From positions 1 through 60,160 of the forward strand of contig JAGMDA010000001.1 in the NCBI GenBank assembly GCA_023128935.1: a stretch of DNA of 60,160 nt, written 5' to 3'. Every line of letters begins with the position of its first letter. The stretch's first letter is position 1. Shown in pieces: positions 1 to 60,160 of the stretch. The notes under the pieces are model-generated. The model saw only the letters and a program-made list of their open reading frames with translations, had not been told where the DNA came from and ran no database searches. The position numbers were made by a program, and so were the translations under genes. The DNA is from Candidatus Eiseniibacteriota bacterium. GTDB lineage: Bacteria; Eisenbacteria; RBG-16-71-46; CAIMUX01; WJJG01.

Positions 1-1172
1 TCTACGGCGGGGCGGCAGGCGGGGGAAAGAGCTCAGCTCTCCTGATGGCGGCTTTGCAGTATGTTCACATCCCAGGATACGCGGCGCTTCTCCTTCGGCG
101 AACCTACACCGACCTGACACTGCCCGATTCTTTGATGTCACGAGCACGGGGCTGGCTACAGGGCACGGGAGCGAAGTGGGTCGAGCGGGAGAAGACGTGG
201 AGGTTTCCCTCCGGAGCGACTCTGAGCTTCGGGTACCTGCAGCGTGAAGGCGACCGATATCGCTATCAGTCTGCGGCGTTTCAGTTCATCGGCTTCGACG
301 AGCTGACACAATTCCCCGAAATCTCCTATACTTATCTCTTCAGCCGGTTGCGGCGACTGAAGGGCTTCAACGTGCCGGTGAGGATGCGCTCGGCGTCCAA
401 CCCAGGGAACATCGGACACGAGTGGGTTCGGCAGCGCTTCCTGATCGAGGGGAAGAGCAAAGGCCGAATCTTCATTCCCGCAAGGCTAGACGACAACCCT
501 TACTTGGATCGGGCGGAGTACGTCAAGAGCCTCATGGAGCTCGACCCGATCACCAGAGCACAGTTGCTGGACGGCGACTGGACTGCTCGGCAGGTGGGCG
601 GCTTCTTCCCCCGTGAATGCTTTGGTCTCCTAGCCAAGGCACCTCGAAGGTGGGAGGCGATTGTTCGCTTCTGGGACTTAGCAGCTTCCGCACCGAAGCC
701 AGGGAAAGACCCCGACCGGACGTGCGGCTACTTGGTTAGCGTCGACAAGAAGGGAATCTTCACGATCCACCACGTTGTTCGCATGAGAGGCGTGCCAGCA
801 GCGGTGGAGGCGGTGGTTGCGCAGACTGCGACGATGGATGGACGAGAAGTCCCCATCCGCATGGAACAAGAGCCTGGGGCGTCGGGCAAGTCGTTGATTG
901 ACGCCTACCGGCGTCGGGTGCTGCGGGGCTACAACTTTCGGGGGATACCGAGTGTCGGCAACAAGGTCGTCCGAGCCGGACCGGTCTCGTCGGAGGTTGA
1001 CGCAGGGAACGTGAGGATGTTGCTTGCCCCGTGGACGTCTGAGGTGCTAGATGCTTTGGAGGCCTTCCCTCACGGAGCTCACGACGACGACGCCGATGCC
1101 CTGAGCGGGGCGTATAACTGGTTGAGCACGAAAGGCCAGCCAGCGATAGTGGTCGAGGATTTCTACCTGTAG
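1..1172 (+). CDS. terL: Terminase large subunit (main part; gene crosses the window origin)
   Basis: ATP-driven DNA packaging motor and headful or cos nuclease that docks on the portal. Codons run from base 3, with the first codon completed by base 60160. Walker A (GGAAGGGKS) lies at bases 6-32, followed by an LRRTY segment typical of the family and a Walker B-like FIGFDELTQ near base 290. The C-terminal RNase H-like nuclease shows FWDLAAS (near 670) and HDDDADA (near 1081). With the 60004-60160 part the protein is 442 residues, normal for the family. The stop is followed after 9 bases by a small gene. Identity is very secure. The circular join is an inference from reading frame. Confidence 0.96.
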   Translation, partial: YGGAAGGGKSSALLMAALQYVHIPGYAALLLRRTYTDLTLPDSLMSRARGWLQGTGAKWVEREKTWRFPSGATLSFGYLQREGDRYRYQSAAFQFIGFDELTQFPEISYTYLFSRLRRLKGFNVPVRMRSASNPGNIGHEWVRQRFLIEGKSKGRIFIPARLDDNPYLDRAEYVKSLMELDPITRAQLLDGDWTARQVGGFFPRECFGLLAKAPRRWEAIVRFWDLAASAPKPGKDPDRTCGYLVSVDKKGIFTIHHVVRMRGVPAAVEAVVAQTATMDGREVPIRMEQEPGASGKSLIDAYRRRVLRGYNFRGIPSVGNKVVRAGPVSSEVDAGNVRMLLAPWTSEVLDALEAFPHGAHDDDADALSGAYNWLSTKGQPAIVVEDFYL

Positions 1173-1181
1173 GAGGGGAAG

Positions 1182-1415
1182 ATGCGAGTCGTGTACGGCA
1201 ACGGGGCTTACTGTGACGTATCGTGGAATCCGGAAGGGCTTGAGGGAGGCCATGCGGAAGACGTAATTTGGCTTCGGATCAAGCCGGAGAAAGAGCCTGA
1301 GATAAGCCTCTACATGACCGTCATTGAAGCAGCGGATATGGCCTCTCTGTTGGCTGATTCTGTCGGCGATTCCCTGGCTGGTTCTGTAGGCGAAAGACGT
1401 GACTACGTCGTCTAG
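1182..1415 (+). CDS. Hypothetical protein, 77 aa
   Basis: Small acidic protein directly behind terL, with a good Shine-Dalgarno (AGGAGGGGAAG) before its ATG. No family recognised. Its last codons overlap the GACGT/ACGTC inverted repeat at 1396-1409, and its stop lies right at the start of the 1414-1453 promoter. The 3' end therefore doubles as control DNA. Confidence 0.7.
   Translation: MRVVYGNGAYCDVSWNPEGLEGGHAEDVIWLRIKPEKEPEISLYMTVIEAADMASLLADSVGDSLAGSVGERRDYVV
1396..1409. promoter_or_regulatory. Inverted repeat, operator-like (copy 1 of 3)
   Basis: GACGTGACTACGTC: perfect 5-bp arms around GACT, ending 5 bp before the 1414 promoter element. Near-identical copies lie at 59696-59709 and 59750-59763, all close to terminase genes. 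Likely a protein-binding site; function is inferred. Confidence 0.5.
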
Positions 1416-1453
1416 GGACAAACGTTGACACGAAGAAGCAGAGCAGCTTTAAT
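1414..1453 (+). promoter_or_regulatory. Phage promoter, conserved family (P1)
   Basis: AGGGACAAACG upstream element, TTGACA at 1425-1430, 17-bp spacer, TTTAAT at 1448-1453. The spacer differs from other copies (no CTGCAG). It should drive the genes from 1504 to about 9633. Confidence 0.8.
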
Positions 1454-1503
1454 CCGGTCGTCTGCACAAGTTGCAAACAAATAGACGAATTGGGGGGAGA
1501 TTG

Positions 1504-1740
1504 ATGGAGAAGGTAGAGCGAGTGATGTACAAGGCGGGAGTGATGTTGGGTGCGGTGACAGACTTCTTGATCGAGTCGGCGGTAGGCTTCGTGGGCCTGG
1601 TCTTCGACCTGGTCTTCAGCATCTTCAGCTTCTTCCTGGGCCTGCTGTTCGGGGCGATCAGCCTGGCGTTGAGCCTGATCTTTGGGGACGACGATGGCTA
1701 CTACTGCCTGAATTTCAGGGAGGACGGGGACGATGGCTGA
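1504..1740 (+). CDS. Small membrane protein, possible holin
   Basis: 78 residues with a long hydrophobic stretch rich in F, L, V and G (roughly residues 15-58), enough for two membrane segments, and a short acidic tail. The start at 1504 is chosen because GGGGGGAG sits just upstream; an earlier in-frame ATG at 1471 has no ribosome site. First gene behind promoter P1. The stop overlaps the next start. A holin role is possible from size and topology but nothing proves it. Confidence 0.7.
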   Translation: MEKVERVMYKAGVMLGAVTDFLIESAVGFVGLVFDLVFSIFSFFLGLLFGAISLALSLIFGDDDGYYCLNFREDGDDG

Positions 1741-2005
1741 GGAAACCTTCGTTGTTCAGCTAGAGGACGGGCGGGTGGCGCTATGCGAGAAGATCGTTAG
1801 TCAGCCCTACCAGGACTGCGAATCTCACGCCGGACTGGTGGAGAACCTGGAGCCTGACACGATCTACCTGGGCATCGAGCGCGACGAGGAAACGGGAGCG
1901 GTATTCTTCCTGAGACCGGACGAGGCCATGGCTATCGTCTGGATCTTGAGCGGGGCGCTCTGGAGTGCACGGATGAAAGAGGATGAGGAGGGGACTGATG
2001 ACTGA
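1733..2005 (+). CDS. Hypothetical acidic protein, 90 aa
   Basis: Start overlaps the end of the membrane-protein gene by 8 bases, which suggests translational coupling. It is strongly acidic at the C terminus (KEDEEGTDD), with a predicted compact N-terminal domain. No family recognised. The stop overlaps the start of the metallopeptidase-like gene at 1998. Confidence 0.7.
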   Translation: MAEETFVVQLEDGRVALCEKIVSQPYQDCESHAGLVENLEPDTIYLGIERDEETGAVFFLRPDEAMAIVWILSGALWSARMKEDEEGTDD

Positions 2006-2645
2006 GAGCACACAAGCACAGGCGCAGGAGGTATCCCGATTGTTGGGCATCATCCTGAAGCAAGTCGTTCAGGTGGTCAAGAACGGTCTTCGGGAGCTTG
2101 GCTGGTGGATTCATGAGAAGGTCACTCTGCTGAGTTGGGCCTTTCTGCGAATCTTCGATAAGAGCACGGTTGACGGAGTCATCCTCGTGGACTGGGTGCT
2201 TGAACAGCGGCCATTTACGCCGGAGGCGAAGACGTGGCTACGTACCTTCGTTCGGGCGGATGTGGGGAATCTTGGGAAGCAGACCGGTGGCGGGTGGTTC
2301 TACCCTGCACTTGGGCGAGTCTTCTGCTACACCGGCCAACACGAGGCGATGCTGCACGAACTGGCGCATGCCTGGTATCAGCCCCGGAAACCACGACTCC
2401 GCAAGCAGATGCTAGCGGCTACGCTACGAGCGGCGGGCGACACGACGGTGCGCTACCAGGGAGCCTGCAAGTTGGCCCATGGCTACGTCTACGGGGTTGG
2501 ACGGTGGGATGGCTTGATGGACGACGAGAACCACTGGGAGATGTTCGCCGGATTTGCGTCCTACTGCATGGGTAACCTTGAGGTGCTTCCTCCGTACCTT
2601 CGCAAGCTGTACGTGGGCTTGTTCTACGACTGGAGGGCTTCATGA
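1998..2645 (+). CDS. Putative zinc metallopeptidase-like protein (HELAH)
   Basis: 215 residues from the ATG at 1998, preceded by GAGGAGGGGACTG; this start gives a short overlap with the upstream stop. The motif HEAMLHELAHAW carries an HExxH zinc site, and a later NHWEMFAGF offers a possible glutamate third ligand, as in gluzincin or SprT-like minimal peptidases. The N-terminal third is amphipathic helix. Substrate unknown; it may equally be a non-catalytic zinc fold. One of several HExxH genes in this phage. The stop overlaps the next ATG. Confidence 0.65.
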   Translation: MTESTQAQAQEVSRLLGIILKQVVQVVKNGLRELGWWIHEKVTLLSWAFLRIFDKSTVDGVILVDWVLEQRPFTPEAKTWLRTFVRADVGNLGKQTGGGWFYPALGRVFCYTGQHEAMLHELAHAWYQPRKPRLRKQMLAATLRAAGDTTVRYQGACKLAHGYVYGVGRWDGLMDDENHWEMFAGFASYCMGNLEVLPPYLRKLYVGLFYDWRAS

Positions 2646-2941
2646 ACAACGGGAGTCTTGAGCTTCTCAAAGAGGCTATGCTTCTGGTCTGCAACGGCCA
2701 AGAAGAGGAAGCGGCGTTGATGGTCGCCTGTCCTCCGCGGCACGCCGTAGCTATGGCGGCGGACGGACTGAACGTTCGTCGACAGCCAAAAGCGGACGCG
2801 GAGAAGGTCGGTGTCCTGGAGTCCGGCACGATGGTCTCCATTTGGGGTAACGTCATCGGGGCGAACAGAGTCTGGACGTTCGTCATCGACCGAGAAGTGA
2901 TTGGCTGGACAGCGACCGAGTACCTGACACTGGGATACTGA
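2642..2941 (+). CDS. SH3b-domain protein, 99 aa
   Basis: The C-terminal 60 residues fit a bacterial SH3 (SH3b) domain: a GLNVRRQP opening, GVLESGTMVSIWG, and a closing GWTATEYLT strand. Such domains usually bind cell-wall peptide or mediate protein contacts. The N-terminal 35 residues are helical. ATGA overlap with the HELAH gene suggests the pair is made together. No catalytic domain is present, so it is not an endolysin by itself. Confidence 0.7.
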   Translation: MNNGSLELLKEAMLLVCNGQEEEAALMVACPPRHAVAMAADGLNVRRQPKADAEKVGVLESGTMVSIWGNVIGANRVWTFVIDREVIGWTATEYLTLGY

Positions 2942-2953
2942 GGGAGTAGAGGA

Positions 2954-3226
2954 ATGGCGGACAAAGTTAGGACTGGCGGGACGAAAGGTAGGGCTTACGC
3001 GAAGTGGTTTGCTTGGTTCAGGGAGCGACAGGCGGACTGCTGGACCGGCGGACGCAACGAGAAGAAGCAGGCGAAGACTTGCGCAACGTGCGGAGAGCCA
3101 ATTCGGGTAGGCGAACTGCTGATGGTGAAGATTGTCCACGTGGGGAAGCGCAAAGGCGGCTTGCCCAAGCGGAGGACGAGGTGGGAGTACTGGCACAGAG
3201 AGTGCTGGAACAAGACCTGGAGATAG
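2954..3226 (+). CDS. Small zinc-finger protein
   Basis: 90 residues, very basic. CATC near residue 43 and WHRECW near residue 84 form a Cx2C...Hx2C set that could bind one zinc, as in PARP or LIM-like treble clefts. It lies six bases ahead of the portal gene. It may bind DNA near the packaging machine, but this is a guess from charge and place. Confidence 0.65.
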   Translation: MADKVRTGGTKGRAYAKWFAWFRERQADCWTGGRNEKKQAKTCATCGEPIRVGELLMVKIVHVGKRKGGLPKRRTRWEYWHRECWNKTWR

Positions 3227-3232
3227 AAAAGA

Positions 3233-4696
3233 ATGAAACTTTGGGACAAGATAGTCGCAGCGATGGGTGCGATGGTGAAGTCTTGGGTAGGCGGGCCCCA
3301 GCTTTGGCTGGATGACGACCTCACTGCCCAGGAGAAGGAGCGGCGGTCCTTCTACGACAAGGCTTGGACTTACTACCGAGGCCACCACAAACAGCCACTG
3401 AAGGTGCTGGCTGGCCAGCCCAACGACAACGTCATCCTGAACTACTCTCGCCGAGTAGTCGATAAGGGTGTCGCCTTCCTCTTTGGCAAACAGCTCATCT
3501 GGGAGCTTCCCCTGCAGACGGAGCAGCCAAAGAAGCCGGGCGAGGACGGAGAAGAGACCGAGTCCCCCGCAGAACTGGCGCTTCAGGACCTTTGGAAGTC
3601 TGAGGAGCAGATGATGATTTTCCTCACGGACCTGGCGACAACCGGAGGCGTTTGCGGTACTTTCTACCTTCAGATCGTCGTCAAACATGACGAAACTCTC
3701 CGACTAGTAGCTCTCGATCCTTATCTGGTTCTTCCCAAGTTCAACCCCGACGACGTCGAGGACGTGTGGGCCTACCACCTTCGCTGGCGGGCAGGCGACA
3801 CAGCTCGGCGGCAGATTTGGCTACGGGATACCTTGCTGAACGAGGACACCGACACGGAAGAGCCGGATGAAGAAGGCTACTGGACCTACTGGACCGAAGA
3901 GAAAGACGGCAGGGGAGTCTGGCGGCTAGTGGTCGAAGCGCAAGAATGGCCTTACCCGTTCGCCCCGTTCATTCACGGCAAGAACCTCCCGAATCCTCAC
4001 TCCTTCTACGGGAGGAGCGACCTGGAGGACGCCGACCTCAACGACACGATCAACTTCGTGGCAGGGAACACCAACCGACTGATCCGCAAGTGTGCCCATC
4101 CGCTCATCTGGGGCTACGGCTTCCAGCGAGGCGAGATGCGGGTCTCCCCTGGTTCAGCAGTCGTCTCTACAAATCCGGACGCGAACCTTGAGGTTCTCCA
4201 GCAGATTGGCGAGGTGAAAGTCGCCTCGACCTTCCTGGACCGGATGATAAGCGCTTATTCCCAGGTTACCTGCACGCCGGACCTTGACCCCGCAAACATG
4301 CGACTGGGAGCGGCCTCCGGCTTTGCCCTGCGGGTGCTCTACGGGGACTTGACGGAGAAGACCGGACTGAAGCGATCGAGCTACGGAGCGGCTCTCATCG
4401 AGACCATGCGTCGGTGTGCTTTCATCCTGGGCTTCGGCGAGGACCATCGGGTCAAGCTCACCTGGGAAGACCCTCTCCCCGTGGACGAGCGGGAGGAAGT
4501 GGAAGGCCTGGGGTTTGACGCCAGCCAGAAACTAGTCAGCAAAGAAACCCTAGCGACGAAACGTGGCTACGACTGGGAGGTAGAGCAGAAACGTCAAGAG
4601 AATGAGGGGAAAGGCGACGACAACATCGGTCTTGCCCTTCTTGACGCCTTCGAGACGGGACACCGTGGCGTCACTGATCAAGAAGACGAAGACTAA
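3233..4696 (+). CDS. Portal protein (SPP1 gp6-like)
   Basis: 487 residues, the usual size for the SPP1 gp6/DUF1073-related portal family. It forms the dodecameric DNA entry ring at the capsid vertex. Family-like stretches include the early RSFYDKAWTYYRGHH, the RSDLEDADLNDTIN region and a helical, acidic C terminus. Position between terL and the MuF head gene is the standard order. The last ~40 residues are charged, as expected for the crown. Confidence 0.93.
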   Translation: MKLWDKIVAAMGAMVKSWVGGPQLWLDDDLTAQEKERRSFYDKAWTYYRGHHKQPLKVLAGQPNDNVILNYSRRVVDKGVAFLFGKQLIWELPLQTEQPKKPGEDGEETESPAELALQDLWKSEEQMMIFLTDLATTGGVCGTFYLQIVVKHDETLRLVALDPYLVLPKFNPDDVEDVWAYHLRWRAGDTARRQIWLRDTLLNEDTDTEEPDEEGYWTYWTEEKDGRGVWRLVVEAQEWPYPFAPFIHGKNLPNPHSFYGRSDLEDADLNDTINFVAGNTNRLIRKCAHPLIWGYGFQRGEMRVSPGSAVVSTNPDANLEVLQQIGEVKVASTFLDRMISAYSQVTCTPDLDPANMRLGAASGFALRVLYGDLTEKTGLKRSSYGAALIETMRRCAFILGFGEDHRVKLTWEDPLPVDEREEVEGLGFDASQKLVSKETLATKRGYDWEVEQKRQENEGKGDDNIGLALLDAFETGHRGVTDQEDED

Positions 4697-4701
4697 GCTA
4701 G

Positions 4702-6960
4702 ATGCCTACCGCAGATCAGCAGGCAGCGGCGTTCAAGCAGGAGCTTCTTCGCTCTACGCGGGACGTTGAGCGCCAGATGGCCCAAGAGTGGGCGACGGCG
4801 TGGAAGGCTATCGGGGAGCGGATCGACGAAGCGACCGCCAGGATAGCCGACGACCAGGCGAAACTGGAGGAACTCAAGCGCTCTCTGATGGGAGTGCGGG
4901 GGGACCGAAGAACCGAGGTCGAAGCCACAATTGCTCGCCTGGAGACGTCTTTGCCTGGTTTGCGGGCAGCCGTTGTTCGGGACCAGGAATGGCAGGACGA
5001 GATTGCCGTAGAGATAGCCCAACTATCCGGTCAGATGGCGGCGTGGGAGGAAGATGCTCAGCAACGCCTCGTCGAGCTTGCCCAAGAGCACGGAGTTGCG
5101 CTAGGTTTGGCGGGCTGGCGGGACAGAGCTAACAACCTGCGTTACGAAGTAGCGGCAAAGACGCACGGCGTCATGGATGTCGTTTGGGGCCCGCACAAGG
5201 TTGGAGTACCTGGCAAAGGTGAGTGGGCGATCGCCAAGAAGCAGGGACTCTACACAACTACCGCCAACGGTCAGCGACTATATGCTCAGGAGCGGGCCGA
5301 CGCCGAAGAACTCATCTCATACCTCAAAGCAGGCGGCGAGTATGGGACCCCGGAGTTTTCCCGATTGTTGGGCTATACTGAAGGGGAAATCCAAGAGTAT
5401 CAGGCATTTCTTCATGCGCAGAAGATGGCGGCAGTAGGGAGCGCGGTCGGTTGGGGCAGACCGAGCATGAAGGCGATCGAGCATCTCGTCGGGCGCACAA
5501 TGGACGGAGGCATTCTGGCCAAGCGGTTCGAGCGACTAGGTGAGAAGACCTGGGCCGGCATGCGGTCGGAGTTGGTGAAGGGCATGGCGCTCGGCCAAAA
5601 TCCCCGAACAGTAGCCAGAGCCATGCAGGTGAAGTTCGGTCGCGGTCTGACCGAAAATCTCGTACTTGCTCGGACGGAGATGATTCACTCCTACCGCCAA
5701 GCGTCCTTGATGACCTACCGAGAGAACGAAGACGTCGTCCAAGGCTACCGGTGGTGCGCAGAATTGGGGCCCCGGACGTGTCAGGCCTGCATTTCTCTGC
5801 ACGGGACCGAGTTCACCCTCCATAACGCAGAACGCTCGATACGCAAGAGAGAACAGGAGCTGAGCGGCGAAGAACGCGAAGCTGTCGCGGGTGGCATGAT
5901 GACCGGCGGGACAGCCGGAATGGACGCCGTGCCGAGTTCCTGGGCCAGGGAAGGGCTTGAAGCCGCATCGGACGCCAACCACAACGAGACCCCGTGGGAG
6001 TGGTTCGACAGGCAGAAGTACGCGAAGCAGATTGAGCTTGTTGATCCCGTTGTCCTGGCGGGGCTTCGGGGCGGTGCTGTTCAGAAAAGTCAGCTCTTCA
6101 AGCGAGTAGACGGTAAGCTTGTGCCCCGTACTCTGGGAGAATTTAGCAACAGCACGAGGCTCAAGGAGATCTATGCCGCTGAGCAGCAACGCCGGAAAGA
6201 AGACCCTCTGTGGTGGAGAACGCGGTGCGACCTGGGCAGGGCAAACGCGGTTGTCGGGCGGGAAATGAGGTTCAGAACGGGCCAACCTTTCGAGTCCGCC
6301 TGGTCCGGAGAAACGATCGTGAAGATGGCGGGAAGCTACGCTGGCATGAAGGCGTGGGACTGCGACATCTACATTTCAAAGAGCACCGCCGATTTCGAGA
6401 GGCCTGATCCGCCTCAACGGATAGGAAAGTACAGCATCAAGGGGAAACCGCCTAAGTCCAGGGAGGAGAAAGAGGCCAAGTATATCTCGGTGATGATCCA
6501 CGAGCTGATGCACTCCTACACAAAAGGCACAAGCCCTACTGCGTACAGCTCGAATATTGACTGGGAGGAGGGGACAGTCGAGGCGATGATGAGAGTCCTT
6601 CGGCCCACTGTTGTCCGGGACACGGGAATGGGCGCTCACATCTCAGACGCGGCTTGGCGGGCCAAAGATAAGAGCAACGGCTATAACAGATATATTCGGG
6701 GACTAGAGGCGATAAGGAAGAGGCAAAACGTCAGCCGAGCCAACTTCTACGGGACTCTCTTCAGTACCCGCTTGCCGGATCGCCGATGGGAGGCATTCAA
6801 GTTCGACCCTGGACGCGTAAAAGCCCTAGCGGCCAAGAGACAAGAAAGTCTTGACTTGATAGGGGTGGAGGCGGAGAAGTACGACAGGAGGGGTAACCCG
6901 ACGTCCCGGATGTTCTGGGGCATGGAAGACCTTGAAGACGCTTTGGCGGGGGAGTGGTGA
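4702..6960 (+). CDS. MuF-type minor head protein with C-terminal HELMH peptidase-like domain
   Basis: 752 residues. The first ~130 are coiled coil. Residues ~320-375 hold the MuF/SPP1 gp7 signature (ARTEMIHSY, then WCAELGPRTCQACISLHG), which usually sits inside the capsid near the portal. The extra C-terminal part carries HELMHSY at ~600 followed by WEEGTVEAM, an HExxH-plus-glutamate arrangement of zinc peptidases. MuF proteins with toxin-like tails are known from polymorphic-toxin surveys. Here the tail could be an injected effector or a head-maturation peptidase. It is paralogous to the first half of the 7156 protein. The MuF call is firm; enzyme activity is inferred. Confidence 0.88.
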   Translation: MPTADQQAAAFKQELLRSTRDVERQMAQEWATAWKAIGERIDEATARIADDQAKLEELKRSLMGVRGDRRTEVEATIARLETSLPGLRAAVVRDQEWQDEIAVEIAQLSGQMAAWEEDAQQRLVELAQEHGVALGLAGWRDRANNLRYEVAAKTHGVMDVVWGPHKVGVPGKGEWAIAKKQGLYTTTANGQRLYAQERADAEELISYLKAGGEYGTPEFSRLLGYTEGEIQEYQAFLHAQKMAAVGSAVGWGRPSMKAIEHLVGRTMDGGILAKRFERLGEKTWAGMRSELVKGMALGQNPRTVARAMQVKFGRGLTENLVLARTEMIHSYRQASLMTYRENEDVVQGYRWCAELGPRTCQACISLHGTEFTLHNAERSIRKREQELSGEEREAVAGGMMTGGTAGMDAVPSSWAREGLEAASDANHNETPWEWFDRQKYAKQIELVDPVVLAGLRGGAVQKSQLFKRVDGKLVPRTLGEFSNSTRLKEIYAAEQQRRKEDPLWWRTRCDLGRANAVVGREMRFRTGQPFESAWSGETIVKMAGSYAGMKAWDCDIYISKSTADFERPDPPQRIGKYSIKGKPPKSREEKEAKYISVMIHELMHSYTKGTSPTAYSSNIDWEEGTVEAMMRVLRPTVVRDTGMGAHISDAAWRAKDKSNGYNRYIRGLEAIRKRQNVSRANFYGTLFSTRLPDRRWEAFKFDPGRVKALAAKRQESLDLIGVEAEKYDRRGNPTSRMFWGMEDLEDALAGEW

Positions 6961-6961
6961 G

Positions 6962-7159
6962 ATGGAACGCAGACAGTTGCTTCGAGACATCTTGGCGCTG
7001 GTGGACGCCAGCTCTAGGGCAAAGGCGCAGAAGGTTCTGTCTCGGCAGGAGCGTTGGATGGAGAAGTATCCGGACGACACCGAGATTGAGGACTGGGGAG
7101 AGATGCTGGCCATGCTGGTTGCTGCTTATCGTTCGATGAGACGGGAGAAACTCTCATGA
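6962..7159 (+). CDS. Small WGEML-motif paralogue, copy 1
   Basis: 65 residues starting at the ATG at 6962, one base after the MuF gene stop. It shows RDIL near the N terminus, RWMEKYPDD in the middle and DWGEMLAML near the end. The same pattern recurs in the genes at 9397 and 46412. It sits between two HExxH genes and overlaps the second by ATGA. Helical and charged; possibly an adaptor or inhibitor for the neighbouring peptidase-like proteins, which is inference only. Confidence 0.7.
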   Translation: MERRQLLRDILALVDASSRAKAQKVLSRQERWMEKYPDDTEIEDWGEMLAMLVAAYRSMRREKLS

Positions 7160-9180
7160 TGACTGACCCGCTTGACGTGGGCGACATCGACGTTCAGGAC
7201 CATCCGTCCGGACGTTGCACATTTGTGCCTATCCTTCGTGCCTGGAAGGACCTGGGCTTCGAAGGCGTGGAAGACTTGGACCGGCACGAGACGGGCCTGG
7301 AGTGGCTCGGTCGTCAGGACTACGACACCATCACGAAGGTCATGCATCCCGCAGTCTACGAGGCGTGGCGGGCGGGTGCGCTACCGAGTAGCCGCTTGGT
7401 TACTCGCCACTATGACAAGGACTTTGGCTGGACTGTGCGACCGGCGACGCTGAAGAGTTTCGGATACGAAGAATTCTCCAACTCCGTGAAGAGCATGGAC
7501 ATGGCGGAGTGGGGCTGGCAGGCCGAGGACGTCCGAGAGCGAAGAGCTACGGACCCCAGATGGTTTCGCACTCGTCATCACCTAGACCAGACCAACTCGA
7601 TCATCGGACGAGAGCTTCGCTACGCCACTGGCTACTCCTGGAAGTCGAGGTGGAACGGAGAGCTAACGATTAGAGAAGCCGTTGGCTACGGCGGAATGAA
7701 GGAGTGGAGCTGCAGCATCGTCATTGCCGGTGACATTGCGCATCTTGGGGTGTCGCAGGAACAGTGGGCTCAGGGGAAGTACCACACAACGCTCATGCAC
7801 GAGCTCTTGCACTCTTACTCCCCTGGCGTCTCCCCAGAGCTCTACGGACAGAGGATTGAGTGGGAGGAGGGCATCGTGGAGGGTATGACGCGCATGATGA
7901 GACCCGCTCTGTTTGGGGCGCAGGGGATAGGCGGGAGGTCGGCGATTTCGGACGCCACCTGGGAGAGGATAGACGGGACTCACGGCTATAACAAGTTCAT
8001 CAGAGCGCTGGAAGTAGCCAGAGACATGCAAGGAGTGAGTCGTCAAAAGTTCTACACGGAGATGTTTGTGACTCCCCTGTACGACCGCTTCGACAAGGCC
8101 TTTTCGTGGAAACCCGAAGAGGTATCTGGCCTGAGGAACCTCTACGACAGTTTCGGGATGGAAGAAGGACTCAACCTGCTTCGCCAGTACGGGGCGGGAG
8201 ACGTGATCGACTCGTCCTCGGTGTTCTTCGGGAGAGGACTCTACGCAACGGAGCGACCGACAGGAATGCCTTCCCCTGGTCTGGAATCTGCTTTCGCCAG
8301 GGCAGCCTCAACAGGGAACGTGACGCTGGACAAAGCTCTTGCTGCGGGCGGTGTAAACGAGTGCTTCTTGGTTCACCACGAAGGTGACGGGTATGGCCTC
8401 TGGAAGGCGGGCGTTTCTGCAGAAGATCTCCTGGGCGTAGGCTATTCTGGCGACTACGCTTATCCGAGCATGGCCGGGAGCATACTTCACGGCGAAGGAA
8501 CTAGCCACCGCAATGAGGTCACGGCATATCAGCTTTCGGAATTGCTGCTGCCTGGTGAAGGCTTGGTTCCGGAGACGGTTCTCTTGGCAATGAGAGGCGA
8601 GGAGGGTTCTAGCCAGTTCTTCATCGAGAACGCCTTCTTGCAGAAGGACGCCGAATATCAGGAGGGGCTTGAGCTACTGAGGGCAAACCGGCGACGGATT
8701 GACGCGACCATTGCGCTGGATTTCATCCAAGACCAACACGACAGACACCACGGCAACTGGATCTACGGCGAAGACGGCACGTTCTACGCAATCGACAACG
8801 GATTCGCTCTGTGGCAGGAGAGCCCTGAGCACCAGATGGGATCTAGCTGGTTGCAGTCGGAGGCTCGGCGGGCGATCACACAAGAGGAAGGCACGTGGGC
8901 GTTCAATCAAGACCTACTGATCTCGTGGCGGGACGTTAGCAGGAGCGCTTTTGACGAGGCGTTGGCCTTCAGAAACTCGGCAGAGCAGGATGCAGCCTGG
9001 CGGCGTTTCGAACTCATCAGGAGTCAGGGCTCGTTGGATACGTGGTCAAGGGGAGGGAAAAGAGTCCTAACGAAAGAAGAGCGGGAGTCACAGGCAAGGA
9101 TGGAAGAGGCGAGACCCTCCTGGGCGGCGGACATGATAGGAAAGTGGGATGAGGAGGCGGAGCAATGGGTATGGTGGTGA
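7156..9180 (+). CDS. HELLH peptidase-like domain fused to PI3/PI4-kinase-like domain
   Basis: 674 residues. The first ~330 are paralogous to the C-terminal part of the MuF protein: a shared EWL/FxRQ...LRxGA region, RxRT/W.RTR, and HELLHSY at ~215 followed by WEEGIVEGM. The rest resembles bacterial PI3/PI4-kinase-fold enzymes: RNEVTAYQLSELL near residue 454, a catalytic-loop motif DRHHGN with D529 and N534, and the metal motif IDNG with D547. The MuF core is absent, so it looks like a partial duplication that gained a kinase. Its place in the head operon suggests a virion or injected protein. The kinase target cannot be told. Confidence 0.75.
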   Translation: MMTDPLDVGDIDVQDHPSGRCTFVPILRAWKDLGFEGVEDLDRHETGLEWLGRQDYDTITKVMHPAVYEAWRAGALPSSRLVTRHYDKDFGWTVRPATLKSFGYEEFSNSVKSMDMAEWGWQAEDVRERRATDPRWFRTRHHLDQTNSIIGRELRYATGYSWKSRWNGELTIREAVGYGGMKEWSCSIVIAGDIAHLGVSQEQWAQGKYHTTLMHELLHSYSPGVSPELYGQRIEWEEGIVEGMTRMMRPALFGAQGIGGRSAISDATWERIDGTHGYNKFIRALEVARDMQGVSRQKFYTEMFVTPLYDRFDKAFSWKPEEVSGLRNLYDSFGMEEGLNLLRQYGAGDVIDSSSVFFGRGLYATERPTGMPSPGLESAFARAASTGNVTLDKALAAGGVNECFLVHHEGDGYGLWKAGVSAEDLLGVGYSGDYAYPSMAGSILHGEGTSHRNEVTAYQLSELLLPGEGLVPETVLLAMRGEEGSSQFFIENAFLQKDAEYQEGLELLRANRRRIDATIALDFIQDQHDRHHGNWIYGEDGTFYAIDNGFALWQESPEHQMGSSWLQSEARRAITQEEGTWAFNQDLLISWRDVSRSAFDEALAFRNSAEQDAAWRRFELIRSQGSLDTWSRGGKRVLTKEERESQARMEEARPSWAADMIGKWDEEAEQWVWW

Positions 9181-9389
9181 CGTTCTGGAGAACCGGAAAT
9201 ATCGAGAAGCCGCAGAAGGAAGAAGGTAGGGTAGTTCTGGCGGGTGACGGCGTATCTGGGCCAAAAGATCTCGTTGAACTACTCTTCCCCAAGGGAGTCC
9301 CCAAGAAGGCGGAGGCCATCCGGCCCGTCCTGCGGGGAGCTCCTCTGCGCTTCGACGGGAGATATCTACGAGCAGAAGTGAAGGAATGA
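9165..9389 (+). CDS. Hypothetical protein, 74 aa
   Basis: Starts inside the end of the kinase-fusion gene behind GAGGAGGCGG. Basic, with a GPKDLVELLFPKG stretch. No family recognised. Lies between the fusion gene and the second WGEML paralogue and is probably translated with them. Confidence 0.6.
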   Translation: MGMVVTFWRTGNIEKPQKEEGRVVLAGDGVSGPKDLVELLFPKGVPKKAEAIRPVLRGAPLRFDGRYLRAEVKE

Positions 9390-9396
9390 GGATGAG

Positions 9397-9633
9397 ATGA
9401 CGAAAGTGAAAACCAGGGGACGACTTGAGCGAGACATCTTGAAGTTGACGAGGCAGGACCCGACCCTCGGCTTGCCTACTCGCCGGACGATAGAGAACAG
9501 GGAGACGCAAGTCAGGCAGGTGCGGCGTCGGCACACTCGCTGGATGGAGAGGAATCCGCGGGACGAAGGAATGCGGAGTTGGGGCGAGATGCTCGTTATG
9601 CTAGAAACATCGTTTCAGCACGGAACACCCTGA
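9397..9633 (+). CDS. Small WGEML-motif paralogue, copy 2
   Basis: 78 residues with LERDIL at residues ~10-15, RWMERNPRDEG and SWGEMLVML towards the end, matching the genes at 6962 and 46412. The extra N-terminal residues are basic. Last gene of the P1 transcription unit and close behind the HELLH/kinase gene. Function unknown. The repeated pairing with peptidase genes is the main clue. Confidence 0.72.
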   Translation: MTKVKTRGRLERDILKLTRQDPTLGLPTRRTIENRETQVRQVRRRHTRWMERNPRDEGMRSWGEMLVMLETSFQHGTP

Positions 9634-9645
9634 GATAGAAGCTTC

Positions 9646-9685
9646 AGGGACAAACGTTGACAAAGCCCTGCAGACTGTGTTTAAT
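9646..9685 (+). promoter_or_regulatory. Phage promoter, conserved family (P2)
   Basis: AGGGACAAACG, TTGACA at 9657-9662, 17-bp spacer AAGCCCTGCAGACTGTG, TTTAAT at 9680-9685. Should drive the sulfotransferase, capsid and tail genes. A 14-bp palindrome lies 22 bp further on, in the expected 5' leader. Confidence 0.88.
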
Positions 9686-9706
9686 ATTGAACAGTCTTGT
9701 TGATTA

Positions 9707-9720
9707 TGGAAGCGCTTCCA
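9707..9720. promoter_or_regulatory. Perfect palindrome TGGAAGCGCTTCCA (copy 1)
   Basis: 14-bp perfect palindrome just downstream of promoter P2, with the layout of a LacI/CcpA-family operator. Other perfect copies are at 35009-35022 and 52597-52610. The binding protein is unknown and may be a host regulator. Confidence 0.5.
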
Positions 9721-9737
9721 CGACATAGGGGGGAGAG

Positions 9738-9962
9738 ATGAGCGGAAAACGCAGAGCGATTGTTTACTACCCAGGCGAACCGAGGGAGGACCTGGACACA
9801 GCCTTGATGAGATGCCCGGGCTTTTATGCCGCAGGTTTCGACTTTCCCGACAACAGGCGAGAGATCGTCATTGATGTCAGAGGAGTGGGCGAGACATCCC
9901 ACATTCTCAGCCTGATGCCGGATGATGCTATCCTCGGTCTGAGCATGGTGATAGAAGAATGA
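9738..9962 (+). CDS. Hypothetical protein, 74 aa
   Basis: First gene behind promoter P2, with GGGGGGAGAG before the ATG. Short alpha/beta-looking sequence with no known motif. It overlaps the sulfotransferase start by ATGA, so the two are probably coupled. Confidence 0.7.
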   Translation: MSGKRRAIVYYPGEPREDLDTALMRCPGFYAAGFDFPDNRREIVIDVRGVGETSHILSLMPDDAILGLSMVIEE

Positions 9963-10588
9963 AGTGCGTCGTCGTTCTCGGCACGGAGCGCAGTTGCACG
10001 TCAGCAGTTGCTGGTGTCTTGCACCTTCTTGGTTGTCCTATGGCCTCCGAGGAGTTCATCATCAAGGCGCATCCGGAATTCAACGCCAAGGGGCATTTCG
10101 AGGACAGGCGCTGGCACGAGCTGAACCGCAGAGTCAGCCGACAGCTCGGCCTCCACAAAGAGCAGGAAGCGGAGTACAAGGCGCTGATTGCGGCTTGCAG
10201 GCGAGAGCCGATTTGGGGCGTGAAAGACCCGTACTTCGTCAACATGGGCGGCCTGGTATTTTCTCTGATCGAGGACGACCTCTACTTCATCGCCGTGCAT
10301 CGCCGGTTTGACGCGACTGTGGCTAGTCTTCAGCGACACCACGATGGGGGGAAAGGGACGCACCTCGTCCGGGCGCAAAGCGTGGGGATCGAGTGGAAGA
10401 AGCGATTCTTCGACATGCTTCATTGGGTCTCGCCTCTCTACCACCTGCAGGCGGAGCGGCTGATGACAGACACGGAGCAAGAAATCCAAGGAATTCTTAA
10501 CTTTCTGGGCTGGTCGCCGAAAGAGGACCTACAGAAAGCGATCGACTTTATCGACCCGACACTCTACCACTTTCCGAGGCTAAAGTGA
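9959..10588 (+). CDS. Sulfotransferase-family protein
   Basis: 209 residues. The N terminus has a P-loop-like PAPS-binding segment (VVVLGTERSCTSAVAGVL), and WGVKDPYF plus AVHRRFDATVASL match the 3'-phosphate-binding region of sulfotransferases. It would move sulfate from PAPS to a glycan or tail/head protein. It overlaps both neighbours by four bases, the next being a glycosyltransferase, so the two may decorate the same target. Rare in a structural gene block. Confidence 0.75.
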   Translation: MKCVVVLGTERSCTSAVAGVLHLLGCPMASEEFIIKAHPEFNAKGHFEDRRWHELNRRVSRQLGLHKEQEAEYKALIAACRREPIWGVKDPYFVNMGGLVFSLIEDDLYFIAVHRRFDATVASLQRHHDGGKGTHLVRAQSVGIEWKKRFFDMLHWVSPLYHLQAERLMTDTEQEIQGILNFLGWSPKEDLQKAIDFIDPTLYHFPRLK

Positions 10589-11280
10589 ACATTGTTCTAG
10601 CCTCGATTTTCCGCAACGGCGGCGACTACGTGAATCGGTGGGCGAACCAGGTTCGGAACCTCGCCGGGGCTCTACCGGACGGCCACGAGCTAGGTGTTCT
10701 GATCGCCGAAGGGGACAGCACCGACAACACGTGGGTGCAGCTAAAAGGGTTCGTTCGCATGTTCGGTGGTAGGCTAGTCAAGCTGGAGCATGGCGGCCTG
10801 GAGTGGGGGAGTGTTGACGATGTGTGCCGGTGGCGGCAGGTGACGAACGTCTGGAACGCTCTTTACGGCCACCTCGACGACATCGAAGGCGATGCTCTCA
10901 TTCACGTCGAAGCTGACCTGATTTGGAAACCTGAGACGATGCGGCGTTTGCTTCGCCAGCTGGAGCGAGTACCCGCAGTTTCGCCTATGGTCTGGCATCG
11001 GCGGCCTGGGCGGTTCTATGACACCTACGGCTTCCGGAAAGATGGGGTGAGATTCATTGGCCAGTCTCCGTACCATCCGGCGTTGGAGAAGTGGAGGTCA
11101 GAGGTGAACAGGCAGACGGGCCTGGTGAAAATCGACACGGCGGGCAGTTGCTTGGTCATGCGCATGGAGGTAGCGAGGAAGGTCTGGTTTGACTCGGACA
11201 CGTGGCATCCGGGCCCCTCAATTTACGAGCAGGGAGCTAGCCTTTGGCTAGACACGCAGGTCGCAGTCACGCATCCGTAG
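10585..11280 (+). CDS. Glycosyltransferase (GT-A fold)
   Basis: 231 residues from a GTG start overlapping the sulfotransferase stop. The sequence opens with a Rossmann-like strand and NGGDYVNRW, continues with EGDSTDNTW, and has an acidic HVEADLIW that fits the DxD-type metal/sugar-nucleotide site. The acceptor is unknown; it may be a virion protein or host surface glycan. Sits between head genes, in the same unit as the scaffold and capsid. Confidence 0.75.
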   Translation: MNIVLASIFRNGGDYVNRWANQVRNLAGALPDGHELGVLIAEGDSTDNTWVQLKGFVRMFGGRLVKLEHGGLEWGSVDDVCRWRQVTNVWNALYGHLDDIEGDALIHVEADLIWKPETMRRLLRQLERVPAVSPMVWHRRPGRFYDTYGFRKDGVRFIGQSPYHPALEKWRSEVNRQTGLVKIDTAGSCLVMRMEVARKVWFDSDTWHPGPSIYEQGASLWLDTQVAVTHP

Positions 11281-11288
11281 GGGGAAAG

Positions 11289-11579
11289 ATGGCGCAAAGA
11301 ATTAGTCACGCAGACCGGAGAGCGACCAAGCCGCTCGTTGTCACCAGGGAACAGCTTGACGTTTTGCTGTCCAGATATACGCTCGGATGGAGATGGGCAG
11401 AAGACGCGATAGGAGAGTTATGGCGGAACGCCACGCCGATTCCACAACCTCGTGGAATGATAGAACGACGGATGGTCCTACCCTCCCAATTGCGGGTGTG
11501 GGTGCAGGACGTCGGAAAAAGAGGCGGTTTTGATCTTAGTCTGATGCGTATGAGGCCAACGGTCCGACTGCCCAAGTAA
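11289..11579 (+). CDS. Hypothetical basic protein, 96 aa
   Basis: The start at 11289 is chosen because GGGGAAAG precedes it; an earlier in-frame ATG lies inside the glycosyltransferase gene. Arg-rich, helical, no known motif. Position just before the scaffold gene suggests a minor head or assembly role, without proof. Confidence 0.6.
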   Translation: MAQRISHADRRATKPLVVTREQLDVLLSRYTLGWRWAEDAIGELWRNATPIPQPRGMIERRMVLPSQLRVWVQDVGKRGGFDLSLMRMRPTVRLPK

Positions 11580-11606
11580 ACTAGTAAACACAAGGAGAGA
11601 GTACTC

Positions 11607-12350
11607 ATGGCAACGCCTGAGGAGCTTAAGAAAGCTGCGGACAAAGTAGCGGCGGACAAGGCGGCAGCGGAAGCTGCCATAGCCAAGGCCAAAGCGCAAG
11701 CCGAGCTTGACAAGGCTAAAACGCTTACAGCAGCGGGAAATGCTGGGGACGAGGACCCCGACAAGGGGGAGAAGGACAAGAACAAGCGGCAGTTCTCACA
11801 GGCCGAGGTTGATGCCCTTATCAAGGCACGCCTGGCCAGGACCAAGAAGCAGTACGCTGACTACGACGAGCTGAAGACAAAGGCAGCGGCACACGACAAG
11901 ACCGAGCTTTCGAAGAAGAGCGCGGCGGAACAGTCTCAGATAGCTATCACAGCTCTGGAGGCTGAGCGCGATGCACTATTGCTCGAAGGCAAGGAAATCA
12001 AGTTGCGCTCGCAGGTGCTCCTGGCGGCGACAGAACTCAAGTTCTGGAGTCCAGGAGATGCGTGGGACCACTTGTCGCTGGACGATCTGGGACCGGACGC
12101 GGAGATCGAAGCGATCCAGAAGGCAGTAGAGGCAATGGCGGAAGCTAAGCCTTATCTGATCCAAGCGGAGACCGACCCGAAGAAGCGCAGGCGGACAAAG
12201 GCGCTCAACCCAGACAAGGACCAGCGTGAGGCCCCAGTCACCGACGACGAACGCCGAGCCATGTACTTTGGTGCTTTAGGCGGCGGAGGAACCAGGCCGT
12301 TCTTCCAGGGAGGCGGAGTGCTTCCCACAGTGGAGGGAAAGACCAAGTAA
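11607..12350 (+). CDS. Capsid scaffold protein
   Basis: 247 residues, highly charged and almost wholly helical. The first 90 are Ala/Lys-rich coiled coil, then RQFSQAEVDALIKARLARTK, a segment typical of phage scaffolds (gp20-like). It is thought to guide capsid assembly and then leave the shell. It sits directly upstream of the major capsid gene as expected. Confidence 0.85.
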   Translation: MATPEELKKAADKVAADKAAAEAAIAKAKAQAELDKAKTLTAAGNAGDEDPDKGEKDKNKRQFSQAEVDALIKARLARTKKQYADYDELKTKAAAHDKTELSKKSAAEQSQIAITALEAERDALLLEGKEIKLRSQVLLAATELKFWSPGDAWDHLSLDDLGPDAEIEAIQKAVEAMAEAKPYLIQAETDPKKRRRTKALNPDKDQREAPVTDDERRAMYFGALGGGGTRPFFQGGGVLPTVEGKTK

Positions 12351-12359
12351 CGACTTATC

Positions 12360-12375
12360 CCCGCTAACCAGCGGG
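12360..12375 (+). promoter_or_regulatory. Leader hairpin upstream of capsid gene
   Basis: CCCGCT-AACC-AGCGGG hairpin, 10 bases ahead of the GAGGAGG ribosome site of the capsid gene. It may stabilise the message or tune translation. There is no T-run, so it is not a terminator. Confidence 0.4.
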
Positions 12376-12397
12376 CAGGATTCTGAGGAGGATCAAA

Positions 12398-13243
12398 ATG
12401 GCTATCTCGACTGTTGCGAGTATGGCGTCCCTCTTTAACCTGATTTACGAGGACACGCTCTTCGTGGCCAGGGAAATGAACGTCATGACGAATCTCGTGA
12501 CCCCTTACAGTGCTCGTGGCTGGATGGACCGGAAGATCGGCATCTACCCGACCATGACGGCTGTGGCAGTAGCGGAAGGCGTGGACTTCGCAGCGCCAAC
12601 GACCTTCACCAAGACGCTACAAATGACGCTCTCTCCAGGAGAAGTCATCACCCAGGCGATTCTCACGGACCGCAGGGTAGAGACCGATCCGGAAGACGCT
12701 CGCAGGGACTGCGCGCAGGAAATGGGCAACGCCATCTCCACGAAGATCGACGTTGATATCGTGACCGATATCGCAAGCTTCACGACCGACAAGGGTGCGG
12801 GGACTGGCGTGACCGCCACGATCGCTACCTTCGCTACCGCAGTAACCACTCTGCGAGCGGCTTCGGTCCCCAACCCGATGTACGCCGTACTTCACCCGTA
12901 CCACTGGCATGACATCTGGACGGAGCTGGGCCAGCCCGCTGCGACCTATGTCTTGCTCGGTGACGTGGCCAACCAAGCACTCAAGGACTTCTTCGTGGGT
13001 GACTGGCTGAACATGCGCTGGTGGGTATGCGCCAACATCGCCGTGGACGCAACGCCGGACGCCGTGTCTGGTGTCTTCAATCCGCAGGCATTGGCCTTTG
13101 ATAGCCGCAAGGCCCCGACGATGGAACCTGAAAGGGACGCATCGCTAAGGGCTTGGGAGCTGAACATGGTCGCCGGTTACGCACACGGCGTTCGTCGTCA
13201 GACCCATGGCGTCAAGATGACCGCCGATGCCACTGCCCCGTAA
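12398..13243 (+). CDS. Major capsid protein
   Basis: 281 residues, following the scaffold. The fold reads as HK97-like: an N-terminal helix, a beta-rich centre (PTTFTKTLQMTLSPGEVITQ), a spine-helix region with EMGNAISTKIDVDIVTDIA, and an A-domain-like YAVLHPYHWHDIWTEL. A very strong ribosome site (GAGGAGGATC) fits high expression. The identity rests mainly on order and fold pattern. Confidence 0.88.
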   Translation: MAISTVASMASLFNLIYEDTLFVAREMNVMTNLVTPYSARGWMDRKIGIYPTMTAVAVAEGVDFAAPTTFTKTLQMTLSPGEVITQAILTDRRVETDPEDARRDCAQEMGNAISTKIDVDIVTDIASFTTDKGAGTGVTATIATFATAVTTLRAASVPNPMYAVLHPYHWHDIWTELGQPAATYVLLGDVANQALKDFFVGDWLNMRWWVCANIAVDATPDAVSGVFNPQALAFDSRKAPTMEPERDASLRAWELNMVAGYAHGVRRQTHGVKMTADATAP

Positions 13244-13340
13244 AGACGGGCAGAACCGAAAAGGAAAACCAACAAGGGGGGGTGGTCTTGTGCGCTATGC
13301 GGGCTGCTCCTCCCACTGAACAGTATCGGAGGATACGCTT

Positions 13341-13724
13341 ATGTTTCAAGGCATGATTGAGTTCCCCGTCACCGTCTACGTCGACAACGACCCAGCGGCT
13401 GACGACTATCTGCCGATTTGGCGCGCAGAGCGCAAGGCCCAGATCATCAGCGCCTACGCCGTTGTAGCCAACGACGTGGCCGGCAACACCGCGAACTACT
13501 TCAACCTGAAGCTGGTGAACGGCGGAGCAGCGGGCACGGCAACGACTGCCATCTCTGACGTCATCGGTGGGACTGCTGGCTGGACCGGCCTGCTCCCCGT
13601 TGAGTTTACGACGCTCGTCCCTGAGCTTGCTGCAGGGGACGTGGTGACGCTACTCTACAACGAAGAGGGCACAGGGACGTTCGCGGCCATGCAGATCCAG
13701 CTCAACGTTCGCTACGGCGACTGA
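13341..13724 (+). CDS. Putative capsid decoration protein
   Basis: 127 residues, beta-rich, Gly/Ala/Thr-rich, with a strong ribosome site. It follows the capsid gene, where decoration or head-fibre proteins usually sit. No enzyme motif. A stem-loop follows its stop. Confidence 0.6.
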   Translation: MFQGMIEFPVTVYVDNDPAADDYLPIWRAERKAQIISAYAVVANDVAGNTANYFNLKLVNGGAAGTATTAISDVIGGTAGWTGLLPVEFTTLVPELAAGDVVTLLYNEEGTGTFAAMQIQLNVRYGD

Positions 13725-13744
13725 GCTGAGTAACTAGAAGCTAT

Positions 13745-13786
13745 CCGGACGTCAAGGTGGTCCTCCCTCCCCATTTTGGCGTCCGG
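13745..13786 (+). promoter_or_regulatory. Intergenic stem-loop
   Basis: CCGGACGTCA pairs with TGGCGTCCGG across a 22-base loop. There is no T-run, so it is more likely an RNA-processing or stabilising hairpin than a terminator. Confidence 0.45.
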
Positions 13787-13813
13787 TAAGCCCAACATAC
13801 AGGGAGAGAACGT

Positions 13814-14134
13814 ATGTCAGCGAGAAACTCGTGGATGTGGCATCTGATGCGCTGGGGCGAGGGTGCGAACGTAATCCAAAGGACGACAACTGGCGACGTC
13901 AAAGCGTCGGCGGGGATAGTCTACGCCGTACACGTAGAAATGGACGGCGTAACGGCAGGCGACAAGGTGGAAGTCAGAGACAACTCCACGGTTCGCAAAA
14001 CCTTCATGGCCGATGGCACAGATCACCACTTTGATTGGGCTATAGGCCTGCCTGGCGCGGCCTTCGCTACCGACATCAACATCGTCGTCACCAAGACCGG
14101 CGGAGCGGTATACGTCACGGTCGTTTACCTCTAA
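13814..14134 (+). CDS. Small structural protein, possible head decoration
   Basis: 106 residues with a beta-sandwich look (alternating strands, VEVRDNSTV, YVTVVYL end). Lies between the decoration-like gene and the connector. It could be a second decoration or head-fibre subunit. No family named. Confidence 0.55.
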   Translation: MSARNSWMWHLMRWGEGANVIQRTTTGDVKASAGIVYAVHVEMDGVTAGDKVEVRDNSTVRKTFMADGTDHHFDWAIGLPGAAFATDINIVVTKTGGAVYVTVVYL

Positions 14135-14146
14135 GGGGGGTTAGGT

Positions 14147-14722
14147 ATGGCGGCAAGAACAGGAATGACAGAAGTTATCACCCATTTGCGGCGGCTGGTG
14201 GACGACGCCGGTTCAGCTGCTTGGACTGATAACCAACTCGAAGACGAACTCGATCTTCACCGAACGGCTTACACGTTCGTGGAGCTGGAAGACGTCACCT
14301 TGTTCACGGCTGGTGGCAACGTGACGCTCGACTACGTCATTCCCCTGGCAAAGCGGGGGTGGTGGGAAAGAGAGACCGGCGGGACCCCGGTCTGGCGAGT
14401 CTACAACTACGTTGGCGCTCTCGTGGGGACAGCCACCTACACAGTCAACCACCAAGCAGGTGTCCTCACCTTCAGCTCTGACCAGGCAGGATCGGCTAGA
14501 TACCTCGACGGAAGACGCTACGACGTCAACGGAGCGGCGGCTGCTCTCTGGAGCGAACGAGCGGCCTCGATTCAAGACGCCTTCGACTTCCGGGACCCTA
14601 GCGGTTCGTACAAGCGGAGTCAGTGGTTCGATCACTGCTTGAGAATGGCGCAGAAGTACGAGATGCTGAGCGACCACAGCACTTCGGTGCTGGACTTCGT
14701 CAGGGACGACCTTCAGTGCTAA
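14147..14722 (+). CDS. Head-tail connector/adaptor protein
   Basis: 191 residues. The N-terminal helix-turn with RRLVDDAGSAAWTDNQLEDEL is typical of gp15/gp6-type adaptors that sit under the portal. A beta insert and a C-terminal helical region follow. Position between capsid and stopper genes fits. Moderate confidence from order and N-terminal pattern. Confidence 0.75.
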   Translation: MAARTGMTEVITHLRRLVDDAGSAAWTDNQLEDELDLHRTAYTFVELEDVTLFTAGGNVTLDYVIPLAKRGWWERETGGTPVWRVYNYVGALVGTATYTVNHQAGVLTFSSDQAGSARYLDGRRYDVNGAAAALWSERAASIQDAFDFRDPSGSYKRSQWFDHCLRMAQKYEMLSDHSTSVLDFVRDDLQC

Positions 14723-14742
14723 CCACCAAGGAGCTCGCAAGC

Positions 14743-15093
14743 ATGCGGGCGGTGGCAGTGCTCTATTTGCCTGACAGTGGCGTCGTCCGACGTCCAACGC
14801 CAACTCAGAACGCCATCGGCGAAGCTACGGCAGTTTGGGCGATCGAGGGAACAGTGGACTGCCGGTTGGTGTTCGCGGCGCGACAACCGCAATTCGGCGG
14901 CAAGCAGGCGGAGCAGGGGGGACTTGACCGGCTGGCTGTTACCGAATCTTGGCAGGTGGTCGTGGCACACGACACAGACCTGTTGCTCAACGACCGGATC
15001 ACCATCTCGTCGGATGTCTACGAGATCGTCAAGATAGACACCGGACGAGCTTGGGCGGTAACCCGAACAGCAGAAGCACGAAGGATCACCTAA
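14743..15093 (+). CDS. Head closure (stopper) protein
   Basis: 116 residues from the ATG at 14743, behind AAGGAG. A longer reading frame starts inside the connector gene and is not used. Short beta-barrel-like sequence ending VYEIVKIDTGRAWAVTRTAEARR, resembling SPP1 gp16-type stoppers. The stop directly abuts the next start. Confidence 0.65.
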   Translation: MRAVAVLYLPDSGVVRRPTPTQNAIGEATAVWAIEGTVDCRLVFAARQPQFGGKQAEQGGLDRLAVTESWQVVVAHDTDLLLNDRITISSDVYEIVKIDTGRAWAVTRTAEARRIT

Positions 15094-15462
15094 ATGGGAA
15101 AGCCATTTAGTCTGGTGGTGGTCGACAGCCGTATCCCGCAACTGATTGCCAAGGCACCCCACATGGCTAAGGCTATGATCAAGCGACTGACGTTTCAGTG
15201 CGAGCGGGAAGCAAAGTACGGATGTCCGGTAGACACCGGCTATCTGAAAAGCACGATCCAGAGCCGCTTCGAGAACAAAGGCTTCGTGGGAATCATCGAC
15301 GTGGGAGCGCTGTACGGCATCTACGTCAACTTCGGGACGTGGTGTAGAGGACCGAATCCGTTCATGAGCAATGCTGTAGCTTCAGTGCAGGCGGTCTTGC
15401 AGCAGGTGCTCAACGAGAACTTCGATCGCCTAGTGAGGGACGCCGGTTGTGGCCACAGCTAA
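15094..15462 (+). CDS. HK97 gp10-like tail completion protein
   Basis: 122 residues. CPVDTGYLKSTI, IDVGALYGIYVNFGT and a C-terminal FMSNAV match the HK97_gp10/gp17 head-tail joining family closely. Located between the stopper and tail genes as usual. Confidence 0.85.
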   Translation: MGKPFSLVVVDSRIPQLIAKAPHMAKAMIKRLTFQCEREAKYGCPVDTGYLKSTIQSRFENKGFVGIIDVGALYGIYVNFGTWCRGPNPFMSNAVASVQAVLQQVLNENFDRLVRDAGCGHS

Positions 15463-15658
15463 CGGCGTAGTCGTCCTAGAAACGGATGGCGTGACACTCA
15501 TTCAGACGCGACCTGTGGCGGATTCGTGGGACTCGGTGAGCATGCGACTCTCCGGGGCGGGCCATTCAGCGTTAAGGTGCTTGATTGCGCAATTTCTGAT
15601 CGTAGCGGGCATAGCCCTACTCGGCTATACGCCCATGGTAAAGATCACAAGAGAGTAG
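15449..15658 (+). CDS. Small membrane protein, 69 aa
   Basis: GTG start behind GTGAGGGA, overlapping the gp10-like gene. One hydrophobic segment (LIAQFLIVAGIALLGY) near the C terminus. No known family. Could be a tail-region membrane protein; it may also be non-essential filler. Confidence 0.45.
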   Translation: MATANGVVVLETDGVTLIQTRPVADSWDSVSMRLSGAGHSALRCLIAQFLIVAGIALLGYTPMVKITRE

Positions 15659-15667
15659 GAGGGAAAA

Positions 15668-16843
15668 ATGAGAATTTTGTTCATGGCGAATGCTCCCTGG
15701 TGCGGCACAGGGTACGGTATTCAAGGGAGTCACCTCGTGCCGAGGCTACAGGCGCAAGGCCACAAGCTGGCCTACTTCGCCTTCTATGGCCTCAAGGGAG
15801 GAGTGCTAAAGGTAGGGGATACGCCGATCTTCCCGCCTGGCCTGGACCAGTGGGGAGGGGACATCCTGGAAGCCCACATGGAGGCGTTCAAGGCAGATAT
15901 ACTGATCACTCTGCTGGACGTTTGGGTCACAGACCACTTCGGGCAGATGGCGCAGAAGTGGGGCTGGGACTGGTTGCCTTGGTTCCCCATCGACCAAACG
16001 CCGACGCCAGAGTTGATTCTGGAGCGACTGGAGGGTTGCACGAGAGCGGTTGTCTACTCCCACTTTGCGGAGAAGGAGATGGCAGAGACGAAGTTCGCCG
16101 ACCGTGTTCGCTACGTGCCGCACGGCGTAAATCGGGAGATCTTCAAGCCAGGCAGCCAACGCGAAGCGCGCAAGCGGGTTGGTCTGGACCCAGACCGGTT
16201 CATCGTCGGCATGGTCGCAGCTAACAAGGGCTATCCGGACCGCAAGGCCTTCGCTCCTCAGTTTCTCGCATTCAGCGAGCTGAGGAAGAAACACCCTGAG
16301 GCATTGCTCTACCTCCACACGGTGATAACGACCGCGCATGGCGGCCTGAACCTGCTTAAGCTGGCGGAGCGATGTGGCATTCCAGAAGACTCTATCGCTT
16401 ACTGTGACCAGTACCAGCGGACAATCGGCATGCCAGCCGAAGCAATCGCGGATACCTACAGAGCAATAGACGTTCTGACCTCGGCCTCGTTAGGCGAAGG
16501 ATTTGGGCTTCCGATCATCGAAGCGCAGGCCTGCGGAACGCCGGTGGTAGTGGGGAACTGGACGTCGATGCCGGAGCTGGTGGTCAATGGGCGACTGATC
16601 GAGAAGAACACGCCGTTCTTCACTCCCCTGTTCTCGTGGGTGTTCATTCCGGACTCCAGAGAGTTGGCGGAGACGTACGAAAGCTTGTACGACGCCAAAC
16701 ACAGCTTTCCCCAGACATGGGCGGCCAAGGCAGATGCGGGAAGCAGAGCCATGGGGCGCTTTGACTGGGACGCGATCGCCGAACAGTGGGGAAGTGTGCT
16801 AGAGGAAGTGGAGATCGAACGTGGTGAACGAGCTAGAGACTAG
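15668..16843 (+). CDS. Glycosyltransferase family 4 (GT-B fold)
   Basis: 391 residues, standard GT4 length. The N-terminal Rossmann half has GTGYGIQG; the C-terminal half has VGMVAANKG and the donor-site motif SLGEGFGLPIIEAQACGTPVV with the EX7E pair. It moves a sugar from an NDP-sugar. It interrupts the tail module between the completion genes and overlaps the next gene by 23 bases, so it is transcribed with virion genes. A role in tail or head glycosylation is inferred. Confidence 0.9.
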   Translation: MRILFMANAPWCGTGYGIQGSHLVPRLQAQGHKLAYFAFYGLKGGVLKVGDTPIFPPGLDQWGGDILEAHMEAFKADILITLLDVWVTDHFGQMAQKWGWDWLPWFPIDQTPTPELILERLEGCTRAVVYSHFAEKEMAETKFADRVRYVPHGVNREIFKPGSQREARKRVGLDPDRFIVGMVAANKGYPDRKAFAPQFLAFSELRKKHPEALLYLHTVITTAHGGLNLLKLAERCGIPEDSIAYCDQYQRTIGMPAEAIADTYRAIDVLTSASLGEGFGLPIIEAQACGTPVVVGNWTSMPELVVNGRLIEKNTPFFTPLFSWVFIPDSRELAETYESLYDAKHSFPQTWAAKADAGSRAMGRFDWDAIAEQWGSVLEEVEIERGERARD

Positions 16844-17228
16844 CATCTACGACGTGCTAAGGGCCGACGACGACCTGAAGGGTCTCACGGGCGGAGAGAT
16901 ACGTGTCTTCAACAGCGTCGCCCCTTTGGGGCAGTCGATGCCGGTGGTCGTCTTCTCCCAGGCAGGCGGGCTAGAAGAGAACGCTACAAAGCCCTGTAGC
17001 GTCATCATGAAGTATCAAGTAAAGGGCATAGCAGTAAGAGGCGTCATCGCGAGCCAAATCGCGGCACGCATCGACGTTCTTCTGAACGCAGCAATTCTTA
17101 CCGTAACGGGCTGGACGTGCTACCGAAAGGTGCGGAGAGAGACGACAGTTCGCTATCAGGAACGAGACTCTGGCGGGCGCGTAATCAACCACACGGGCGC
17201 TGTTTACGTCATTTGGCTAGAGGCATAA
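16821..17228 (+). CDS. Tail terminator/completion protein (DUF3168-like)
   Basis: 135 residues from a GTG start inside the GT4 gene end. The pattern ETSIYDVLRADDDLKGLTGG...RVFNSVAP matches minor tail proteins that cap the tube. Immediately upstream of the tube gene as expected. Fair confidence. Confidence 0.7.
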   Translation: MVNELETSIYDVLRADDDLKGLTGGEIRVFNSVAPLGQSMPVVVFSQAGGLEENATKPCSVIMKYQVKGIAVRGVIASQIAARIDVLLNAAILTVTGWTCYRKVRRETTVRYQERDSGGRVINHTGAVYVIWLEA

Positions 17229-17249
17229 ACAAGAGGAGAAGACGAAAGC

Positions 17250-17651
17250 ATGGCAAAGTACAGTGGTGAAGACCTGGTTGTCACTCTCGGTAGCGACACT
17301 CTCTCCGGCATGTTCCGGACGTTCGAGACCTCAGAGGAAGGGACGCAGTACGACCAGACGGCAGGCGCAGAGGCCAACAAGACCTATCTAGCGGGCAAGA
17401 AAGACGGCAATGCCACGCTGATGGCTTTGGCTGTTGCGGCGGGCGATGGTACGGCGTTGTGGGCGGCGGTCGCCATCAACACCGAAGGGACTCTGACCTG
17501 GATGCCTGAGGGCACGGCAGTCGGCAAGGCGCGGCACAAAGTTAACGCCTTCGTCAAGACCAGAAGTCAGCGTTTTCCGTACGACAACGTGGTGGAAATC
17601 ACCGTGGCGTTCCGGTTCTCTGGCGCGGTCACCGACGAATTGATCAGCTAA
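17250..17651 (+). CDS. Major tail (tube) protein
   Basis: 133 residues, beta-rich, with a strong ribosome site. It lies between the tail terminator and the chaperone pair, the fixed place of the tube gene in siphoviruses. Motifs such as TYLAGKKDGNATLMAL and the C-terminal VEITVAFRFSG strand fit a tube fold. Confidence 0.8.
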   Translation: MAKYSGEDLVVTLGSDTLSGMFRTFETSEEGTQYDQTAGAEANKTYLAGKKDGNATLMALAVAAGDGTALWAAVAINTEGTLTWMPEGTAVGKARHKVNAFVKTRSQRFPYDNVVEITVAFRFSGAVTDELIS

Positions 17652-17678
17652 ACACAACAGAAAAGGGGGAGGGGAAAG

Positions 17679-17978
17679 ATGGACAAGAAAACAGAACAGC
17701 CGTTGGGTGAGAACACTATCAGGCTGGAAAACGGGAAGCGTGTGACTTTCGGCGGATCTCTGCGCATGAAGGACCTGAGCGCATGGAACAAGGCGGAAAC
17801 GACGGGCGACCTGACGACCTGCTATCTCTACTTGAGCAAACTGATCGTTGCGTGGGACTGGGAGGAACTTGACCCCAACGACCCGACTTCGATCGGCGAG
17901 CTTTGGTTGGAGGAGTACGCCGAGATCAATGACGGAGTAGGGCAGTACCTTGCGCGGAAGCGCTTGGGAAAATCCTAA
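17679..17978 (+). CDS. Tail assembly chaperone (short form)
   Basis: 99 residues, acidic and helical. It coats the tape measure protein during tail assembly. It ends six bases after the slippery site at 17966-17972. Most ribosomes should stop here; a minority shift to make the long form. Confidence 0.85.
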   Translation: MDKKTEQPLGENTIRLENGKRVTFGGSLRMKDLSAWNKAETTGDLTTCYLYLSKLIVAWDWEELDPNDPTSIGELWLEEYAEINDGVGQYLARKRLGKS

Positions 17979-18157
17979 GCTTCGCAGTCTTCAAAGCCAT
18001 CCAGTACGGCACGCAACCGCCACTCGACTACTGGCGGGTAGTGTTCTGTGAACGCTTTGGTTGGACTCTGGCTGAGTTTGACAACCTGGACTCCGATGAC
18101 TTCGACATCATCCTCTCGGTCTGGGACGGAATAAGCACAGCCGGTTCAGCGAGCTAA
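17679..18157 (+). CDS. Tail assembly chaperone, -1 frameshift product
   Basis: Joined protein of 159 residues made by a -1 shift on G GGA AAA (17966-17972). The new frame starts at ATC (17972) and continues FAVFKAIQYGTQPPLDYW... to the TAA at 18155-18157, with no stop between. This matches the gpG/gpGT arrangement of lambda-like tails. Heptamer, open second frame and place before the tape measure gene all agree. Confidence 0.88.
17966..17972 (+). promoter_or_regulatory. Programmed -1 frameshift site
   Basis: Slippery heptamer G GGA AAA in the zero frame (LGK), two codons before the TAA. It has the classical XXXYYYZ form. Confidence 0.88.
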
Positions 18158-18170
18158 AAGGACTGCAACT

Positions 18171-20972
18171 TTGGTTATAGCGCACCTACTGGCAAAAATA
18201 GGCGCTGACATCTCCGGCCTGCAATCAGGCTTGTCGGGCGCTGAAAGAGCAATTCAGGGAGCAACCCGCAAAATAGGCAGAGTAGGCATGGGCCTGACTA
18301 TGGGAGTCACCATGCCGCTCATTGCCATCGGCACGAAAGGTGCGAAGGTCGCCATGGACTTCGAGGAGCAAATGGCGATCATGGGAATCGCTGCTCGTGC
18401 CAGTGGGCGGCCTATCTCTGAGTTGCGTGACTACGCGCTCAAGATGGGCGCGGATACCGTCTTCTCCGCGAGTGAGGCCGCAGACTCAATGATCAGCCTG
18501 TTCAAGGCAGGTATGTCTGCGGACGCCGTGATGGGAGATATGACGGGAACTTCGGGCGCGTTGGCCACCGCCATGGACCTCGCGGCGGCATCCGACATCA
18601 ACCTCGCAGAAGCCGCAGACACCACTGCAATCGCTATGGCCACATTCGGTTTGGAAACGGACGCGGCGTCTGCTATCGCCAACTCGTTCGTCCAGACCGC
18701 TGACGCCTCGGTAGCTGAAGTAAGCGACCTCACACAAGCCCTCGTAAATGCCGGCCCCGTAGCAGCGTCCTATGGTTGGAAACTAGAAGACGTCAACATA
18801 GCCCTTGCTCTCATGTCCGAGAGCGGCTTGAAGGGAGCGGAGGCGGGCACAAACCTCAAGAGCATGATGGCCAACATCCTCCGGCCAACCGACAAAGTCC
18901 AAGAGGTTATCAAGAATCTAGGCATCGAACTCTTCGATACCGCGGGCGAACTTAAGGATATGCCGGAAATCATCGGCGTTCTCAGCAAAGCTCTAGGCGA
19001 AGGGGCGATGATAACCGAGGAGTACACGGACGAGGCGGGTAACGCCCAGACCCGATTGGTCCAGATGACCGAGAAAATGCGGCTGGAGAATATCCAGACT
19101 CTCGCTGGAAACTACGGCAAGACGGCCATGAACATTCTGCTCAGGGAAGGCGTCCAGGGGTGGAAGGATATGACAGTCGCTGTCGGCAAGGCAGCTACTG
19201 CAGAAGAGGTAGCCAACGCTCGAATGGATACCTTCAAGGGCTCGCTTGAGGCTTTGGGCGGATCGATTGAGACTCTCTATATCCGGGTCATGCAGCCGGT
19301 CATAGACGACATTCTTCGCCCCATGACCGACGCTCTCTCCGGCTTTATCGGCAAGGCGGCTGAGAGCTCCCCTGAGATGCTCAAGTGGGGAACGGTAGCT
19401 GCGGGCGCGGCGATACTCGCAGGTCCTCTGCTGATAGTGGTTTCCAAGATTGGCATGGCCATGCTCGCGGTAGGCGGAATGATAAAGGGAGGACTGGCGG
19501 TTATGTCCGGTCCCCTGGGTATCGCTGCTATCGCCATCGCTGGATTCGTTCTGGCATACAAGTCCAACTTCCTTGGCCTGAGAGACAAACTAGAGCCAAC
19601 CTTCACCGAGATAGGGAGGCGGGCCAAACTTTTCGCAGACAACACCGCCTTTGTTTGGACGACCATCAAGAAGACCCTCGAAGAGGAGGGCCCCAGAGCT
19701 GCGTTGGAGAAGTTCGGAGAACTATGGCCCAGAATTGGGGTAGCGGCGAAGCTGGCCTTGGGTGGTATCAACATCGACCTCTCCGGTGTGGCCGGGGCGT
19801 TCGAGTTTATTAAGGCACCAGCCACAGAAGTCTTCGAGAAGTTGAAGGTTGGTTGGGCGGGCATGCTTGAGGGCATGGGGCCCGTGATTCCTGCCTTGCA
19901 GAGGCTATGGGCGGTGGTAGGGCCCATCCTCTCGACTCTAGCTGATTTCGTCAAAGACGTCTTGGTGGGCGCATTCCGTCTCTTCGGTGACGTCATCGCA
20001 GCGGTTCTGCCTAGGGTTGGTCCTATCCTGGTTGGCGTCATTGACGGAATGACGGCAAGTATCCGGACCTTGTGGGGTATCCTCACCGGCATCGGCGACG
20101 TCGTCAAACTGGTACTAGAGGGGGACTTCGCGGGCGCGTGGACGACCGCAAAAGAGGTGGTTGAGACCGCTGTGGGTGGCATCACTGAGATCATCACAAA
20201 CTACGGCGGAGCGATTCTGGAGCTGATCGGCAGTGTCGTGGAAGGCATCGTTACTTGGTTCTCAGATATGGGTATCGACCTCCCCGCAATTGTGGAAACG
20301 ATGAAAGGGGATGTCGTTCGCAAATTCGACGAGATCAAGAAGGGCATAGTGACTCCCATCGAGGAGGGCATCGCCAAGGTCGTAACTTTCTTTACCAACC
20401 TGCCAGGGAAAATCAGCGATCTCGTTAGCAAGGTCACGACGGCTACAGAAGAAGTCGTGAAGGCGATCACTGCTCCCCTGACGGGAGCGGTAACAGCTGT
20501 GTTTGGTATCGGGCAGTCAATCGTCCAGGGACTAGTTGACGGCATCAACGCAGCAAAAAGCTGGGTGGAGAGCGCCATCTCCACTCTCGCTGGACTGATC
20601 CCTCAGTGGCTAAAGAACATACTCGGTATCGGTTCGCCGTCAAAGGTTACACAGATCATAGGCGTCAACATCGCCAAGGGGCTGGCCAAAGGCATCTCGG
20701 ACGAGGCGGGTTCTCCGGTAGCTGCCATGGCGGGCATCATCGCAGGAATGGAGAAGGCGGCAGGGGCCGGCGCATTTGTGCTTCCGTCCCTTGGCGGAGG
20801 CATGAGCCAAGCTATTCCTCTCACTGCCGTTGCCCCAGCGGGAACGATCGGCGAAACACACCTGCATATCGAGATCTCGATCGACCATCTGGACGCCGGA
20901 AGCGAGGAGGATGTCGAGCTTCTTGCCTGGCGCATAGCTGACATCATTGCTGAGAGAGGACTAACCGCATGA
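18171..20972 (+). CDS. Tape measure protein
   Basis: 933 residues from a TTG start with AAAGGA upstream; no better start fits the chaperone stop at 18157. The N terminus (LLAKIGADISGLQSGL) and the region with DYALKMGADTVFSASEAADSM are typical of TP901/lambda-type tape measures. Several hydrophobic stretches lie at ~400-460 and the C-terminal half is helical. It sets tail length; 933 residues suggests a tail near 140 nm by the usual rule of thumb. The stop overlaps the next start. Confidence 0.93.
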   Translation: MVIAHLLAKIGADISGLQSGLSGAERAIQGATRKIGRVGMGLTMGVTMPLIAIGTKGAKVAMDFEEQMAIMGIAARASGRPISELRDYALKMGADTVFSASEAADSMISLFKAGMSADAVMGDMTGTSGALATAMDLAAASDINLAEAADTTAIAMATFGLETDAASAIANSFVQTADASVAEVSDLTQALVNAGPVAASYGWKLEDVNIALALMSESGLKGAEAGTNLKSMMANILRPTDKVQEVIKNLGIELFDTAGELKDMPEIIGVLSKALGEGAMITEEYTDEAGNAQTRLVQMTEKMRLENIQTLAGNYGKTAMNILLREGVQGWKDMTVAVGKAATAEEVANARMDTFKGSLEALGGSIETLYIRVMQPVIDDILRPMTDALSGFIGKAAESSPEMLKWGTVAAGAAILAGPLLIVVSKIGMAMLAVGGMIKGGLAVMSGPLGIAAIAIAGFVLAYKSNFLGLRDKLEPTFTEIGRRAKLFADNTAFVWTTIKKTLEEEGPRAALEKFGELWPRIGVAAKLALGGINIDLSGVAGAFEFIKAPATEVFEKLKVGWAGMLEGMGPVIPALQRLWAVVGPILSTLADFVKDVLVGAFRLFGDVIAAVLPRVGPILVGVIDGMTASIRTLWGILTGIGDVVKLVLEGDFAGAWTTAKEVVETAVGGITEIITNYGGAILELIGSVVEGIVTWFSDMGIDLPAIVETMKGDVVRKFDEIKKGIVTPIEEGIAKVVTFFTNLPGKISDLVSKVTTATEEVVKAITAPLTGAVTAVFGIGQSIVQGLVDGINAAKSWVESAISTLAGLIPQWLKNILGIGSPSKVTQIIGVNIAKGLAKGISDEAGSPVAAMAGIIAGMEKAAGAGAFVLPSLGGGMSQAIPLTAVAPAGTIGETHLHIEISIDHLDAGSEEDVELLAWRIADIIAERGLTA

Positions 20973-22600
20973 GCCATGTTCTGACTTTGACGGACGGCAC
21001 AACCACGGTAAAGCTAGCCGAAGCCAACACGAACTATACTTGCAAGCTGATCCGCTATATCCCCAAAACCCCGGCCTTGTCCAAGGTCGTGATGACAGCA
21101 GTTGCCCTCCAGGACGGAGGCGAGGAGTCGCGGGTGACTCGCCGGAACGTTTCTGAGTTTGCCATCGTCCAGATCAAGGCGGCGACGAACGACTATGCCA
21201 GAGAAGGGGTGAGAGATATTGAGGGTTTGTTCCTCTCTGCCGAACATTTTCAACGAGCACACAAGGGTGACCGAGTCTACGTCCAACTCCAGCCAGGTGG
21301 GAGCGGCGAGACCTACCGCTCAGAGGTACTAAGCGGAAAAGTCGAGATTGATCCCAGAACCCTGGAAGAACTTTGGCAGTCTAAGGCCATAAAGGTAAAG
21401 GTTACCTGGACGAGGCGCTTCTACTGGGAGGGGGAGGAGCTCACGCTTCCCCTCTCTAATTGCAACGGTGACATCCAGGTATCCGGCCTTATCATCTCCA
21501 ACCACGACGACTCCTACACGACTGATACGCTCACTTTTGTGGCAGCGACCCGCAAGATCACAGATAGCGCTAATGGCCTAGCTAGCTTCGATACCGGCGA
21601 CAAGCTGGTCGTTTCTGGATCGGCTCTAAACGACGGACGCTTCACTATCACCACCGGCGGGGTGGCGGGCGAGATCGTGGTGTCCGAAGCTCTAGCACCC
21701 GAAGCGGCAGGGGCAACCGTTACCCTGAACGCCCACGACAACTGGGTAGCTGTAGCTGCGGCCAACATAACTGGCGTCATTTCTGCTCCTTGCGAGGTTC
21801 GGATCAAAAATCAGGAGTCGTCCGGACGCTCGTACCGTGCCCATATTGGCCTGAACGCCTTCTCTACTCCGGGGACCTTCCAGCACGTCCTCGAAGGACA
21901 AGACAAGGCTTACGCCAACGGCGGGGCCGGGGCAACAGCGGAGATTACCAGCTCAGGTGGCAAGTACCAGCCAATCACAGTCCCTACGGCTGAAGCGCAG
22001 ATACTCCGGTGGGACTTGACATCTGCTCAGCTCAATGCCTTCGCGGGCGGGTACTTTCGGATGATGGCCCGCTTCCATACTCTACCAAACAACGACGTCT
22101 ACATCCGGCCCAAGGTTACGTTCCCCGCTGGGGCCCCAACTACCGTGGTGTCCGAGTGCAAGCTCGTTCACCTCAACACGACCTACTACACGCAATCTCT
22201 CGGCGTTGTCCAGCTCCCTCCTTGGCTTATTGGCACGACCGACTTCTACCCCTGCTCACTGACCTTCTACGGGTACGCGGATGTGGAAAGAACTCTGAAC
22301 CTAGACTGCATCTTCCTCATGCCCCTCGATGGTCATCAGGTGCTTGAACCCAAGGGCTACGGCTTCGCCGAAGACGTCACCCTGGTGTCGAGCGGTATCC
22401 TAGGCGAAATCTGGACAGAAGGATGGGACACCGGAGGCAAGACAGGCCACTATATCGCCTACGGTCCCCATTTGCATATTCACCCAGGAAAAGATCAGCG
22501 TTTCTATTTCGTGGTCTTCGGCAGCGCTTCGGCCTCTCACGTTATCGACCGGCGTCACCAGATCATCATCAAGTACAGACCTCGGAGACTGACCCTGTGA
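20969..22600 (+). CDS. Tail tip/distal tail protein
   Basis: 543 residues, directly behind the tape measure with ATGA overlap. The N-terminal 160 residues look like a Dit-type or phage tail domain; the middle and end are beta-sandwich rich, perhaps carbohydrate-binding. No enzyme motif seen. Probably the distal tail or baseplate hub part. Order is the main evidence. Confidence 0.7.
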   Translation: MSHVLTLTDGTTTVKLAEANTNYTCKLIRYIPKTPALSKVVMTAVALQDGGEESRVTRRNVSEFAIVQIKAATNDYAREGVRDIEGLFLSAEHFQRAHKGDRVYVQLQPGGSGETYRSEVLSGKVEIDPRTLEELWQSKAIKVKVTWTRRFYWEGEELTLPLSNCNGDIQVSGLIISNHDDSYTTDTLTFVAATRKITDSANGLASFDTGDKLVVSGSALNDGRFTITTGGVAGEIVVSEALAPEAAGATVTLNAHDNWVAVAAANITGVISAPCEVRIKNQESSGRSYRAHIGLNAFSTPGTFQHVLEGQDKAYANGGAGATAEITSSGGKYQPITVPTAEAQILRWDLTSAQLNAFAGGYFRMMARFHTLPNNDVYIRPKVTFPAGAPTTVVSECKLVHLNTTYYTQSLGVVQLPPWLIGTTDFYPCSLTFYGYADVERTLNLDCIFLMPLDGHQVLEPKGYGFAEDVTLVSSGILGEIWTEGWDTGGKTGHYIAYGPHLHIHPGKDQRFYFVVFGSASASHVIDRRHQIIIKYRPRRLTL

Positions 22601-23697
22601 TCAACATTCACGCTCAGCTCAAGGACCGCCAAGGAAGCGCCATCCTTAGCTTCCCGAACCTGAAGCTTGTGCCTGCTGCCTACTCCTGGACTGCTCTAGG
22701 CGGGCCCGACAAGGCCACTATCACAGCCTATGGCGGAAAAGACGCTCTCTTCCAGCTCTTCGAGCATCTACGGGCGCGGGTGGTGCTAGTAGATGAGTTT
22801 ACGCGGGACGTCTGGTGGGGCTACGTCGACGAGGTCGAAGTCAGGATGGGGAACATAGCGGTAGGAGCGAGTATCAGCCCGATGGCCAACAGTACGGCGG
22901 TCGCCTACTCTCTGATCGCTGTGGGGGAGTCTACGCCTGGGACCCGGGCAACCACTGCCTGGGTAAACGACGAGGCTAGCCAGGGAGAGTACGGCAAGAA
23001 GGAGCTGTTGATCGCTCTAGGTGGGGCATCTGCGGTCCAAGCCGAACAGGCGCGGGACGTCGTTCTGGCGGCCCGAAAGTACCCGATCTCGACCATCAAG
23101 CATGTTGGAGGCGGCGGCAAGACGTCGGCGACACTCAAATGCCTCGGATGGTGGCATCGCCTCGACTGGCGTTACTACGCCAACACGAACACCACCAACG
23201 TCGCTACTGCCACTCAGATTGCGGCGATGGTAACAGCCAAGCACCCCTGGCTGAACGGGACCCGCATCGAGGACGCTAGCGGAGTAAACTCTTCCGAATA
23301 TCGGGACGGGGACAACACGACGCTGGACCTTATTAGAGAGCTGCTAGAGAGCGGCACGACCAACAACCAGCGATTGCTGGCTGAGGTTACCAAAGACCTC
23401 TATTTGCGGGTTTGGGAGGAGCCAGCTCGAACAGACACGATTGAGCACTACCTTCGGCACGACGGACGACTGCTGAACCGATGGCGAGACTTGATAGAGT
23501 CCCATCTTTGCCCAGTAGGGGTATGGGTTCGGTCTCGTGCCTTTGTGCCCGGGTCTCTCGACACCACCTTCCTGGTAGCAGCTGAACGCTTCTTCATTGA
23601 GCGGGCAGTCTACACGATAGGCATGGACCGCTTGCGCTTGCAGCCTAGGGGCGTGAAGTCCGTCTGGGAGATAGCAGAAGGAGTCGTGGCAGGATGA
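22597..23697 (+). CDS. Tail-associated baseplate protein
   Basis: 366 residues from a GTG overlapping the previous stop. The start is placed here because the open frame upstream lies inside the previous gene. Beta-rich N terminus (hub-like), with RVVLVDEFTRDVWWGYVDEV and helical parts later. Fits a tail hub or Tal-like protein without its lytic part. No family firmly recognised. Confidence 0.65.
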   Translation: MINIHAQLKDRQGSAILSFPNLKLVPAAYSWTALGGPDKATITAYGGKDALFQLFEHLRARVVLVDEFTRDVWWGYVDEVEVRMGNIAVGASISPMANSTAVAYSLIAVGESTPGTRATTAWVNDEASQGEYGKKELLIALGGASAVQAEQARDVVLAARKYPISTIKHVGGGGKTSATLKCLGWWHRLDWRYYANTNTTNVATATQIAAMVTAKHPWLNGTRIEDASGVNSSEYRDGDNTTLDLIRELLESGTTNNQRLLAEVTKDLYLRVWEEPARTDTIEHYLRHDGRLLNRWRDLIESHLCPVGVWVRSRAFVPGSLDTTFLVAAERFFIERAVYTIGMDRLRLQPRGVKSVWEIAEGVVAG

Positions 23698-26336
23698 AGC
23701 TAACTGAGCTAGTCCGAAGAATTAAGCCCTACGTGATAGGGTGGGTCACCGAGATCACCGGCGGGCCAGGCCCCTACGCGCCATCACCGCATGACTTGAA
23801 CTCTGCTCATCATGAAGGGAGCATAGCTGATACGCAAGGTCCGCAATTTCTCTTGACCGACGGTGCTCGTGCTCTGACCGACAACATGGCAGTAGCTGCG
23901 GGGAAGACAATCGACGGCGTTGATATCTCTGCGCACAAGTCAGGCACAGATACCCATGCCGGACAAGACGCGAAGGCAGCCCACACGGGAGGCCTGGGAA
24001 CGCACTCGCATCAAACAGCCGGAGCAGAAGGCGGGAAGATCGACCACGGGGCAGCGTTGGACGGCCTAGGGGACGACGACCACACGATCTACCTCAAGGC
24101 CGACGGAACGCGCTCCCTGACCGACGATATGGTGGTAGCTGCGGGGAAGACAATCGACGGCGTTGATATCTCTGCTCACAAATCTGCCTATGATGCTCAT
24201 GACGGAGCAGATGCGAAAGCGGCCCACACCGGAGGCTTGGGGACGCACTCGCATCAGACAGCCGGAGCAGAAGGCGGGAAGATCGACCATGGGTCGGCGA
24301 TTGACGGCCTGGGGGACGACGACCACACGATCTACGTCAAAGCTGACGGCACTCGCGCCATGTCAGGGACTTTGCAGAGTCAGCATCTGATACCTATCGC
24401 CACGGATACCTACGACCTCGGATCAAGCACAAAGCTCTACCGTAAGGGTTGGCTTTCTGAACTGGAAGCCCTCCTCTTCGTAGAGAATGCAGCCCAAGTT
24501 GTTGGTGGGTACTTCATCGTTCCCCACGGCCAGGGCACGTTTGCTGAGGACGTAGACAACTCGGAAACGCAAATCGACTTTGGGCAGGCCATGACTCCGA
24601 ATGACTTCGTCCTGCTGCGCGGCAATGGCAACGTTGAGTATCTTCAGGTGCTTGCCTTGGTGTCGGGGACGACCTACAACGTTACCCGCAACATGGACGG
24701 TTCTGGGGCGAACACGTGGCCTCAAGGACACGTCTTCGTTGTTCTAGGGGCGTCAGGTGACGGACGTATCGAGTTTGATGCCCAAACTGGCGGGCCTCGC
24801 ATCTCGGTATTTCGCCAGGGAGCAACCTATAACGCCTCGACTGAGCAATTCCGGATCGGCGACCTAAACGGGTGGGGCCCCATCTCTTCCGAGGTCTATG
24901 GGTGGGCAGCGGGGGACTACGCTGGGACCGAGTATGCTTACTACTCAACCGCAGACGGCATGGTCGTCCGAGGCACTATCAAGGCCGACGATGGGTATCT
25001 GCACACGCTCTGCATTTCGGGCATCTTGACCATCGAGGCAGCGGCGGGTGAGATCCGGTCTGGTGTTGGTGTGGTAGGGGTAGACTTTGATGGTTTTCGT
25101 CTCTTCCACGATGGGGCAGGTGTTCCCCGAATCGCCATCTATGACAACGACGTTCTTACTGTTGCGTTGGGTGACCTGAACGGCATTTTTGGTATCGCCT
25201 CCCATCTCCACGGGATTGGCATTGGCGACTACGCCAACAACAAATATCTCCGGTACGAACCTACCGGAGGCATGGTGGTTCGCGGGAAGATCTACGCCGA
25301 CGACGGCGAGCTTTACTCCCTCGATGTTCTAGGCGCACTCAATATCTCCACCAACGGCGTGCTGAAGTCTGGGGCGACCGGCTTTGGTGCGGGCACGGGC
25401 TTCTTCTTTGACTACAACGCGGGGAATCCTCGCGCTTACGTAGGTTCGGCTACCAAATATCTCACCTTCGATACCTCGACTGGGCTTTTGGTCGTTCGAG
25501 GAGAAGTCAAAGCGGACACCGGCTATCTCAAGGACCTGACCGTAAGCGGGGCGCTCAACATCTCCACGAGCGGCGTGCTGAAGTCTGGAGCGACGGCCTA
25601 CATGACAGGGACCGGCTGGTGGCTGGACTACAACGCGGGTTCGCCTCGATTTCGCATCGGCGACCCGACTGACGAATACTTCCGGTGGACCGGTTCTCTT
25701 ATTGAGATCTCGGCGGCGGGTGGCGGTTTGACTATTGGGGCGGGCGGTTTGGTGTCTGACTTGAACAACGGCATGACCGTCAAGACCGACAAGACAGACG
25801 GTTCTACCCTAAAGCGACTGCGCTTCCTCTCCAACAACCGAGCGGCTTTGCAGGGTAACGCCTTCTTGCATCAGTATTCGACTCTTGCGACACATAGCCG
25901 GATGCTCATGAACCACTGGGACGACACGGTGTCAGGGGCGGGAGCTGGCCCAACTAACGTGTTTGCCTCAGAGATATGGGATGCGGCTAATCCCAAGCGG
26001 CTTATTGGCGCGTACTCCAGTCCTGCCGTGGGGAGCGACCAGGGAACGCTCAAGTACGCTATCTCGACGGACGGATCTCAGATCCATCCCGATTTTGTAT
26101 CGGGCGAAACTACCTTCGGTATAGCAGCCCTCGACTGGATGGCCTGCGTAGTGGAGAAGGAGGCTAACCGTGCCCACTTCTACCTCAACGGCAACGTTAT
26201 CAGAGTAGTGCTCCCGAAGACACCGGCGTCTGCGGGCGCGTCAGGCGTGAAGGGAAACTGGTGCTGGGACTCGAACTACTTCTATGTTTGTGTCAACACT
26301 AACACCTGGAAGCGCACAGCGCTATCGACGTGGTAG
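23694..26336 (+). CDS. Tail fibre protein with internal repeats
   Basis: 880 residues, overlapping the upstream gene. The shaft holds two tandem 81-residue repeats (DISAHKS..., GLGTHSHQTAGAEGGKIDHG, DGLGDDDHTIY.KADGTR), then several VVRGxIKADxGYL/GALNIST modules, and a C-terminal beta-sandwich with ATHSRMLMNHWDD and CVVEKEANRAHFYLNG. Such fibres bind host glycans. Its last part is the likely receptor domain. No peptidase or chaperone domain seen. Confidence 0.85.
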   Translation: MKLTELVRRIKPYVIGWVTEITGGPGPYAPSPHDLNSAHHEGSIADTQGPQFLLTDGARALTDNMAVAAGKTIDGVDISAHKSGTDTHAGQDAKAAHTGGLGTHSHQTAGAEGGKIDHGAALDGLGDDDHTIYLKADGTRSLTDDMVVAAGKTIDGVDISAHKSAYDAHDGADAKAAHTGGLGTHSHQTAGAEGGKIDHGSAIDGLGDDDHTIYVKADGTRAMSGTLQSQHLIPIATDTYDLGSSTKLYRKGWLSELEALLFVENAAQVVGGYFIVPHGQGTFAEDVDNSETQIDFGQAMTPNDFVLLRGNGNVEYLQVLALVSGTTYNVTRNMDGSGANTWPQGHVFVVLGASGDGRIEFDAQTGGPRISVFRQGATYNASTEQFRIGDLNGWGPISSEVYGWAAGDYAGTEYAYYSTADGMVVRGTIKADDGYLHTLCISGILTIEAAAGEIRSGVGVVGVDFDGFRLFHDGAGVPRIAIYDNDVLTVALGDLNGIFGIASHLHGIGIGDYANNKYLRYEPTGGMVVRGKIYADDGELYSLDVLGALNISTNGVLKSGATGFGAGTGFFFDYNAGNPRAYVGSATKYLTFDTSTGLLVVRGEVKADTGYLKDLTVSGALNISTSGVLKSGATAYMTGTGWWLDYNAGSPRFRIGDPTDEYFRWTGSLIEISAAGGGLTIGAGGLVSDLNNGMTVKTDKTDGSTLKRLRFLSNNRAALQGNAFLHQYSTLATHSRMLMNHWDDTVSGAGAGPTNVFASEIWDAANPKRLIGAYSSPAVGSDQGTLKYAISTDGSQIHPDFVSGETTFGIAALDWMACVVEKEANRAHFYLNGNVIRVVLPKTPASAGASGVKGNWCWDSNYFYVCVNTNTWKRTALSTW
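23877..24362 (+). repeat. Tandem 243-bp coding repeat in fibre gene
   Basis: Two units of 243 bp (81 codons), 23877-24119 and 24120-24362, with long identical DNA stretches such as GCGGGGAAGACAATCGACGG. Suggests recent duplication or ongoing homogenisation. Confidence 0.8.
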
Positions 26337-26350
26337 GCCTACCGATGCCC

Positions 26351-26390
26351 AGGGACAGACGTTGACAAAGCCCTGCAGACTGCGTTTAAT
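26351..26390 (+). promoter_or_regulatory. Phage promoter, conserved family (P3)
   Basis: AGGGACAGACG, TTGACA at 26362-26367, 17-bp spacer with CTGCAG, TTTAAT at 26385-26390. Sits between the fibre gene and the glycoside-hydrolase pair, which therefore form their own unit. Confidence 0.88.
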
Positions 26391-26457
26391 CAAACGTCGG
26401 CGTCGTCGCGGGAAAAGAGGGAAAGAGAAACTCACCCAAAGGAGGGAGAATGGGAAC

Positions 26458-26742
26458 ATGAAAATCCGGAAACTAGAAGAAACTGAGCTGACCACGCTAC
26501 TAGCTTTGGCAATGCAACGCCAGGAGGCGGCGACAGCGGCAGTCCAGGCACAACAGCAAGCAGTCCGGCTTACTGAGGCTATGGCCTCTCTTGCTCAGGC
26601 TTTTGCTGTGGTGTCCGGTGAATCAGCAGAAAACGTCTATGACTTCCTCTGGGAGTCCGGACCAGATCGACAGGCTAAGCCGGAAGCTTGGCTTGTCAGA
26701 CTAGAGAAAGAAGAGGAGAAAGAACGAAATGAAAATACGTAG
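26458..26742 (+). CDS. Small coiled-coil protein, 94 aa
   Basis: The start at 26458 follows AAAGGAGGGAG; the longer open frame upstream would cross promoter P3. Ala/Gln-rich helix in the middle and a charged EKEEEKERNE end. Overlaps the hydrolase start by 14 bases. Probably co-translated. Function unknown. Confidence 0.65.
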   Translation: MKIRKLEETELTTLLALAMQRQEAATAAVQAQQQAVRLTEAMASLAQAFAVVSGESAENVYDFLWESGPDRQAKPEAWLVRLEKEEEKERNENT

Positions 26743-29116
26743 CGTAGGAAGGCGCATGGCCAGACTCTTGACGATTCTGCTCTGCGCTTCGTTTATTTTG
26801 GTGGGGCAGTTTCCTGCTTTGCCAGTCCATGCTTCTACCCTCACCCTCCAGCAGGGTGTAGGCGGGTATTCCGGAACAACGGACACCTACCTGAACGACT
26901 GGGCGAAGACAACCAACTACGGGACCAACGTCAACATAAAGATCCGCTCTAGCGACGTCCAGAAGTCCCTCGTCAAGTTCGACCTGAGTGGTGAGGAGGG
27001 GCTTCTCGGAGCTGCCATCAACTCTGCTACCCTGTCCGTTTACGTTACTACTCGGTCCAACGCCAACACCCTTACCGTCGGGTCGTACAAGGTCTTGCGG
27101 GAGTGGACGGAAAGCCAGGCAACCTGGAACATCGCCAAAACCTCAGTCAACTGGGGGACGGCGGGGTGCAACAACACGACTAGCGACCGGAGAGCGGGAT
27201 ACTCGGATACCGAGGTTCTCAACGCAGTCGGGACGTGGTTTTCTTGGGACGTAACTGACATAGTGCAAAGCTGGATCTCCGTCCCTTCCAGCAACAAAGG
27301 AATCGCGCTCAAGTACGTCTCTTCCAGCGGCAGCGTGGAGTATCGTGCAATAATGAGCGAATACGGGACCACATCGATTCGCCCCAAGTTGGCAATCGAC
27401 TACACTGCGGGAGCAGGCGGCATGGGGAACGTTGCGGATGGTCTCTTGGAGACAAGCGGAACGACGCTTCTGTCAAGTGGAGAGCCCATAAACCTCATCG
27501 GGTACGGTGACTACGATCTCATCACCAATACCGAGCTGAACAACCAGGCCATCGAGAGTCTCTTCGATAGCCTGGAGGCGCACAACATCAACCTCTTCCG
27601 GCTGTTTGTCAACGGCTATCACGATCACCTAGACTGGGGTGACGACGAAATCATGCCCTATCAGGAGTACGGATCGTACACCCCTCGGAGGTGGGACTTG
27701 GATTCGTGGGATTCCACTTACTTCACTCGGCTAGAGTTCATCCTTGACGAAGCAGAAGAGCGGGGCATCATCGTTCAGCTCACGCTCTTCGACCACGCCA
27801 TCCAAAAGTACTACTGGTCGCCAGGGAAGGGAGAGGGACAAACTAACGGACCTTGGTGTCACAACGATCAGAGTCTGGGCCAATTCTGCGATTTCCCTGA
27901 CTTCTACACGACGACGGGGTCTCTTCGGACTTACCAAAAGGCCTTCGTCGACAAGATAGTGGAGGATACCGCGCATCACTGGAACGTCATCTACGAGATA
28001 ATGAATGAGGCACGCGATGGCACATCGACTGAGATAGGTGGCTGGCACGCAATCGTAGCGGGGTGGATAGACGCTAAAGCTGCCAGTGAGGGGCACGACG
28101 TACTGATCTCTGCCAACGTCAGCAAGGTGAACGGCCCAGATGCTCATCACCTGCAGGACGTTGACGATGCTGTCTACGACCCAGAAGGGACCCCAGACCG
28201 GATCGACATCGTCGGTCTTCACTACCCTGCGTGGCGACAGTGTAACATAGAGTCTCCTCCAGGCGACTGGTGCAGACTTGCTGGTGGCACGCACCCAGAC
28301 AGACAAGACGAGCGCTGCATCTCGGTGGCAATCGGTCGTTGGGACACGTACAACAAGCCCATCATCATCGACGACGACGGGGCGTTCGAGGAGGATGACG
28401 ATGACGTTGTAATCCGAGAGGTCAACACTCGTGTTGAGAAGTGGGTAGCTGAGGCAGTAGCGCACCAAGGACACCACTTCAACCACAAGGACTCTCTGTC
28501 AAGTGTGGATGGAGACGCTCTGGACGCTCTCTACTTGAAGAAGCTCGTGCTTCGGCAGGGAGTGAGCAGCTATGCCGGAACAACGGATACCAACTTGTGG
28601 TCCAGCAGCCCAACGTCGAACTACGGAAGCAACATCGGGCTTGAGATCTCATCCTCCGATTCTCGCAAGATCATCGTCAAGTTTGATTTGAGCGGGGAGA
28701 GTTTGGAATCTGAAGTGGTCTTCGCAACTCTATCTGTTTATGCTTTCTGGTACGCCAACCCCTCCCATGCTCTTAGCGTTGACTCGTATAAAGTCTTGCA
28801 GACGTGGACAGAGGGAGGCGCAACCTGGAACACGTACGACGGATCGAACGCTTGGGGAACAGCGGGGTGCAACGAAGAAGGCGTCGATCGGTCGGGCACA
28901 GCGTCTGACACTACAGTTATGAACGACAGACATACTTGGTTTACGTGGAACATAACGAGTATGGCGGGGGACTGGGTGACTACTCCCTCCAGCAATAAAG
29001 GAGTCGCTCTAAAAGCCCAGGATCAAGCAGGGGCCTTCAACTGCTATTCTAGCGAGTATGTAAGCGAGTTCCGCTTGCGGCCCACGCTGACCATCTGGCA
29101 TCACGACCCAATCTAG
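26729..29116 (+). CDS. Secreted glycoside hydrolase with two DNRLRE-type domains
   Basis: 795 residues. Basic start, hydrophobic core and VHA before STLTLQQ make a clear Sec signal peptide (~36 residues). Residues ~37-215 and ~604-795 are two related DNRLRE/CBM96-like beta domains (QGV..Y.GTTDT..., VKFDLSG, TWTES..TWN). Between them lies a clan-A (GH5-like) TIM barrel with WNVIYEIMNEA, acid/base E427. The usual nucleophile region reads KPIIIDDDGAFEE (545-555), where the catalytic glutamate is unclear. It would leave the infected cell and act on a polysaccharide, perhaps biofilm or cell-envelope glycan. Probably gained from a bacterium. Confidence 0.82.
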   Translation: MKIRSVGRRMARLLTILLCASFILVGQFPALPVHASTLTLQQGVGGYSGTTDTYLNDWAKTTNYGTNVNIKIRSSDVQKSLVKFDLSGEEGLLGAAINSATLSVYVTTRSNANTLTVGSYKVLREWTESQATWNIAKTSVNWGTAGCNNTTSDRRAGYSDTEVLNAVGTWFSWDVTDIVQSWISVPSSNKGIALKYVSSSGSVEYRAIMSEYGTTSIRPKLAIDYTAGAGGMGNVADGLLETSGTTLLSSGEPINLIGYGDYDLITNTELNNQAIESLFDSLEAHNINLFRLFVNGYHDHLDWGDDEIMPYQEYGSYTPRRWDLDSWDSTYFTRLEFILDEAEERGIIVQLTLFDHAIQKYYWSPGKGEGQTNGPWCHNDQSLGQFCDFPDFYTTTGSLRTYQKAFVDKIVEDTAHHWNVIYEIMNEARDGTSTEIGGWHAIVAGWIDAKAASEGHDVLISANVSKVNGPDAHHLQDVDDAVYDPEGTPDRIDIVGLHYPAWRQCNIESPPGDWCRLAGGTHPDRQDERCISVAIGRWDTYNKPIIIDDDGAFEEDDDDVVIREVNTRVEKWVAEAVAHQGHHFNHKDSLSSVDGDALDALYLKKLVLRQGVSSYAGTTDTNLWSSSPTSNYGSNIGLEISSSDSRKIIVKFDLSGESLESEVVFATLSVYAFWYANPSHALSVDSYKVLQTWTEGGATWNTYDGSNAWGTAGCNEEGVDRSGTASDTTVMNDRHTWFTWNITSMAGDWVTTPSSNKGVALKAQDQAGAFNCYSSEYVSEFRLRPTLTIWHHDPI

Positions 29117-29150
29117 CCAAGATCGACCTCCTGTGGTCGAAGACGCAAAG

Positions 29151-29190
29151 AAGCCCCGGCTATCCCTCTTGCCGGGGCTTCGCCGTTTTT
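29151..29190 (+). terminator. Rho-independent terminator of the plus-strand late region
   Basis: Perfect 10-bp stem AAGCCCCGGC/GCCGGGGCTT, 10-base loop, then CGCCGTTTTT. Follows the hydrolase stop by 35 bases. Confidence 0.9.
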
Positions 29191-29252
29191 GGTAGCGGCG
29201 GGTTCATGCGCACACTTCCCGCTCTAGGGCCCCGGAGGGCACGGGGACAGCG

Positions 29253-29262
29253 GTGACGTCAC
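29253..29262. promoter_or_regulatory. Palindrome GTGACGTCAC
   Basis: Perfect 10-bp palindrome in the gap between the two converging terminators. It contains the GACGTC core also seen in the terminase-region inverted repeats. Role unknown. Confidence 0.3.
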
Positions 29263-29290
29263 GGTGTCGCGCTGTGAGCGGGGAAAAGAG

Positions 29291-29325
29291 GGGACCCGGA
29301 CGCTCCCTCACGTCCGGGCCTCTGC
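29291..29325 (-). terminator. Probable terminator of the minus-strand region
   Basis: Stem CCCGGACG/CGTCCGGG (29295-29302, 29311-29318). Read on the minus strand it is followed by TCCCCTCTTTTCCCC. Lies just past the last minus-strand gene and faces the plus-strand terminator. Confidence 0.6.
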
Positions 29326-29342
29326 TGTCTTGAGTGCGCTAA

Positions 29343-29978
29343 CTAAGCCGCACCTAGATGATTAACTAGGCGATCGATTCCCTGGTCGATGCTCCTCAGC
29401 CCGCTCTGGTGGAAGCGCAGCTCTTCCAGAATTGCCCGCAGCAGCGCCACTACTTCTGATGGAGGTTCCGGCTCTGGTTCTGGTTCTGGATCAGGCGATA
29501 CCCAGGGAACAATCTGGAAGGTCAGGAACAGGGGCCCCGAATGGTTCGTTCCTCCGAGCATCCCTATGCCGCTCATTCCGTCACTGGGCAACGATGGACT
29601 CAGTACCCAGACTGTGTGAGGACCTCCAGCTTCGAGGTCTCGGATGAAAGATCCACTCCCCAGGCCGAAGCCAGCGAAGCCTTCTCCATCTGTGTCCTTG
29701 AGGCATGCACGACACTCCCAGAGCGTCTTCGTCATTGGGCTGACCAAAGGCAGGCTGTTGTCTGGCCAGTGGTTCGCTATCGGTTGGGCAAAGTGAGGAT
29801 GCCCATTCTCGTCAATCACCCGCACCTTGAGGACCGCGGGGCCGGTGGTCTCGTCCACACGCACAAGAGCAAACTTGGTCGTGTCTCCGGCGTCCAGGTA
29901 GGTCACGCTTCCGTACTTGCTCTGTAGCCACGCCATGTCTCGTTCTTCGCCGTGCCAATCGTAGATTCTTGGTGTCAT
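29343..29978 (-). CDS. Hypothetical protein with proline-glutamate linker
   Basis: 211 residues from the ATG at 29978 (GGAG upstream). Beta-rich N-terminal ~145 residues (RIYDWHGEER, LKVRVIDENGHPHF), then a (PE)n linker and a helical tail with repeated I/L heptads. The build resembles a small binding domain on a trimer-forming stalk. Last gene of the minus-strand late unit, coupled to the 3D-domain gene. No family recognised. Confidence 0.7.
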   Translation of the reverse strand: MTPRIYDWHGEERDMAWLQSKYGSVTYLDAGDTTKFALVRVDETTGPAVLKVRVIDENGHPHFAQPIANHWPDNSLPLVSPMTKTLWECRACLKDTDGEGFAGFGLGSGSFIRDLEAGGPHTVWVLSPSLPSDGMSGIGMLGGTNHSGPLFLTFQIVPWVSPDPEPEPEPEPPSEVVALLRAILEELRFHQSGLRSIDQGIDRLVNHLGAA

Positions 29979-30400
29979 CTCCACTTCTCCTTTACTAGCC
30001 AGGCGTAGCCTGACCACTTGTCATACTCGTCTATCAGCAAGTCAACGTGCTGTGTTACCCGTTCGTGCATTGTGTCTACCACGGTCCAGGGCCCCGACAA
30101 GTCCGGTCTGCCTGGGATGCACAGGATCACTCGATCTTTCCAAGCCGGTCCTTTCTTGTGCCGCAGCAAATCCTGAGATAAGGCGCAAATCCTCTCAGAG
30201 ACTTGCCGGAGGTCCACTCCGCTTGCCGTCATGAAGGGATCGCCATCCGTCTGTTCTGGTACGGCCTGATAGGTTGTGATCTCTACCTGGCCTAACGGAA
30301 TAAGGCTCGGCGAAGGTTTCCTCGGACCAACCTCCGGAAAATAGGCGGTCGTCAGAAGAGAAGCCAGCAGCAATAGCGCCACAATTAGAAGTTTCTTCAT
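29975..30400 (-). CDS. 3D-domain (MltA/YocH-like) secreted or anchored protein
   Basis: 141 residues from MKKLLIVALLLLASLLTT, an N-terminal membrane anchor or signal peptide. The rest fits a 3D domain: TTYQAVPEQTDGDPFMTASG, VILCIPGRPDLSGPWTVVDTM and a following VDLLID, with the conserved aspartates. Such domains occur in peptidoglycan lytic enzymes and autolysin-like proteins. It is the best candidate here for a wall-active lysis protein. The longer open frame upstream lies inside the methyltransferase gene and is not used. Confidence 0.75.
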   Translation of the reverse strand: MKKLLIVALLLLASLLTTAYFPEVGPRKPSPSLIPLGQVEITTYQAVPEQTDGDPFMTASGVDLRQVSERICALSQDLLRHKKGPAWKDRVILCIPGRPDLSGPWTVVDTMHERVTQHVDLLIDEYDKWSGYAWLVKEKWR

Positions 30401-31740
30401 AGCCTCAACTCCAGTTGGACTCCGTCCGCTCTGGCCAGGCGTCTGTTGGCTATCTCGATATATCCGGCATTCACTTCCATGCCGAGCCAGAAGCGACCTA
30501 GATTCTTGGCAGCAACGCCGGTTGTGCCAGCTCCCATGAATGGATCGAGAACGACGCAAGGGACTGGTTCGTATGGCACATAGCTCGGATCGTCAGGTGG
30601 TAGGGTTATCCCTGGACACGCGGCGTTGCAGGCGCAGGTGGGACTCCACTCGGTTAACGAATCTCTCTCCCAGGGAGCGCCACACTCAGAACAACAGCCT
30701 TTCTCGCTCGTCCCTGCTTTGATGCACAGTTTGGGAAGCTCTTCTGGATAGGTAGCGAAGTGAGCTCCCTTGAAGGGTTTGGTCTTGATGACCCAAACGG
30801 ACCGCTTGTTTCGGCCTTTGGGATTGCTGCCTAGTCCCCCAGGGGCATGGTGCACGCACTGGGTACTGCCTAGAGCAGCTTTGGATCTCTCCTCGGCGTT
30901 GTCGTACAGGCCTAGGGCTTTGCGCCTGTCCCAGGTCATCTTCGTTCTCGGATACTTATCGCTGTTCGGTTCTCGTATAGCGTCCTGGTCGTAGAAGTAT
31001 CGCCGACTCTTGCTGAGCAAGAAGAGATACTCGTGGACGCAGGTCGGTCTGTCCCCCATGCTCTCCGGCTTGCCGTTTGGCTTGAACCAGATGACGTCCG
31101 AGCGCAACCACCAGCCGTCACCCCGAAGAGCGAAGGCGGTCATCCAGGGAATGCCCACGAGGTCCTTGGGCTTGAGGTTGGCGACCTTGCGGTTAGGATT
31201 CCTGAACTTCTTGAACTCGCCTTTCCGCTCGCTTGTCCTGTCATACTGCGAGCCGGGTCCCCCGCTTCCTGCGTAGCTGTCTCCGAGATTCAGCCACAGC
31301 GTGCCATCGTCCCGCAGCACTCGACGCACTTCTCGGAAGATTTCGACCAGATGCTCAACGTAGAGCTCTGGCGTCGGTTCAAGACCTAGGTCTCCGCACC
31401 ATGCGCCACACCGAAGGCAGAAGCGGCCCCGTGAGGCGTTCATGCCAACGGAGGCGGCGTGTCCTTGCTTGCCTCTCGTGCCCAGGTCCTTCCCGCTAAA
31501 TCCTCCGGAAACGTCTCTATTTGCCGCAGACTTTGAGAAGGTTTCTCCTCCCCACTCGTGGTCGCAGTCGGCGTTCCCCCCCCACACCTGGGACGAGACG
31601 CTGTAGTCCCGCTTGGCCCAGTAAGGCGGCGAGCAAACGCACATCTGCACACAGCCGTCCGGCAAACTCCGCAACGTGCTCAGGCAGTCGCCTTGCACGA
31701 TTGTGTTCACTTGATGCGGACCTAGCCGTGACTTGGCCAT
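30397..31740 (-). CDS. DNA methyltransferase, SPPY type, with zinc-like insert
   Basis: 447 residues. Catalytic motif IV is CSPPYWAKRDY near residue 36, the form common in N4-cytosine (and some N6-adenine) enzymes. The AdoMet site DPFMGAGTTGVAAKNLG is near the C terminus, so the order is beta class. An insert with CSECGAPW and CACNAAC probably binds zinc. Likely protects phage DNA from host restriction. Overlaps the 3D-domain gene by four bases. Confidence 0.9.
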   Translation of the reverse strand: MAKSRLGPHQVNTIVQGDCLSTLRSLPDGCVQMCVCSPPYWAKRDYSVSSQVWGGNADCDHEWGGETFSKSAANRDVSGGFSGKDLGTRGKQGHAASVGMNASRGRFCLRCGAWCGDLGLEPTPELYVEHLVEIFREVRRVLRDDGTLWLNLGDSYAGSGGPGSQYDRTSERKGEFKKFRNPNRKVANLKPKDLVGIPWMTAFALRGDGWWLRSDVIWFKPNGKPESMGDRPTCVHEYLFLLSKSRRYFYDQDAIREPNSDKYPRTKMTWDRRKALGLYDNAEERSKAALGSTQCVHHAPGGLGSNPKGRNKRSVWVIKTKPFKGAHFATYPEELPKLCIKAGTSEKGCCSECGAPWERDSLTEWSPTCACNAACPGITLPPDDPSYVPYEPVPCVVLDPFMGAGTTGVAAKNLGRFWLGMEVNAGYIEIANRRLARADGVQLELRL

Positions 31741-31741
31741 T

Positions 31742-32416
31742 TCAGATCAGCGATAGCTGAATGCTGTCGATTTTCGCGAGCCGCTTTCTGGCCTTGATCA
31801 CGTACTCTTCCGTGATGTCACAGCCGACGTAGTCGCGCCCCAGCTCCTTGGCGGCAACGCAGGTTGTCCCACTCCCCAAGAACGGATCGAAGACGAGATC
31901 TCCTTCGTTGGAGAGGACTCTGATGATCGCCTTCATCGGTTCGAGAGGCTTGGGCGTGGGATGCCACTTGATGTTTCTGTTTCCTCCCACGGAGTAGGTG
32001 AAGACGTCTTTCCTGCGGCGGTCCTTGTTGAAGGTGTAGTCTGGCTTGGCCCACCAGACAGCGTACTGGATTGCACGCCAGAAGAGACGACCTGAGTGGG
32101 GGACGGGATTGGTCTTCTCTAGGTGAAGGATTTGGCGGAAGACCCTGCCTTCCCTGAGGAGTCGCAGCCACTGACCGAGAAGGACGTCCCCACAGCAAAC
32201 GACTCCCTGCTTCGACACCCGCAGCATCTCGTACCAGCAGACAGTGGGGTTAAAGCCCTTGTCCCAGGAGTAGACCTTTCCGGCCACAGGAGTGTCGTAT
32301 GGCGGATCGGTGAGAATCAGGTCGACGCTGTCGTCCGCCATATCTCGCATCACGTCCAAGCAGTCAGCATGGACGATGAGGTTCACCGGTCTACTTCCTG
32401 GTCTTATGTCCTTCAT
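31742..32416 (-). CDS. DNA N6-adenine methyltransferase, DPPY type
   Basis: 224 residues. Motif IV LILTDPPYDTP near residue 35 and AdoMet motif FDPFLGSGTTCVAAKELG near 180. Compact, without a large recognition domain. Stops one base from the next methyltransferase and starts inside the phosphoesterase gene, so all three are one unit. No restriction partner is next to it. Confidence 0.9.
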   Translation of the reverse strand: MKDIRPGSRPVNLIVHADCLDVMRDMADDSVDLILTDPPYDTPVAGKVYSWDKGFNPTVCWYEMLRVSKQGVVCCGDVLLGQWLRLLREGRVFRQILHLEKTNPVPHSGRLFWRAIQYAVWWAKPDYTFNKDRRRKDVFTYSVGGNRNIKWHPTPKPLEPMKAIIRVLSNEGDLVFDPFLGSGTTCVAAKELGRDYVGCDITEEYVIKARKRLAKIDSIQLSLI

Positions 32417-33524
32417 CGCTTCCCTCCATTGCCTTCTCCGCCTGCAGAACCTTCAGGTACTTGATTCCCTGTTTGAGGTAAGGGAAGGCGACCATCTCTG
32501 TTTCGCTGAAGACGACGCATGGCATGATAGGTTCCATGCCTCCACCCCAAAAGCGCCAACCGTACTCGGTTTTGGCGAAGGTGCCGACCTTCATCAGGAT
32601 GGTAAGTCCCCCGAAGCCCTTGTTCAGAGCATCGGCGGTCTGGTAATGCCAGTAGTGCTCAATGCCTGGCTGGTGGTTGTGTGCCCCAGCGATGACGTTC
32701 GCGGGGTAGGACAGCTGATACTCTCGCTTGACACCGTGGAGTGCGTTGAGGAACGAGTGGTAGCGAGCCTTGTGGAGCAGAAGAAGTGAGTACTCTCTGT
32801 CGCCGATCTTGACGAAGACGAGCCCTCGGTTAGCGAACAAAGGAGCGTCGGAGCGTCGGTGAATATAAGCCTGTAGGCTTTGGCCGAATATCCTTTCGTC
32901 GAAGTGGTCGTCGTGACCTCCAGTAATAGAGGCCAGCAGCTTCCCTTTCTGGCACAGCTCGATGGTCAGGCTCTCAAGCATGACCGCCTGCTGAGGCGGG
33001 GTAAGCACCTGCGAGAGAACGGCTTCCAGACTGCGGAAGCTTCGCATATTCTCAATGAGGTCGCCGACCGTGACCATGTAGACGCCAGGCGTTCCCATCA
33101 CCAGCTCGATGTGGTCCTTCCAAGCGGCGTAGTCGCAGGCGATATTTCCTAGATGCCAGTCAGCCCCGAAGAGAATCAACGCCGGACTCGGTATCCGGAG
33201 ATGGGCTATGCGCTGGCTGTTCGATGCTCGGTTGCTGAGATCTTGGTTGGCTATAGCTGCCTTGAGGTAGTCACGGAAGTCGGGAATCTCCCCTTCCTTC
33301 TTATCCAGAAACTGCGGTAGGACATGCGCGAGTTCCGGTGTGACCAGAGTGGGCGGTTCACTCTGGTCATTCAACCGGTTCGCCATGCGCATGAGAGAAT
33401 GCTTGGTGCGGCCTGAAAAGCTTGCTCCTGCCCATCGGTCCCAAGGTATGGGACTCTCTCCTTGAGCCAGCAGGGATCGAAGGAGATTCTTCTCGACGTC
33501 AGACCAGCGGACTAACTTGCCCAT
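32391..33524 (-). CDS. Metallophosphoesterase with N-terminal SANT/Myb-like region
   Basis: 377 residues. Calcineurin-like motifs in order: FGADWHLG, VGDLIEN, GGHDDH and AGAHNHQ. The first ~55 residues (RWSDVEKNLLRSLL...SGRTKHSLMRMANRL) resemble a Myb/SANT helix bundle that could bind DNA. Substrate may be DNA ends or a nucleotide. It heads the methyltransferase block downstream of a small membrane gene. Confidence 0.85.
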   Translation of the reverse strand: MGKLVRWSDVEKNLLRSLLAQGESPIPWDRWAGASFSGRTKHSLMRMANRLNDQSEPPTLVTPELAHVLPQFLDKKEGEIPDFRDYLKAAIANQDLSNRASNSQRIAHLRIPSPALILFGADWHLGNIACDYAAWKDHIELVMGTPGVYMVTVGDLIENMRSFRSLEAVLSQVLTPPQQAVMLESLTIELCQKGKLLASITGGHDDHFDERIFGQSLQAYIHRRSDAPLFANRGLVFVKIGDREYSLLLLHKARYHSFLNALHGVKREYQLSYPANVIAGAHNHQPGIEHYWHYQTADALNKGFGGLTILMKVGTFAKTEYGWRFWGGGMEPIMPCVVFSETEMVAFPYLKQGIKYLKVLQAEKAMEGSDEGHKTRK

Positions 33525-33539
33525 GGTTGTTACTCCTTG

Positions 33540-33887
33540 TTATCTACGGTGGTTGCGAACGTTGCTCAGAGTCAGCATGCCCTGGCCACCTCTCTTCTTG
33601 TCGTTGACGACGACGAAGAGAGTATTGATGATGTCTGTTCCGGCACCAACGAGAATAGCGGTCAGGATGCGGCCAAGCAGGATGCTTGGCAGATAAGCAG
33701 CGAAGACGTTCGCTTCGGACGCCCAACCCAGACCAGCACCAGTCAGCAGGACGATATAGACCAGTCCCCACCAGTGCGGGAAGTCAGGGTAGCGAGCCTT
33801 GATTGGCGCAACCAGGAACTCGATGAGAGTCCGGTTGACGAGAGCCAAGAACAACACAATGACGAGCTGCTCAGCGATCTGTGACAT
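33540..33887 (-). CDS. Membrane protein, three segments, possible holin
   Basis: 115 residues. Hydrophobic stretches near residues 6-25, 38-58 and 62-85, and a basic tail KRGGQGMLTLSNVRNHRR. Size and topology fit a class I holin. First gene behind promoter P5. No firm family match by eye. Confidence 0.65.
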   Translation of the reverse strand: MSQIAEQLVIVLFLALVNRTLIEFLVAPIKARYPDFPHWWGLVYIVLLTGAGLGWASEANVFAAYLPSILLGRILTAILVGAGTDIINTLFVVVNDKKRGGQGMLTLSNVRNHRR

Positions 33888-33918
33888 GTTTGATTTCCTC
33901 CTCTTTCTGTTTGTTTAG

Positions 33919-33950
33919 GCCCAGGCGGTTTTCCGCCTCTCCGCCTGGGC
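33919..33950 (-). promoter_or_regulatory. 5' leader hairpin behind promoter P5
   Basis: GCCCAGGCGG/CCGCCTGGGC, perfect 10-bp stem with a 12-base loop, a few bases after the -10 on the minus strand. Probably shields the 5' end of the message of the 33540-33887 gene. It lacks a T-run. Confidence 0.55.
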
Positions 33951-33955
33951 TTCCC

Positions 33956-33995
33956 ATTTAACTTAGGTTGCGGGACTTTGTCAACGCTTGTCCCT
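33956..33995 (-). promoter_or_regulatory. Phage promoter, conserved family (P5)
   Basis: On the minus strand: GGGACAAGCG, TTGACA (33979-33984), 17-bp spacer, TTAAAT (33956-33961). Should drive 33887 down to 29343. Confidence 0.82.
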
Positions 33996-34000
33996 GCCAC

Positions 34001-34330
34001 CTACTCGATGTCGATCGAGTCCAGTACTTTCTTGATTTGGTCGACGACGGCGATGGGGTCGCTGTCCCACATCTCCGGGGTCATCCTGATGACGCGCCAG
34101 CCGAGGACCACTGCAGCGTTGTACTTCTTTATATCCTCGGTGTAGCCCTTTCCCCTGGTATGGCGGCCTCTTATCCAGACTCCTCCTTCGATCTCGACGG
34201 CTACCTTGTAGGGAGGAAAGGCGTAGTCGAACCGCCATTTCCGTGTCGGATGAAACTGATACTCCTGAACGGGCGCGTCGTAGTGCGGGTAGAAGAAACC
34301 CCAAACCACCTGAAAGGGCAGACTGGCCAT
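34001..34330 (-). CDS. PD-(D/E)XK (Vsr/DUF559-like) nuclease
   Basis: 109 residues. RFDYAFPPYKVAVEIEGG gives the D...ExE part of a restriction-endonuclease-like active site, followed by GRHTRGKGYTEDIKKYNAAVVLGWRVIR, typical of small Vsr/DUF559-type phage nucleases. Possibly cuts or repairs DNA in replication or degrades host DNA. Tight behind the membrane-partner gene. Confidence 0.8.
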   Translation of the reverse strand: MASLPFQVVWGFFYPHYDAPVQEYQFHPTRKWRFDYAFPPYKVAVEIEGGVWIRGRHTRGKGYTEDIKKYNAAVVLGWRVIRMTPEMWDSDPIAVVDQIKKVLDSIDIE

Positions 34331-34333
34331 TGC

Positions 34334-35206
34334 TTAGTATCCTCCGACCCAAGTCCAGTCGTCCCCACCCTTGAACATGACGACTTGCTGCATGAGCATA
34401 TATGCCTGTTGTGGGTTCACGGCCTCTTCCATCAGGACGTTGATGTCTCTGCCCTCGTCTGCGAAGTACTCCGCCAGCATATCGCGGCTGTATCGGCCAA
34501 CGAAAGCAAGCTGGTAGAGCGGTTCGCCGGAGCGAGGGGCCTTGAATTTCTCGAAGGTGTAGATGAAGACGACGTAGGTCACGTCCGTGCCGTTGACGGT
34601 GTTCACCAGCAAGAAGTTGTGAGCACCCTCCCAGTGGAGGTCCGATTCCTCTTTGCTCAGCGCAGTATACTCCTCGTCGTTGAAGGCCACAGCGTATTCG
34701 GCGGTCAGCAGCTTGCCGTCCTCCGAACGATGTAGGCTAACGGCGACGATCTCCAGGCAGGTGTTCTTCGCAACCAGCTCTGACCACTCGACCATGTCGG
34801 CGAGCAACTTGCTGTCTTTCCGCTGGAGCTTCTTCGCGGCGATGATGTCCACGGTCCAGGTGTAGGACGAAACAGCGGTCTCTTGCGTCCAGGCGATCGC
34901 CTTGGGTAGCAGCCCAAACTGAGCGATCAGAGCGATAGCCAGGATCAGAAGGGCCAGCTTCTTGAACAACCCTCGTGGCAGATCGATAACCACGTGGGTA
35001 GGCCCGGATGGAAGCGCTTCCAGGACGGCGTATCCCTCACCGTCCGACAAGGACCCGGATGGCACGACCACGTCCTCATACTTGACGGGAGAACTTCCCG
35101 TTGCTTCCGCGTTCGCAAGCTCTGCGTAGTTGGTCTCCCCAACGTTCTCCGTGGGGATATCGGCTGACTTGCCCTTAGGCTTCCAGCCCAGTTTCTTCAA
35201 GCTCAT
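34334..35206 (-). CDS. Single-pass membrane protein, partner of FtsH-like protease
   Basis: 290 residues. Charged N-terminal ~85 residues, one strong membrane segment (LALLILAIALIAQFGLL) near 93-110, then a ~175-residue mixed alpha/beta domain. Start overlaps the stop of the FtsH-like gene by four bases, so the two are made together. It may anchor or regulate the protease, like HflK/C or another adaptor, but shows no clear SPFH match. One copy of the 14-bp palindrome lies in its coding DNA. Confidence 0.7.
   Translation of the reverse strand: MSLKKLGWKPKGKSADIPTENVGETNYAELANAEATGSSPVKYEDVVVPSGSLSDGEGYAVLEALPSGPTHVVIDLPRGLFKKLALLILAIALIAQFGLLPKAIAWTQETAVSSYTWTVDIIAAKKLQRKDSKLLADMVEWSELVAKNTCLEIVAVSLHRSEDGKLLTAEYAVAFNDEEYTALSKEESDLHWEGAHNFLLVNTVNGTDVTYVVFIYTFEKFKAPRSGEPLYQLAFVGRYSRDMLAEYFADEGRDINVLMEEAVNPQQAYMLMQQVVMFKGGDDWTWVGGY
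35009..35022. promoter_or_regulatory. Perfect palindrome TGGAAGCGCTTCCA (copy 2)
   Basis: Identical to copies at 9707 and 52597 but inside a gene, where it encodes LEALP. May be chance here or a real binding site. Confidence 0.3.
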
Positions 35207-36897
35207 TTCTCCTCCTCCTCTTTTCTTGCCGCTTTGATGGCGGCGAATAGATCGGCGACATCCTCGCCGAGAAGCTCGTGGTACTCAACTAGCGCTTCTG
35301 CCAGGCCGTGTACCAGATCGGCGTTGGCGTCTAGAAGGTCGGCCATGTCAGCCATCGTGCTGTTGTAGAACTTGCCGATGACAACTCCCAAAGCCTCCCC
35401 TACTTCTGGTTCCGACTGCGGCATGCCACACGACTTCCCTGCCATTCCAGGCCCACCCACCGAGATGAGCGCGGGCGGCGGACCGAACATGCCCTGATTG
35501 ACCATCAAGTGAACAAGCCGACAAACGTGGGCCAGGTCGCCTCCTGCGGAGGCCATTCGCTCGCCGAGGAACAGCTCCTCAGCCACGATACCAGCCAGAG
35601 AGATCTGAACCGCGGAGATCAGGTCGCTCTTCGTCTTCGTGTACTCCGTTCGGGTAGGCGCTGGCATGACGTGCCCCAACGCTCTACCGTAGCGGACGAT
35701 ACTTGCCGAAGATATCCGCAACCGTTCTGGTGCTAGCAGGTGGATAGCGACGGCGTGACCGGCCTCGTGAACAGCCAGTCGATGGGCATCGTTATCAGAG
35801 AGCGGAAGCGGCTGTTTTAGGCCCAAGGCCAGCTCTGCGATGACGTGTCTCCAGTCCCAGTAGCCTGCTTCTTTGCGTCCTTTCTGGAAGGCCAAAGCTA
35901 ATGCTTTGTAGACGGCTTCGGTAATGAACGCCGGTGTCTGCCCTACAACGTCAGCTGCCATCTTTGCGGCGGTCATTTCCGGTCCGTGGTCTATTCTTTC
36001 CAGGTAGAGGTCCAGGATCGACTCAACTGCCTCGTGGTGGGGCAAGTCGATGTTGATGATGTCACCCAGGCGACCCGGACGGGTCAGCGCGGCGTCTAGC
36101 GTTTCGGAAATGTTCGATGATCCGATGACCAAGACACGAGGCCTCTGCCAGGCGGGAGTCTTGCCAAAGAGTCCGTAGACTTTCTTCTTCAGCCTCCAGA
36201 TCTTCCCCTTGGCCTCTCGCAGTCCGTCCAGCTCGATCAGGAGGGTTGTCAGGAGGTTGCCTCCCATCCCACCCATCCCTGCCATGCCCATCCCACCCAT
36301 CTGCATGCCGGGGCCCGAACGAGAGCGACCGATAGCGTCGATTTCGTCCAGGAACAGCACCGCGGCCCCGTACTGTCCGGCGAATTTCCGAGTCTTGCGG
36401 AAGACGGCGGACATCTTGAGTGGCGAGATTCCCACGAAGGTTCCCCGCAACGACGCACAGTCGATGGACAAGAACGGCATGTCACCAACAGCCGCAAGGA
36501 TCTTGATCAAGTAAGTCTTGCCTGTCCCGGGCGGTCCGGTTAGCAGGATGCCGCTAGGGGGACGTCCTCCGGCCTTCTCGAACTCGTCGTATCCCTTCAG
36601 CAGATCTAGGTAGGTCTTCATACGTTCGACCAGCTCTGGCGCTCCCCGATAGTCGTCCCAAGTGTAGTCCAGGTCTCCAGGCAGGTAAAGCTCCTGACGG
36701 GTGCGTCCTGCCAGGTAGTAGAACATGATGAAGAACTGGAACATCATCATGAAAGCCATCTGTCCCATACTAAAGGCGAGATTGAGGATGCCTAGCACGA
36801 TGTCTACGGCGACCACTGACAGAATAGCGAAAACAGCACAGACTGCCAGGATGATCAGCTTGTCTCTGTGCCGTGCGAACCAATATTGAGCTTTCAC
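35203..36897 (-). CDS. FtsH-like membrane AAA+ zinc protease
   Basis: 564 residues. Two membrane segments in the first ~62 residues, AAA+ domain with Walker A GPPGTGK at 121-127, Walker B LFLDEID, an SRH-like TRPGRLGD, and an M41 peptidase part with HEAGH at 377-381 and a downstream GGDLAHV that supplies the third ligand. A complete set of FtsH features, slightly shorter than bacterial FtsH (~610-650). It would pull and degrade membrane or soluble proteins at the inner membrane. Rare in phages. Overlaps genes on both sides. Confidence 0.92.
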   Translation of the reverse strand: MKAQYWFARHRDKLIILAVCAVFAILSVVAVDIVLGILNLAFSMGQMAFMMMFQFFIMFYYLAGRTRQELYLPGDLDYTWDDYRGAPELVERMKTYLDLLKGYDEFEKAGGRPPSGILLTGPPGTGKTYLIKILAAVGDMPFLSIDCASLRGTFVGISPLKMSAVFRKTRKFAGQYGAAVLFLDEIDAIGRSRSGPGMQMGGMGMAGMGGMGGNLLTTLLIELDGLREAKGKIWRLKKKVYGLFGKTPAWQRPRVLVIGSSNISETLDAALTRPGRLGDIINIDLPHHEAVESILDLYLERIDHGPEMTAAKMAADVVGQTPAFITEAVYKALALAFQKGRKEAGYWDWRHVIAELALGLKQPLPLSDNDAHRLAVHEAGHAVAIHLLAPERLRISSASIVRYGRALGHVMPAPTRTEYTKTKSDLISAVQISLAGIVAEELFLGERMASAGGDLAHVCRLVHLMVNQGMFGPPPALISVGGPGMAGKSCGMPQSEPEVGEALGVVIGKFYNSTMADMADLLDANADLVHGLAEALVEYHELLGEDVADLFAAIKAARKEEEEK

Positions 36898-37373
36898 CCC
36901 ACTTCTCCTTCTTCGATGATTTTGCTTGCCGCAACCGCAGCACTTCGAATATCGCCGACGACCTCACGAAGCACCAACCAGTCTGTCGGGTTGGGGAAGC
37001 GGCCTTCGAGCCACTCCGCAGCGATCGTGTGATCCCACTCGCTCTCCCATAGTCCTTCTCTCCCAGGTGGGAGTTGAATGACGATGATGGGAAGATTGCC
37101 CTCCAGAGCCATAGTGACCTCTCGGTCTGTGCCTGGGCTCTGGACTCCCTGCCAAAAGGCGACAAATACGTCACAGCGTCGAATAGCGGCCTTGTTGACT
37201 TCCTCGACCGCAGACGCTGTGCCGTCCTCTGGCACCTTGAAGGCGGCGGCTGGATCGAAGCTAGCTATCCCCAACCTGGACAGTTCATAAGCTAGCTTGG
37301 CGTTACGCACCATCGCGGGGAACTTCCCAATTGCCTGGATCGGCCCGGCGATGTAAACCAACGGTTTGCTCAT
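36894..37373 (-). CDS. Nucleoside 2-deoxyribosyltransferase-like (DUF4406-like) protein
   Basis: 159 residues from the ATG at 37373 (AGGAGGAAG upstream). VYIAGPI at the N terminus, then RRCDVFVAFWQG and SPGTDREVTMAL, the pattern of the deoxyribosyltransferase/DUF4406 family. It could exchange or cleave bases on deoxynucleosides or deoxynucleotides. First gene behind promoter P6 and coupled to the FtsH-like gene; close to the PurZ/PurA-like gene. Confidence 0.72.
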   Translation of the reverse strand: MSKPLVYIAGPIQAIGKFPAMVRNAKLAYELSRLGIASFDPAAAFKVPEDGTASAVEEVNKAAIRRCDVFVAFWQGVQSPGTDREVTMALEGNLPIIVIQLPPGREGLWESEWDHTIAAEWLEGRFPNPTDWLVLREVVGDIRSAAVAASKIIEEGEVG

Positions 37374-37400
37374 CTTCCTCCTCCTTGGGTAGTCATCCCC

Positions 37401-37440
37401 ATTAAAGCACATCTGCACGCCTTTGTCAACGTCTGTCCCT
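37401..37440 (-). promoter_or_regulatory. Phage promoter, conserved family (P6)
   Basis: Minus strand: AGGGACAGACG, TTGACA (37424-37429), 17-bp spacer with a CTGCA-like core, TTTAAT (37401-37406). Drives the gene at 37373 and the FtsH-like pair. It overlaps the last codon of the upstream gene. Confidence 0.88.
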
Positions 37441-38539
37441 AGAGCAGTCCTCGATGCAGGTGAGAACGATGCCCCTTGAACTCTATCTGGTCCCAGTACT
37501 CCGGACCGGTCCGAGCCAAAATAACGGGCGCTTTCGTGGCGTTTTCGACCCTTGCTATGAAGTCAAGCGATACTTGCGATAACTGTTCCGGTAGCTGACA
37601 CCCTAGGTCTTCCATGTTCAGCCAGTCTAGGTGCGTCACCGCAATGGCGGTTGGCCCACTGAGCTGAGAGGCTAGCTGCAGCTCTTCGAAGGAGACCTCG
37701 AACGGACGCTCGATGCCTCCTGCTTCTTCTCCCGCAGACCCTCCGCTCGTTTGTCGGATAACCTCAAGCGGTCGGCCTGCTCGCTCACAGACCTGCTTCC
37801 AGGTCAGCTCCCATCCGGCTGATGGCCCACTGTTGCCGGGGACGCGAGTTGGTCTCGCCGTGACAACCATCACGACGTTCTGCACATCCCTCCAGCTCAA
37901 TCCGGCGTCTGATAGAGCTCCCATCGCCGTGACGTTTCGGCTAGTGCACCAGGGGTAGTAACCATGGTCCAAGCTGAGCATCGTGCCTTGGCTTGCTTCT
38001 ACCAGGATACTTCCGGTCCCCCACTTTAAGAGCGCTCTTGTTACGTCTTTCAGGATGACGCCAGGGAGCTGCTTCAGCAAATGGGCTACGTCGTTGGCCA
38101 GGAGGCAAGATCCGTCTCGCCTTACCTTTGCGGCCATGGTAGCTCCGACTCCCAGATGTGTCGAGCCTCTCTTCGTGGCGGCGTCCATGCCCGACTTCCG
38201 CAGACGCTCGGTAATCATGGCGCAGTGCTTGTCTACCCAAATCTCTCGGCCCAGTTTGCCCCACCCCTTCCACTCCCGTGCCAGACTGAGAGGATTGAAC
38301 GTCATTCCAGGGGCTAGGATTGAGATGGCCGTATCCGCGTTGTCCGACGCTGTGGCGCTGGGGACGATGTGGTAACAGAAATTCTCCTCATGCTTCGTAC
38401 GTACTCGGTGCTCGGCGTTTTCTCCACCGGTCCGAACGTAGAAGTCGTAGGGATAGTTGTCCGCCAGCCACAGAGCTACCTGACCCTTTCCTTCGTCGCC
38501 GTACTGACCGCCAACCACCACGTCTACTTGCTTGTTCAT
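37439..38539 (-). CDS. Adenylosuccinate synthetase family enzyme (PurZ/PurA-like)
   Basis: 366 residues, shorter than bacterial PurA (~430) and near phage PurZ or archaeal PurA. P-loop GGQYGDEGKGQ with D15, GGENAEH with the histidine, GSTHLGVGA, EASQGTMLSLDHG.YPWCTS and a late THLDWL (base-specificity region). PurA joins aspartate to IMP. PurZ joins it to dGMP on the way to 2-aminoadenine (Z) DNA. As I recall, classical PurZ replaces the P-loop aspartate, which is kept here, so this may be PurA-like or an early PurZ0-like form. Last gene of the replication operon from promoter P7. Family is firm, substrate open. Confidence 0.88.
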   Translation of the reverse strand: MNKQVDVVVGGQYGDEGKGQVALWLADNYPYDFYVRTGGENAEHRVRTKHEENFCYHIVPSATASDNADTAISILAPGMTFNPLSLAREWKGWGKLGREIWVDKHCAMITERLRKSGMDAATKRGSTHLGVGATMAAKVRRDGSCLLANDVAHLLKQLPGVILKDVTRALLKWGTGSILVEASQGTMLSLDHGYYPWCTSRNVTAMGALSDAGLSWRDVQNVVMVVTARPTRVPGNSGPSAGWELTWKQVCERAGRPLEVIRQTSGGSAGEEAGGIERPFEVSFEELQLASQLSGPTAIAVTHLDWLNMEDLGCQLPEQLSQVSLDFIARVENATKAPVILARTGPEYWDQIEFKGHRSHLHRGLL

Positions 38540-38556
38540 GCTTGCCCTCCTCAGGG

Positions 38557-39522
38557 TTAAAAGTCTAGCTCTCTGCTAGCAAACCTCATCTTGTAGGGGT
38601 CGAAGTCCAGAGCAAACGACCTGCCCGCTCTTCCCCATCGTCGCTTGAGAACCTTCACCACAAACAGTTTGTCATCCGCCTCCGTGCCGCAGTCGCCCAG
38701 ATCGACGTACTCTCCAGCCATGTAGAGACCTGGCTTGGTGATAGCTAGAACCTCGTCACTGGTTTGCTCGATAACCGACGTCCATTGCCCATCCCCGATG
38801 CGAGGAATTTTCAGTCCCCGCAGATCGTCCACCTGGCGACCGGCCTGGACCGGAGCGACCACCGTGACGTTGTGGCGCAACGCCAGACTCTTGAGTATCT
38901 CTAGGTTGGCGGAAACGATAGCTACGCGATCCTTACCCCAACCGGTTAGCTTCCCCCATTCAGGTATGCGCTGAAGATAGTCGCAAATCACCAACCGCAC
39001 GTTGAACTTCTCTTTGATTCCGTGGAGAGCTTCGTCCAGCTCTCGCAAAGACGGCACATACTCCGGCGACATCGCACCTCTGCCGAAGGGCAGAACGTTC
39101 TTCCAGGCGTAGCCTATCCCTTCGTTCCAGCATGAAGCAGCGAACTCGACTGGGTCGGCTTTTCCTCTGCCTATGTCTTCCAGAGTGCAACCGGTCGCCT
39201 CGACCGCCAGCAAGCAGACTAGCTCCTCCACTCTCGTCTCCCAGGTAGCGAACACGATCCACTCGTCCTCGGCAGCGACGTCTGCCGCATGCAAGGCCAG
39301 GTGGACGCAAATCGACGTCTTGCCGTGTCCTGGGCGTCCGATCACCGTACAGAGCTCGCCAGGCCTTAAGGGAACCAGATACTCGTCGAGAGGCTCGATT
39401 CCCCACTCCACGAATGCTCCTGTTTGCGCACGGTCCTTGATCTCCTTGCGAGCTACGAACATCGCCTGGTCAGGAGCGTAGATGTAGTCGGGCCAACTAA
39501 GCTTTCTCTTTACCTCAGCCAT
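38557..39522 (-). CDS. Replicative helicase, DnaB-type RecA domain
   Basis: 321 residues. Walker A IGRPGHGKTS near residue 60, FATWETR, Walker B RLVICDYLQRI near 180, and APVQAGRQVDD, the arginine/sensor region of DnaB C-terminal domains. The N-terminal DnaB domain is missing, as in many short phage helicases. Overlaps the primase gene start-to-stop by 13 bases, so the primase-helicase pair is coupled. Confidence 0.88.
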   Translation of the reverse strand: MAEVKRKLSWPDYIYAPDQAMFVARKEIKDRAQTGAFVEWGIEPLDEYLVPLRPGELCTVIGRPGHGKTSICVHLALHAADVAAEDEWIVFATWETRVEELVCLLAVEATGCTLEDIGRGKADPVEFAASCWNEGIGYAWKNVLPFGRGAMSPEYVPSLRELDEALHGIKEKFNVRLVICDYLQRIPEWGKLTGWGKDRVAIVSANLEILKSLALRHNVTVVAPVQAGRQVDDLRGLKIPRIGDGQWTSVIEQTSDEVLAITKPGLYMAGEYVDLGDCGTEADDKLFVVKVLKRRWGRAGRSFALDFDPYKMRFASRELDF

Positions 39523-40436
39523 GCTTTTCCTCTCTCTATCGGTTTGCCTCTCCCATTCCGGTGGAAGCGGGTGGTGGTGAACCGCAGAAGGTGCTGAACA
39601 GCATCGTTCCCCTCCCGAAGCAGAAAGTCGTCCGGCTTCTCAGGGAAGAAGAGCAGTATTGCGGGGAATCCGCCTTGGCGTATCTTCCCGACCAGTTCTG
39701 CTCCCTGCTCCTCCGCACTAGGGTCCAAGCCAACCAAGAAACGAATGTCGGTGCCGGCCTCTAGCTGCTGGACGTGAGCTAGCAAGGCGAGGCCTGAGTT
39801 CGACCCCGGAATGCTTACCACCGTGGGGTGCGCTCGACTGAGGATGATCGCCTTCTTCTCCCCCTCGACCACCAGAGTGGTACCGCCTCGACTCAGCACG
39901 TCGGCGTTGAAGAGCGAAGGCGCTAGATGCCGCATGTGCGAGCGATACTTCCCAACCTGGGGCGACGCACCGAGCAACCGATGCCGGATGTCTAGCAGTG
40001 TGCCCTGATAGAAAACAGGCATGGTCAGTGACGCAAATCCAGAAGCTAGCGGGCATTCCGGACACCAGCCCAAACCCCACTGCATGACCTCCTCCCTCGA
40101 TATGCCGTGTTCGTCCCACAACGCCAGTTTGAGATCGTCCGCACGACAGGCCTCCCAGTAGCGAACCCAATCGTCGCATTTCTTCATCGTCTGAGCTGCT
40201 TGTTGCTTCTTTCCTGCTAGCTCCGCTCGGCGGGCGATTGCTTCTTTGTCGTTCTGGCGGGAGTCGTCCCACCATACCCGATGGTTGCATCTCCGACACC
40301 ACGAATTCCCCTCCGTGAACACGATGAAGCGGTCCTTGCCTCCACAAACGGGGCAGGGTCCGGCATACTCGCCTGCCGCATGCTGGTGAAGAGGAACGCG
40401 CAGAACTTCTTGAGCCTGCTTTGCCCAGATTTCCAC
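39510..40436 (-). CDS. DNA primase (CHC2 zinc finger + TOPRIM)
   Basis: 308 residues. Zinc motif CPVCGGKDRF...CRRCNH at residues ~30-58, linker, then a TOPRIM domain with TTLVVEGEKKAIIL and later FLVGLDPSAEEQG. Makes RNA primers for the phage polymerase. Shorter than DnaG because the helicase-binding part is absent. Lies between dUTPase and helicase genes. Confidence 0.88.
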   Translation of the reverse strand: MEIWAKQAQEVLRVPLHQHAAGEYAGPCPVCGGKDRFIVFTEGNSWCRRCNHRVWWDDSRQNDKEAIARRAELAGKKQQAAQTMKKCDDWVRYWEACRADDLKLALWDEHGISREEVMQWGLGWCPECPLASGFASLTMPVFYQGTLLDIRHRLLGASPQVGKYRSHMRHLAPSLFNADVLSRGGTTLVVEGEKKAIILSRAHPTVVSIPGSNSGLALLAHVQQLEAGTDIRFLVGLDPSAEEQGAELVGKIRQGGFPAILLFFPEKPDDFLLREGNDAVQHLLRFTTTRFHRNGRGKPIERGKAWLR

Positions 40437-40439
40437 GGC

Positions 40440-40895
40440 CTAGTTCCCTATCGATTTGCAAACCCCAGTGCTCCCAAAACCTCGACTTTCACGTTCGGAC
40501 TTGTCCAGGTCGTCGATGCACTCTACGGGAAAGACGCACGCCGGAATGAGGATAAGCTGAGCGAACGCTTCCCCCTTCTCGACCTTGACGATTTCTTGGC
40601 TGTTATGCTTGTCTGCGATATACCAGACATAAACGAACAACTCGCCCCGATATCCGGCGTCGATAACGCCAGGGAGAACGATGAACCGACCTCCTGCGTT
40701 GGCCCAGGAGCGGGCAATAACCAGTCCCCAAAAGCCCATCGGGATTTGAACCCGAACATCCGTAGGGATCGAGGCCATCCGGCCTGGGGTAAGCCAGGCG
40801 TCGTAGCTTGCGAGAAGATCGTAGCCCACATCGCCTATCAGCTTTGGGGCGCTCAATTGGGGAGACGTGGTTCTGAGAGTGTGAGTCGTTTTCAT
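40440..40895 (-). CDS. dut: dUTPase
   Basis: 151 residues from the ATG at 40895; the longer frame upstream lies inside the polymerase gene. The five family motifs are visible: GDVGYDLLAS, ARSWANAGG (variant of RSSLA), LPGVIDAGYRGEL, GEAFAQLIL and ESRGFGSTG. Hydrolyses dUTP to dUMP, keeping uracil out of DNA and feeding dTMP synthesis. Start overlaps the polymerase stop by four bases. Confidence 0.9.
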   Translation of the reverse strand: MKTTHTLRTTSPQLSAPKLIGDVGYDLLASYDAWLTPGRMASIPTDVRVQIPMGFWGLVIARSWANAGGRFIVLPGVIDAGYRGELFVYVWYIADKHNSQEIVKVEKGEAFAQLILIPACVFPVECIDDLDKSERESRGFGSTGVCKSIGN

Positions 40896-42607
40896 TCCTG
40901 TGCCTCCTCTGTTGGCAGATACACCGTGACGTCCACCTTCATGGCGATCCGAGGGTTGACTAGTTTGTGAATCCGTTCGGGGACTGCATCTTCCATGATC
41001 GTCACTGCCCGGTGGCAAGCCTCGTCGATGTCGCCTTCCATGACTTCTATGAGGATAGAGTCGTGGACCTGAGACACGATTCGAACCTGAGGCATCTCGA
41101 CGTGAATGCCGAGCATGGCCGTCTGCATGACGCAAGCCACCGAACCCTGCACTAGCTGATTGAAGGCTTTGTAGAGTTTGAACGCTCTGTCGGACGGGGA
41201 GACGAAGCGGCGACGGCCCGACGACAGAACCAAGAATCCTCTCTTGGCCCATCGTGCCTCCGCAGCCTTGGACACCTGCCGGAATCGAGGGAATCGCTGA
41301 CGGTGCAAAGTCAGCACTTCCTTGGCCTTCTCCTGGGATAGCTTAGCCGTGTGTGACAGACTCCCTGGGCCTGCCCCATAGATAGTCGCGAAGTTGGCCG
41401 ACTTACCCAAGAAGCGGTTCTCCTTGGCCTTCTCGTCGCCGTACATCGCTCTGGCAGTCTCCAGATGAGGATCAGCATCTGGTTCCTGGAAGATTTTGGC
41501 CATCACGACCTCACCGGCGTAGATGGCGGCTAACCGCAGCTCTGCCTGCGCGTAGTCGAGCGAGACTAGAGCCTTGACGCCTCTGCCAGGGATGAATAGC
41601 TTCATGCCTCGTGGGATAGCTTGCACGTTGGGATGTTTGCAACTCAGACGCCCCGATACTGTCCCTCCGGGCTTGAATAGCGGGTGAACTCGTCCTTCTT
41701 CGTCAGCTTGGTCTCGGATGCCTACCAGCCACGTACCCAACGCCTTCACGAGGTGCCTGCCTCGAAGCACATCCTCTATGACGTCGGCGACTTCCCCTTG
41801 GTGATAGGCCTGGATCTCCTGCAGCACGCCCACGTCTAGCTTATCCTTCCCCCCTGCCGTCTTTGCGATCAGAAGGCATTCTTGAGAGAGCAGATACTTG
41901 CGCAACCCAACGTTGTCCGTTGCTTTCAGGATTTTCACAGACATCAACCGCTTCTGGATCTCTGCCAGCTCCGCCTTATAGTCGTCGACCGTTCTGTTGA
42001 TCGTGGTCAGGTCGATGGCCATGCCGGTCACCTGCATCTGAGCCGCTAGCAGAATGAAGTCCCCCTCGGCCTGCAGGTAGGCCTGAGAGTAGATCTTTTC
42101 CGCCTCTCCGTGGATGTGCTCCACCAGGAGAAGGGTGTTGCGGGCGTCGTCCTTGTTGTACTCGATCACCGTCTCGGCGTCTAGCTTGGCTAGGCCTTTG
42201 CGTCGCTTCTTCATGCCCTGCCAGCCTTCGTTCCCGATGCCGTAGTGTCGGCAGAGTTTGCCGAGCGATACGCTCTCCCTGTCGCCGGTGTGCCTGGCCA
42301 TGACCATCGTGTCGAAGATTCGGCCCCGGCAGATATCCTCCGTCAGCACGCCGATGCGCAGCAAGTGAGGGAGGTCGAAAGCGGCGTTATGGAAGACTAG
42401 CCAGTCTGGTCCTTGGGCTAGCTCCCGTAGCCAGTAGAAGAGCTCCGGCGTTGTGCAGGGCTGAGAGAAAAGATCTCTCATGCTGACGTTCATCGCTTCT
42501 GCTTGCACAACGCCTTCGTCATCACGCCACGCAGCGGCCACCGTCAGCAGGTGGTCGTTGTAGGTAAGGCCTGTAGTTTCGATATCCAGCGCCAGGAATC
42601 GGGGCAT
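40892..42607 (-). CDS. DNA polymerase I family (3'-5' exonuclease + polymerase)
   Basis: 571 residues. Exonuclease motifs LDIETTGL, FHNAAFDL and YNKDDARN occupy the first ~160. Polymerase motif A is LDYAQAELRL, motif B KENRFLGKSANFATIYG, and motif C QVHDSILIE with D516 followed by serine where most family members have glutamate. No 5'-3' exonuclease domain, as in phage replicases. Family A enzymes called DpoZ replicate Z-DNA in some PurZ phages, so this one is worth comparing with them. Confidence 0.94.
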   Translation of the reverse strand: MPRFLALDIETTGLTYNDHLLTVAAAWRDDEGVVQAEAMNVSMRDLFSQPCTTPELFYWLRELAQGPDWLVFHNAAFDLPHLLRIGVLTEDICRGRIFDTMVMARHTGDRESVSLGKLCRHYGIGNEGWQGMKKRRKGLAKLDAETVIEYNKDDARNTLLLVEHIHGEAEKIYSQAYLQAEGDFILLAAQMQVTGMAIDLTTINRTVDDYKAELAEIQKRLMSVKILKATDNVGLRKYLLSQECLLIAKTAGGKDKLDVGVLQEIQAYHQGEVADVIEDVLRGRHLVKALGTWLVGIRDQADEEGRVHPLFKPGGTVSGRLSCKHPNVQAIPRGMKLFIPGRGVKALVSLDYAQAELRLAAIYAGEVVMAKIFQEPDADPHLETARAMYGDEKAKENRFLGKSANFATIYGAGPGSLSHTAKLSQEKAKEVLTLHRQRFPRFRQVSKAAEARWAKRGFLVLSSGRRRFVSPSDRAFKLYKAFNQLVQGSVACVMQTAMLGIHVEMPQVRIVSQVHDSILIEVMEGDIDEACHRAVTIMEDAVPERIHKLVNPRIAMKVDVTVYLPTEEAQE

Positions 42608-42616
42608 GTCCCCTCC

Positions 42617-43423
42617 TTAGTCGTCAAAGCCTAACTTCGTGATGTCGTCCAGGTCCTTCCACTTGGGGTTCTTGGGAGATGGTACCCAGTGAATCTGCCA
42701 GTTGACGGGGTACTCCTCGCCGACGTCGGTCAGCAGGTTAGCCGTCTCCTCGCTCTTGCCGTACTTCCTCTCCAGCATGGAAATCACAACGCTGGATGGT
42801 GCGTACAGAACCGGATACTGAAGCTTCTCGTTGACACTGAACATCTGAATCTGCGGGGAGGCTTTCATTCCCCCGATCACGATCTTCCCGATGAGCTGGT
42901 CCTGCGACTTGGCGTCGTCCAAGCCTGGGCCCGGAGCGGGCGTTTCGGTCTTTGCCTTGGCCGGTGCCTTCTTCGGCTCGGCATTCGCATCGGTCTTGGG
43001 CTTGTCAGTCTTCGCGTCAGCTCTTGCCTTGGCCATGCGAATCTCCCAGGGAGCGAGCTCTCGTCCCTTGGTCGCCTTAGTCTCCTCGGTTGCGGCAGCT
43101 CTCTCCACGACGGTCGACGTCTTCTCGGCAAACTCTTCGACCCTCGCAGCCCTCTCCGCCTGGACCTTCTGCGTTGCGGCCTTTCTCTCGCGTTGCGCCT
43201 CGGCCTTGGCGACTCCAGGGTCGGTCTCGGCGTATGTGGCCACAAAGCCGTACTCCTTGCCTTCGTCCCGCAGGAATGCGAGCCCCTGCATGAGTCCGGC
43301 GAGGTCGGTGAACGTCACGCCTTCTCTGAGAGTGATGTTCCAATCTTGGCCAGTCACCTGGTCATAGATCTTTCCGAAGACCAACGTGGTGGCCTCCGGT
43401 GCTTGCCTCTTCTTCTCTGTCAT
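42617..43423 (-). CDS. Unknown replication-operon protein with acidic tip
   Basis: 268 residues. N-terminal beta-rich ~60 residues, a long Lys/Ala/Glu-rich linker (~75-165), then a C-terminal domain ending KDLDDITKLGFDD. The acidic tip with an aromatic recalls single-strand-binding proteins, and place beside the polymerase fits, but no OB-fold signature is clear. First gene behind promoter P7, with a strong AAGGAGGAAGGA ribosome site. Confidence 0.65.
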   Translation of the reverse strand: MTEKKRQAPEATTLVFGKIYDQVTGQDWNITLREGVTFTDLAGLMQGLAFLRDEGKEYGFVATYAETDPGVAKAEAQRERKAATQKVQAERAARVEEFAEKTSTVVERAAATEETKATKGRELAPWEIRMAKARADAKTDKPKTDANAEPKKAPAKAKTETPAPGPGLDDAKSQDQLIGKIVIGGMKASPQIQMFSVNEKLQYPVLYAPSSVVISMLERKYGKSEETANLLTDVGEEYPVNWQIHWVPSPKNPKWKDLDDITKLGFDD

Positions 43424-43465
43424 TCCTTCCTCCTTGGTCTTGATAACGGCGAGTCGACGCTTCGG

Positions 43466-43504
43466 ATTAAACGCAGGTTGCGTATCCCTGTCAATGTCTG
43501 TCCC
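43466..43504 (-). promoter_or_regulatory. Phage promoter, conserved family (P7)
   Basis: Minus strand: GGGACAGACA, TTGACA (43489-43494), 17-bp spacer, TTTAAT (43466-43471). It starts the six-gene replication operon and overlaps the end of the upstream gene. Confidence 0.88.
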
Positions 43505-44402
43505 CGCATGCCTTCTCTACTGCCTCTAGTCCAGCCTGGAGTTGGTTAGCCCGCACCACCAATCTTCCGCACTGACCACCGAGGACAGGGGCGTAGAGCA
43601 CCACTCTTTCCATGGCTTGGGATAAGCGAAGGCGGATAGCTTTAAGTCCCAGGGTGCGGCTACCTTCACGCAGGTTGGCAGAAGTCAGTCGCTCAAGCGA
43701 CCGATACAGCTCGTCCAGTCCCTTCTCGATCGTCTCGATGAACCCAGGGATCATCTCCGCGCACTCTCCCGCGGGCACGTAGAAGAACTGACCGTTTAGG
43801 GGAGAAGCGGCGAACCATAGCTGATGACAACCCAACGCGTCTTCAGCAATATCCCCCCTCTTCCCCTTGGGGCGGGGTAAGAAGTACAGCTTTTGGCCTG
43901 AGGCGGGAACGAGGATTCCTCCCTGGCGCTCAATCCAGCGATACACGTGTTTGCGAACAGCGTTAATGGTGACGTTCCCCTGCAGCCCCTCGACGCTCTC
44001 GACGAACCGCTTGTACAAAGCCCGAATATCGACAACGGCCTGCGCGGGCACGTCCTCCAGGATATCCAAGACCGGCCCATTGTCGAACAGGCAGAACAGC
44101 GCTACGGCGTCCCAGGGCTGGCCAGGACAACGACCTCGCTCTAGGAGCAACGTCTCGCTGTCCTCTCGCTGGAAGCGATAGGAAACTGAGGACCCAGCCT
44201 CTACCTTGTCGCACCACCTCTCGAACACCTTCATAGTCTTAGCCAAGGCAGCGGAAGACGACCTGCCTTTCAGAGTAGAAAGCTTCAGGCCTGCTTCCTG
44301 GGCTGACTGCTGCAAAGCAGCTCCGTCTAGCTCTGCAGCATTCGACCGAAGGTTCCACCATACCAACCAACCGACCTGCTCAATCCTCTTTGGCTTGCTC
44401 AT
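43491..44402 (-). CDS. Hypothetical phage protein, 303 aa
   Basis: Mixed alpha/beta sequence with a basic N terminus (MSKPKRIEQ), an FFYVPAGECAEMIPGFIETI stretch and a helical C-terminal ~100 residues. It looks like a member of a large unnamed phage family found next to replication genes. No catalytic motif found. Overlaps the gene upstream. Confidence 0.65.
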   Translation of the reverse strand: MSKPKRIEQVGWLVWWNLRSNAAELDGAALQQSAQEAGLKLSTLKGRSSSAALAKTMKVFERWCDKVEAGSSVSYRFQREDSETLLLERGRCPGQPWDAVALFCLFDNGPVLDILEDVPAQAVVDIRALYKRFVESVEGLQGNVTINAVRKHVYRWIERQGGILVPASGQKLYFLPRPKGKRGDIAEDALGCHQLWFAASPLNGQFFYVPAGECAEMIPGFIETIEKGLDELYRSLERLTSANLREGSRTLGLKAIRLRLSQAMERVVLYAPVLGGQCGRLVVRANQLQAGLEAVEKACGDRH

Positions 44403-44640
44403 CCGACTCCCCCTGGTAGGTAGAGATTGCTACGGCTTTGGCAAGGGCAAGTCGAGCTTCTTGAAGATTCAGTAGCCCAGGACCGTCCGCGTTTGCTGTG
44501 TAGAACTTTGCGCGGCTTGCGGGATTTCCTACTAGCCGGATGGCAGCAAGTAGCCCGTCGGCCTGCTCCTTATCCAGCCTACCTACCCATAGCGTATCTG
44601 GGCGGGTAGGGTCAGAGTCCTTGCTAAAGATTCCTCTCAT
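44380..44640 (-). CDS. Hypothetical protein, 86 aa
   Basis: Small helical protein with acidic C terminus (GESDEQAKED). Start overlaps the stop of the upstream gene by ATGA and its end overlaps the next gene. No family recognised. Confidence 0.6.
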   Translation of the reverse strand: MRGIFSKDSDPTRPDTLWVGRLDKEQADGLLAAIRLVGNPASRAKFYTANADGPGLLNLQEARLALAKAVAISTYQGESDEQAKED

Positions 44641-45050
44641 GACGACAACCCTGTGACGTGAAGCCGGTAGCCATGCCCCGACAGTCCCCCGTCAACGTAG
44701 AAGGTGTGCCCTCGGTAGGAGATTTGCACTCCCAGAGGAAGCACCTCAAGCAGCGCGTCGTCCAAGACTGCCTGTTCCGTATGGTTCGGATTCTGGTGGT
44801 TGGCCGACACCGACCGCCAAAGACGGCGGTAGAGGAGGGCATCCACGGCCTCCATCGGCGATAGGTTTTCTTTCCCTACTGTGTCAGGCCTGGAGTCGCA
44901 CCAGGTTCGAGCTTTGTCTAGGGACTTGATCACCCTGTGCAAGCTGATAGCGTTATCCAGGATTTTCACCAACGCCTTTCTCCTGGATCCGCGTTCGTTC
45001 ACCCAGATCGCGGTCGCCCACTCTTGCAAAATTCGTTCTTGGTTTTTCAT
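44637..45050 (-). CDS. Hypothetical protein, 137 aa
   Basis: GGGAGAAAG precedes the start, which lies 98 bases inside the Nmad1-like gene. Helical N-terminal half, beta-rich end (VQISYRGHTFYVDGGL). No family recognised. The large overlap is unusual, but both frames look protein-like. Confidence 0.6.
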   Translation of the reverse strand: MKNQERILQEWATAIWVNERGSRRKALVKILDNAISLHRVIKSLDKARTWCDSRPDTVGKENLSPMEAVDALLYRRLWRSVSANHQNPNHTEQAVLDDALLEVLPLGVQISYRGHTFYVDGGLSGHGYRLHVTGLSS

Positions 45051-45381
45051 TGTCTTTCTCCCTTTCTCTGGCTAGCTTCTGATCCACCACGGTGGCCAGC
45101 CCATATCCGGCGATGTCAAGCCAGGGGGACTCGGAGTCCTTCCAGGCGTCTCCGGCGTCTGTGTGGCCATGCTGATTGGCCAGGCGGAATAGCTTGTCGA
45201 GCACTCTGATCATCGTCGCTATCTCGCTGTATGCCGCAACTGGAATGCCAGTAGGGTAGAACGCAGCGAGAAAGATACCCGTTGACGCTAGGTTGTTTCC
45301 GTAGGCCTGGCGCTTCTCCTTGAGCGTCTCGATTAACGCCCCTCCCACCTTCTCGTACGCCTCGAATTCGCGCTCAAACAC
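44953..45381 (-). CDS. Nmad1/DUF1599-like protein
   Basis: 142 residues. KRQAYGNNLASTG, a helix with IATMIRVLDKLFRLANQ, and SPWLDIAGYGLATVV match the pattern of nucleotide-modification-associated domain 1 (all-helical, often beside base-modification genes in phages). Possibly binds or trims nucleotides. The C-terminal ~35 residues overlap the next gene and are low-complexity charged. Assignment is by pattern only. Confidence 0.6.
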   Translation of the reverse strand: MFEREFEAYEKVGGALIETLKEKRQAYGNNLASTGIFLAAFYPTGIPVAAYSEIATMIRVLDKLFRLANQHGHTDAGDAWKDSESPWLDIAGYGLATVVDQKLAREREKDNEKPRTNFARVGDRDLGERTRIQEKGVGENPG

Positions 45382-45820
45382 CGGTCTTTTCCTCGTCCAC
45401 TCGCTCGATCGTCAGGGCATATCCGGCGTTGCCTTGGCGACGCCGGAGATGGAAGTTGTAGCCATTGTGGGCTACCCACACTCCAGCGGGAAACTTGCCA
45501 ACGGGACCGAGGGTGGCTAGCATCTCTCTGCTTAGCTTGTCGCACTCGGTCTGGCGAGCGGCTTCTTCACCTGCCCAGATACCCAAGACCTTCTCCGCTT
45601 CGATGTAGGCTCGCGGAGAGCTCATCTCACTAGGTAGGCTAGGAGTAATCAGCCTCCACGCTTTGAGGTCCTTCAGCAGCGAACGACGACGCTGATACAG
45701 AACCAGACATTTGGCCAGAGCCTGCTCGATGAACAACACGGCGTTCTCGTCGTCCTTGTTCCAGGTGTCCTGCACCAGCTGGTCTAGCTCTTCCTTCTCG
45801 TAAACTTGTGATAGTCTCAT
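45374..45820 (-). CDS. Hypothetical protein, 148 aa
   Basis: Helical N-terminal ~100 residues with E/D/K-rich helices, then a short beta part (AGVWVAHNGYNFHLRRRQG). Start at 45820 chosen over an upstream in-frame start that lies in the rhomboid gene spacer. Overlaps the Nmad1-like gene by eight bases. No family recognised. Confidence 0.6.
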   Translation of the reverse strand: MRLSQVYEKEELDQLVQDTWNKDDENAVLFIEQALAKCLVLYQRRRSLLKDLKAWRLITPSLPSEMSSPRAYIEAEKVLGIWAGEEAARQTECDKLSREMLATLGPVGKFPAGVWVAHNGYNFHLRRRQGNAGYALTIERVDEEKTGV

Positions 45821-45830
45821 GCTCCGCCTC

Positions 45831-46415
45831 CTATGCGGGTGCGATAAGTGATTCGAGTGCGCTTGCACAACGATCGGCCAGCGTTCCCCACGCTAGCCCC
45901 AAGATAAGCCCAAACAGATGAGCTAGGTTGAGCGGCAGGACCGAAATCGCCAGCCAGACGGCTAGAATAAAGGCCGAGCCGAAATTCTTTCTCCGCAGGC
46001 TTGTGGCCAGACTGACAGCAGCCAAGGCGAACATCGTGCCGGATGCGCCAATGAGCGTCCGACCACAGCAGGATACCGCACAAGCTACCCAGACGCTAGC
46101 GAAGAGGAAGAACACGCAGAAATCGTGGTGCCCGACCTGAATTTCGTAGAGTGCTCCCAGGAGCACCAGGAAGGGCAGGTTGCACCACAGGTGGCCAGCG
46201 CTCACGTGCCAGAACGGTCCGGCCACCAGCATCAGCGGGCCAGACGGACGGGGCAGCAGGTAGAACAAAGCTGCCAGCAGTACCCCGAAACTCAGCGATA
46301 GCCAGGGGAGTCGCCCCACGGGCGGCCTCCGGGGCCATCTTGAGGGGCTGAGCGGCGGTTGATGCGGAAGGCCGAGCGCCAGTTGGCGGGACGGCGACGG
46401 GTGACGTGAGGTCAT
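45831..46415 (-). CDS. Rhomboid-family intramembrane serine protease
   Basis: 194 residues with about six membrane segments. Rhomboid hallmarks in order: WHVSAGHLWCNLPFL, the catalytic IGASGTMFAL (serine in GASG), and NLAHLFGLILGLAWG with the catalytic histidine. The start at 46415 overlaps the stop of the WGEML paralogue by ATGA. Very unusual in a phage; it could clip host membrane proteins during infection. All key residues are present. Confidence 0.87.
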   Translation of the reverse strand: MTSRHPSPSRQLALGLPHQPPLSPSRWPRRPPVGRLPWLSLSFGVLLAALFYLLPRPSGPLMLVAGPFWHVSAGHLWCNLPFLVLLGALYEIQVGHHDFCVFFLFASVWVACAVSCCGRTLIGASGTMFALAAVSLATSLRRKNFGSAFILAVWLAISVLPLNLAHLFGLILGLAWGTLADRCASALESLIAPA

Positions 46416-46603
46416 GAGTAGACTCCCTGCAACATAGCCAGCATCTCTCCCCAAGAGCGGAATCCGTCGTCGGCGGGGTGCTGAGCCATATAGCTGGCAT
46501 GGCGGGCTTGTACCGCCTCGACCTTGGCTAGCGTTTTGTGAAGGTCACCGGCTAGGCCCAAGATATCTCGTTCCAGTTCCTGTCGTTCAGTTTGCTTTTC
46601 CAT
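46412..46603 (-). CDS. Small WGEML-motif paralogue, copy 3
   Basis: 63 residues: LERDIL, then YMAQHPADDGFRSWGEMLAML. Same arrangement as the genes at 6962 and 9397, 40 kb away on the other strand. Its stop overlaps the rhomboid start, so the two are translationally coupled. This again places the motif beside a protease. Confidence 0.75.
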   Translation of the reverse strand: MEKQTERQELERDILGLAGDLHKTLAKVEAVQARHASYMAQHPADDGFRSWGEMLAMLQGVYS

Positions 46604-46883
46604 TTCCCTCCTCCTTGAGAGGCATGGCTACCCAGGGAGAATCAGCCGGAAGGCTGAGCCCCTTCAGCATCTTGGCAAAATGGCAGAAGTGAAAGACCGA
46701 GGAAATGACCCGGAACAGTGCTCTTCCCTCGTGCTTCTCCTCGCATGCCGCGTCGTAGTCGGTGAAGACCTTGATGCGTCCCTCGCCGTCTCGTACCGCG
46801 CTAGTTGCGTAGCCAATCTTCCGCGACGTAGGTACGTCCTCGTAGACCAGCCAGCAAAGCTTCCATCCGTCAATCTTGTGCAT
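46587..46883 (-). CDS. Hypothetical protein, 98 aa
   Basis: Basic start, DGWKLCWLVYEDVPTSRK, and a middle part YDAACEEKHEGRALFRV that might form a small alpha/beta fold. Strong GGAGAAGAAG ribosome site. It lies between the M41-like gene and the WGEML gene, overlapping both. No family recognised. Confidence 0.65.
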   Translation of the reverse strand: MHKIDGWKLCWLVYEDVPTSRKIGYATSAVRDGEGRIKVFTDYDAACEEKHEGRALFRVISSVFHFCHFAKMLKGLSLPADSPWVAMPLKEEGNGKAN

Positions 46884-47319
46884 CTTCTTCTCCTTGGTCC
46901 ACGGCGATCAGGCGGGCGGCTAGTCTCTCGACTTCGCCCCAGTGCAGCTTCAGGTTGTCCACTGCCACACCGAAAGGGGCGACCAGCCTCTCGATTTCTA
47001 CGCCGGCCTCGACCAAGTCGGCAATATCGGAGAAGGCCATCCACATCCCCAGATAGTCAAGATACAAATCGGCGTCCAAGTCCCCGTGAACTGCCCATGC
47101 CGCAAATCCCCCAAGCCGGAACAGGAGGACGTGCTCGGCACAGGTAAACCCTCCGGGGCACCGACAGCGGGCTGGCGAAAGGCTGACCTCGATAGGTGCT
47201 GTGTAATCGCAAACCTCTCTAGCCATAACCGCATGGCCGGCCTCATGGATGGCCGTGTAGTAGAGCATCTTGTCGGGGCTCGTTATGCTCAGGCTCTCGT
47301 CAGTTCCCTTGTACTTCAT
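46870..47319 (-). CDS. Stand-alone M41-like (HEAGH) peptidase domain
   Basis: 149 residues from the ATG at 47319. YYTAIHEAGHAVMARE has HEAGH at 25-29 as in the FtsH peptidase domain, and a later MAFSDIADLVEAG could give the acidic third ligand. It has no AAA+ domain or membrane anchor. Either a stand-alone zinc peptidase or a regulator that mimics FtsH substrate handling. It directly follows ribozyme-like element 1. Confidence 0.75.
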   Translation of the reverse strand: MKYKGTDESLSITSPDKMLYYTAIHEAGHAVMAREVCDYTAPIEVSLSPARCRCPGGFTCAEHVLLFRLGGFAAWAVHGDLDADLYLDYLGMWMAFSDIADLVEAGVEIERLVAPFGVAVDNLKLHWGEVERLAARLIAVDQGEEDAQD

Positions 47320-47339
47320 CTCGCTCTCTCCTTCGGGTG

Positions 47340-47415
47340 AGCGCTTCATCGGTGGGGCATTTCCCCAGACCAAGGTAATCGCCGGTAGCCTCGGTTTTCC
47401 CTTGGTTTCTGCGCT
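47340..47415 (-). ncRNA. Hammerhead-like self-cleaving element, type II, copy 1
   Basis: Minus-strand RNA with three stems: closing stem AGCGC/GCGCT, stem III CCAAGG/CCTTGG after GAAA, then GTC, stem I TGGGG-AAATG-CCCCA, then CCGATGA. This is the strand order of a type II hammerhead. Predicted cut is 3' of GTC (between 47368 and 47367). Departures: C instead of U at the usual CUGA position and an A-A mismatch beside the closing stem. It covers almost the whole gap between two genes. Confidence 0.68.
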
Positions 47416-47638
47416 AGTCTCGCCTGGGCTTCCTGTAGACCGTCAGGTTGAGCTTCAGGTCTCGATCGCCGACCGGCCTTGCGCCACCGGTGGTAGCCAG
47501 CACAAGCGTTTTGCCACTGCTCGACGGCTGGACGTTGACGACCTCTTCGTCTAGCTGAATCCGGATCGTCATGACACCATCCAAGATATCGATGTCAACG
47601 TTATCGTAGCGGGAAATCTTCTTTCCTGTCTCACTCAT
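47414..47638 (-). CDS. Hypothetical protein, 74 aa
   Basis: Start at 47638 behind GGAGGGAC. Beta-rich: DVDIDILDGVMTIRIQLDEEV and a closing KLNLTVYRK. Shape fits a small beta-sandwich or OB-like fold. Its stop codon lies in the 5' strand of the ribozyme closing stem. Confidence 0.65.
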   Translation of the reverse strand: MSETGKKISRYDNVDIDILDGVMTIRIQLDEEVVNVQPSSSGKTLVLATTGGARPVGDRDLKLNLTVYRKPRRD

Positions 47639-47918
47639 CTGTTTGTCCCTCCTCAGGGTTGCGGTGTCTCTCCAGAACCTCGTCCAACCGGACCTGGAGA
47701 GCAATGGCATGCGACGTCACGATGTTCGCCACCAGACCTTCCTGCAGATCAGCGAACTGGCATAAGCGATCGATACCGTCTTGCACCTCGGCTGCCCTAG
47801 ACTCGACGTAGTCAGCCCAGGCCTTGTTGCAGCGGCCTATCCTCTCCAGGTGCATGAGGAGGATTTCGGGATCGTTCATCGGGTTGGCCGGGAGTGTTCC
47901 CTTCGTCATCGGTCTCAT
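47631..47918 (-). CDS. Hypothetical helical protein, 95 aa
   Basis: GGAGAGGAG upstream of the ATG. Helical throughout (NKAWADYVESRAAEVQDGIDRL...), acidic end. Overlaps the next gene by eight bases. No family recognised. Confidence 0.6.
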   Translation of the reverse strand: MRPMTKGTLPANPMNDPEILLMHLERIGRCNKAWADYVESRAAEVQDGIDRLCQFADLQEGLVANIVTSHAIALQVRLDEVLERHRNPEEGQTDE

Positions 47919-47930
47919 TTCTCCTCTCCT

Positions 47931-48884
47931 CTAGGGTGTGTAGGTGATGCCGCAGGAGGCGCAAGTCACCTGCTCGAAGCGGGAGTTCCAGGCGAGGCGA
48001 TCCATGTCGCATTCGCCACAGTCGACGCACTCGCATCCCTCAGGGCATCTCTGGCCTTCGGGAGTCCGCTGGCGTTTCATTCGCCTCTCCGTGTCGGTTG
48101 CTGCCAATCCCCTATCCTTCTCCTTCAACTGGGGTAGGGGTTTCTCGGTGTAGGGGCTCAGCGCGTCCTTGATATCCCGCACCAGCCTGTTCCAGGGATC
48201 GAATCCGGCGAGAGCGTCGTTGACAGCGCCTTTGACCATCTCGGCGATTTCGTCGTCAATGACCTCTCGCTCTTCCTCCGGCGTCGGGGCGTCGGCTTCA
48301 AGCTCCTGCTCTGCCCAGTAAGCGTCGCTGTAAGGCTCGCGGTCCATCTCGTCCTGCTCGACGATTTCCCTGGCCTCTGCCTTGGTCGGAAAGCGATCTG
48401 CCAGCTCCCGCTCGATTGCGGCCAGTCGGTCCAGCTCCGCGTATGCTGCCTGCTGCTGCGCCAAGAAGCTATCGGCGGTCTCGTCGCGGTCGGGGTTGAA
48501 GGGGTCGTTCTCAATCTCAATCTTGACCTCGGCCAGTCGGCCCAGCTCTGCGTATGCCACTCGCACTTGGTCGGGGAGGTTCTTGGCATCTTCCTCTGCT
48601 CTCTCGGCCAAGAATCTGTCCATGCCCTGCCAGGCGTCATCCTCGGTCAGTTCCTCATCGGAAAATCCGGCGTCTTCCTCAGCCTCTCGTTCCAGGCAGG
48701 TGTCCACGTGCTCCCTGCAGGCAACAATCGCCTGTGCCTCGAACAGGTAGCCTCGGATCTCTGCATGCTTCTCGGCGTCGTTCATCGGGGCCAGCTCGTC
48801 TGCGATCCAGTCGCAGGTCGCTCTGTTCTCGCACTCCCTGCACTTGCTAGGTGCGAAGGGTGCTTCTCTCTTGTGCGCTTTCAT
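47931..48884 (-). CDS. Large acidic protein with cysteine clusters at both ends
   Basis: 317 residues from the ATG at 48884. N-terminal CRECENRATC, a very long acidic helical middle with repeated AYAELxRLAxIE segments (two similar blocks near 125-180), and a C-terminal CPEGCECVDCGECDMD...CASC cluster. Both ends could bind zinc. Might bridge other proteins or nucleic acid. No family recognised. Confidence 0.65.
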   Translation of the reverse strand: MKAHKREAPFAPSKCRECENRATCDWIADELAPMNDAEKHAEIRGYLFEAQAIVACREHVDTCLEREAEEDAGFSDEELTEDDAWQGMDRFLAERAEEDAKNLPDQVRVAYAELGRLAEVKIEIENDPFNPDRDETADSFLAQQQAAYAELDRLAAIERELADRFPTKAEAREIVEQDEMDREPYSDAYWAEQELEADAPTPEEEREVIDDEIAEMVKGAVNDALAGFDPWNRLVRDIKDALSPYTEKPLPQLKEKDRGLAATDTERRMKRQRTPEGQRCPEGCECVDCGECDMDRLAWNSRFEQVTCASCGITYTP

Positions 48885-49231
48885 CGTTTCCCTCCTTCGG
48901 GGTTTGTGACCTCGCGCCATTCTCTAGAGCGAGGGTACCACTTCCATCGTCGCAGAATCTCGTACGGTCCGCAGTCCCAGTTGGGGACTTTCCGATATTC
49001 GTTCGAGCCGGAGATTCTGGACTGCCAGAACCCTCGGACGATCTCGGTTCGCCGGACCAGGCCGACCTCGTGTCCTCGCTTCGCGCCAATCTCTCTGGCA
49101 TATTCCGCTGTCGGGGTTTCTTCTCTCCAGAACCCGATGACGACCACTCGAGATCCATCGAGCTGCTCAGCGAAGTGTTCCACCTCGAAGGTCGAGCCTA
49201 TCTCAAGCTTTCTCTCCCCTTTGCTCTTCAT
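48881..49231 (-). CDS. Hypothetical protein, 116 aa
   Basis: Basic, beta/alpha pattern: IGSTFEVEHFAEQLDGSRVVVIGF then GCxP-like loops and aromatic WKWYPRSREW near the end. Coupled by ATGA to the acidic Cys-cluster gene. No family recognised. Confidence 0.65.
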   Translation of the reverse strand: MKSKGERKLEIGSTFEVEHFAEQLDGSRVVVIGFWREETPTAEYAREIGAKRGHEVGLVRRTEIVRGFWQSRISGSNEYRKVPNWDCGPYEILRRWKWYPRSREWREVTNPEGGKR

Positions 49232-49260
49232 TGCCTTTCCCTCTCCGTTTTAGTCGATTC

Positions 49261-49302
49261 CTGCCCTCTGACCCTCAGCTTGCACCGAGGGGCAGAAGGC
49301 AG
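49261..49302 (-). promoter_or_regulatory. Long interrupted hairpin in intergenic gap
   Basis: CTGCC-TCTG-CCCTC pairs with GAGGG-CAGA-GGCAG with single mismatches and a 10-base loop. In the 115-base gap between two minus-strand genes. No T-run; probably an RNA processing or stabilising element. Confidence 0.45.
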
Positions 49303-49346
49303 CTATCGAGCGCCCCGAAACACTCGGTAGCCACCCAATCGGAAGG

Positions 49347-50651
49347 CTATCTATTCCCCCGCTTATACCTCGTGTAGCTCTCTAGCTGCTCACCATAGCT
49401 CCGGTGGCTATCGTACAGCACTGGGGCTTCGTTCCAGACCAATCTGCCTTCCGGCATCTCCGGCATCTCGACCTCAACCTGCTCCAGCCGGTGACGAGCC
49501 TTTTCGTAGAGCTCCGCCAACTCGGTGGCCTCAGATTCGATCTCGTCCTTCAGGTCCGCCAGGGTGTCTTCTATGCGGGAGTGCAGCTCCGCCATTCTCT
49601 CTAGCATCTCTTCGCCGAGGACTTCCTCTCGCTTTGCTTCCAGCATGCCTTCCAGTTTTCTCTTGGCCTGCCTAGCCTTGCTGGCTATGTCCGCGTCGTG
49701 GTACCGCAGGATGGCCTTCTCGACCAGTCGCTTGAGCTGACCAGGGTGAAGGGCTTCCAGGGCATCCAGCTCGACTGCTCCGCCACCGTGGGCGTCCTCG
49801 AATTTCGCTCTCCGCAGTTCCGTCTCCTTGATCGGTGTGCGGGGAAGGTTGTACTTCCGCACCTGCTCGCCGGTCAGCATGAGGGGTTCGAGCTTCACAT
49901 CTCGGTCTTGGTCTTGGACGAGGAACTCGATCTTCCGAGCTACGCTCACTGGCATGCCATATCCGGCTGGATCGAAGTCGGCGATGTAGAAGATTCTCAC
50001 CGGTCGATCCGCCTCCGCCATTCGCTTGACCAGCTGCACCACGGCGGTGATGCTCAGTTCGCCGAGCCCTGCTACGAGGTTGATATCGTAGCGTCGGCAT
50101 AGCGGCTTGAGGACGTCGTGCATCGTGGATTTCTCAGCCCAGACTTCGACGTGGTAGGGCTGAGGGTTCTTGTCGTATCCCTGAACAGTGAAGTCGGGAG
50201 GTTCCGCCAGGGTGGGCATCTGCAGCTCGAATTCGTTGCCTTCGACGTGGTATCCGGGGTCCCTTCCCCACATGTAGCCTGCGTAGATGATCGGTGGCGG
50301 GTTTCGCCTGTCCTCGAAGGCCTCGTGGTCGACGTATCCGAGGTATCGGGCGATTTTCGCTGCTTGCACCAGGTAGAGCCAAGCCGACTTGGTGTTCTCG
50401 TAGGGCTTGCCGTCTGGCCTGGTCGGGGCGGGGTCCTGCGATACGAGCTGGTAGTGGATTCGGCGGAGGTGCACGCCAGATGTGTAGCCGAACTTTTTCC
50501 ACCAGCCAGCGAACCACTCGGCCTTCTCGATGTCTCCGGGGCTTCCGGCCATGAAGGGGTCATTCTTGACCGCTAGGGCTGAGAGGTCGCTAAGCTTCAG
50601 TCCTCGCTCTTTGGCGAGCGTCTTCATTTCCTCTCTGAATCGGGTTGTCAT
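49347..50651 (-). CDS. TOPRIM protein related to Spo11/TopoVI-A
   Basis: 434 residues. A TOPRIM-like core: VEVWAEKSTMHDVLKPL (acidic start), LGELSITAVVQLV, then IFYIADFDPAGYGM with the DxD pair, as in TopoVI-A/Spo11 and RNase M5 families. N-terminal ~120 residues could be a helical DNA-binding part (LRRIHYQLV), and the C-terminal ~100 are coiled coil. The catalytic tyrosine helix is not obvious. May cut, nick or process DNA. Its message would begin with the ribozyme-cut end of copy 2. Confidence 0.75.
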   Translation of the reverse strand: MTTRFREEMKTLAKERGLKLSDLSALAVKNDPFMAGSPGDIEKAEWFAGWWKKFGYTSGVHLRRIHYQLVSQDPAPTRPDGKPYENTKSAWLYLVQAAKIARYLGYVDHEAFEDRRNPPPIIYAGYMWGRDPGYHVEGNEFELQMPTLAEPPDFTVQGYDKNPQPYHVEVWAEKSTMHDVLKPLCRRYDINLVAGLGELSITAVVQLVKRMAEADRPVRIFYIADFDPAGYGMPVSVARKIEFLVQDQDRDVKLEPLMLTGEQVRKYNLPRTPIKETELRRAKFEDAHGGGAVELDALEALHPGQLKRLVEKAILRYHDADIASKARQAKRKLEGMLEAKREEVLGEEMLERMAELHSRIEDTLADLKDEIESEATELAELYEKARHRLEQVEVEMPEMPEGRLVWNEAPVLYDSHRSYGEQLESYTRYKRGNR

Positions 50652-50673
50652 TTCAGCTCCCTCCTTCGGGGTG

Positions 50674-50749
50674 AGCGCTTCATCGGTGGGGCATTTCCCC
50701 AGACTCGGATATTCGGCGGTAGCTTCGCTTTTCTCCGAGTTTCTGCGCT
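50674..50749 (-). ncRNA. Hammerhead-like self-cleaving element, type II, copy 2
   Basis: Same 76-nt plan as copy 1: AGCGC/GCGCT closing stem, GAAA, stem III CTCGGA/TCCGAG (different sequence, pairing kept), GTC, stem I TGGGG-AAATG-CCCCA and CCGATGA. Inner stem also covaries (CCG/CGG becomes GCG/CGC). Predicted cut between 50702 and 50701. Lies between two genes and leaves the ribosome site on the 3' product. Confidence 0.68.
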
Positions 50750-50752
50750 AGT

Positions 50753-51130
50753 TCAGTCCAGCAGTTCGTTGGCTAGGTCCAAGGCCCTGCCTAGCCTGTA
50801 GTAGACGCCGTTGACTCCGGCAATTGCGTCTCTGACCTTCGGTTCGGGGCCACTCTCGACGGCATCCGCCAGGATCTCCATCGCTGTGGTCAGCTCGCCA
50901 GTTTCTGCGAAAGCCGCTTTGACTCTGCGAGCCATCTTGCTCGGCGGCGTCATGTTGGCCACCTCTCCTCGGTTGAACTTGGCCAGTTCCTCTGCCCTCT
51001 CGGCCTTGCGGATCATCAGCTCCGTCTCGGCTTCGTAGGCCCTTGCCGCTCTTTCCTCCGCTCTCGACCCGGCGATGTGCACCTGGCCGAATCGCCTGAG
51101 TTCATCGGCAATTCTTGTTGTCTCGTTCAT
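50753..51130 (-). CDS. Hypothetical helical protein, 125 aa
   Basis: All-helical pattern with repeated E/A/R helices; central NMTPPSKMARRVKAAFAETG. Could be a small DNA-associated protein. Its stop is three bases before ribozyme-like element 2. No family recognised. Confidence 0.6.
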   Translation of the reverse strand: MNETTRIADELRRFGQVHIAGSRAEERAARAYEAETELMIRKAERAEELAKFNRGEVANMTPPSKMARRVKAAFAETGELTTAMEILADAVESGPEPKVRDAIAGVNGVYYRLGRALDLANELLD

Positions 51131-51147
51131 TTTCCCTCCTCAGGGGT

Positions 51148-51390
51148 CTATGCCCAGACCGTCTCTCCGACCAGCTCGTTGACTAGGGCTTGCGCCTTCT
51201 CCACGTTGGTGAAGTTCCACCCCATCAGCCTGCAATTCAGCCAGATGGCCAATCCGAGTCCGTTCTTGCGGGTGTCGGTCGTCGCTTTTACTTGTCCCTT
51301 CGGGGCGTTCCAGGTGGCCAGGGTTTTCTGCACCAGATTGGAGGCCACTACGCCACGCCTGCGGGTAGATCCGGATTTCGCTGCTTTCAT
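51148..51390 (-). CDS. Hypothetical basic protein, 80 aa
   Basis: Start at 51390 behind AGGAGAGG. Basic N terminus (MKAAKSGSTRRRGV), mixed fold later. Start overlaps the stop of the zinc-ribbon gene by ATGA. No family recognised. Confidence 0.6.
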   Translation of the reverse strand: MKAAKSGSTRRRGVVASNLVQKTLATWNAPKGQVKATTDTRKNGLGLAIWLNCRLMGWNFTNVEKAQALVNELVGETVWA

Positions 51391-51644
51391 TGTCTTTTCC
51401 TCTCCTTGCGGGCAACTAGCTTGAGCGTCCGGTGGCGGCAGATTGGGCATTGTCGGGTCATGCCCAGTGCAGCCCTATAGAAGCGCATCGTTGCAGTCGT
51501 GTGACTGCAGTTCTGGCATTCGGATCTCGCTATCACGAAGCGGGAGACCAGCTGTCCTGCTTCTTCAATTTCCTTCTCGGCGGCCATCTGCTTCGCTCTT
51601 GCCGCTCGATCCATCCTCGCTATCCTTGCTTCTACTCCAGTCAT
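51387..51644 (-). CDS. Small zinc-ribbon protein, 85 aa
   Basis: Start at 51644 behind GAAGGAGGGAG. Helical N-terminal part, then CQNC and CPIC pairs 30 residues apart, a probable zinc ribbon, and a basic KERKRQ end. First gene after the long leader at 51645-52730, so its message has a very long 5' untranslated region. Confidence 0.65.
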   Translation of the reverse strand: MTGVEARIARMDRAARAKQMAAEKEIEEAGQLVSRFVIARSECQNCSHTTATMRFYRAALGMTRQCPICRHRTLKLVARKERKRQ

Positions 51645-52167
51645 CGTCTCCCTCCTTCGGGGTCGTGTCCGGGCCTCCCAAGGACTCTCCCGTTGCCAGT
51701 TCCTGTTTCGTTTCCGATCTTCGCCACCGAGCTTCGTTCGGGTCCTATGCGGGCTTGTCACTGATCGCTCAGCGCCTATCCACTCATTGGTGCTCCGACC
51801 TTTCAGCAGGCGGTCTAACAGGAGAGCCCTTGGGAGACTCGGACATTTGCGAGAGCCGATTTGCTCTCATTCGGGGATGCTCAACTTGTTGCTCGCCAGC
51901 CCTGTGTTGATGTCGGGGCACCACCCAGGTTTCTCAGCCGACTTCCATCGGCCTAGGCCAATTGTCGCCCCTTGCCTTCTGTCGAGCACCAAGCTGGTCA
52001 TTCCCTGCTTGGCCTCCCTTCCCTGCCTGTGAGAGTCTGAGCGTCCTGGATTTCCGGTCCCCTTGCTTCTTGGTGATTCTTAGTTGGATCCGCGCCTTCG
52101 GGGAGGTCTGGCGCTGATCGTCGGATCGTTGACTGACCACTCTACTCCGACTCTCTCCGTCCTCTTC

Positions 52168-52489
52168 CTTCGCTTATATCCGGGTCTGGGCTTTCTCTTT
52201 TGCCTCGCCATTCCCTGTTGTGCGTCTCTTCTCTTGTGTCTCTTCTCATTCCCCCTCCTCTTTCTACTTCCCATTAAACCATATCCGGCGATTCTTTTCT
52301 GGACAACCGCCTGCCAGGGGCCTGCCTTTCACCTGCCTGCCTGCCAGCCGAGCTGGACTCCGCGACTCAGGTGAGCTGAGTCTAGTCGACTCAGCTCTGG
52401 GTCTCCTTATATCGGGGTCCGGGCCTTCTTTGCCTCGCCGTTCCCTGTTGGTCCTACCCCATTAAACCATATCCGGGGCGCTTTGTCAA
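52168..52489 (-). repeat. Duplicated promoter-leader module
   Basis: Two related blocks (52168-52290 and 52406-52489): CTTATATC.GGGTC.GGGC, TTTGCCTCGCC.TTCCCTGTTG, then CCCATTAAACCATATCCGG on the plus strand. Each ends at a minus-strand -10. The first copy has an insert and a decayed -35. Confidence 0.65.
52461..52489 (-). promoter_or_regulatory. Promoter P8 (core only)
   Basis: Minus strand: TTGACA (52484-52489), 17-bp spacer GCGCC...GGATATGG type, TTTAAT (52461-52466). It lacks the GGGACARACG element of the other copies. Confidence 0.75.
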
Positions 52490-52596
52490 GTATTTTTGTG
52501 TGTCAGTTGTGTGTCAGTCTTGTGTAGACGATGTGGAGGTTGCTGATTCCGGCCTACTCAGGTAACCTGATTCGAGTCGACTCAGGACATCGGCTG

Positions 52597-52610
52597 TGGA
52601 AGCGCTTCCA
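52597..52610. promoter_or_regulatory. Perfect palindrome TGGAAGCGCTTCCA (copy 3)
   Basis: Same 14-mer as at 9707 and 35009, here in non-coding DNA about 110 bp upstream of promoter P8. Operator-like. Confidence 0.5.
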
Positions 52611-52730
52611 AAGAGGCCTCTTTTGTCGTCGGGAAGGGAAGGCAATGGCCCCGGAGGCCACCGGTGGGCTGAATACGGGGTAATTTTCGATATACCAAAA
52701 TGAGCGGACACAAGTGCGAACATTTTCGCA

Positions 52731-53054
52731 TTAGCCCGTGGCGGGCAAACGGAGCTGTCCGAGCACCTGCTCACGGAATTCCTGCAGAATCTGGGCCACC
52801 TGAAGCCTGAAGGCAGAGACGGTCTCCCAGTCGCCGTCTCCCCAATGCGGATGGGCAGCATCTCGGATCTGACGCCAGTCATTGCGATCCAACTCGTTGA
52901 ACGAGCCGACCCCTCGGCACAAGAGACGCGAAACGACGAAGAGGCGCTCGTCGCGAGACTCGCAACCGCACTCCTTCGCCAGCCGGATTAAAGCGAACTT
53001 CTGACCGTTGGTGATCTCTGCCATCAGCGGACACTTCCAGTATCGCTTCGCCAT
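52731..53054 (-). CDS. GemA-like small protein
   Basis: 107 residues. TNGQKFALIRLAKECGCESRDE and a later SFNELDRNDWRQIRDA recall the paired-helix repeats of GemA/DUF1018-type phage regulators. Two cysteines only, no metal site. Last gene of its unit before the control region. Weak family call. Confidence 0.6.
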   Translation of the reverse strand: MAKRYWKCPLMAEITNGQKFALIRLAKECGCESRDERLFVVSRLLCRGVGSFNELDRNDWRQIRDAAHPHWGDGDWETVSAFRLQVAQILQEFREQVLGQLRLPATG

Positions 53055-53057
53055 GTC

Positions 53058-53459
53058 TCAGTCCGCTTTGCCTCTTTCCTTCCACCGCCAAAGCTCAAGC
53101 CCCTCGACCCTCAGAGACTCAGCCTCCTCTGCTGCGAGCTCGATCTGTAGGTCTCGGTACTCCGGCTTGGTGTGCCTCTCCCAGTAGCAGTTGTGGCAGA
53201 GCAAGACGCACTCTCGGACCTTCTGCACCAGTTCCGGCCAGGGGCGTTCTCGGATATAGGTAGAGCCGAGAGCGACTTCGTGGTGTTTCCCTGCGTGGTA
53301 GAAGACCAGCAGGTGAATATTCGGATTTCCGCAATCCTCGCACTTGCCTCCTAGCAGCAGGCGAAGTCGGACCGCTCGCCGGACTCCTCGGCGATAGGCG
53401 TGCTGGTGGTAAAGGGTGAAGTAGCGGTCTGTAGCGTACTCAGTTATGATCGTCGACAT
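53058..53459 (-). CDS. HNH-type endonuclease-like protein
   Basis: 133 residues from the ATG at 53459. CEDCGNPNIHLLVFYHAGKH, then CVLLCHNCYWERH: two CxxC pairs with histidines as in HNH nucleases. Many phages carry free-standing HNH proteins for packaging or homing. Overlaps the start region of the upstream gene's end. Confidence 0.75.
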   Translation of the reverse strand: MSTIITEYATDRYFTLYHQHAYRRGVRRAVRLRLLLGGKCEDCGNPNIHLLVFYHAGKHHEVALGSTYIRERPWPELVQKVRECVLLCHNCYWERHTKPEYRDLQIELAAEEAESLRVEGLELWRWKERGKAD

Positions 53460-54045
53460 TGTGTCCCTCCTTGGGTATGTCGGCCACGGCCTGTTTGAGA
53501 GCTGCCTGGATTGCGTTCTCAATGCCCTCTGGGCCAAGCCTCTGAACAGCCTCTCGGACAGCGTCAGCCCGAAAGATTCGGACGAAGTCGTAGGGGCTGT
53601 CCGGCCCAACGTCGTATCCGGCGTCTCTGGCTACGTCTTCGGCGATTCCTGGGGTAGCTTCTTCAACTGCGTCGAGGACCGCTTCTTCGATGGCGTCGAT
53701 AAGAGCCTGCCGATGAACGATTTCTCTATCCTCGTCCCCAACAGCCGACAGCATGGCGCACAGAGCAGCAGCGGCTTGCTTGGGTGCGGGGATGACGATT
53801 CGGTTGTCGTCGAATATCAGACGCATCCGGACGTCCAGAGTGAAGATGTGGATGCTCACCACCAGCGCGTTGGTGAAGAAGGCCTCGACGTAGAAGTTTC
53901 GCTCACCTACCTCGGCCTTCCCCTTCAGCCGGTAAGGATGAGTGGTGTGGTAGGGGAGTCCGATAGCAAAATCGGGCGTTCTCTCCTCGTCCCCAACTGC
54001 CCATCCTAGCCACCGCATTCTCGTTCTAGTTTCTGAGATGTTCAT
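53440..54045 (-). CDS. Hypothetical protein, 201 aa
   Basis: Beta-rich first half (FYVEAFFTNALVVSIHIFTLDVRMRL), helical second half with acidic repeats (IEEAVLDAVEEATPGIAEDV). No family recognised. Overlaps the FmdB-like gene upstream and the HNH gene downstream. Confidence 0.6.
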   Translation of the reverse strand: MNISETRTRMRWLGWAVGDEERTPDFAIGLPYHTTHPYRLKGKAEVGERNFYVEAFFTNALVVSIHIFTLDVRMRLIFDDNRIVIPAPKQAAAALCAMLSAVGDEDREIVHRQALIDAIEEAVLDAVEEATPGIAEDVARDAGYDVGPDSPYDFVRIFRADAVREAVQRLGPEGIENAIQAALKQAVADIPKEGHNVDDHN

Positions 54046-54235
54046 CTTCCTTCCTCCTGTTGTCTGTTCGGTAAAACCCCGACCCTCGGTAGTGAGTGCT
54101 GAAGGTTGACAACCGCCGAGTCCCGTGACTCCCGCAGTGCGGGCAAATGTCGAGATCTCTTACCTTCCCTCTGTTGCCTGTTAGCACTTCCCACTTCTCC
54201 CCGCATCTGTCGCAAACATACTCATAGAGCGGCAT
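54026..54235 (-). CDS. FmdB-like zinc-ribbon protein
   Basis: 69 residues beginning MPLYEYVCDRCGEKWE, the exact opening style of FmdB/CxxC_CxxC regulators, with CPHC at ~32-35. Likely one zinc ribbon. May modulate transcription. Overlaps both neighbours by a few bases. Confidence 0.85.
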   Translation of the reverse strand: MPLYEYVCDRCGEKWEVLTGNRGKVRDLDICPHCGSHGTRRLSTFSTHYRGSGFYRTDNRRKEDEHLRN

Positions 54236-54650
54236 CTTGATGCTCCAGCCAAGTTGGTTGGCGCGGGGTCTTACCGAAAGCCGGTTCGCTCAGCGGCTTG
54301 TACTCGGGCCCAGTAACGAGGTTCGACGGATTGCCTCCGCCACCGGATCTCTCCAGCCAGAAGAACATGCCTTTGTGCTCGATCGGCGTCTCGAACCAAA
54401 CGCTAAATTGCCGGCCAATCTCCGCCACCGTCGCGTTCTCATCCAGACCTACGAGATGCCACGCTAGCAGAACCTGGTGGCTTCCCAGATGACGCCGGAA
54501 GATGTCCCAGGGCAGTGCGCGAACCGGACGCCTGGTTAGACGAGAAGCCCGGAATTGGAGATACGCCTCTTCCAGGAAGTCGGTCTGGCTAAGAATCAGG
54601 ACCCAGCCCCTTGTTCTGTTGATTATCGTGTAGACAGCTTTCACGACCAC
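54222..54650 (-). CDS. Hypothetical protein, 142 aa
   Basis: Mixed alpha/beta with several aromatics (LAWHLVGLD, FSVWFETPIEHKGMFFWLERSGGGG). Unclear fold. Overlaps the FmdB-like gene and the membrane-protein gene. No family recognised. Confidence 0.55.
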   Translation of the reverse strand: MVVKAVYTIINRTRGWVLILSQTDFLEEAYLQFRASRLTRRPVRALPWDIFRRHLGSHQVLLAWHLVGLDENATVAEIGRQFSVWFETPIEHKGMFFWLERSGGGGNPSNLVTGPEYKPLSEPAFGKTPRQPTWLEHQDAAL

Positions 54651-54829
54651 ATACCCCAGGCGCAGAAGATAAAGGCAAGACCGTAGAGCGACACGACCAG
54701 ACCGGCCACAGCCAAGAATCCGGCGTCGCCTCTCTTCTCCGTCTTGTTGACGATGGCTGTCATGAAAATCCCTCCGGCCAGGGTCAGTAGCGTATATCCA
54801 GCCAACGCGAGTCTTATTGCGTCTGTCAT
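54641..54829 (-). CDS. Small membrane protein, 62 aa
   Basis: Start at 54829 behind GGGAGGGAG. Two hydrophobic segments (LALAGYTLLTLAGGIFMTAIV and FLAVAGLVVSLYGLAFIF) around a charged loop. Two-pass membrane protein. Role unknown. Confidence 0.65.
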   Translation of the reverse strand: MTDAIRLALAGYTLLTLAGGIFMTAIVNKTEKRGDAGFLAVAGLVVSLYGLAFIFCAWGMWS

Positions 54830-54839
54830 TTCTCCCTCC

Positions 54840-55184
54840 CTACTTGAGCCTAACGGATACTGATGGTTTTCCTCGTCCGAAGGGCACATTGGCAATCTTC
54901 CGGTCCTTGCAGAGCTTCCTCCAGTCGACCGACGTGCTGGTTTTCGTGTACAGCAGGATGGTCTCACCGGTGACGTTCGGGTTGCTCACTGCGGCTGTCT
55001 TGTAGTCGAAGGTCCGACGACCGGCGTTGTACTTCGCTACCACATTGCCGACTTCCCTTGATACTCCGCTTTCGAGCACCACCTTCTCGATGATCGCCTT
55101 CAGCCCATTTGCCTTCAGCTGCGTCCTCTCCCAGTGCAACATCAGGCTAGCCAACTTCGACGCGTCCATTCTCTGCTCCTTCAT
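54840..55184 (-). CDS. Hypothetical protein, 114 aa
   Basis: The start at 55184 is favoured because it gives an ATGA overlap with the upstream stop and a normal gap to GGGAGGG. An alternative ATG nine bases earlier sits on the ribosome site. Helical N-terminal part, beta-rich end. No family recognised. Confidence 0.6.
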   Translation of the reverse strand: MKEQRMDASKLASLMLHWERTQLKANGLKAIIEKVVLESGVSREVGNVVAKYNAGRRTFDYKTAAVSNPNVTGETILLYTKTSTSVDWRKLCKDRKIANVPFGRGKPSVSVRLK

Positions 55185-55540
55185 GTTTGCCATCCCTCCC
55201 AGGCGAATCGTTCTCGGAGGATGTTGCCAACTCGTTCCAGCGCCTCTGTCCCGATATTCACTTCGATTTCCTCCAGCAGGTATGAGACCCACTGGCCAAA
55301 CTCTCCTCGGTCCCCCATCTTGCCGAGTTGTTCCACCGCAACGTGAAGAGCATTCTTCATCTCCACCCGGCCTTCCATTTCCCCCACCCAAGGGCAATTG
55401 GGGCAGTTCTGCTCCCCGATATCGCACTCCTGTGCCTCCTGAAGAAACAGGCAGCAAAGGCGGGCGATCTTAGCACAAGAGTCGTCCGAGTCTTTGTCCA
55501 AGCCGGTAGTGCAGAATGTCCAATCAAGACCTAGCATCAC
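55181..55540 (-). CDS. Hypothetical cysteine-containing protein, 119 aa
   Basis: N-terminal ~55 residues hold several cysteines (LCCLF, CDIGEQNCPNCPW) that may bind metal; the C-terminal part is helical. Coupled to genes on both sides by overlap. No family recognised. Confidence 0.6.
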   Translation of the reverse strand: MMLGLDWTFCTTGLDKDSDDSCAKIARLCCLFLQEAQECDIGEQNCPNCPWVGEMEGRVEMKNALHVAVEQLGKMGDRGEFGQWVSYLLEEIEVNIGTEALERVGNILRERFAWEGWQT

Positions 55541-55923
55541 TGACCACCGATCACGGATATTCTGGTCGGTACTCTAGAGCCATAGTCGAAGACGCGCTCC
55601 TTCTTCAGCAACTCGACCTCCTGCGCCAAGCACTCGATTACGCGCTCCACCGCAGTTTCCAAGTCTCTGATTCGGTTGGCGATTGTCACGATGTCGGTCC
55701 TGATCTCAATCTGCACGTTCATGGTTGCTCTCAGCCCGTGGTCGTGGACGCGCAATTCATCCATCACGGCGAAGACAGGTTCAAGCTCCTGGTACTTCCG
55801 GTGAGCGTCAATAGCCCTTCGCTCGACGGCGTCCCACATGGCGTCGGTTGCCCCTGGCAAGGGACACTTCGACATCCTTCGTTTCAGGCTTTCTCTCGCG
55901 GTTCGTAAACTAGCAATGTCCAT
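55537..55923 (-). CDS. Hypothetical helical protein, 128 aa
   Basis: Start at 55923 behind GAGGAGGGGG. Mostly helix, with long heptad-like runs (IANRIRDLETAVERVIECLAQEV). Possibly a coiled-coil oligomer. Overlaps both neighbours. No family recognised. Confidence 0.6.
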   Translation of the reverse strand: MDIASLRTARESLKRRMSKCPLPGATDAMWDAVERRAIDAHRKYQELEPVFAVMDELRVHDHGLRATMNVQIEIRTDIVTIANRIRDLETAVERVIECLAQEVELLKKERVFDYGSRVPTRISVIGGQ

Positions 55924-56087
55924 CGTTCCCCCTCCTCCTCTTCCTTCTCGGATTCCTCTGCGGCTTTGCACTCAGCGACTGCGGCGTCAAACTCATCCCA
56001 CTGTTCTTGAGTCGGCCCAAATGAGCGATTGATAGCAGAACTCGCTCTGATATACTCGGCTTCGGCGTCTCTCAGTCGTTGACTCAT
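55884..56087 (-). CDS. Hypothetical coiled-coil protein, 67 aa
   Basis: Acidic helix with EESEKEEEEGE. Its last 40 bases overlap the next gene. No family recognised. Confidence 0.5.
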   Translation of the reverse strand: MSQRLRDAEAEYIRASSAINRSFGPTQEQWDEFDAAVAECKAAEESEKEEEEGERWTLLVYEPREKA

Positions 56088-56275
56088 GCCGGTCCTCCGA
56101 ATACGAACCAGGATATCAGACCGGCGACGAGACTAATGAAGCCCCACAACACGGTAGCCCCAAGATCGGACGCCGGATCGCTGTAGGACTCAATGCCGTT
56201 TGTGACGACGGCGATGACCAGGCAGAAGAAGAACGCGGCTAATCCGAAGAAACAAACCCCAACTGCCTTTCCCAT
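56084..56275 (-). CDS. Small membrane protein, 63 aa
   Basis: Two hydrophobic segments (VCFFGLAAFFFCLVIAVV and ATVLWGFISLVAGLISWFVF). Overlaps its neighbours by one and four bases. Role unknown. Confidence 0.65.
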   Translation of the reverse strand: MGKAVGVCFFGLAAFFFCLVIAVVTNGIESYSDPASDLGATVLWGFISLVAGLISWFVFGGPA

Positions 56276-56616
56276 TACTCAACCTCCTTGAGGGGGACTC
56301 CACCGAAGACGTAATTGAACTCGACCAGTTCCCGCAGCAGCCTGTTCAGGTCCTCCTGGACGTGATCAAGGGTGAACATCGCCGAGAAGACCCGATGGTG
56401 TGTTCCGAGACTTGGAATCTGGTATGCCCAACTCAGTAGCTCCTGCTTCGCTTCGGTAGCTGCTCGGTTGGCCTTGAGAACGCTCTTCGTGAAAGCCTCG
56501 CGGGGCGTCAGCTCGAACTCCGCATCGGCGAGCAGTCCTAGCCGTATGCCCTGCTGGACAAATGCCTCGTGCTCCTCAAGCTCCTGTTCCATTCGCTTTC
56601 CTTCTCTGTCGCTCAT
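56275..56616 (-). CDS. Hypothetical helical protein, 113 aa
   Basis: Start at 56616 behind GGAGGG. First gene behind promoter P9. Helical and acidic (EQELEEHEAFVQQG), with a Phe/Leu-rich end. No family recognised. Confidence 0.6.
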   Translation of the reverse strand: MSDREGKRMEQELEEHEAFVQQGIRLGLLADAEFELTPREAFTKSVLKANRAATEAKQELLSWAYQIPSLGTHHRVFSAMFTLDHVQEDLNRLLRELVEFNYVFGGVPLKEVE

Positions 56617-56635
56617 GGTTTTCCCTCCTGCCTCC

Positions 56636-56675
56636 ATTAAAGCACATTTGCGCGGTTTTGTCAATGTCTGTCCCT
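56636..56675 (-). promoter_or_regulatory. Phage promoter, conserved family (P9)
   Basis: Minus strand: AGGGACAGACA, TTGACA (56659-56664), 17-bp spacer, TTTAAT (56636-56641). It drives the small-gene cluster down to about 52731. Confidence 0.88.
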
Positions 56676-56679
56676 CGGA

Positions 56680-57066
56680 CTACTCCCAATCTCCTCGACC
56701 TGGCCATTCCGGGACCAGAGGTACCTCGACCTCCTCGACCGGACTGCCCATTTTCGGGATATGCGCAAGGAAGTAAGCCAAGACCTCTAGCTCTCGTCTG
56801 ATGAGGCTGACCTGGTTCCGGAGAGAAAGAAAGCGCGGGGCGTAGATGAAGTTCGGAACAAGCGTACCCCAATCTGAGATTTCTCGCTCGGCCAATTCCA
56901 GCTCCGTGAGAGCCTTAGTAACTCTCTCGACTGCCTCTTCTCGGTGAATCTCCGTCTGTACCGCCTTGTCAACTACCGGCCTCTCGGTCAGCTCGACTAC
57001 AAACGGGCCTAAACCGATCGTCGGTTCACGACTCTGAGGTGGTCTTGCGTCGATGTCCTGGGTCAT
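56680..57066 (-). CDS. Hypothetical protein, 128 aa
   Basis: Start at 57066 behind GGAGGAAAGG. Helical middle (AVERVTKALTELELAEREI) and a Pro/Val-rich acidic end. Last gene of the P10 unit. No family recognised. Confidence 0.6.
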   Translation of the reverse strand: MTQDIDARPPQSREPTIGLGPFVVELTERPVVDKAVQTEIHREEAVERVTKALTELELAEREISDWGTLVPNFIYAPRFLSLRNQVSLIRRELEVLAYFLAHIPKMGSPVEEVEVPLVPEWPGRGDWE

Positions 57067-57262
57067 ACCTTTCCTCCATTTTGGTGTAAGCTCTGTACGC
57101 CTCGATGAGAGCTGGTGCCTCATGCATGTCGAGGCCATCCGGCGAAAACTTCACGATTGCGTGAACAGCATCAATCAACTGAGCCACAACCCGAAGCCGG
57201 TCCAAGTACTCTGAGAAAGCACGCCTCCCTCTCTCGTTCGCCATTTCCTCACCAGTTTTCAT
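57026..57262 (-). CDS. Hypothetical protein, 78 aa
   Basis: The ATG at 57262 is chosen (AAAGGAGTTTGACT upstream) over an in-frame TTG six bases earlier. Helical, with LRVVAQLIDAVHAIVKF. Overlaps genes on both sides. No family recognised. Confidence 0.6.
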   Translation of the reverse strand: MKTGEEMANERGRRAFSEYLDRLRVVAQLIDAVHAIVKFSPDGLDMHEAPALIEAYRAYTKMEERYDPGHRRKTTSES

Positions 57263-57794
57263 AGTCAAACTCCTTTGGGTTTTGAATGTCGGCCAGAAGC
57301 TCAGCTACTTCACGCCGACTTGTTCCTTCGTCTTGGCCCGACCGACCCTTCATAATGACGTAGCGGTCGGCGACCTCCTCCTCGGTCATGCCAGCTTCCA
57401 ACCGACGCTCAATCGCGCTCCGAAGTCCTTGGCCTGGTTGAGCATCTTCCAGGGGAACGGCGGTGATAACAGTGAAGATCGATTTGGGCGAATAGACGTC
57501 GAAGCGCTTCCTGCCTGCCTTCCGTTCGTCGATGAGCCACTTCATTCGCTCGACCACTTTCTCTGCGCTACCAAGCTCCAGGAGAGCGTCTTTAGCGACC
57601 TTGACCCAGTATCCTCTCTTCCCCCTGGATCGAGGCGGAGCAAGGTTGAAGAGCAACGAGAACTCTTCCAGAACCATCACGACGTCCGCGTTGTAGGCGC
57701 GCCAGGTCGAGTTCGCGTACTTGGCGTTCTTCACGTAGAACTTGGCGATTGCGGCGTCGATTTGCGGTGCTCTTGGATTTCGTCTTTGTGCCAT
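57249..57794 (-). CDS. Hypothetical basic protein, 181 aa
   Basis: Start at 57794 with GAGGGAGGC upstream; the much longer open frame above it is in the winged-helix gene's region and has no ribosome site. Helical and basic, with a segment EAGMTEEEVADRYVI that could form a helix-turn-helix. It pairs with the winged-helix gene and may share its role. Confidence 0.6.
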   Translation of the reverse strand: MAQRRNPRAPQIDAAIAKFYVKNAKYANSTWRAYNADVVMVLEEFSLLFNLAPPRSRGKRGYWVKVAKDALLELGSAEKVVERMKWLIDERKAGRKRFDVYSPKSIFTVITAVPLEDAQPGQGLRSAIERRLEAGMTEEEVADRYVIMKGRSGQDEGTSRREVAELLADIQNPKEFDYENW

Positions 57795-58381
57795 ACGGCG
57801 TTTGCCTCCCTCAAGTTTGGTATCCCCCAACGAACGGCGTTGAGTCTGTCTTCTAGCCGGATCAGTAGGCCTCGATCGGCTAATCGGTTCAAGCTCTTGG
57901 ACGTTGCCCCTGAACCTCGCCCCAAGAACCGAGCGAGCCAACTTGCTCCTCGGCCATAAACCTCTCTGTCTTCGCTCTTCTTGTATTGCCCTCTCACCTG
58001 GGCTTCGACCGCTACCCACACGACTCGGTCCCACGACGAGAGTCCCTTCAGCTTGACGATGAACTGAGGAACCTTGGTCGCTTTTTCTCTCTTGACGCGA
58101 ACGACCTGTGTACAGTAAGTCGGGTAAGACGACTTGACGCCGGCCACAAAAGATCGCCGAATAAGGCCAACTTCGACTAGTTGCTCGTGGGCAAGCCGGA
58201 TTGTCTTTACGCTTTTCCCCAAAAGATGAGCGTGGATAGCCTGACTCGTATGGGACAAGCCTCCACATAGGTGAACATAGAAGAGAGCCGCATGCGCGGA
58301 GATCTGTCTCTCGCACAGATGGTCCCATATGCGGTCTGGTACTCTTGCATAACGATCAAACCTGAAATCTTTCTTGTCCAC
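57731..58381 (-). CDS. Double winged-helix DNA-binding protein (replication or control)
   Basis: 216 residues from a GTG start behind AGGGGGACGA. Two winged-helix units: SQAIHAHLLGKSVKTIRLAHEQ..GLIRR at ~47-76, and ASWLARFLGRGSGATSKSLNRLADRGLLIR at ~146-176. The layout resembles RepA/DnaD-type replication initiators or transcription regulators. First gene behind promoter P10, and iteron-like repeats lie upstream at 58461-58519, as expected for an initiator and its sites. Confidence 0.75.
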   Translation of the reverse strand: MDKKDFRFDRYARVPDRIWDHLCERQISAHAALFYVHLCGGLSHTSQAIHAHLLGKSVKTIRLAHEQLVEVGLIRRSFVAGVKSSYPTYCTQVVRVKREKATKVPQFIVKLKGLSSWDRVVWVAVEAQVRGQYKKSEDREVYGRGASWLARFLGRGSGATSKSLNRLADRGLLIRLEDRLNAVRWGIPNLREANAVWHKDEIQEHRKSTPQSPSST

Positions 58382-58401
58382 TCGTCCCCCTATCGGACCC
58401 C

Positions 58402-58441
58402 ATTAAAGCACATCTGCAGGGCTTTGTCAACGTCTGTCCCT
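58402..58441 (-). promoter_or_regulatory. Phage promoter, conserved family (P10)
   Basis: Minus strand: AGGGACAGACG, TTGACA (58425-58430), 17-bp spacer with CTGCAG, TTTAAT (58402-58407). Divergent from P4 across the iteron region. Confidence 0.9.
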
Positions 58442-58460
58442 CGAAGGCAGCTTTGCTTGC

Positions 58461-58519
58461 TCGTCCTCCGAGACGTCCACAATTCGTCCTCCGAGACCTA
58501 CGCATTCGTCCTCCGAGAC
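58461..58519. repeat. Three iteron-like repeats
   Basis: TCGTCCTCCGAGAC at 58461, 58484 and 58506 (period 22-23 bp), followed by a run of CTAGAAA/GGAACTAG repeats to about 58565. Between divergent promoters P10 and P4 and beside the winged-helix gene. Fits an origin or operator array. Confidence 0.65.
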
Positions 58520-58739
58520 CTACTAGGAACTAGAAACTAGAAACTAGAGAAAGGAACTAGAGAAACGTCGGGAAGGCATCGACGACCTTCGTCTTCGTCC
58601 TTCGCCTCGAAGAACGCGAGATGAGTCATGGTTGGCTGGTCAGAAACTTCGAAACGTAGAGCCAAAACCAAAGCGATCGAGCTCCTTGAGTTTCTTGAGC
58701 ATTGATTCTCACTAGCCCTCCGGCAACGATATTGGCTTT

Positions 58740-58779
58740 GGGGACAAACGTTGACAAAGCCCTGCAGACTGTGTTTAAT
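58740..58779 (+). promoter_or_regulatory. Phage promoter, conserved family (P4)
   Basis: GGGGACAAACG, TTGACA (58751-58756), 17-bp spacer AAGCCCTGCAGACTGTG, TTTAAT (58774-58779). Drives the tRNA genes and terS, and perhaps terL. Confidence 0.9.
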
Positions 58780-58802
58780 ATTCGGAAACGATCTTTCTGT
58801 CG

Positions 58803-58875
58803 AGGCCAGAAGCTCAACTGGACGAGCAATGCTCTCCAAAAGCAAAGGATGCAGGTTCGAGTCCTGTCTGGCCTG
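58803..58875 (+). tRNA. tRNA-Trp (CCA)
   Basis: Acceptor AGGCCAG/CTGGCCT, D arm GCTC/GAGC, anticodon loop CTCCAAA with CCA at 58836-58838, T arm GCAGG/CCTGT, G discriminator. No encoded CCA end. The bottom anticodon-stem pair is a mismatch. Confidence 0.9.
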
Positions 58876-58878
58876 TTT

Positions 58879-58952
58879 GCCGTTGAGGTGTAACGGTTTT
58901 GCATATCGGCTTGTCACGCCGAGGGTAGCGGGTTCGACTCCCGTCAATGGCG
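58879..58952 (+). tRNA. tRNA-Asp (GTC)
   Basis: Acceptor GCCGTTG/CAATGGC, anticodon stem TCGGC/GCCGA with loop TTGTCAC (GTC at 58913-58915), T arm GCGGG/CCCGT, discriminator G. Three bases behind tRNA-Trp. Confidence 0.9.
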
Positions 58953-58956
58953 TCCA

Positions 58957-59031
58957 AGGGCAGTAGCTCAGTCAGGTCAGAGCTCACGGTCTGGGCCCGT
59001 GAGGCCATCGGTTCGAATCCGGTCTGCCCTA
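58957..59031 (+). tRNA. tRNA-Pro (TGG)
   Basis: Acceptor AGGGCAG/CTGCCCT, D arm GCTC/GAGC, anticodon stem CACGG/CCGTG, loop TCTGGGC with TGG at 58992-58994, T arm ATCGG/CCGGT. Position 33 is C where nearly all tRNAs have U. Confidence 0.85.
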
Positions 59032-59076
59032 CCTTTGCGATTTTCCGGAACAAAATAGAGGAGCACAAGAGGACAA

Positions 59077-59694
59077 ATGAAGCCAGACGGAGGGACGGCA
59101 ATAAAGAAACAGGGAGCGGCGGTCAGACGACCGAAGGAGCTTGCTTTTCGCATCAGAGGCCACAGCTACCGAGAGGTGGCAGCGGAGTTTGGTGTTTCTC
59201 TTGCTACGGCTTACCGAGATGTCCAGATTGCCCTAAAGACACACGCCAAACTCGAAGCGAAGCTAGCAGCTGACCATTTGCGGCTTGAGCTTCACCGGCT
59301 AGATGTCGCGCAGGAAGCGATCTGGTCGAAGGTCGAAGATGGCGGTCTGGGTGCGGTGCAAACCTATATCAGCCTGTCAGCGCAGCGGGCTAAGCTTCTT
59401 GCCCTCTACGCCCCGACCGAAGTCCTGATTGCGGGACCGGACGGCGGACCGATCGTCATGGAAGTCGACGGCGGGGAGAAGACTCTCGCCAGAGTGTTGG
59501 CTATATTGGAGAAGGCAGGCGTGGTCGCCTCGCCGGACTTGGGGGAAGAGAATGAACCGAACGGACAGGATGCGGCAGTCGACGCAACACAGGTGGGGGA
59601 GACCGTGGCCTCGGTTGAAGAGGAAGAGGAAGAAGCCCTCACCGAGCGAGAAGTTGTCGCGTCTGCCGGAGAAGCGACTGGAGGTTGGGCCTGA
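59077..59694 (+). CDS. terS: Terminase small subunit
   Basis: 205 residues. Basic N terminus, then a helix-turn-helix (SYREVAAEFGVSLATAYRDVQ), a helical oligomer region and an acidic C-terminal tail (EEEEEALTERE) as in other small terminases. Recognises the packaging site and feeds DNA to TerL. Sits between the tRNAs and the 62-bp repeats that lead to terL. Confidence 0.85.
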   Translation: MKPDGGTAIKKQGAAVRRPKELAFRIRGHSYREVAAEFGVSLATAYRDVQIALKTHAKLEAKLAADHLRLELHRLDVAQEAIWSKVEDGGLGAVQTYISLSAQRAKLLALYAPTEVLIAGPDGGPIVMEVDGGEKTLARVLAILEKAGVVASPDLGEENEPNGQDAAVDATQVGETVASVEEEEEEALTEREVVASAGEATGGWA

Positions 59695-59695
59695 A

Positions 59696-59709
59696 GACGT
59701 GACCACGTC
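59696..59709. promoter_or_regulatory. Inverted repeat, operator-like (copy 2)
   Basis: GACGTGACCACGTC, right after the terS stop. Same 5-bp arms as copy 1 at 1396. Confidence 0.5.
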
Positions 59710-59749
59710 GCGGACAAGCCGGACTTACCCGTACGAAACGCGGGCAAAA

Positions 59750-59763
59750 GACGTGACTACGTA
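59750..59763. promoter_or_regulatory. Inverted repeat, operator-like (copy 3)
   Basis: GACGTGACTACGTA, 13 of 14 bases as copy 1, just before the 62-bp repeat array. Confidence 0.5.
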
Positions 59764-59769
59764 GTTGGG

Positions 59770-59980
59770 GCGCGTTTCGGGGTATCGGGGCCCGGCAATG
59801 ACTAGAGAATCTCGACAATCTACTGATTGTTGCGCGTTGCGGGGTATCGGACGACGGGAATGATTAGAGAATCTAGCCGACTACGAGATTGTGGCGCGTT
59901 GCGGGGTATCGGAGGGCAACAATGATGAGCAGATGGGCGAGAACGCGATTGAGCCGGTATTTGCGGACAGCAATGCTTAG
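59770..59980 (+). repeat. 62-bp-period repeat array between terS and terL
   Basis: GCGCGTTTCGGGGTATCGG at 59770, then GCGCGTTGCGGGGTATCGG at 59832 and 59894, exactly 62 bp apart, each followed at fixed distance by an AATGAxxAG element (59796, 59858, 59920) and a weaker fourth copy (59971). It fills the 309-base gap without a gene. Likely the TerS binding region (pac or cosB). Confidence 0.75.
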
Positions 59981-60003
59981 GCGATGGGGGAGAAAGAGCG
60001 AGA

Positions 60004-60160
60004 ATGGGGAGAATCGAGACATGGGAGCGCGTTTTGCGGGAGAATCCGGGCCTAGCGGAGGAGCTAATGACTTCTCTCATGCCCAAGCCGACGAAGTATG
60101 TGCCGCAGATGCCAACTCTTCTGCAGGCAGCGTTTTCCCGCACAGGGAGGCTTTCTACGG
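60004..60160 (+). CDS. terL: Terminase large subunit, N-terminal part
   Basis: Start ATG at 60004 behind GGGGGAG; the 52 codons read MGRIETWERVL...PTKYVPQMPTLLQAAFS and end on one base that joins with bases 1-2 of the window to give GTC, then YGGAAGGGKS. So the gene continues at base 1 without a frame change. The N terminus resembles the lead-in of terminases of this group (a PT..QAAF stretch ahead of Walker A). Confidence 0.9.
   Translation, partial: MGRIETWERVLRENPGLAEELMTSLMPKPTKYVPQMPTLLQAAFSRTGRLST

What the first reader, a model, noticed from the sequence alone, without database searches (positions are those of the whole stretch)
4702..9180. Head-module pair: MuF-HELMH protein and its HELLH-kinase paralogue
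The tail of the MuF head protein was duplicated into a second gene, which lost MuF and gained a PI3/PI4-kinase-like domain (DRHHGN, IDNG). MuF tails are known as variable toxin-like modules. A capsid-linked HExxH plus kinase pair may be a set of injected effectors that act early on the host.
Basis: partly seen in the sequence, partly recalled or inferred. Interest (0 to 1): 0.85.

Follow-up and report, generated by a model that had tools for sequence, protein, structure and literature searches.

The report
Phage head-protein gene split in two
In this phage the gene for a minor head protein (MuF) is cut in two inside its conserved domain, and each half carries its own predicted enzyme tail (a zinc peptidase on one, a zinc peptidase plus a kinase-like domain on the other); this suggests that a broken-off toxin tail can be kept as a working gene, so one virion might deliver two effectors.

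Summary
In detail: two adjacent genes share a 37%-identical block with HExxH motifs, the first carries MuF, and the second ends in a PI4K-like kinase domain. The stated history is wrong. Gene 2 is not a copy that lost MuF: it starts with the missing end of the MuF domain. Against a profile of 11 unsplit MuF proteins, gene 1 covers positions 121-254 and gene 2 covers 252-344. A relative in IMG/VR (gene 1 N-terminus 73% identical) is split at the same place, but its gene 1 has an unrelated, ADP-ribosyltransferase-like tail and its gene 2 has lost the kinase by an out-of-frame deletion. In 17 of 17 comparison phages both motif halves lie in one ORF. Gene 2 is under purifying selection (dN/dS 0.14; MuF-end piece 0.07, like the portal). 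The zincin family, undescribed in the libraries searched, also occurs in MuF proteins of other metagenomic phages; its model has zincin topology. Best reading: a MuF polymorphic toxin whose original 3' half was displaced by a swapped-in tail and kept as an active gene, so a virion may carry two effector tails. Virion presence, injection and enzyme activities are inferred, not shown.

The parts
3233..4696 (+). portal gene (SPP1 type), context
   Evidence: PF05133 E 1.2e-18
4702..6960 (+). gene 1: N-terminus, MuF core without its last segment, swapped-in zincin tail
5431..5826 (+). MuF core in gene 1 (residues 244-375), with C360-x-x-C363
   Evidence: positions 121-254 of the MuF profile
5938..6828 (+). 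gene 1 tail block (residues 413-709), paralogous to gene 2 29-326, with HELMH (6499-6513) and WEEG
   Evidence: 37% identity, E 5e-57
6962..7159 (+). small ORF S1 (65 aa); its stop overlaps the start of gene 2
   Evidence: paralogue of B; third family member at 46415-46627(-)
7156..9180 (+). gene 2: displaced 3' half of the MuF gene, with zincin and kinase-like domain
7177..7455 (+). end of the MuF domain and post-MuF segment in gene 2 (residues 8-100), HPSGRC at 7201-7218
   Evidence: positions 252-344 of the MuF profile, E 2.7e-16; dN/dS 0.067 for residues 1-95
7441..8145 (+). zincin domain of gene 2 (about residues 96-330), HELLH at 7798-7812, WEEG at 7861-7872
   Evidence: 9-row alignment, model pTM 0.71
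8341..8823 (+). PI4K/SCO1664-like kinase domain of gene 2 (about residues 396-556): K417, E454, D529, D547
   Evidence: TIGR03843 E 3.3e-6, alignment, PDB profile search
8977..9177 (+). C-terminal segment of gene 2 (residues 608-674), still present out of frame in the sibling after its kinase deletion
9165..9389 (+). small ORF A, overlapping the end of gene 2
   Evidence: conserved in the sibling
9397..9633 (+). small ORF B, related to S1
   Evidence: alignment score 87, shuffles at most 56

Best explanation
The pair is one MuF polymorphic-toxin gene broken in two. In an ancestor of this phage and its sibling, a new tail with its own stop codon was inserted into the MuF gene between RTCxxC..HGTEF and HPxGRC. 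The original 3' half (MuF end, post-MuF segment, zincin, kinase-like domain) was displaced downstream and became gene 2, with its own start. The tail on gene 1 was later swapped (zincin here, an ADP-ribosyltransferase-like domain in the sibling). Inferred function: gene 1 is held at the portal inside the head, like SPP1 gp7. The conserved MuF end of gene 2 completes or docks on the gene 1 MuF domain in trans, possibly by restoring a CxxC/H-C metal site, so both tails enter the virion and are ejected with the DNA. In the host, the zincin would release the neighbouring domain by self-cleavage or cut host proteins, and the kinase-like domain would modify host targets. Shown: the split, the tail swap, the retention under selection, the domain types. 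Inferred: direction of events, trans-complementation, packaging, ejection, catalysis.
For: The two halves abut on the MuF profile, 121-254 and 252-344, in both phages, with gene 2 E-values 2.7e-16 and 8.3e-18 and no shuffled sequence below 0.07. 17 of 17 comparison MuF proteins have CxxC and H..RC in one ORF. Gene 1 matches the sibling at 73% to residue 382 and then has an unrelated tail, while gene 2 matches at 67%. Gene 2 has dN/dS 0.14, with 0.067 in its MuF end, like the portal's 0.080. MuF followed by a zincin of this family in one ORF exists elsewhere (L025), as does an unsplit MuF protein with another HExxH region (L010); this is the architecture expected before a split. A relative of the zincin is followed by an ADP-ribosyltransferase, PF03496 E 7.7e-24 (L030). 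The model has the order of elements described for zincin metallopeptidases of injected phage proteins (PMC5512222). Displaced tails are known in Rhs and CDI loci (PMC3967940, PMC4927057).
Against: Only one sibling is known (L004 and L005 are the same phage, 1 mismatch in 13,502 bases), so the direction of events is inferred from unsplit relatives. No integrase was found on the contig, whereas MuF toxins are reported from temperate phages (PMC5576092). The kinase is dispensable in the sibling. The immunity-protein idea for S1/B is weakened by a third copy at 46415-46627(-). No PDB fold match is significant. No virion proteomics exists.
Confidence: 0.6

Rival explanations
1. One reading: the gene 1 tail was duplicated into a new gene that lost MuF and gained a kinase; the pair are injected effectors.
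For: The tails are paralogous; a kinase-like domain is only in gene 2.
Against: Gene 2 carries the MuF end that gene 1 lacks; the gene 1 tail is equally far (42%) from both gene 2 copies; the sibling has gene 2 but no zincin on gene 1.
Confidence: 0.1
2. Gene 2 is a silent orphan tail, a fossil or a reservoir for recombination, as proposed for Rhs and CDI orphans.
For: Same position and orientation as Rhs/CDI orphans, and it retains part of the conserved region. The sibling copy lost its kinase by an out-of-frame deletion.
Against: dN/dS 0.14 over residues 1-365 and 0.067 in the MuF end; start codon overlapping the upstream stop in the window and purine-rich stretches before both starts.
Confidence: 0.13
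3. The zincin is a head-assembly or head-processing protease rather than an effector; gene 2 is needed for capsid maturation.
For: Location in the head module; strong conservation of gene 2; no other head protease was recognised among the ORFs tested.
Against: The order portal, MuF, scaffold, major head protein is shared with Microbacterium phages that have no zincin; the actinophage maturation proteases downstream of MuF have no HExxH; the zincin also occurs with an ADP-ribosyltransferase behind it.
Confidence: 0.15

Closest known systems
MuF polymorphic toxins (Jamet 2017, PMC5576092; Apk2, PMC12226406; Bxa, PMC11699363)
   Same: MuF gene directly after the portal, conserved N-terminus with swappable C-terminal enzyme tails (20% metallopeptidase, 14% ADP-ribosyltransferase), small ORF after the tail
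   Different: The MuF domain itself is split over two genes, two tails coexist, a PI4K-like kinase domain is present (the word kinase does not occur in the main text of the Jamet paper), and no integrase is seen
Orphan Rhs-CT / CdiA-CT modules (PMC3967940, PMC4927057)
   Same: A displaced 3' end of the toxin gene lies downstream in the same orientation and still carries part of the conserved region
   Different: Gene 2 has a start codon and is under strong purifying selection; its conserved piece looks structural; it sits in a phage head module
Zincin-like metallopeptidases (MPTases) of polyvalent proteins (Iyer 2017, PMC5512222)
   Same: N-terminal helix, three strands, helix with HExxH, helix with Glu; linked to ADP-ribosyltransferase and other effector domains in injected phage proteins
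   Different: Own signature HExxH ... WEEGxVE; no match in Pfam, NCBIfam, PDB sequences or the phage records searched
SCO1664 family (TIGR03843), PI4K type II / FAM20-like kinases
   Same: Catalytic Lys, Glu, Asp and second Asp conserved; a profile of the domain with SCO1664 proteins matches PI4K2B
   Different: Fused to a MuF end and a zincin; far below the TIGR03843 equivalog cut-off; substrate unknown

Membership tests
MuF polymorphic toxins | N-terminal MuF domain encoded just after the portal | tested here: met
   PF04233 E 2.3e-7, portal at 3233-4696; the domain is completed only by gene 2
MuF polymorphic toxins | variable C-terminal tail among close relatives | tested here: met
   73% identity to residue 382, then unrelated tails
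MuF polymorphic toxins | small ORF (<150 aa) after the toxin gene | tested here: met
   S1 (65 aa) after gene 1; A and B after gene 2
MuF polymorphic toxins | small ORF is a specific immunity protein | tested here: inconclusive
   S1 and B are paralogues next to zincins, but a third copy lies at 46415-46627(-); Imm27 match only E 0.11
MuF polymorphic toxins | temperate phage | tested here: inconclusive
   no PF00589 or PF00239 match on the 60 kb contig; the contig may be incomplete
MuF polymorphic toxins | tail is toxic | not testable with these tools
   needs expression tests
Orphan (displaced) toxin tails | downstream fragment carrying part of the conserved region | tested here: met
   gene 2 residues 8-100 = MuF profile 252-344
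Orphan (displaced) toxin tails | usually no translation signals | tested here: not met
   ATG overlapping the S1 stop, dN/dS 0.14
Zincin metallopeptidases | HExxH plus a distal Glu on the next helix | tested here: met
   invariant in 9 sequences
Zincin metallopeptidases | zincin fold | tested here: inconclusive
   model has the right order of elements, pTM 0.71; best PDB match leukotriene A4 hydrolase, E 0.16; best viral match E 6e-5, an uncharacterised protein
SCO1664 / PI4K-like kinases | Lys, Glu, catalytic Asp and metal Asp | tested here: met
   K417, E454, D529, D547 conserved with SCO1664 proteins
SCO1664 / PI4K-like kinases | score above the TIGR03843 equivalog cut-off | tested here: not met
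   26.6 against 172.4 bits: related, not a member

The most novel reading that the evidence does not exclude
A split MuF protein that works in trans: the two gene products rebuild one MuF domain at the portal, perhaps sharing a metal site (CxxC from gene 1, H..C from gene 2), so each virion carries two different effector tails and can keep an old effector while trying new ones on gene 1.
Probability: 0.4. Interest if true: 0.78.

Novelty: new variant of a known kind. Interest (0 to 1): 0.62.

Why it matters
MuF toxins are thought to vary by replacing their tail; here the old tail was kept as a gene under selection, with the last part of the MuF domain attached. If the halves meet again in the virion, a phage could stack effectors instead of trading them, and the MuF fold could be studied as two separable pieces. 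It also gives a zincin family with a clear signature in metagenomic phages and a candidate PI4K-like effector linked to MuF, both testable in E. coli laboratory strains.

Tried and rejected
Single-sequence AlphaFold2 of gene 2 was useless (pLDDT 32). Pattern scans with single proteins found no relatives of the pair; only alignments did. G273/L032 was rejected: the ORF reads like a methylmalonyl-CoA mutase (by eye). Recent in-situ duplication was rejected on identities. An assembly artefact was rejected: the same split occurs in an independent contig whose gene 1 and gene 2 are about 70% identical. S1/B as specific immunity proteins was downgraded after the third copy, and ORFs downstream of the zincin in distant phages do not match significantly. 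The ADP-ribosyltransferase call for the L005 tail rests on motifs shared with a Bacillus phage SP-15 protein (R-G, S-x-S, E-x-E); Pfam and hhalign do not confirm it. The maturation proteases that follow MuF in actinophages were compared with gene 2 and have no HExxH.

Full report
What is there. The window is one whole 60,160-base contig of a metagenome-assembled genome. Its first part is a phage head and tail module: terminase, portal, MuF gene, scaffold, major head protein, tape measure. Gene 1 (4702-6960) follows the portal and has MuF (PF04233 E 2.3e-7). Gene 2 (7156-9180) shares a 37%-identical block with the gene 1 tail, E 5e-57. Both have HExxH, and gene 2 alone has DRHHGN and IDNG.

Gene 2 is the rest of the MuF gene. 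Gene 2 residues 10-99 align with the C-terminal end of short, complete MuF proteins of Microcystis phages (E 1e-10 and 9e-9). I built a profile from 11 unsplit MuF proteins. Window gene 1 matches positions 121-254 and window gene 2 positions 252-344; the sibling phage gives the same numbers; shuffled sequences give at best E 0.07. The break lies between RTCxxC..HGTEF and HPxGRC. In 17 of 17 comparison phages both halves of this motif are in one ORF. Gene 1 of the window has a faint copy of the post-MuF segment (profile 269-310, E 0.28) but lacks HPxGRC.

The sibling phage. L004 and L005 (IMG/VR) are the same phage, with the same gene order. Its gene 1 is 73% identical up to residue 382 and then carries an unrelated tail with ADP-ribosyltransferase-like motifs (R-G, S-W-S, E-G-E). 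Its gene 2 is 67% identical up to residue 367 and then lacks the kinase: residues 368-607 are gone and the last 66 residues remain in another frame. So the split is older than the two phages, gene 1 tails are swapped, and the kinase can be lost. The gene 1 tail of the window is 42% identical to both gene 2 copies, which are 68% identical to each other. It is therefore not a recent copy of its neighbour; it is an old copy or an import.

Gene 2 is probably not a fossil. Between the two phages dN/dS is 0.08 for the portal, 0.14 for gene 2 residues 1-365, 0.17 for the zincin and 0.067 for the MuF-end piece (synonymous sites are near saturation, so the ratios are rough). The MuF-end piece is as constrained as the portal, which suggests a structural role. 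The gene 2 ATG overlaps the stop of the small ORF before it.

The zincin. With an alignment of the three copies, a last scan of viral contigs found eight more distant loci, some of them from the same phage. The nine-row alignment has H, E, H and W-E-E-G-x-V-E invariant. Architectures: MuF followed by zincin in one ORF (L025; PF04233 E 7.5e-7), a weak MuF match (E 0.001) with zincin (L028), zincin followed by PF03496 ADP-ribosyltransferase (L030, E 7.7e-24). A more distant unsplit MuF protein with another HExxH region is L010. AlphaFold2 with these nine rows gives pTM 0.71 and mean pLDDT 68, with most of the core between 70 and 90: helix, three strands, helix with HExxH, helix with WEEG. This is the order of elements described for the zincin-like metallopeptidases of phage polyvalent proteins (PMC5512222). 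Foldseek against PDB lists leukotriene A4 hydrolase, selecase and other zinc peptidases, but none with E below 0.001; a viral model matches at E 6e-5. No significant Pfam, NCBIfam or phage-record match was found for this zincin.

The kinase-like domain. TIGR03843 (SCO1664 family) matches at E 3.3e-6 but far below its cut-off. Aligned with three SCO1664-type proteins, K417, E454, D529 and D547 are invariant; the profile finds PI4K type II at E 2.4e-8 and FAM20 proteins at E 0.003. No phage record or viral contig gave another copy.

Small ORFs. S1 after gene 1 and B after gene 2 are related (score 87, shuffles at most 56). In the sibling, B is kept after gene 2 but the ORF after the ART-like tail is unrelated. 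This looked like a toxin with its immunity protein, but a third family member lies at 46415-46627(-), in another region (E 5.6e-17). I leave the role open.

How it most likely works. MuF proteins such as SPP1 gp7 sit at the portal in one or two copies (PMC5576092), and MuF tails are proposed to be delivered to the host cell (PMC5512222). I infer that gene 2 docks on gene 1 through the split MuF domain, so that the head holds two tails. The zincin would act in the head or after ejection, either releasing the domain behind it or cutting host proteins; the kinase-like domain would modify host targets. None of these steps is shown.

Limits. My search for earlier reports of a split MuF gene covered open-licence papers only and found none.

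Noticed in passing
window 37439-38539 (-) and 40892-42607 (-): PurZ-like adenylosuccinate synthetase (phrog_1211 E 9.5e-50, PF00709 E 3.8e-35) near a family A DNA polymerase with exonuclease; the phage may make 2-aminoadenine (Z) DNA.
   Followed up: partly
window 35203-36897 (-): FtsH-like protein, AAA ATPase plus Peptidase_M41 (PF00004 E 4e-24, PF01434 E 5.5e-19), encoded on the phage contig.
   Followed up: no
window 46415-46627 (-): Third member of the S1/B small-protein family, far from the MuF genes.
   Followed up: partly
window 9959-11280 (+) and 15668-16843 (+): Sulfotransferase-like and glycosyltransferase genes inside the head module; ORFs that look like the first two are also in the sibling L005 at 10008-11314.
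   Followed up: no
L030 1-1089: Zincin of the same family followed by an ADP-ribosyltransferase (PF03496) in one ORF of a metagenomic phage.
   Followed up: partly
L028 3835-6333: Large MuF-zincin ORF with a long middle region between the MuF part and the zincin that Pfam does not identify.
   Followed up: no
L044 3821-4675 and L045 3721-5001: Two Neferthenavirus phages (HerculesXL, Schimmels22) have similar unsplit MuF proteins without and with an annotated ADP-ribosyltransferase tail: a natural pair for tail gain or loss.
   Followed up: partly
window 58803-59033 (+): Three tRNA genes in a row: Trp, Asp, Pro.
   Followed up: no

Follow-up and report, generated by a model that had tools for sequence, protein, structure and literature searches.

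Duplicated type II hammerhead-like RNAs with a variant core in a putative minus-strand operon of a tailed phage

Two 76-nt elements, HH1 and HH2, located between minus-strand genes of a tailed phage, are likely to represent one duplicated self-cleaving RNA of type II hammerhead architecture whose core departs from the consensus; they would split the message of a phage operon. The window, i.e., the whole stretch of DNA analysed, is a single contig of 60,160 bases (G000:C1) whose recognisable protein families comprise terminase, portal, head, tail, DNA polymerase and topoisomerase, alongside three tRNA genes. Judged from sequence, the type II architecture appears well supported, as the topology is exact, the core letters agree at all positions but position 4, and compensatory changes spare the core; the pair is probably active as ribozymes. 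The core combination, the covarying duplicate and the conserved distal domain of stem III are new; that phage hammerheads can flank gene blocks is known from the available portions of PMC3088659.

The two elements, their parts and the adjoining genes are the following:

51130 to 50753, minus strand: gene before HH2, 125 amino acids (open reading frame)
50749 to 50674, minus strand: HH2, second 76-nt copy, predicted cut 50702/50701 (descriptor scan, blastn, fold, alignment)
50733 to 50710, minus strand: HH2 distal stem III domain (pattern shared with HH1 47376-47399)
50686 to 50680, minus strand: HH2 core CCGAUGA (sequence)
50667 to 50661, minus strand: ribosome site GAAGGAG downstream of HH2 (sequence)
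50651 to 49347, minus strand: gene after HH2, 434 amino acids, phage DNA topoisomerase family (PHROG 6247, E 5.1e-32)
47638 to 47414, minus strand: gene before HH1, 74 amino acids (open reading frame)
47415 to 47340, minus strand: HH1, type II hammerhead-like element of 76 nt (topology, fold, descriptor scan, shuffles, covariation with HH2)
47415 to 47411, minus strand: HH1 stem II, 5' strand AGCGC (sequence, fold)
47410 to 47406, minus strand: HH1 A11.1 (mismatched), G12-A13-A14 and A15.1 (sequence)
47406 to 47369, minus strand: HH1 stem III arm (fold, covariation, match to the distal-consensus pattern)
47368 to 47367, minus strand: HH1 predicted cleavage site, C17 (47368) / U1.1 (47367), from hammerhead topology
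47367 to 47353, minus strand: HH1 stem I hairpin UGGGG AAAUG CCCCA (sequence, fold)
47352 to 47346, minus strand: HH1 core CCGAUGA with C at position 4 (sequence; the consensus is CUGANGA)
47344 to 47340, minus strand: HH1 stem II, 3' strand GCGCU (sequence, fold)
47334 to 47328, minus strand: ribosome site GAAGGAG downstream of HH1 (sequence)
47319 to 46870, minus strand: gene after HH1, 149 amino acids, M41-like, HEXXH motif (HEAGH) (Peptidase_M41 match below cut-off)

Architecture, covariation and chance

From the 5' end, HH1 is composed of AGCGC (stem II), a single A, GAA and A-CCAAGG (stem III), leading to a 24-nt distal part. It continues with CCTTGG-T, a C, the predicted cut, TGGGG AAATG CCCCA (stem I), CCGATGA, an unpaired A (A10.1, 47345) and GCGCT, which closes stem II. 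Residue numbers (A11.1, G12, A15.1 and so on) follow the hammerhead convention. Stem III is a 7-bp helix (47400-47406 with 47369-47375) that includes the base pair A15.1-U16.1, beyond which lies the distal domain (47376-47399). This is the strand order of a type II hammerhead, as claimed in the original prediction, whose HH1 coordinates (47340-47415, minus strand, 76 nt) are exact to the base and whose cut position, 47368/47367, agrees with the site predicted here. Both copies exhibit the three-helix order stem II, stem III hairpin, stem I hairpin, stem II, and both carry GAAA...UC, that is, GAA followed by the A15.1-U16.1 pair and H17. Taken alone, an 85-nt piece containing HH1 folds as a three-way junction (MFE -28.0 kcal/mol, z -1.93), with 8 of 200 shuffles folding equally well; HH2 folds alike (-27.4 kcal/mol, z -3.23), and none of its 200 shuffles does so.

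HH1 and HH2 are identical at 64 of 76 positions, and all 12 differences fall within the stem III arm, leaving the core, stem I, loop I and stem II unchanged. The stem III arm has no role in the contact between stems I and II of hammerheads. Ten of the differences form five fully compensatory base-pair changes, four in stem III and one in a distal 3-bp stem, while the remaining two fall in loops of the distal part. Both copies preserve all 20 pairs (40/40 cells paired), and sliding the registers by 1-3 yields zero pairs changed on both sides. The shuffle control of the covariation tool equals the observed score in 13 of 500 cases, for an alignment of two sequences, which is few. Since all five of the five replacements are consistent with pairing, they constitute direct evidence that an RNA fold is maintained, and as structured RNAs the two copies appear well supported.

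A descriptor allowing any base at core position 4, a mismatch beside stem II and stems of at least 4 finds the arrangement only at HH1 and HH2 in the window, the same two places returned by blastn across the whole genome. Over 1500 dinucleotide shuffles of the window it produces 47 hits (16 type II, 20 type III, 11 type I), none with stems of at least 5/5/7, the strength of HH1 and HH2. For type II with stems of at least 4, ~0.011 are expected per window (16 in 1500) versus the two observed, which count as one event because the copies are related. The arrangement is far beyond chance. A structured RNA or a DNA inverted-repeat signal unrelated to hammerheads, with a junction resembling the core by accident, is for this reason highly improbable: topology, junction lengths and core letters agree jointly, as compared to 47 weaker hits of any type in the shuffles. 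What speaks for such an origin is the lack of any Rfam hammerhead match and of homologues elsewhere, to which the third section returns.

Core departures and known hammerheads

Both departures named in the original prediction are present in HH1 and HH2. The core reads CCGAUGA instead of CUGANGA, differing at position 4 and agreeing at the other letters, and an A·A occupies positions 10.1/11.1 at the base of stem II, where a pair is found in hammerheads, usually G-C. In the majority of type II hammerheads, moreover, at least 4 pairs join loop I to the tail that follows stem II. By eye, and judged by Watson-Crick contacts, loop I can form here only two pairs with that tail, UG/CA.

The change at position 4 has precedents. 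According to the available portions of PMC3088659, U4C considerably lowers activity in vitro, yet suffices in vivo for viroid infectivity. The excerpts of PMC9608096 describe a viroid-like RNA of which four sequenced variants carry CCGA in place of CUGA in the (-) ribozyme, and state that, in a variant of a peach viroid, this substitution left self-cleavage unaffected. In the parts available, both papers cite one source for C4, Ambros and Flores 1998, and give it different weight. In an MS2-based selection against hammerhead cleavage (PMC4075628, in the sections accessible), position-4 changes are absent among the inactivating ones, an absence that its author relates to the C variant already known. 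In the hammerhead of PMC9901934, as its excerpt reports, activity is low when the CUGA turn is altered in other ways. For positions 10.1/11.1, a natural U·U mismatch is recorded (PMC3088659, section 8), and no precedent for A·A was found in the literature searched. The caution of the original prediction about activity is fair. The A·A still gives genuine cause for doubt; the substitution of C for U is less harmful than that prediction feared, since natural viroid-like hammerheads with C4 cleave, as the accessible text of PMC9608096 and PMC3088659 indicates.

Folding in longer transcripts affects the two copies differently. When the transcript extends no more than 15 nt beyond stem II, this stem forms with a probability of at least 0.98 in both. 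With at least 18 nt past stem II, that of HH1 falls to 0.16 and then 0.05, due to a competing hairpin, GCGCUC/GAGAGCG, around the ribosome site (window 47320-47346), part of which it covers; stem II of HH2 stays above 0.92. Embedded in 261 nt of sequence, the elements have mean pair probabilities of 0.53 (HH1) and 0.72 (HH2) over their 20 pairs. Because stem II of HH1 loses once the downstream bases are transcribed, cutting there would have to be fast, or the hairpin may limit it.

This competing fold, the joint occurrence of two core departures and the apparent absence of the standard loop I pseudoknot would all fit a hammerhead-derived RNA that is catalytically dead or nearly so, retained as a folded spacer to protect the ends of messages or to influence the structure of the ribosome site. 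Some core-variant hammerheads are indeed inactive when tested, and among the inactive hammerhead-like RNAs listed in the available part of PMC3088659, six differ at more than one position. Under a constraint on pairing alone, conversely, the unpaired core should drift, and none of the 12 changes falls in the core or in alignment columns 48-83. C4 itself has active precedents (PMC3088659 and PMC9608096, as far as their available text goes). A dead or nearly dead RNA is considered unlikely, and cleaving hammerheads are preferred.

The closest known systems are the type II hammerheads of bacteria and prophages (Perreault et al. 2011, PMC3088659; RF02276). HH1 and HH2 share with them closed stems I and III and an open stem II, the positions of GAAA and of UC and the cut, and an intergenic location; several copies flank gene blocks in phage DNA there as well, with a proposed function in processing long phage messages. 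They differ from them by C4, by the A·A at 10.1/11.1, by the apparent lack of the four-pair loop I pseudoknot, by the conserved distal stem III domain and by the absence of a match to the Rfam model. The hammerhead of phage Bcep176 is likewise intergenic with one core letter changed; by our own reading (L061:12168-12238), it exhibits the type II order and a 5-nt loop I ending in AUG. Unlike HH1 and HH2, it varies at position 6 (A6C) and has a canonical 10.1-11.1 pair, and one copy was read. Perreault et al. measured for this A6C hammerhead a k_obs below 0.1 per min (PMC3088659). The U-to-C change at position 4 is shared with the CCGA hammerheads of viroids and viroid-like RNAs (a peach latent mosaic viroid variant; the CtaHVd-LR1 minus strand), which retain cleavage according to the excerpts of PMC9608096. 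These belong to RNA replicons, in which the ribozyme makes unit-length genomes, and their C4 is a population variant, whereas in the phage it is fixed in two copies.

Rfam models and relatives of the phage

The covariance-model search proposed as a check in the original prediction yields no match: on the window or on 101-base pieces, Rfam lists no hammerhead at any threshold used, from the gathering score to an E of 10, and RF02276 has zero matches in the genome. A control indicates how weak this null is, as the published Bcep176 hammerhead (A6C), with its single core change, is also unlisted by Rfam at E up to 10. Since Rfam misses this core variant, its silence at HH1 and HH2 carries little weight and lends little to an accidental resemblance to hammerheads. 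For PaP3, Rfam listed no hammerhead either; a hammerhead element was located by reading in Bcep176, not in PaP3. The Bcep176 case also suggests that core-variant hammerheads are probably under-annotated. Over 47 genomes, RF02276 gives five matches below cut-off (loci L062-L066), in which the descriptor finds no consensus-core hammerhead; a relaxed scan returns one weak row, in L064.

No copy of the element was found outside the contig in phylum genomes, phage records, viral contigs or genome contigs. A model built from the two copies and run over 47 genomes of the phylum matches in the phage's own genome only; over 44 loci it gives a single hit (E 0.53). The descriptor, applied to 55 loci (647,088 bases), returns five weak rows, zero resembling the element. 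Blastn of the element in phage records yields zero matches. In plasmids, 50 records matched; the best 20 of the 50 align over 42 of 93 bases with an E of 9, and one of the 50 was counted at 99% identity or more. These plasmid matches were set aside as chance. Pattern matching in viral contigs returned 10 loci, five of them copies of one sequence, and none has three stems by eye; one locus, L003, scores 22.3 bits (E 0.0022) against the two-copy model. It was set aside because the pattern that selected it derived from that same model and because it is missing from the descriptor's output. Further patterns gave 0 matches in viral contigs and 0 in genome contigs.

The sole relative found is a viral contig encoding a topoisomerase-like protein 71% identical to that of the phage, returned by the alignment query and by the neighbour-gene query alike. 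The topoisomerase-like protein has zero relatives in 46 other genomes and zero in genome contigs, and the M41-like protein has zero in viral contigs; an alignment search with the polymerase gave 43 loci, of which 42 are distant. The relative holds homologues of window genes 47631, 46587, 45374 and 44953 in altered order around the topoisomerase-like gene, and no M41-like homologue in the stretches examined. Between window 44953-50651 and L015 9005-12855, gene order is rearranged and five genes share 54-72% protein identity. The relative carries no element before the topoisomerase gene or between the 47631 and 46587 homologues; the elements are therefore gains in this phage or losses in the other, at gene-order breakpoints.

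Gene context, proposed action and distal domain

Each element is followed by GAAGGAG and then ATG. HH1 overlaps the upstream stop codon TAG (47414-47416), its first two bases being the last two of the codon, and fills most of the gap between this TAG and the ATG at 47319. At HH2, 3 nt separate the upstream stop codon (50753-50755) from the start of the element. The match of the 149-residue protein to Peptidase_M41 (E 0.023, 15 bits) is below the cut-off of 29.9; the protein, which bears the HEAGH motif, is possibly a small phage metalloprotease. An intrinsic terminator was rejected as a reading of the elements, none being listed on the minus strand at either site. A promoter scan of 42.5-52.6 kb found 4 versus 2.3 expected, without a clear excess, which neither supports nor excludes one long transcript.

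In the proposed action, HH1 and HH2 would be transcribed inside a minus-strand operon, and each would cleave the growing transcript after its C17 (47368; 50702), a short distance before a ribosome site. A middle piece of ~3.3 kb would hold the topoisomerase-like gene and four smaller genes, and the next piece would start before the M41-like gene. The ribosome sites would stay intact, so that the M41-like gene would keep its own on the downstream message, as had been predicted and as is correct by position. By geometry, the stem III hairpin and a 2',3'-cyclic phosphate would terminate the upstream pieces, and the downstream pieces would begin with a 5'-OH and the stem I hairpin; such hairpin ends could shield the pieces from nucleases and uncouple the expression of the segments. 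This message-splitting role follows the proposal of Perreault et al.: in the available portions of PMC3088659, clustered prophage hammerheads flank gene blocks, message processing is proposed, and three tandem arrangements cut in vitro.

The distal stem III domain may add a level of control. Hammerheads do not need the distal part of stem III. Both distal domains fit GAAAANCGANGCTACCGNCGANTA, which has 2 matches in the window versus 0.01 expected, the two copies themselves. Changes affect 2 of the 18 unpaired distal positions and 8 of the 14 positions in the adjoining helix (Fisher p 0.008), a comparison selected after the data were seen and between pairs and loops that need not drift equally. 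Conservation of a dispensable part hints at a further function, or simply at a recent duplication. A regulated ribozyme, in which the distal domain or the ribosome-site hairpin switches cutting, is compatible with message splitting; the slow change of the distal positions, the restriction of their consensus to the two copies and the competing fold would agree with it. The comparison is limited to two copies, and the competing fold is clear in HH1 only; such regulation is judged improbable. Given slightly less credence still is a natural regulated pair whose distal domain senses a ligand, a protein or a phage RNA, with a core weakened by C4 and A·A so that cutting depends on it. Were this true, the phage would set the ratio of intact to split message by means of a natural hammerhead switch.

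If HH1 and HH2 cut, a C4 found in print only for viroid-like RNAs would be fixed twice in a DNA phage, which would indicate how much change the hammerhead core tolerates and the reason such cases escape current models. If they do not, a ribozyme fold would be kept for another reason. The covarying copies around one gene block offer a clean system for studying the effects of phage hammerheads on messages, which the available text of PMC3088659 leaves unclear.

The tail CACCC(C)GAAGGAG, considered as a part of the ribozyme, was rejected, as related ribosome-site motifs precede other genes of the phage. The exact sequence CCCNGANGGAGGG occurs 5 times versus 2.5 expected, not clearly above chance. 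A motif like ACCC(C/T)GA(A)GGAGGG is found at several ribosome sites on the minus strand (51662, 51145, 50671, 48902, 47658, 47337, 38556), in which CCC could pair with the GGG around the Shine-Dalgarno bases.
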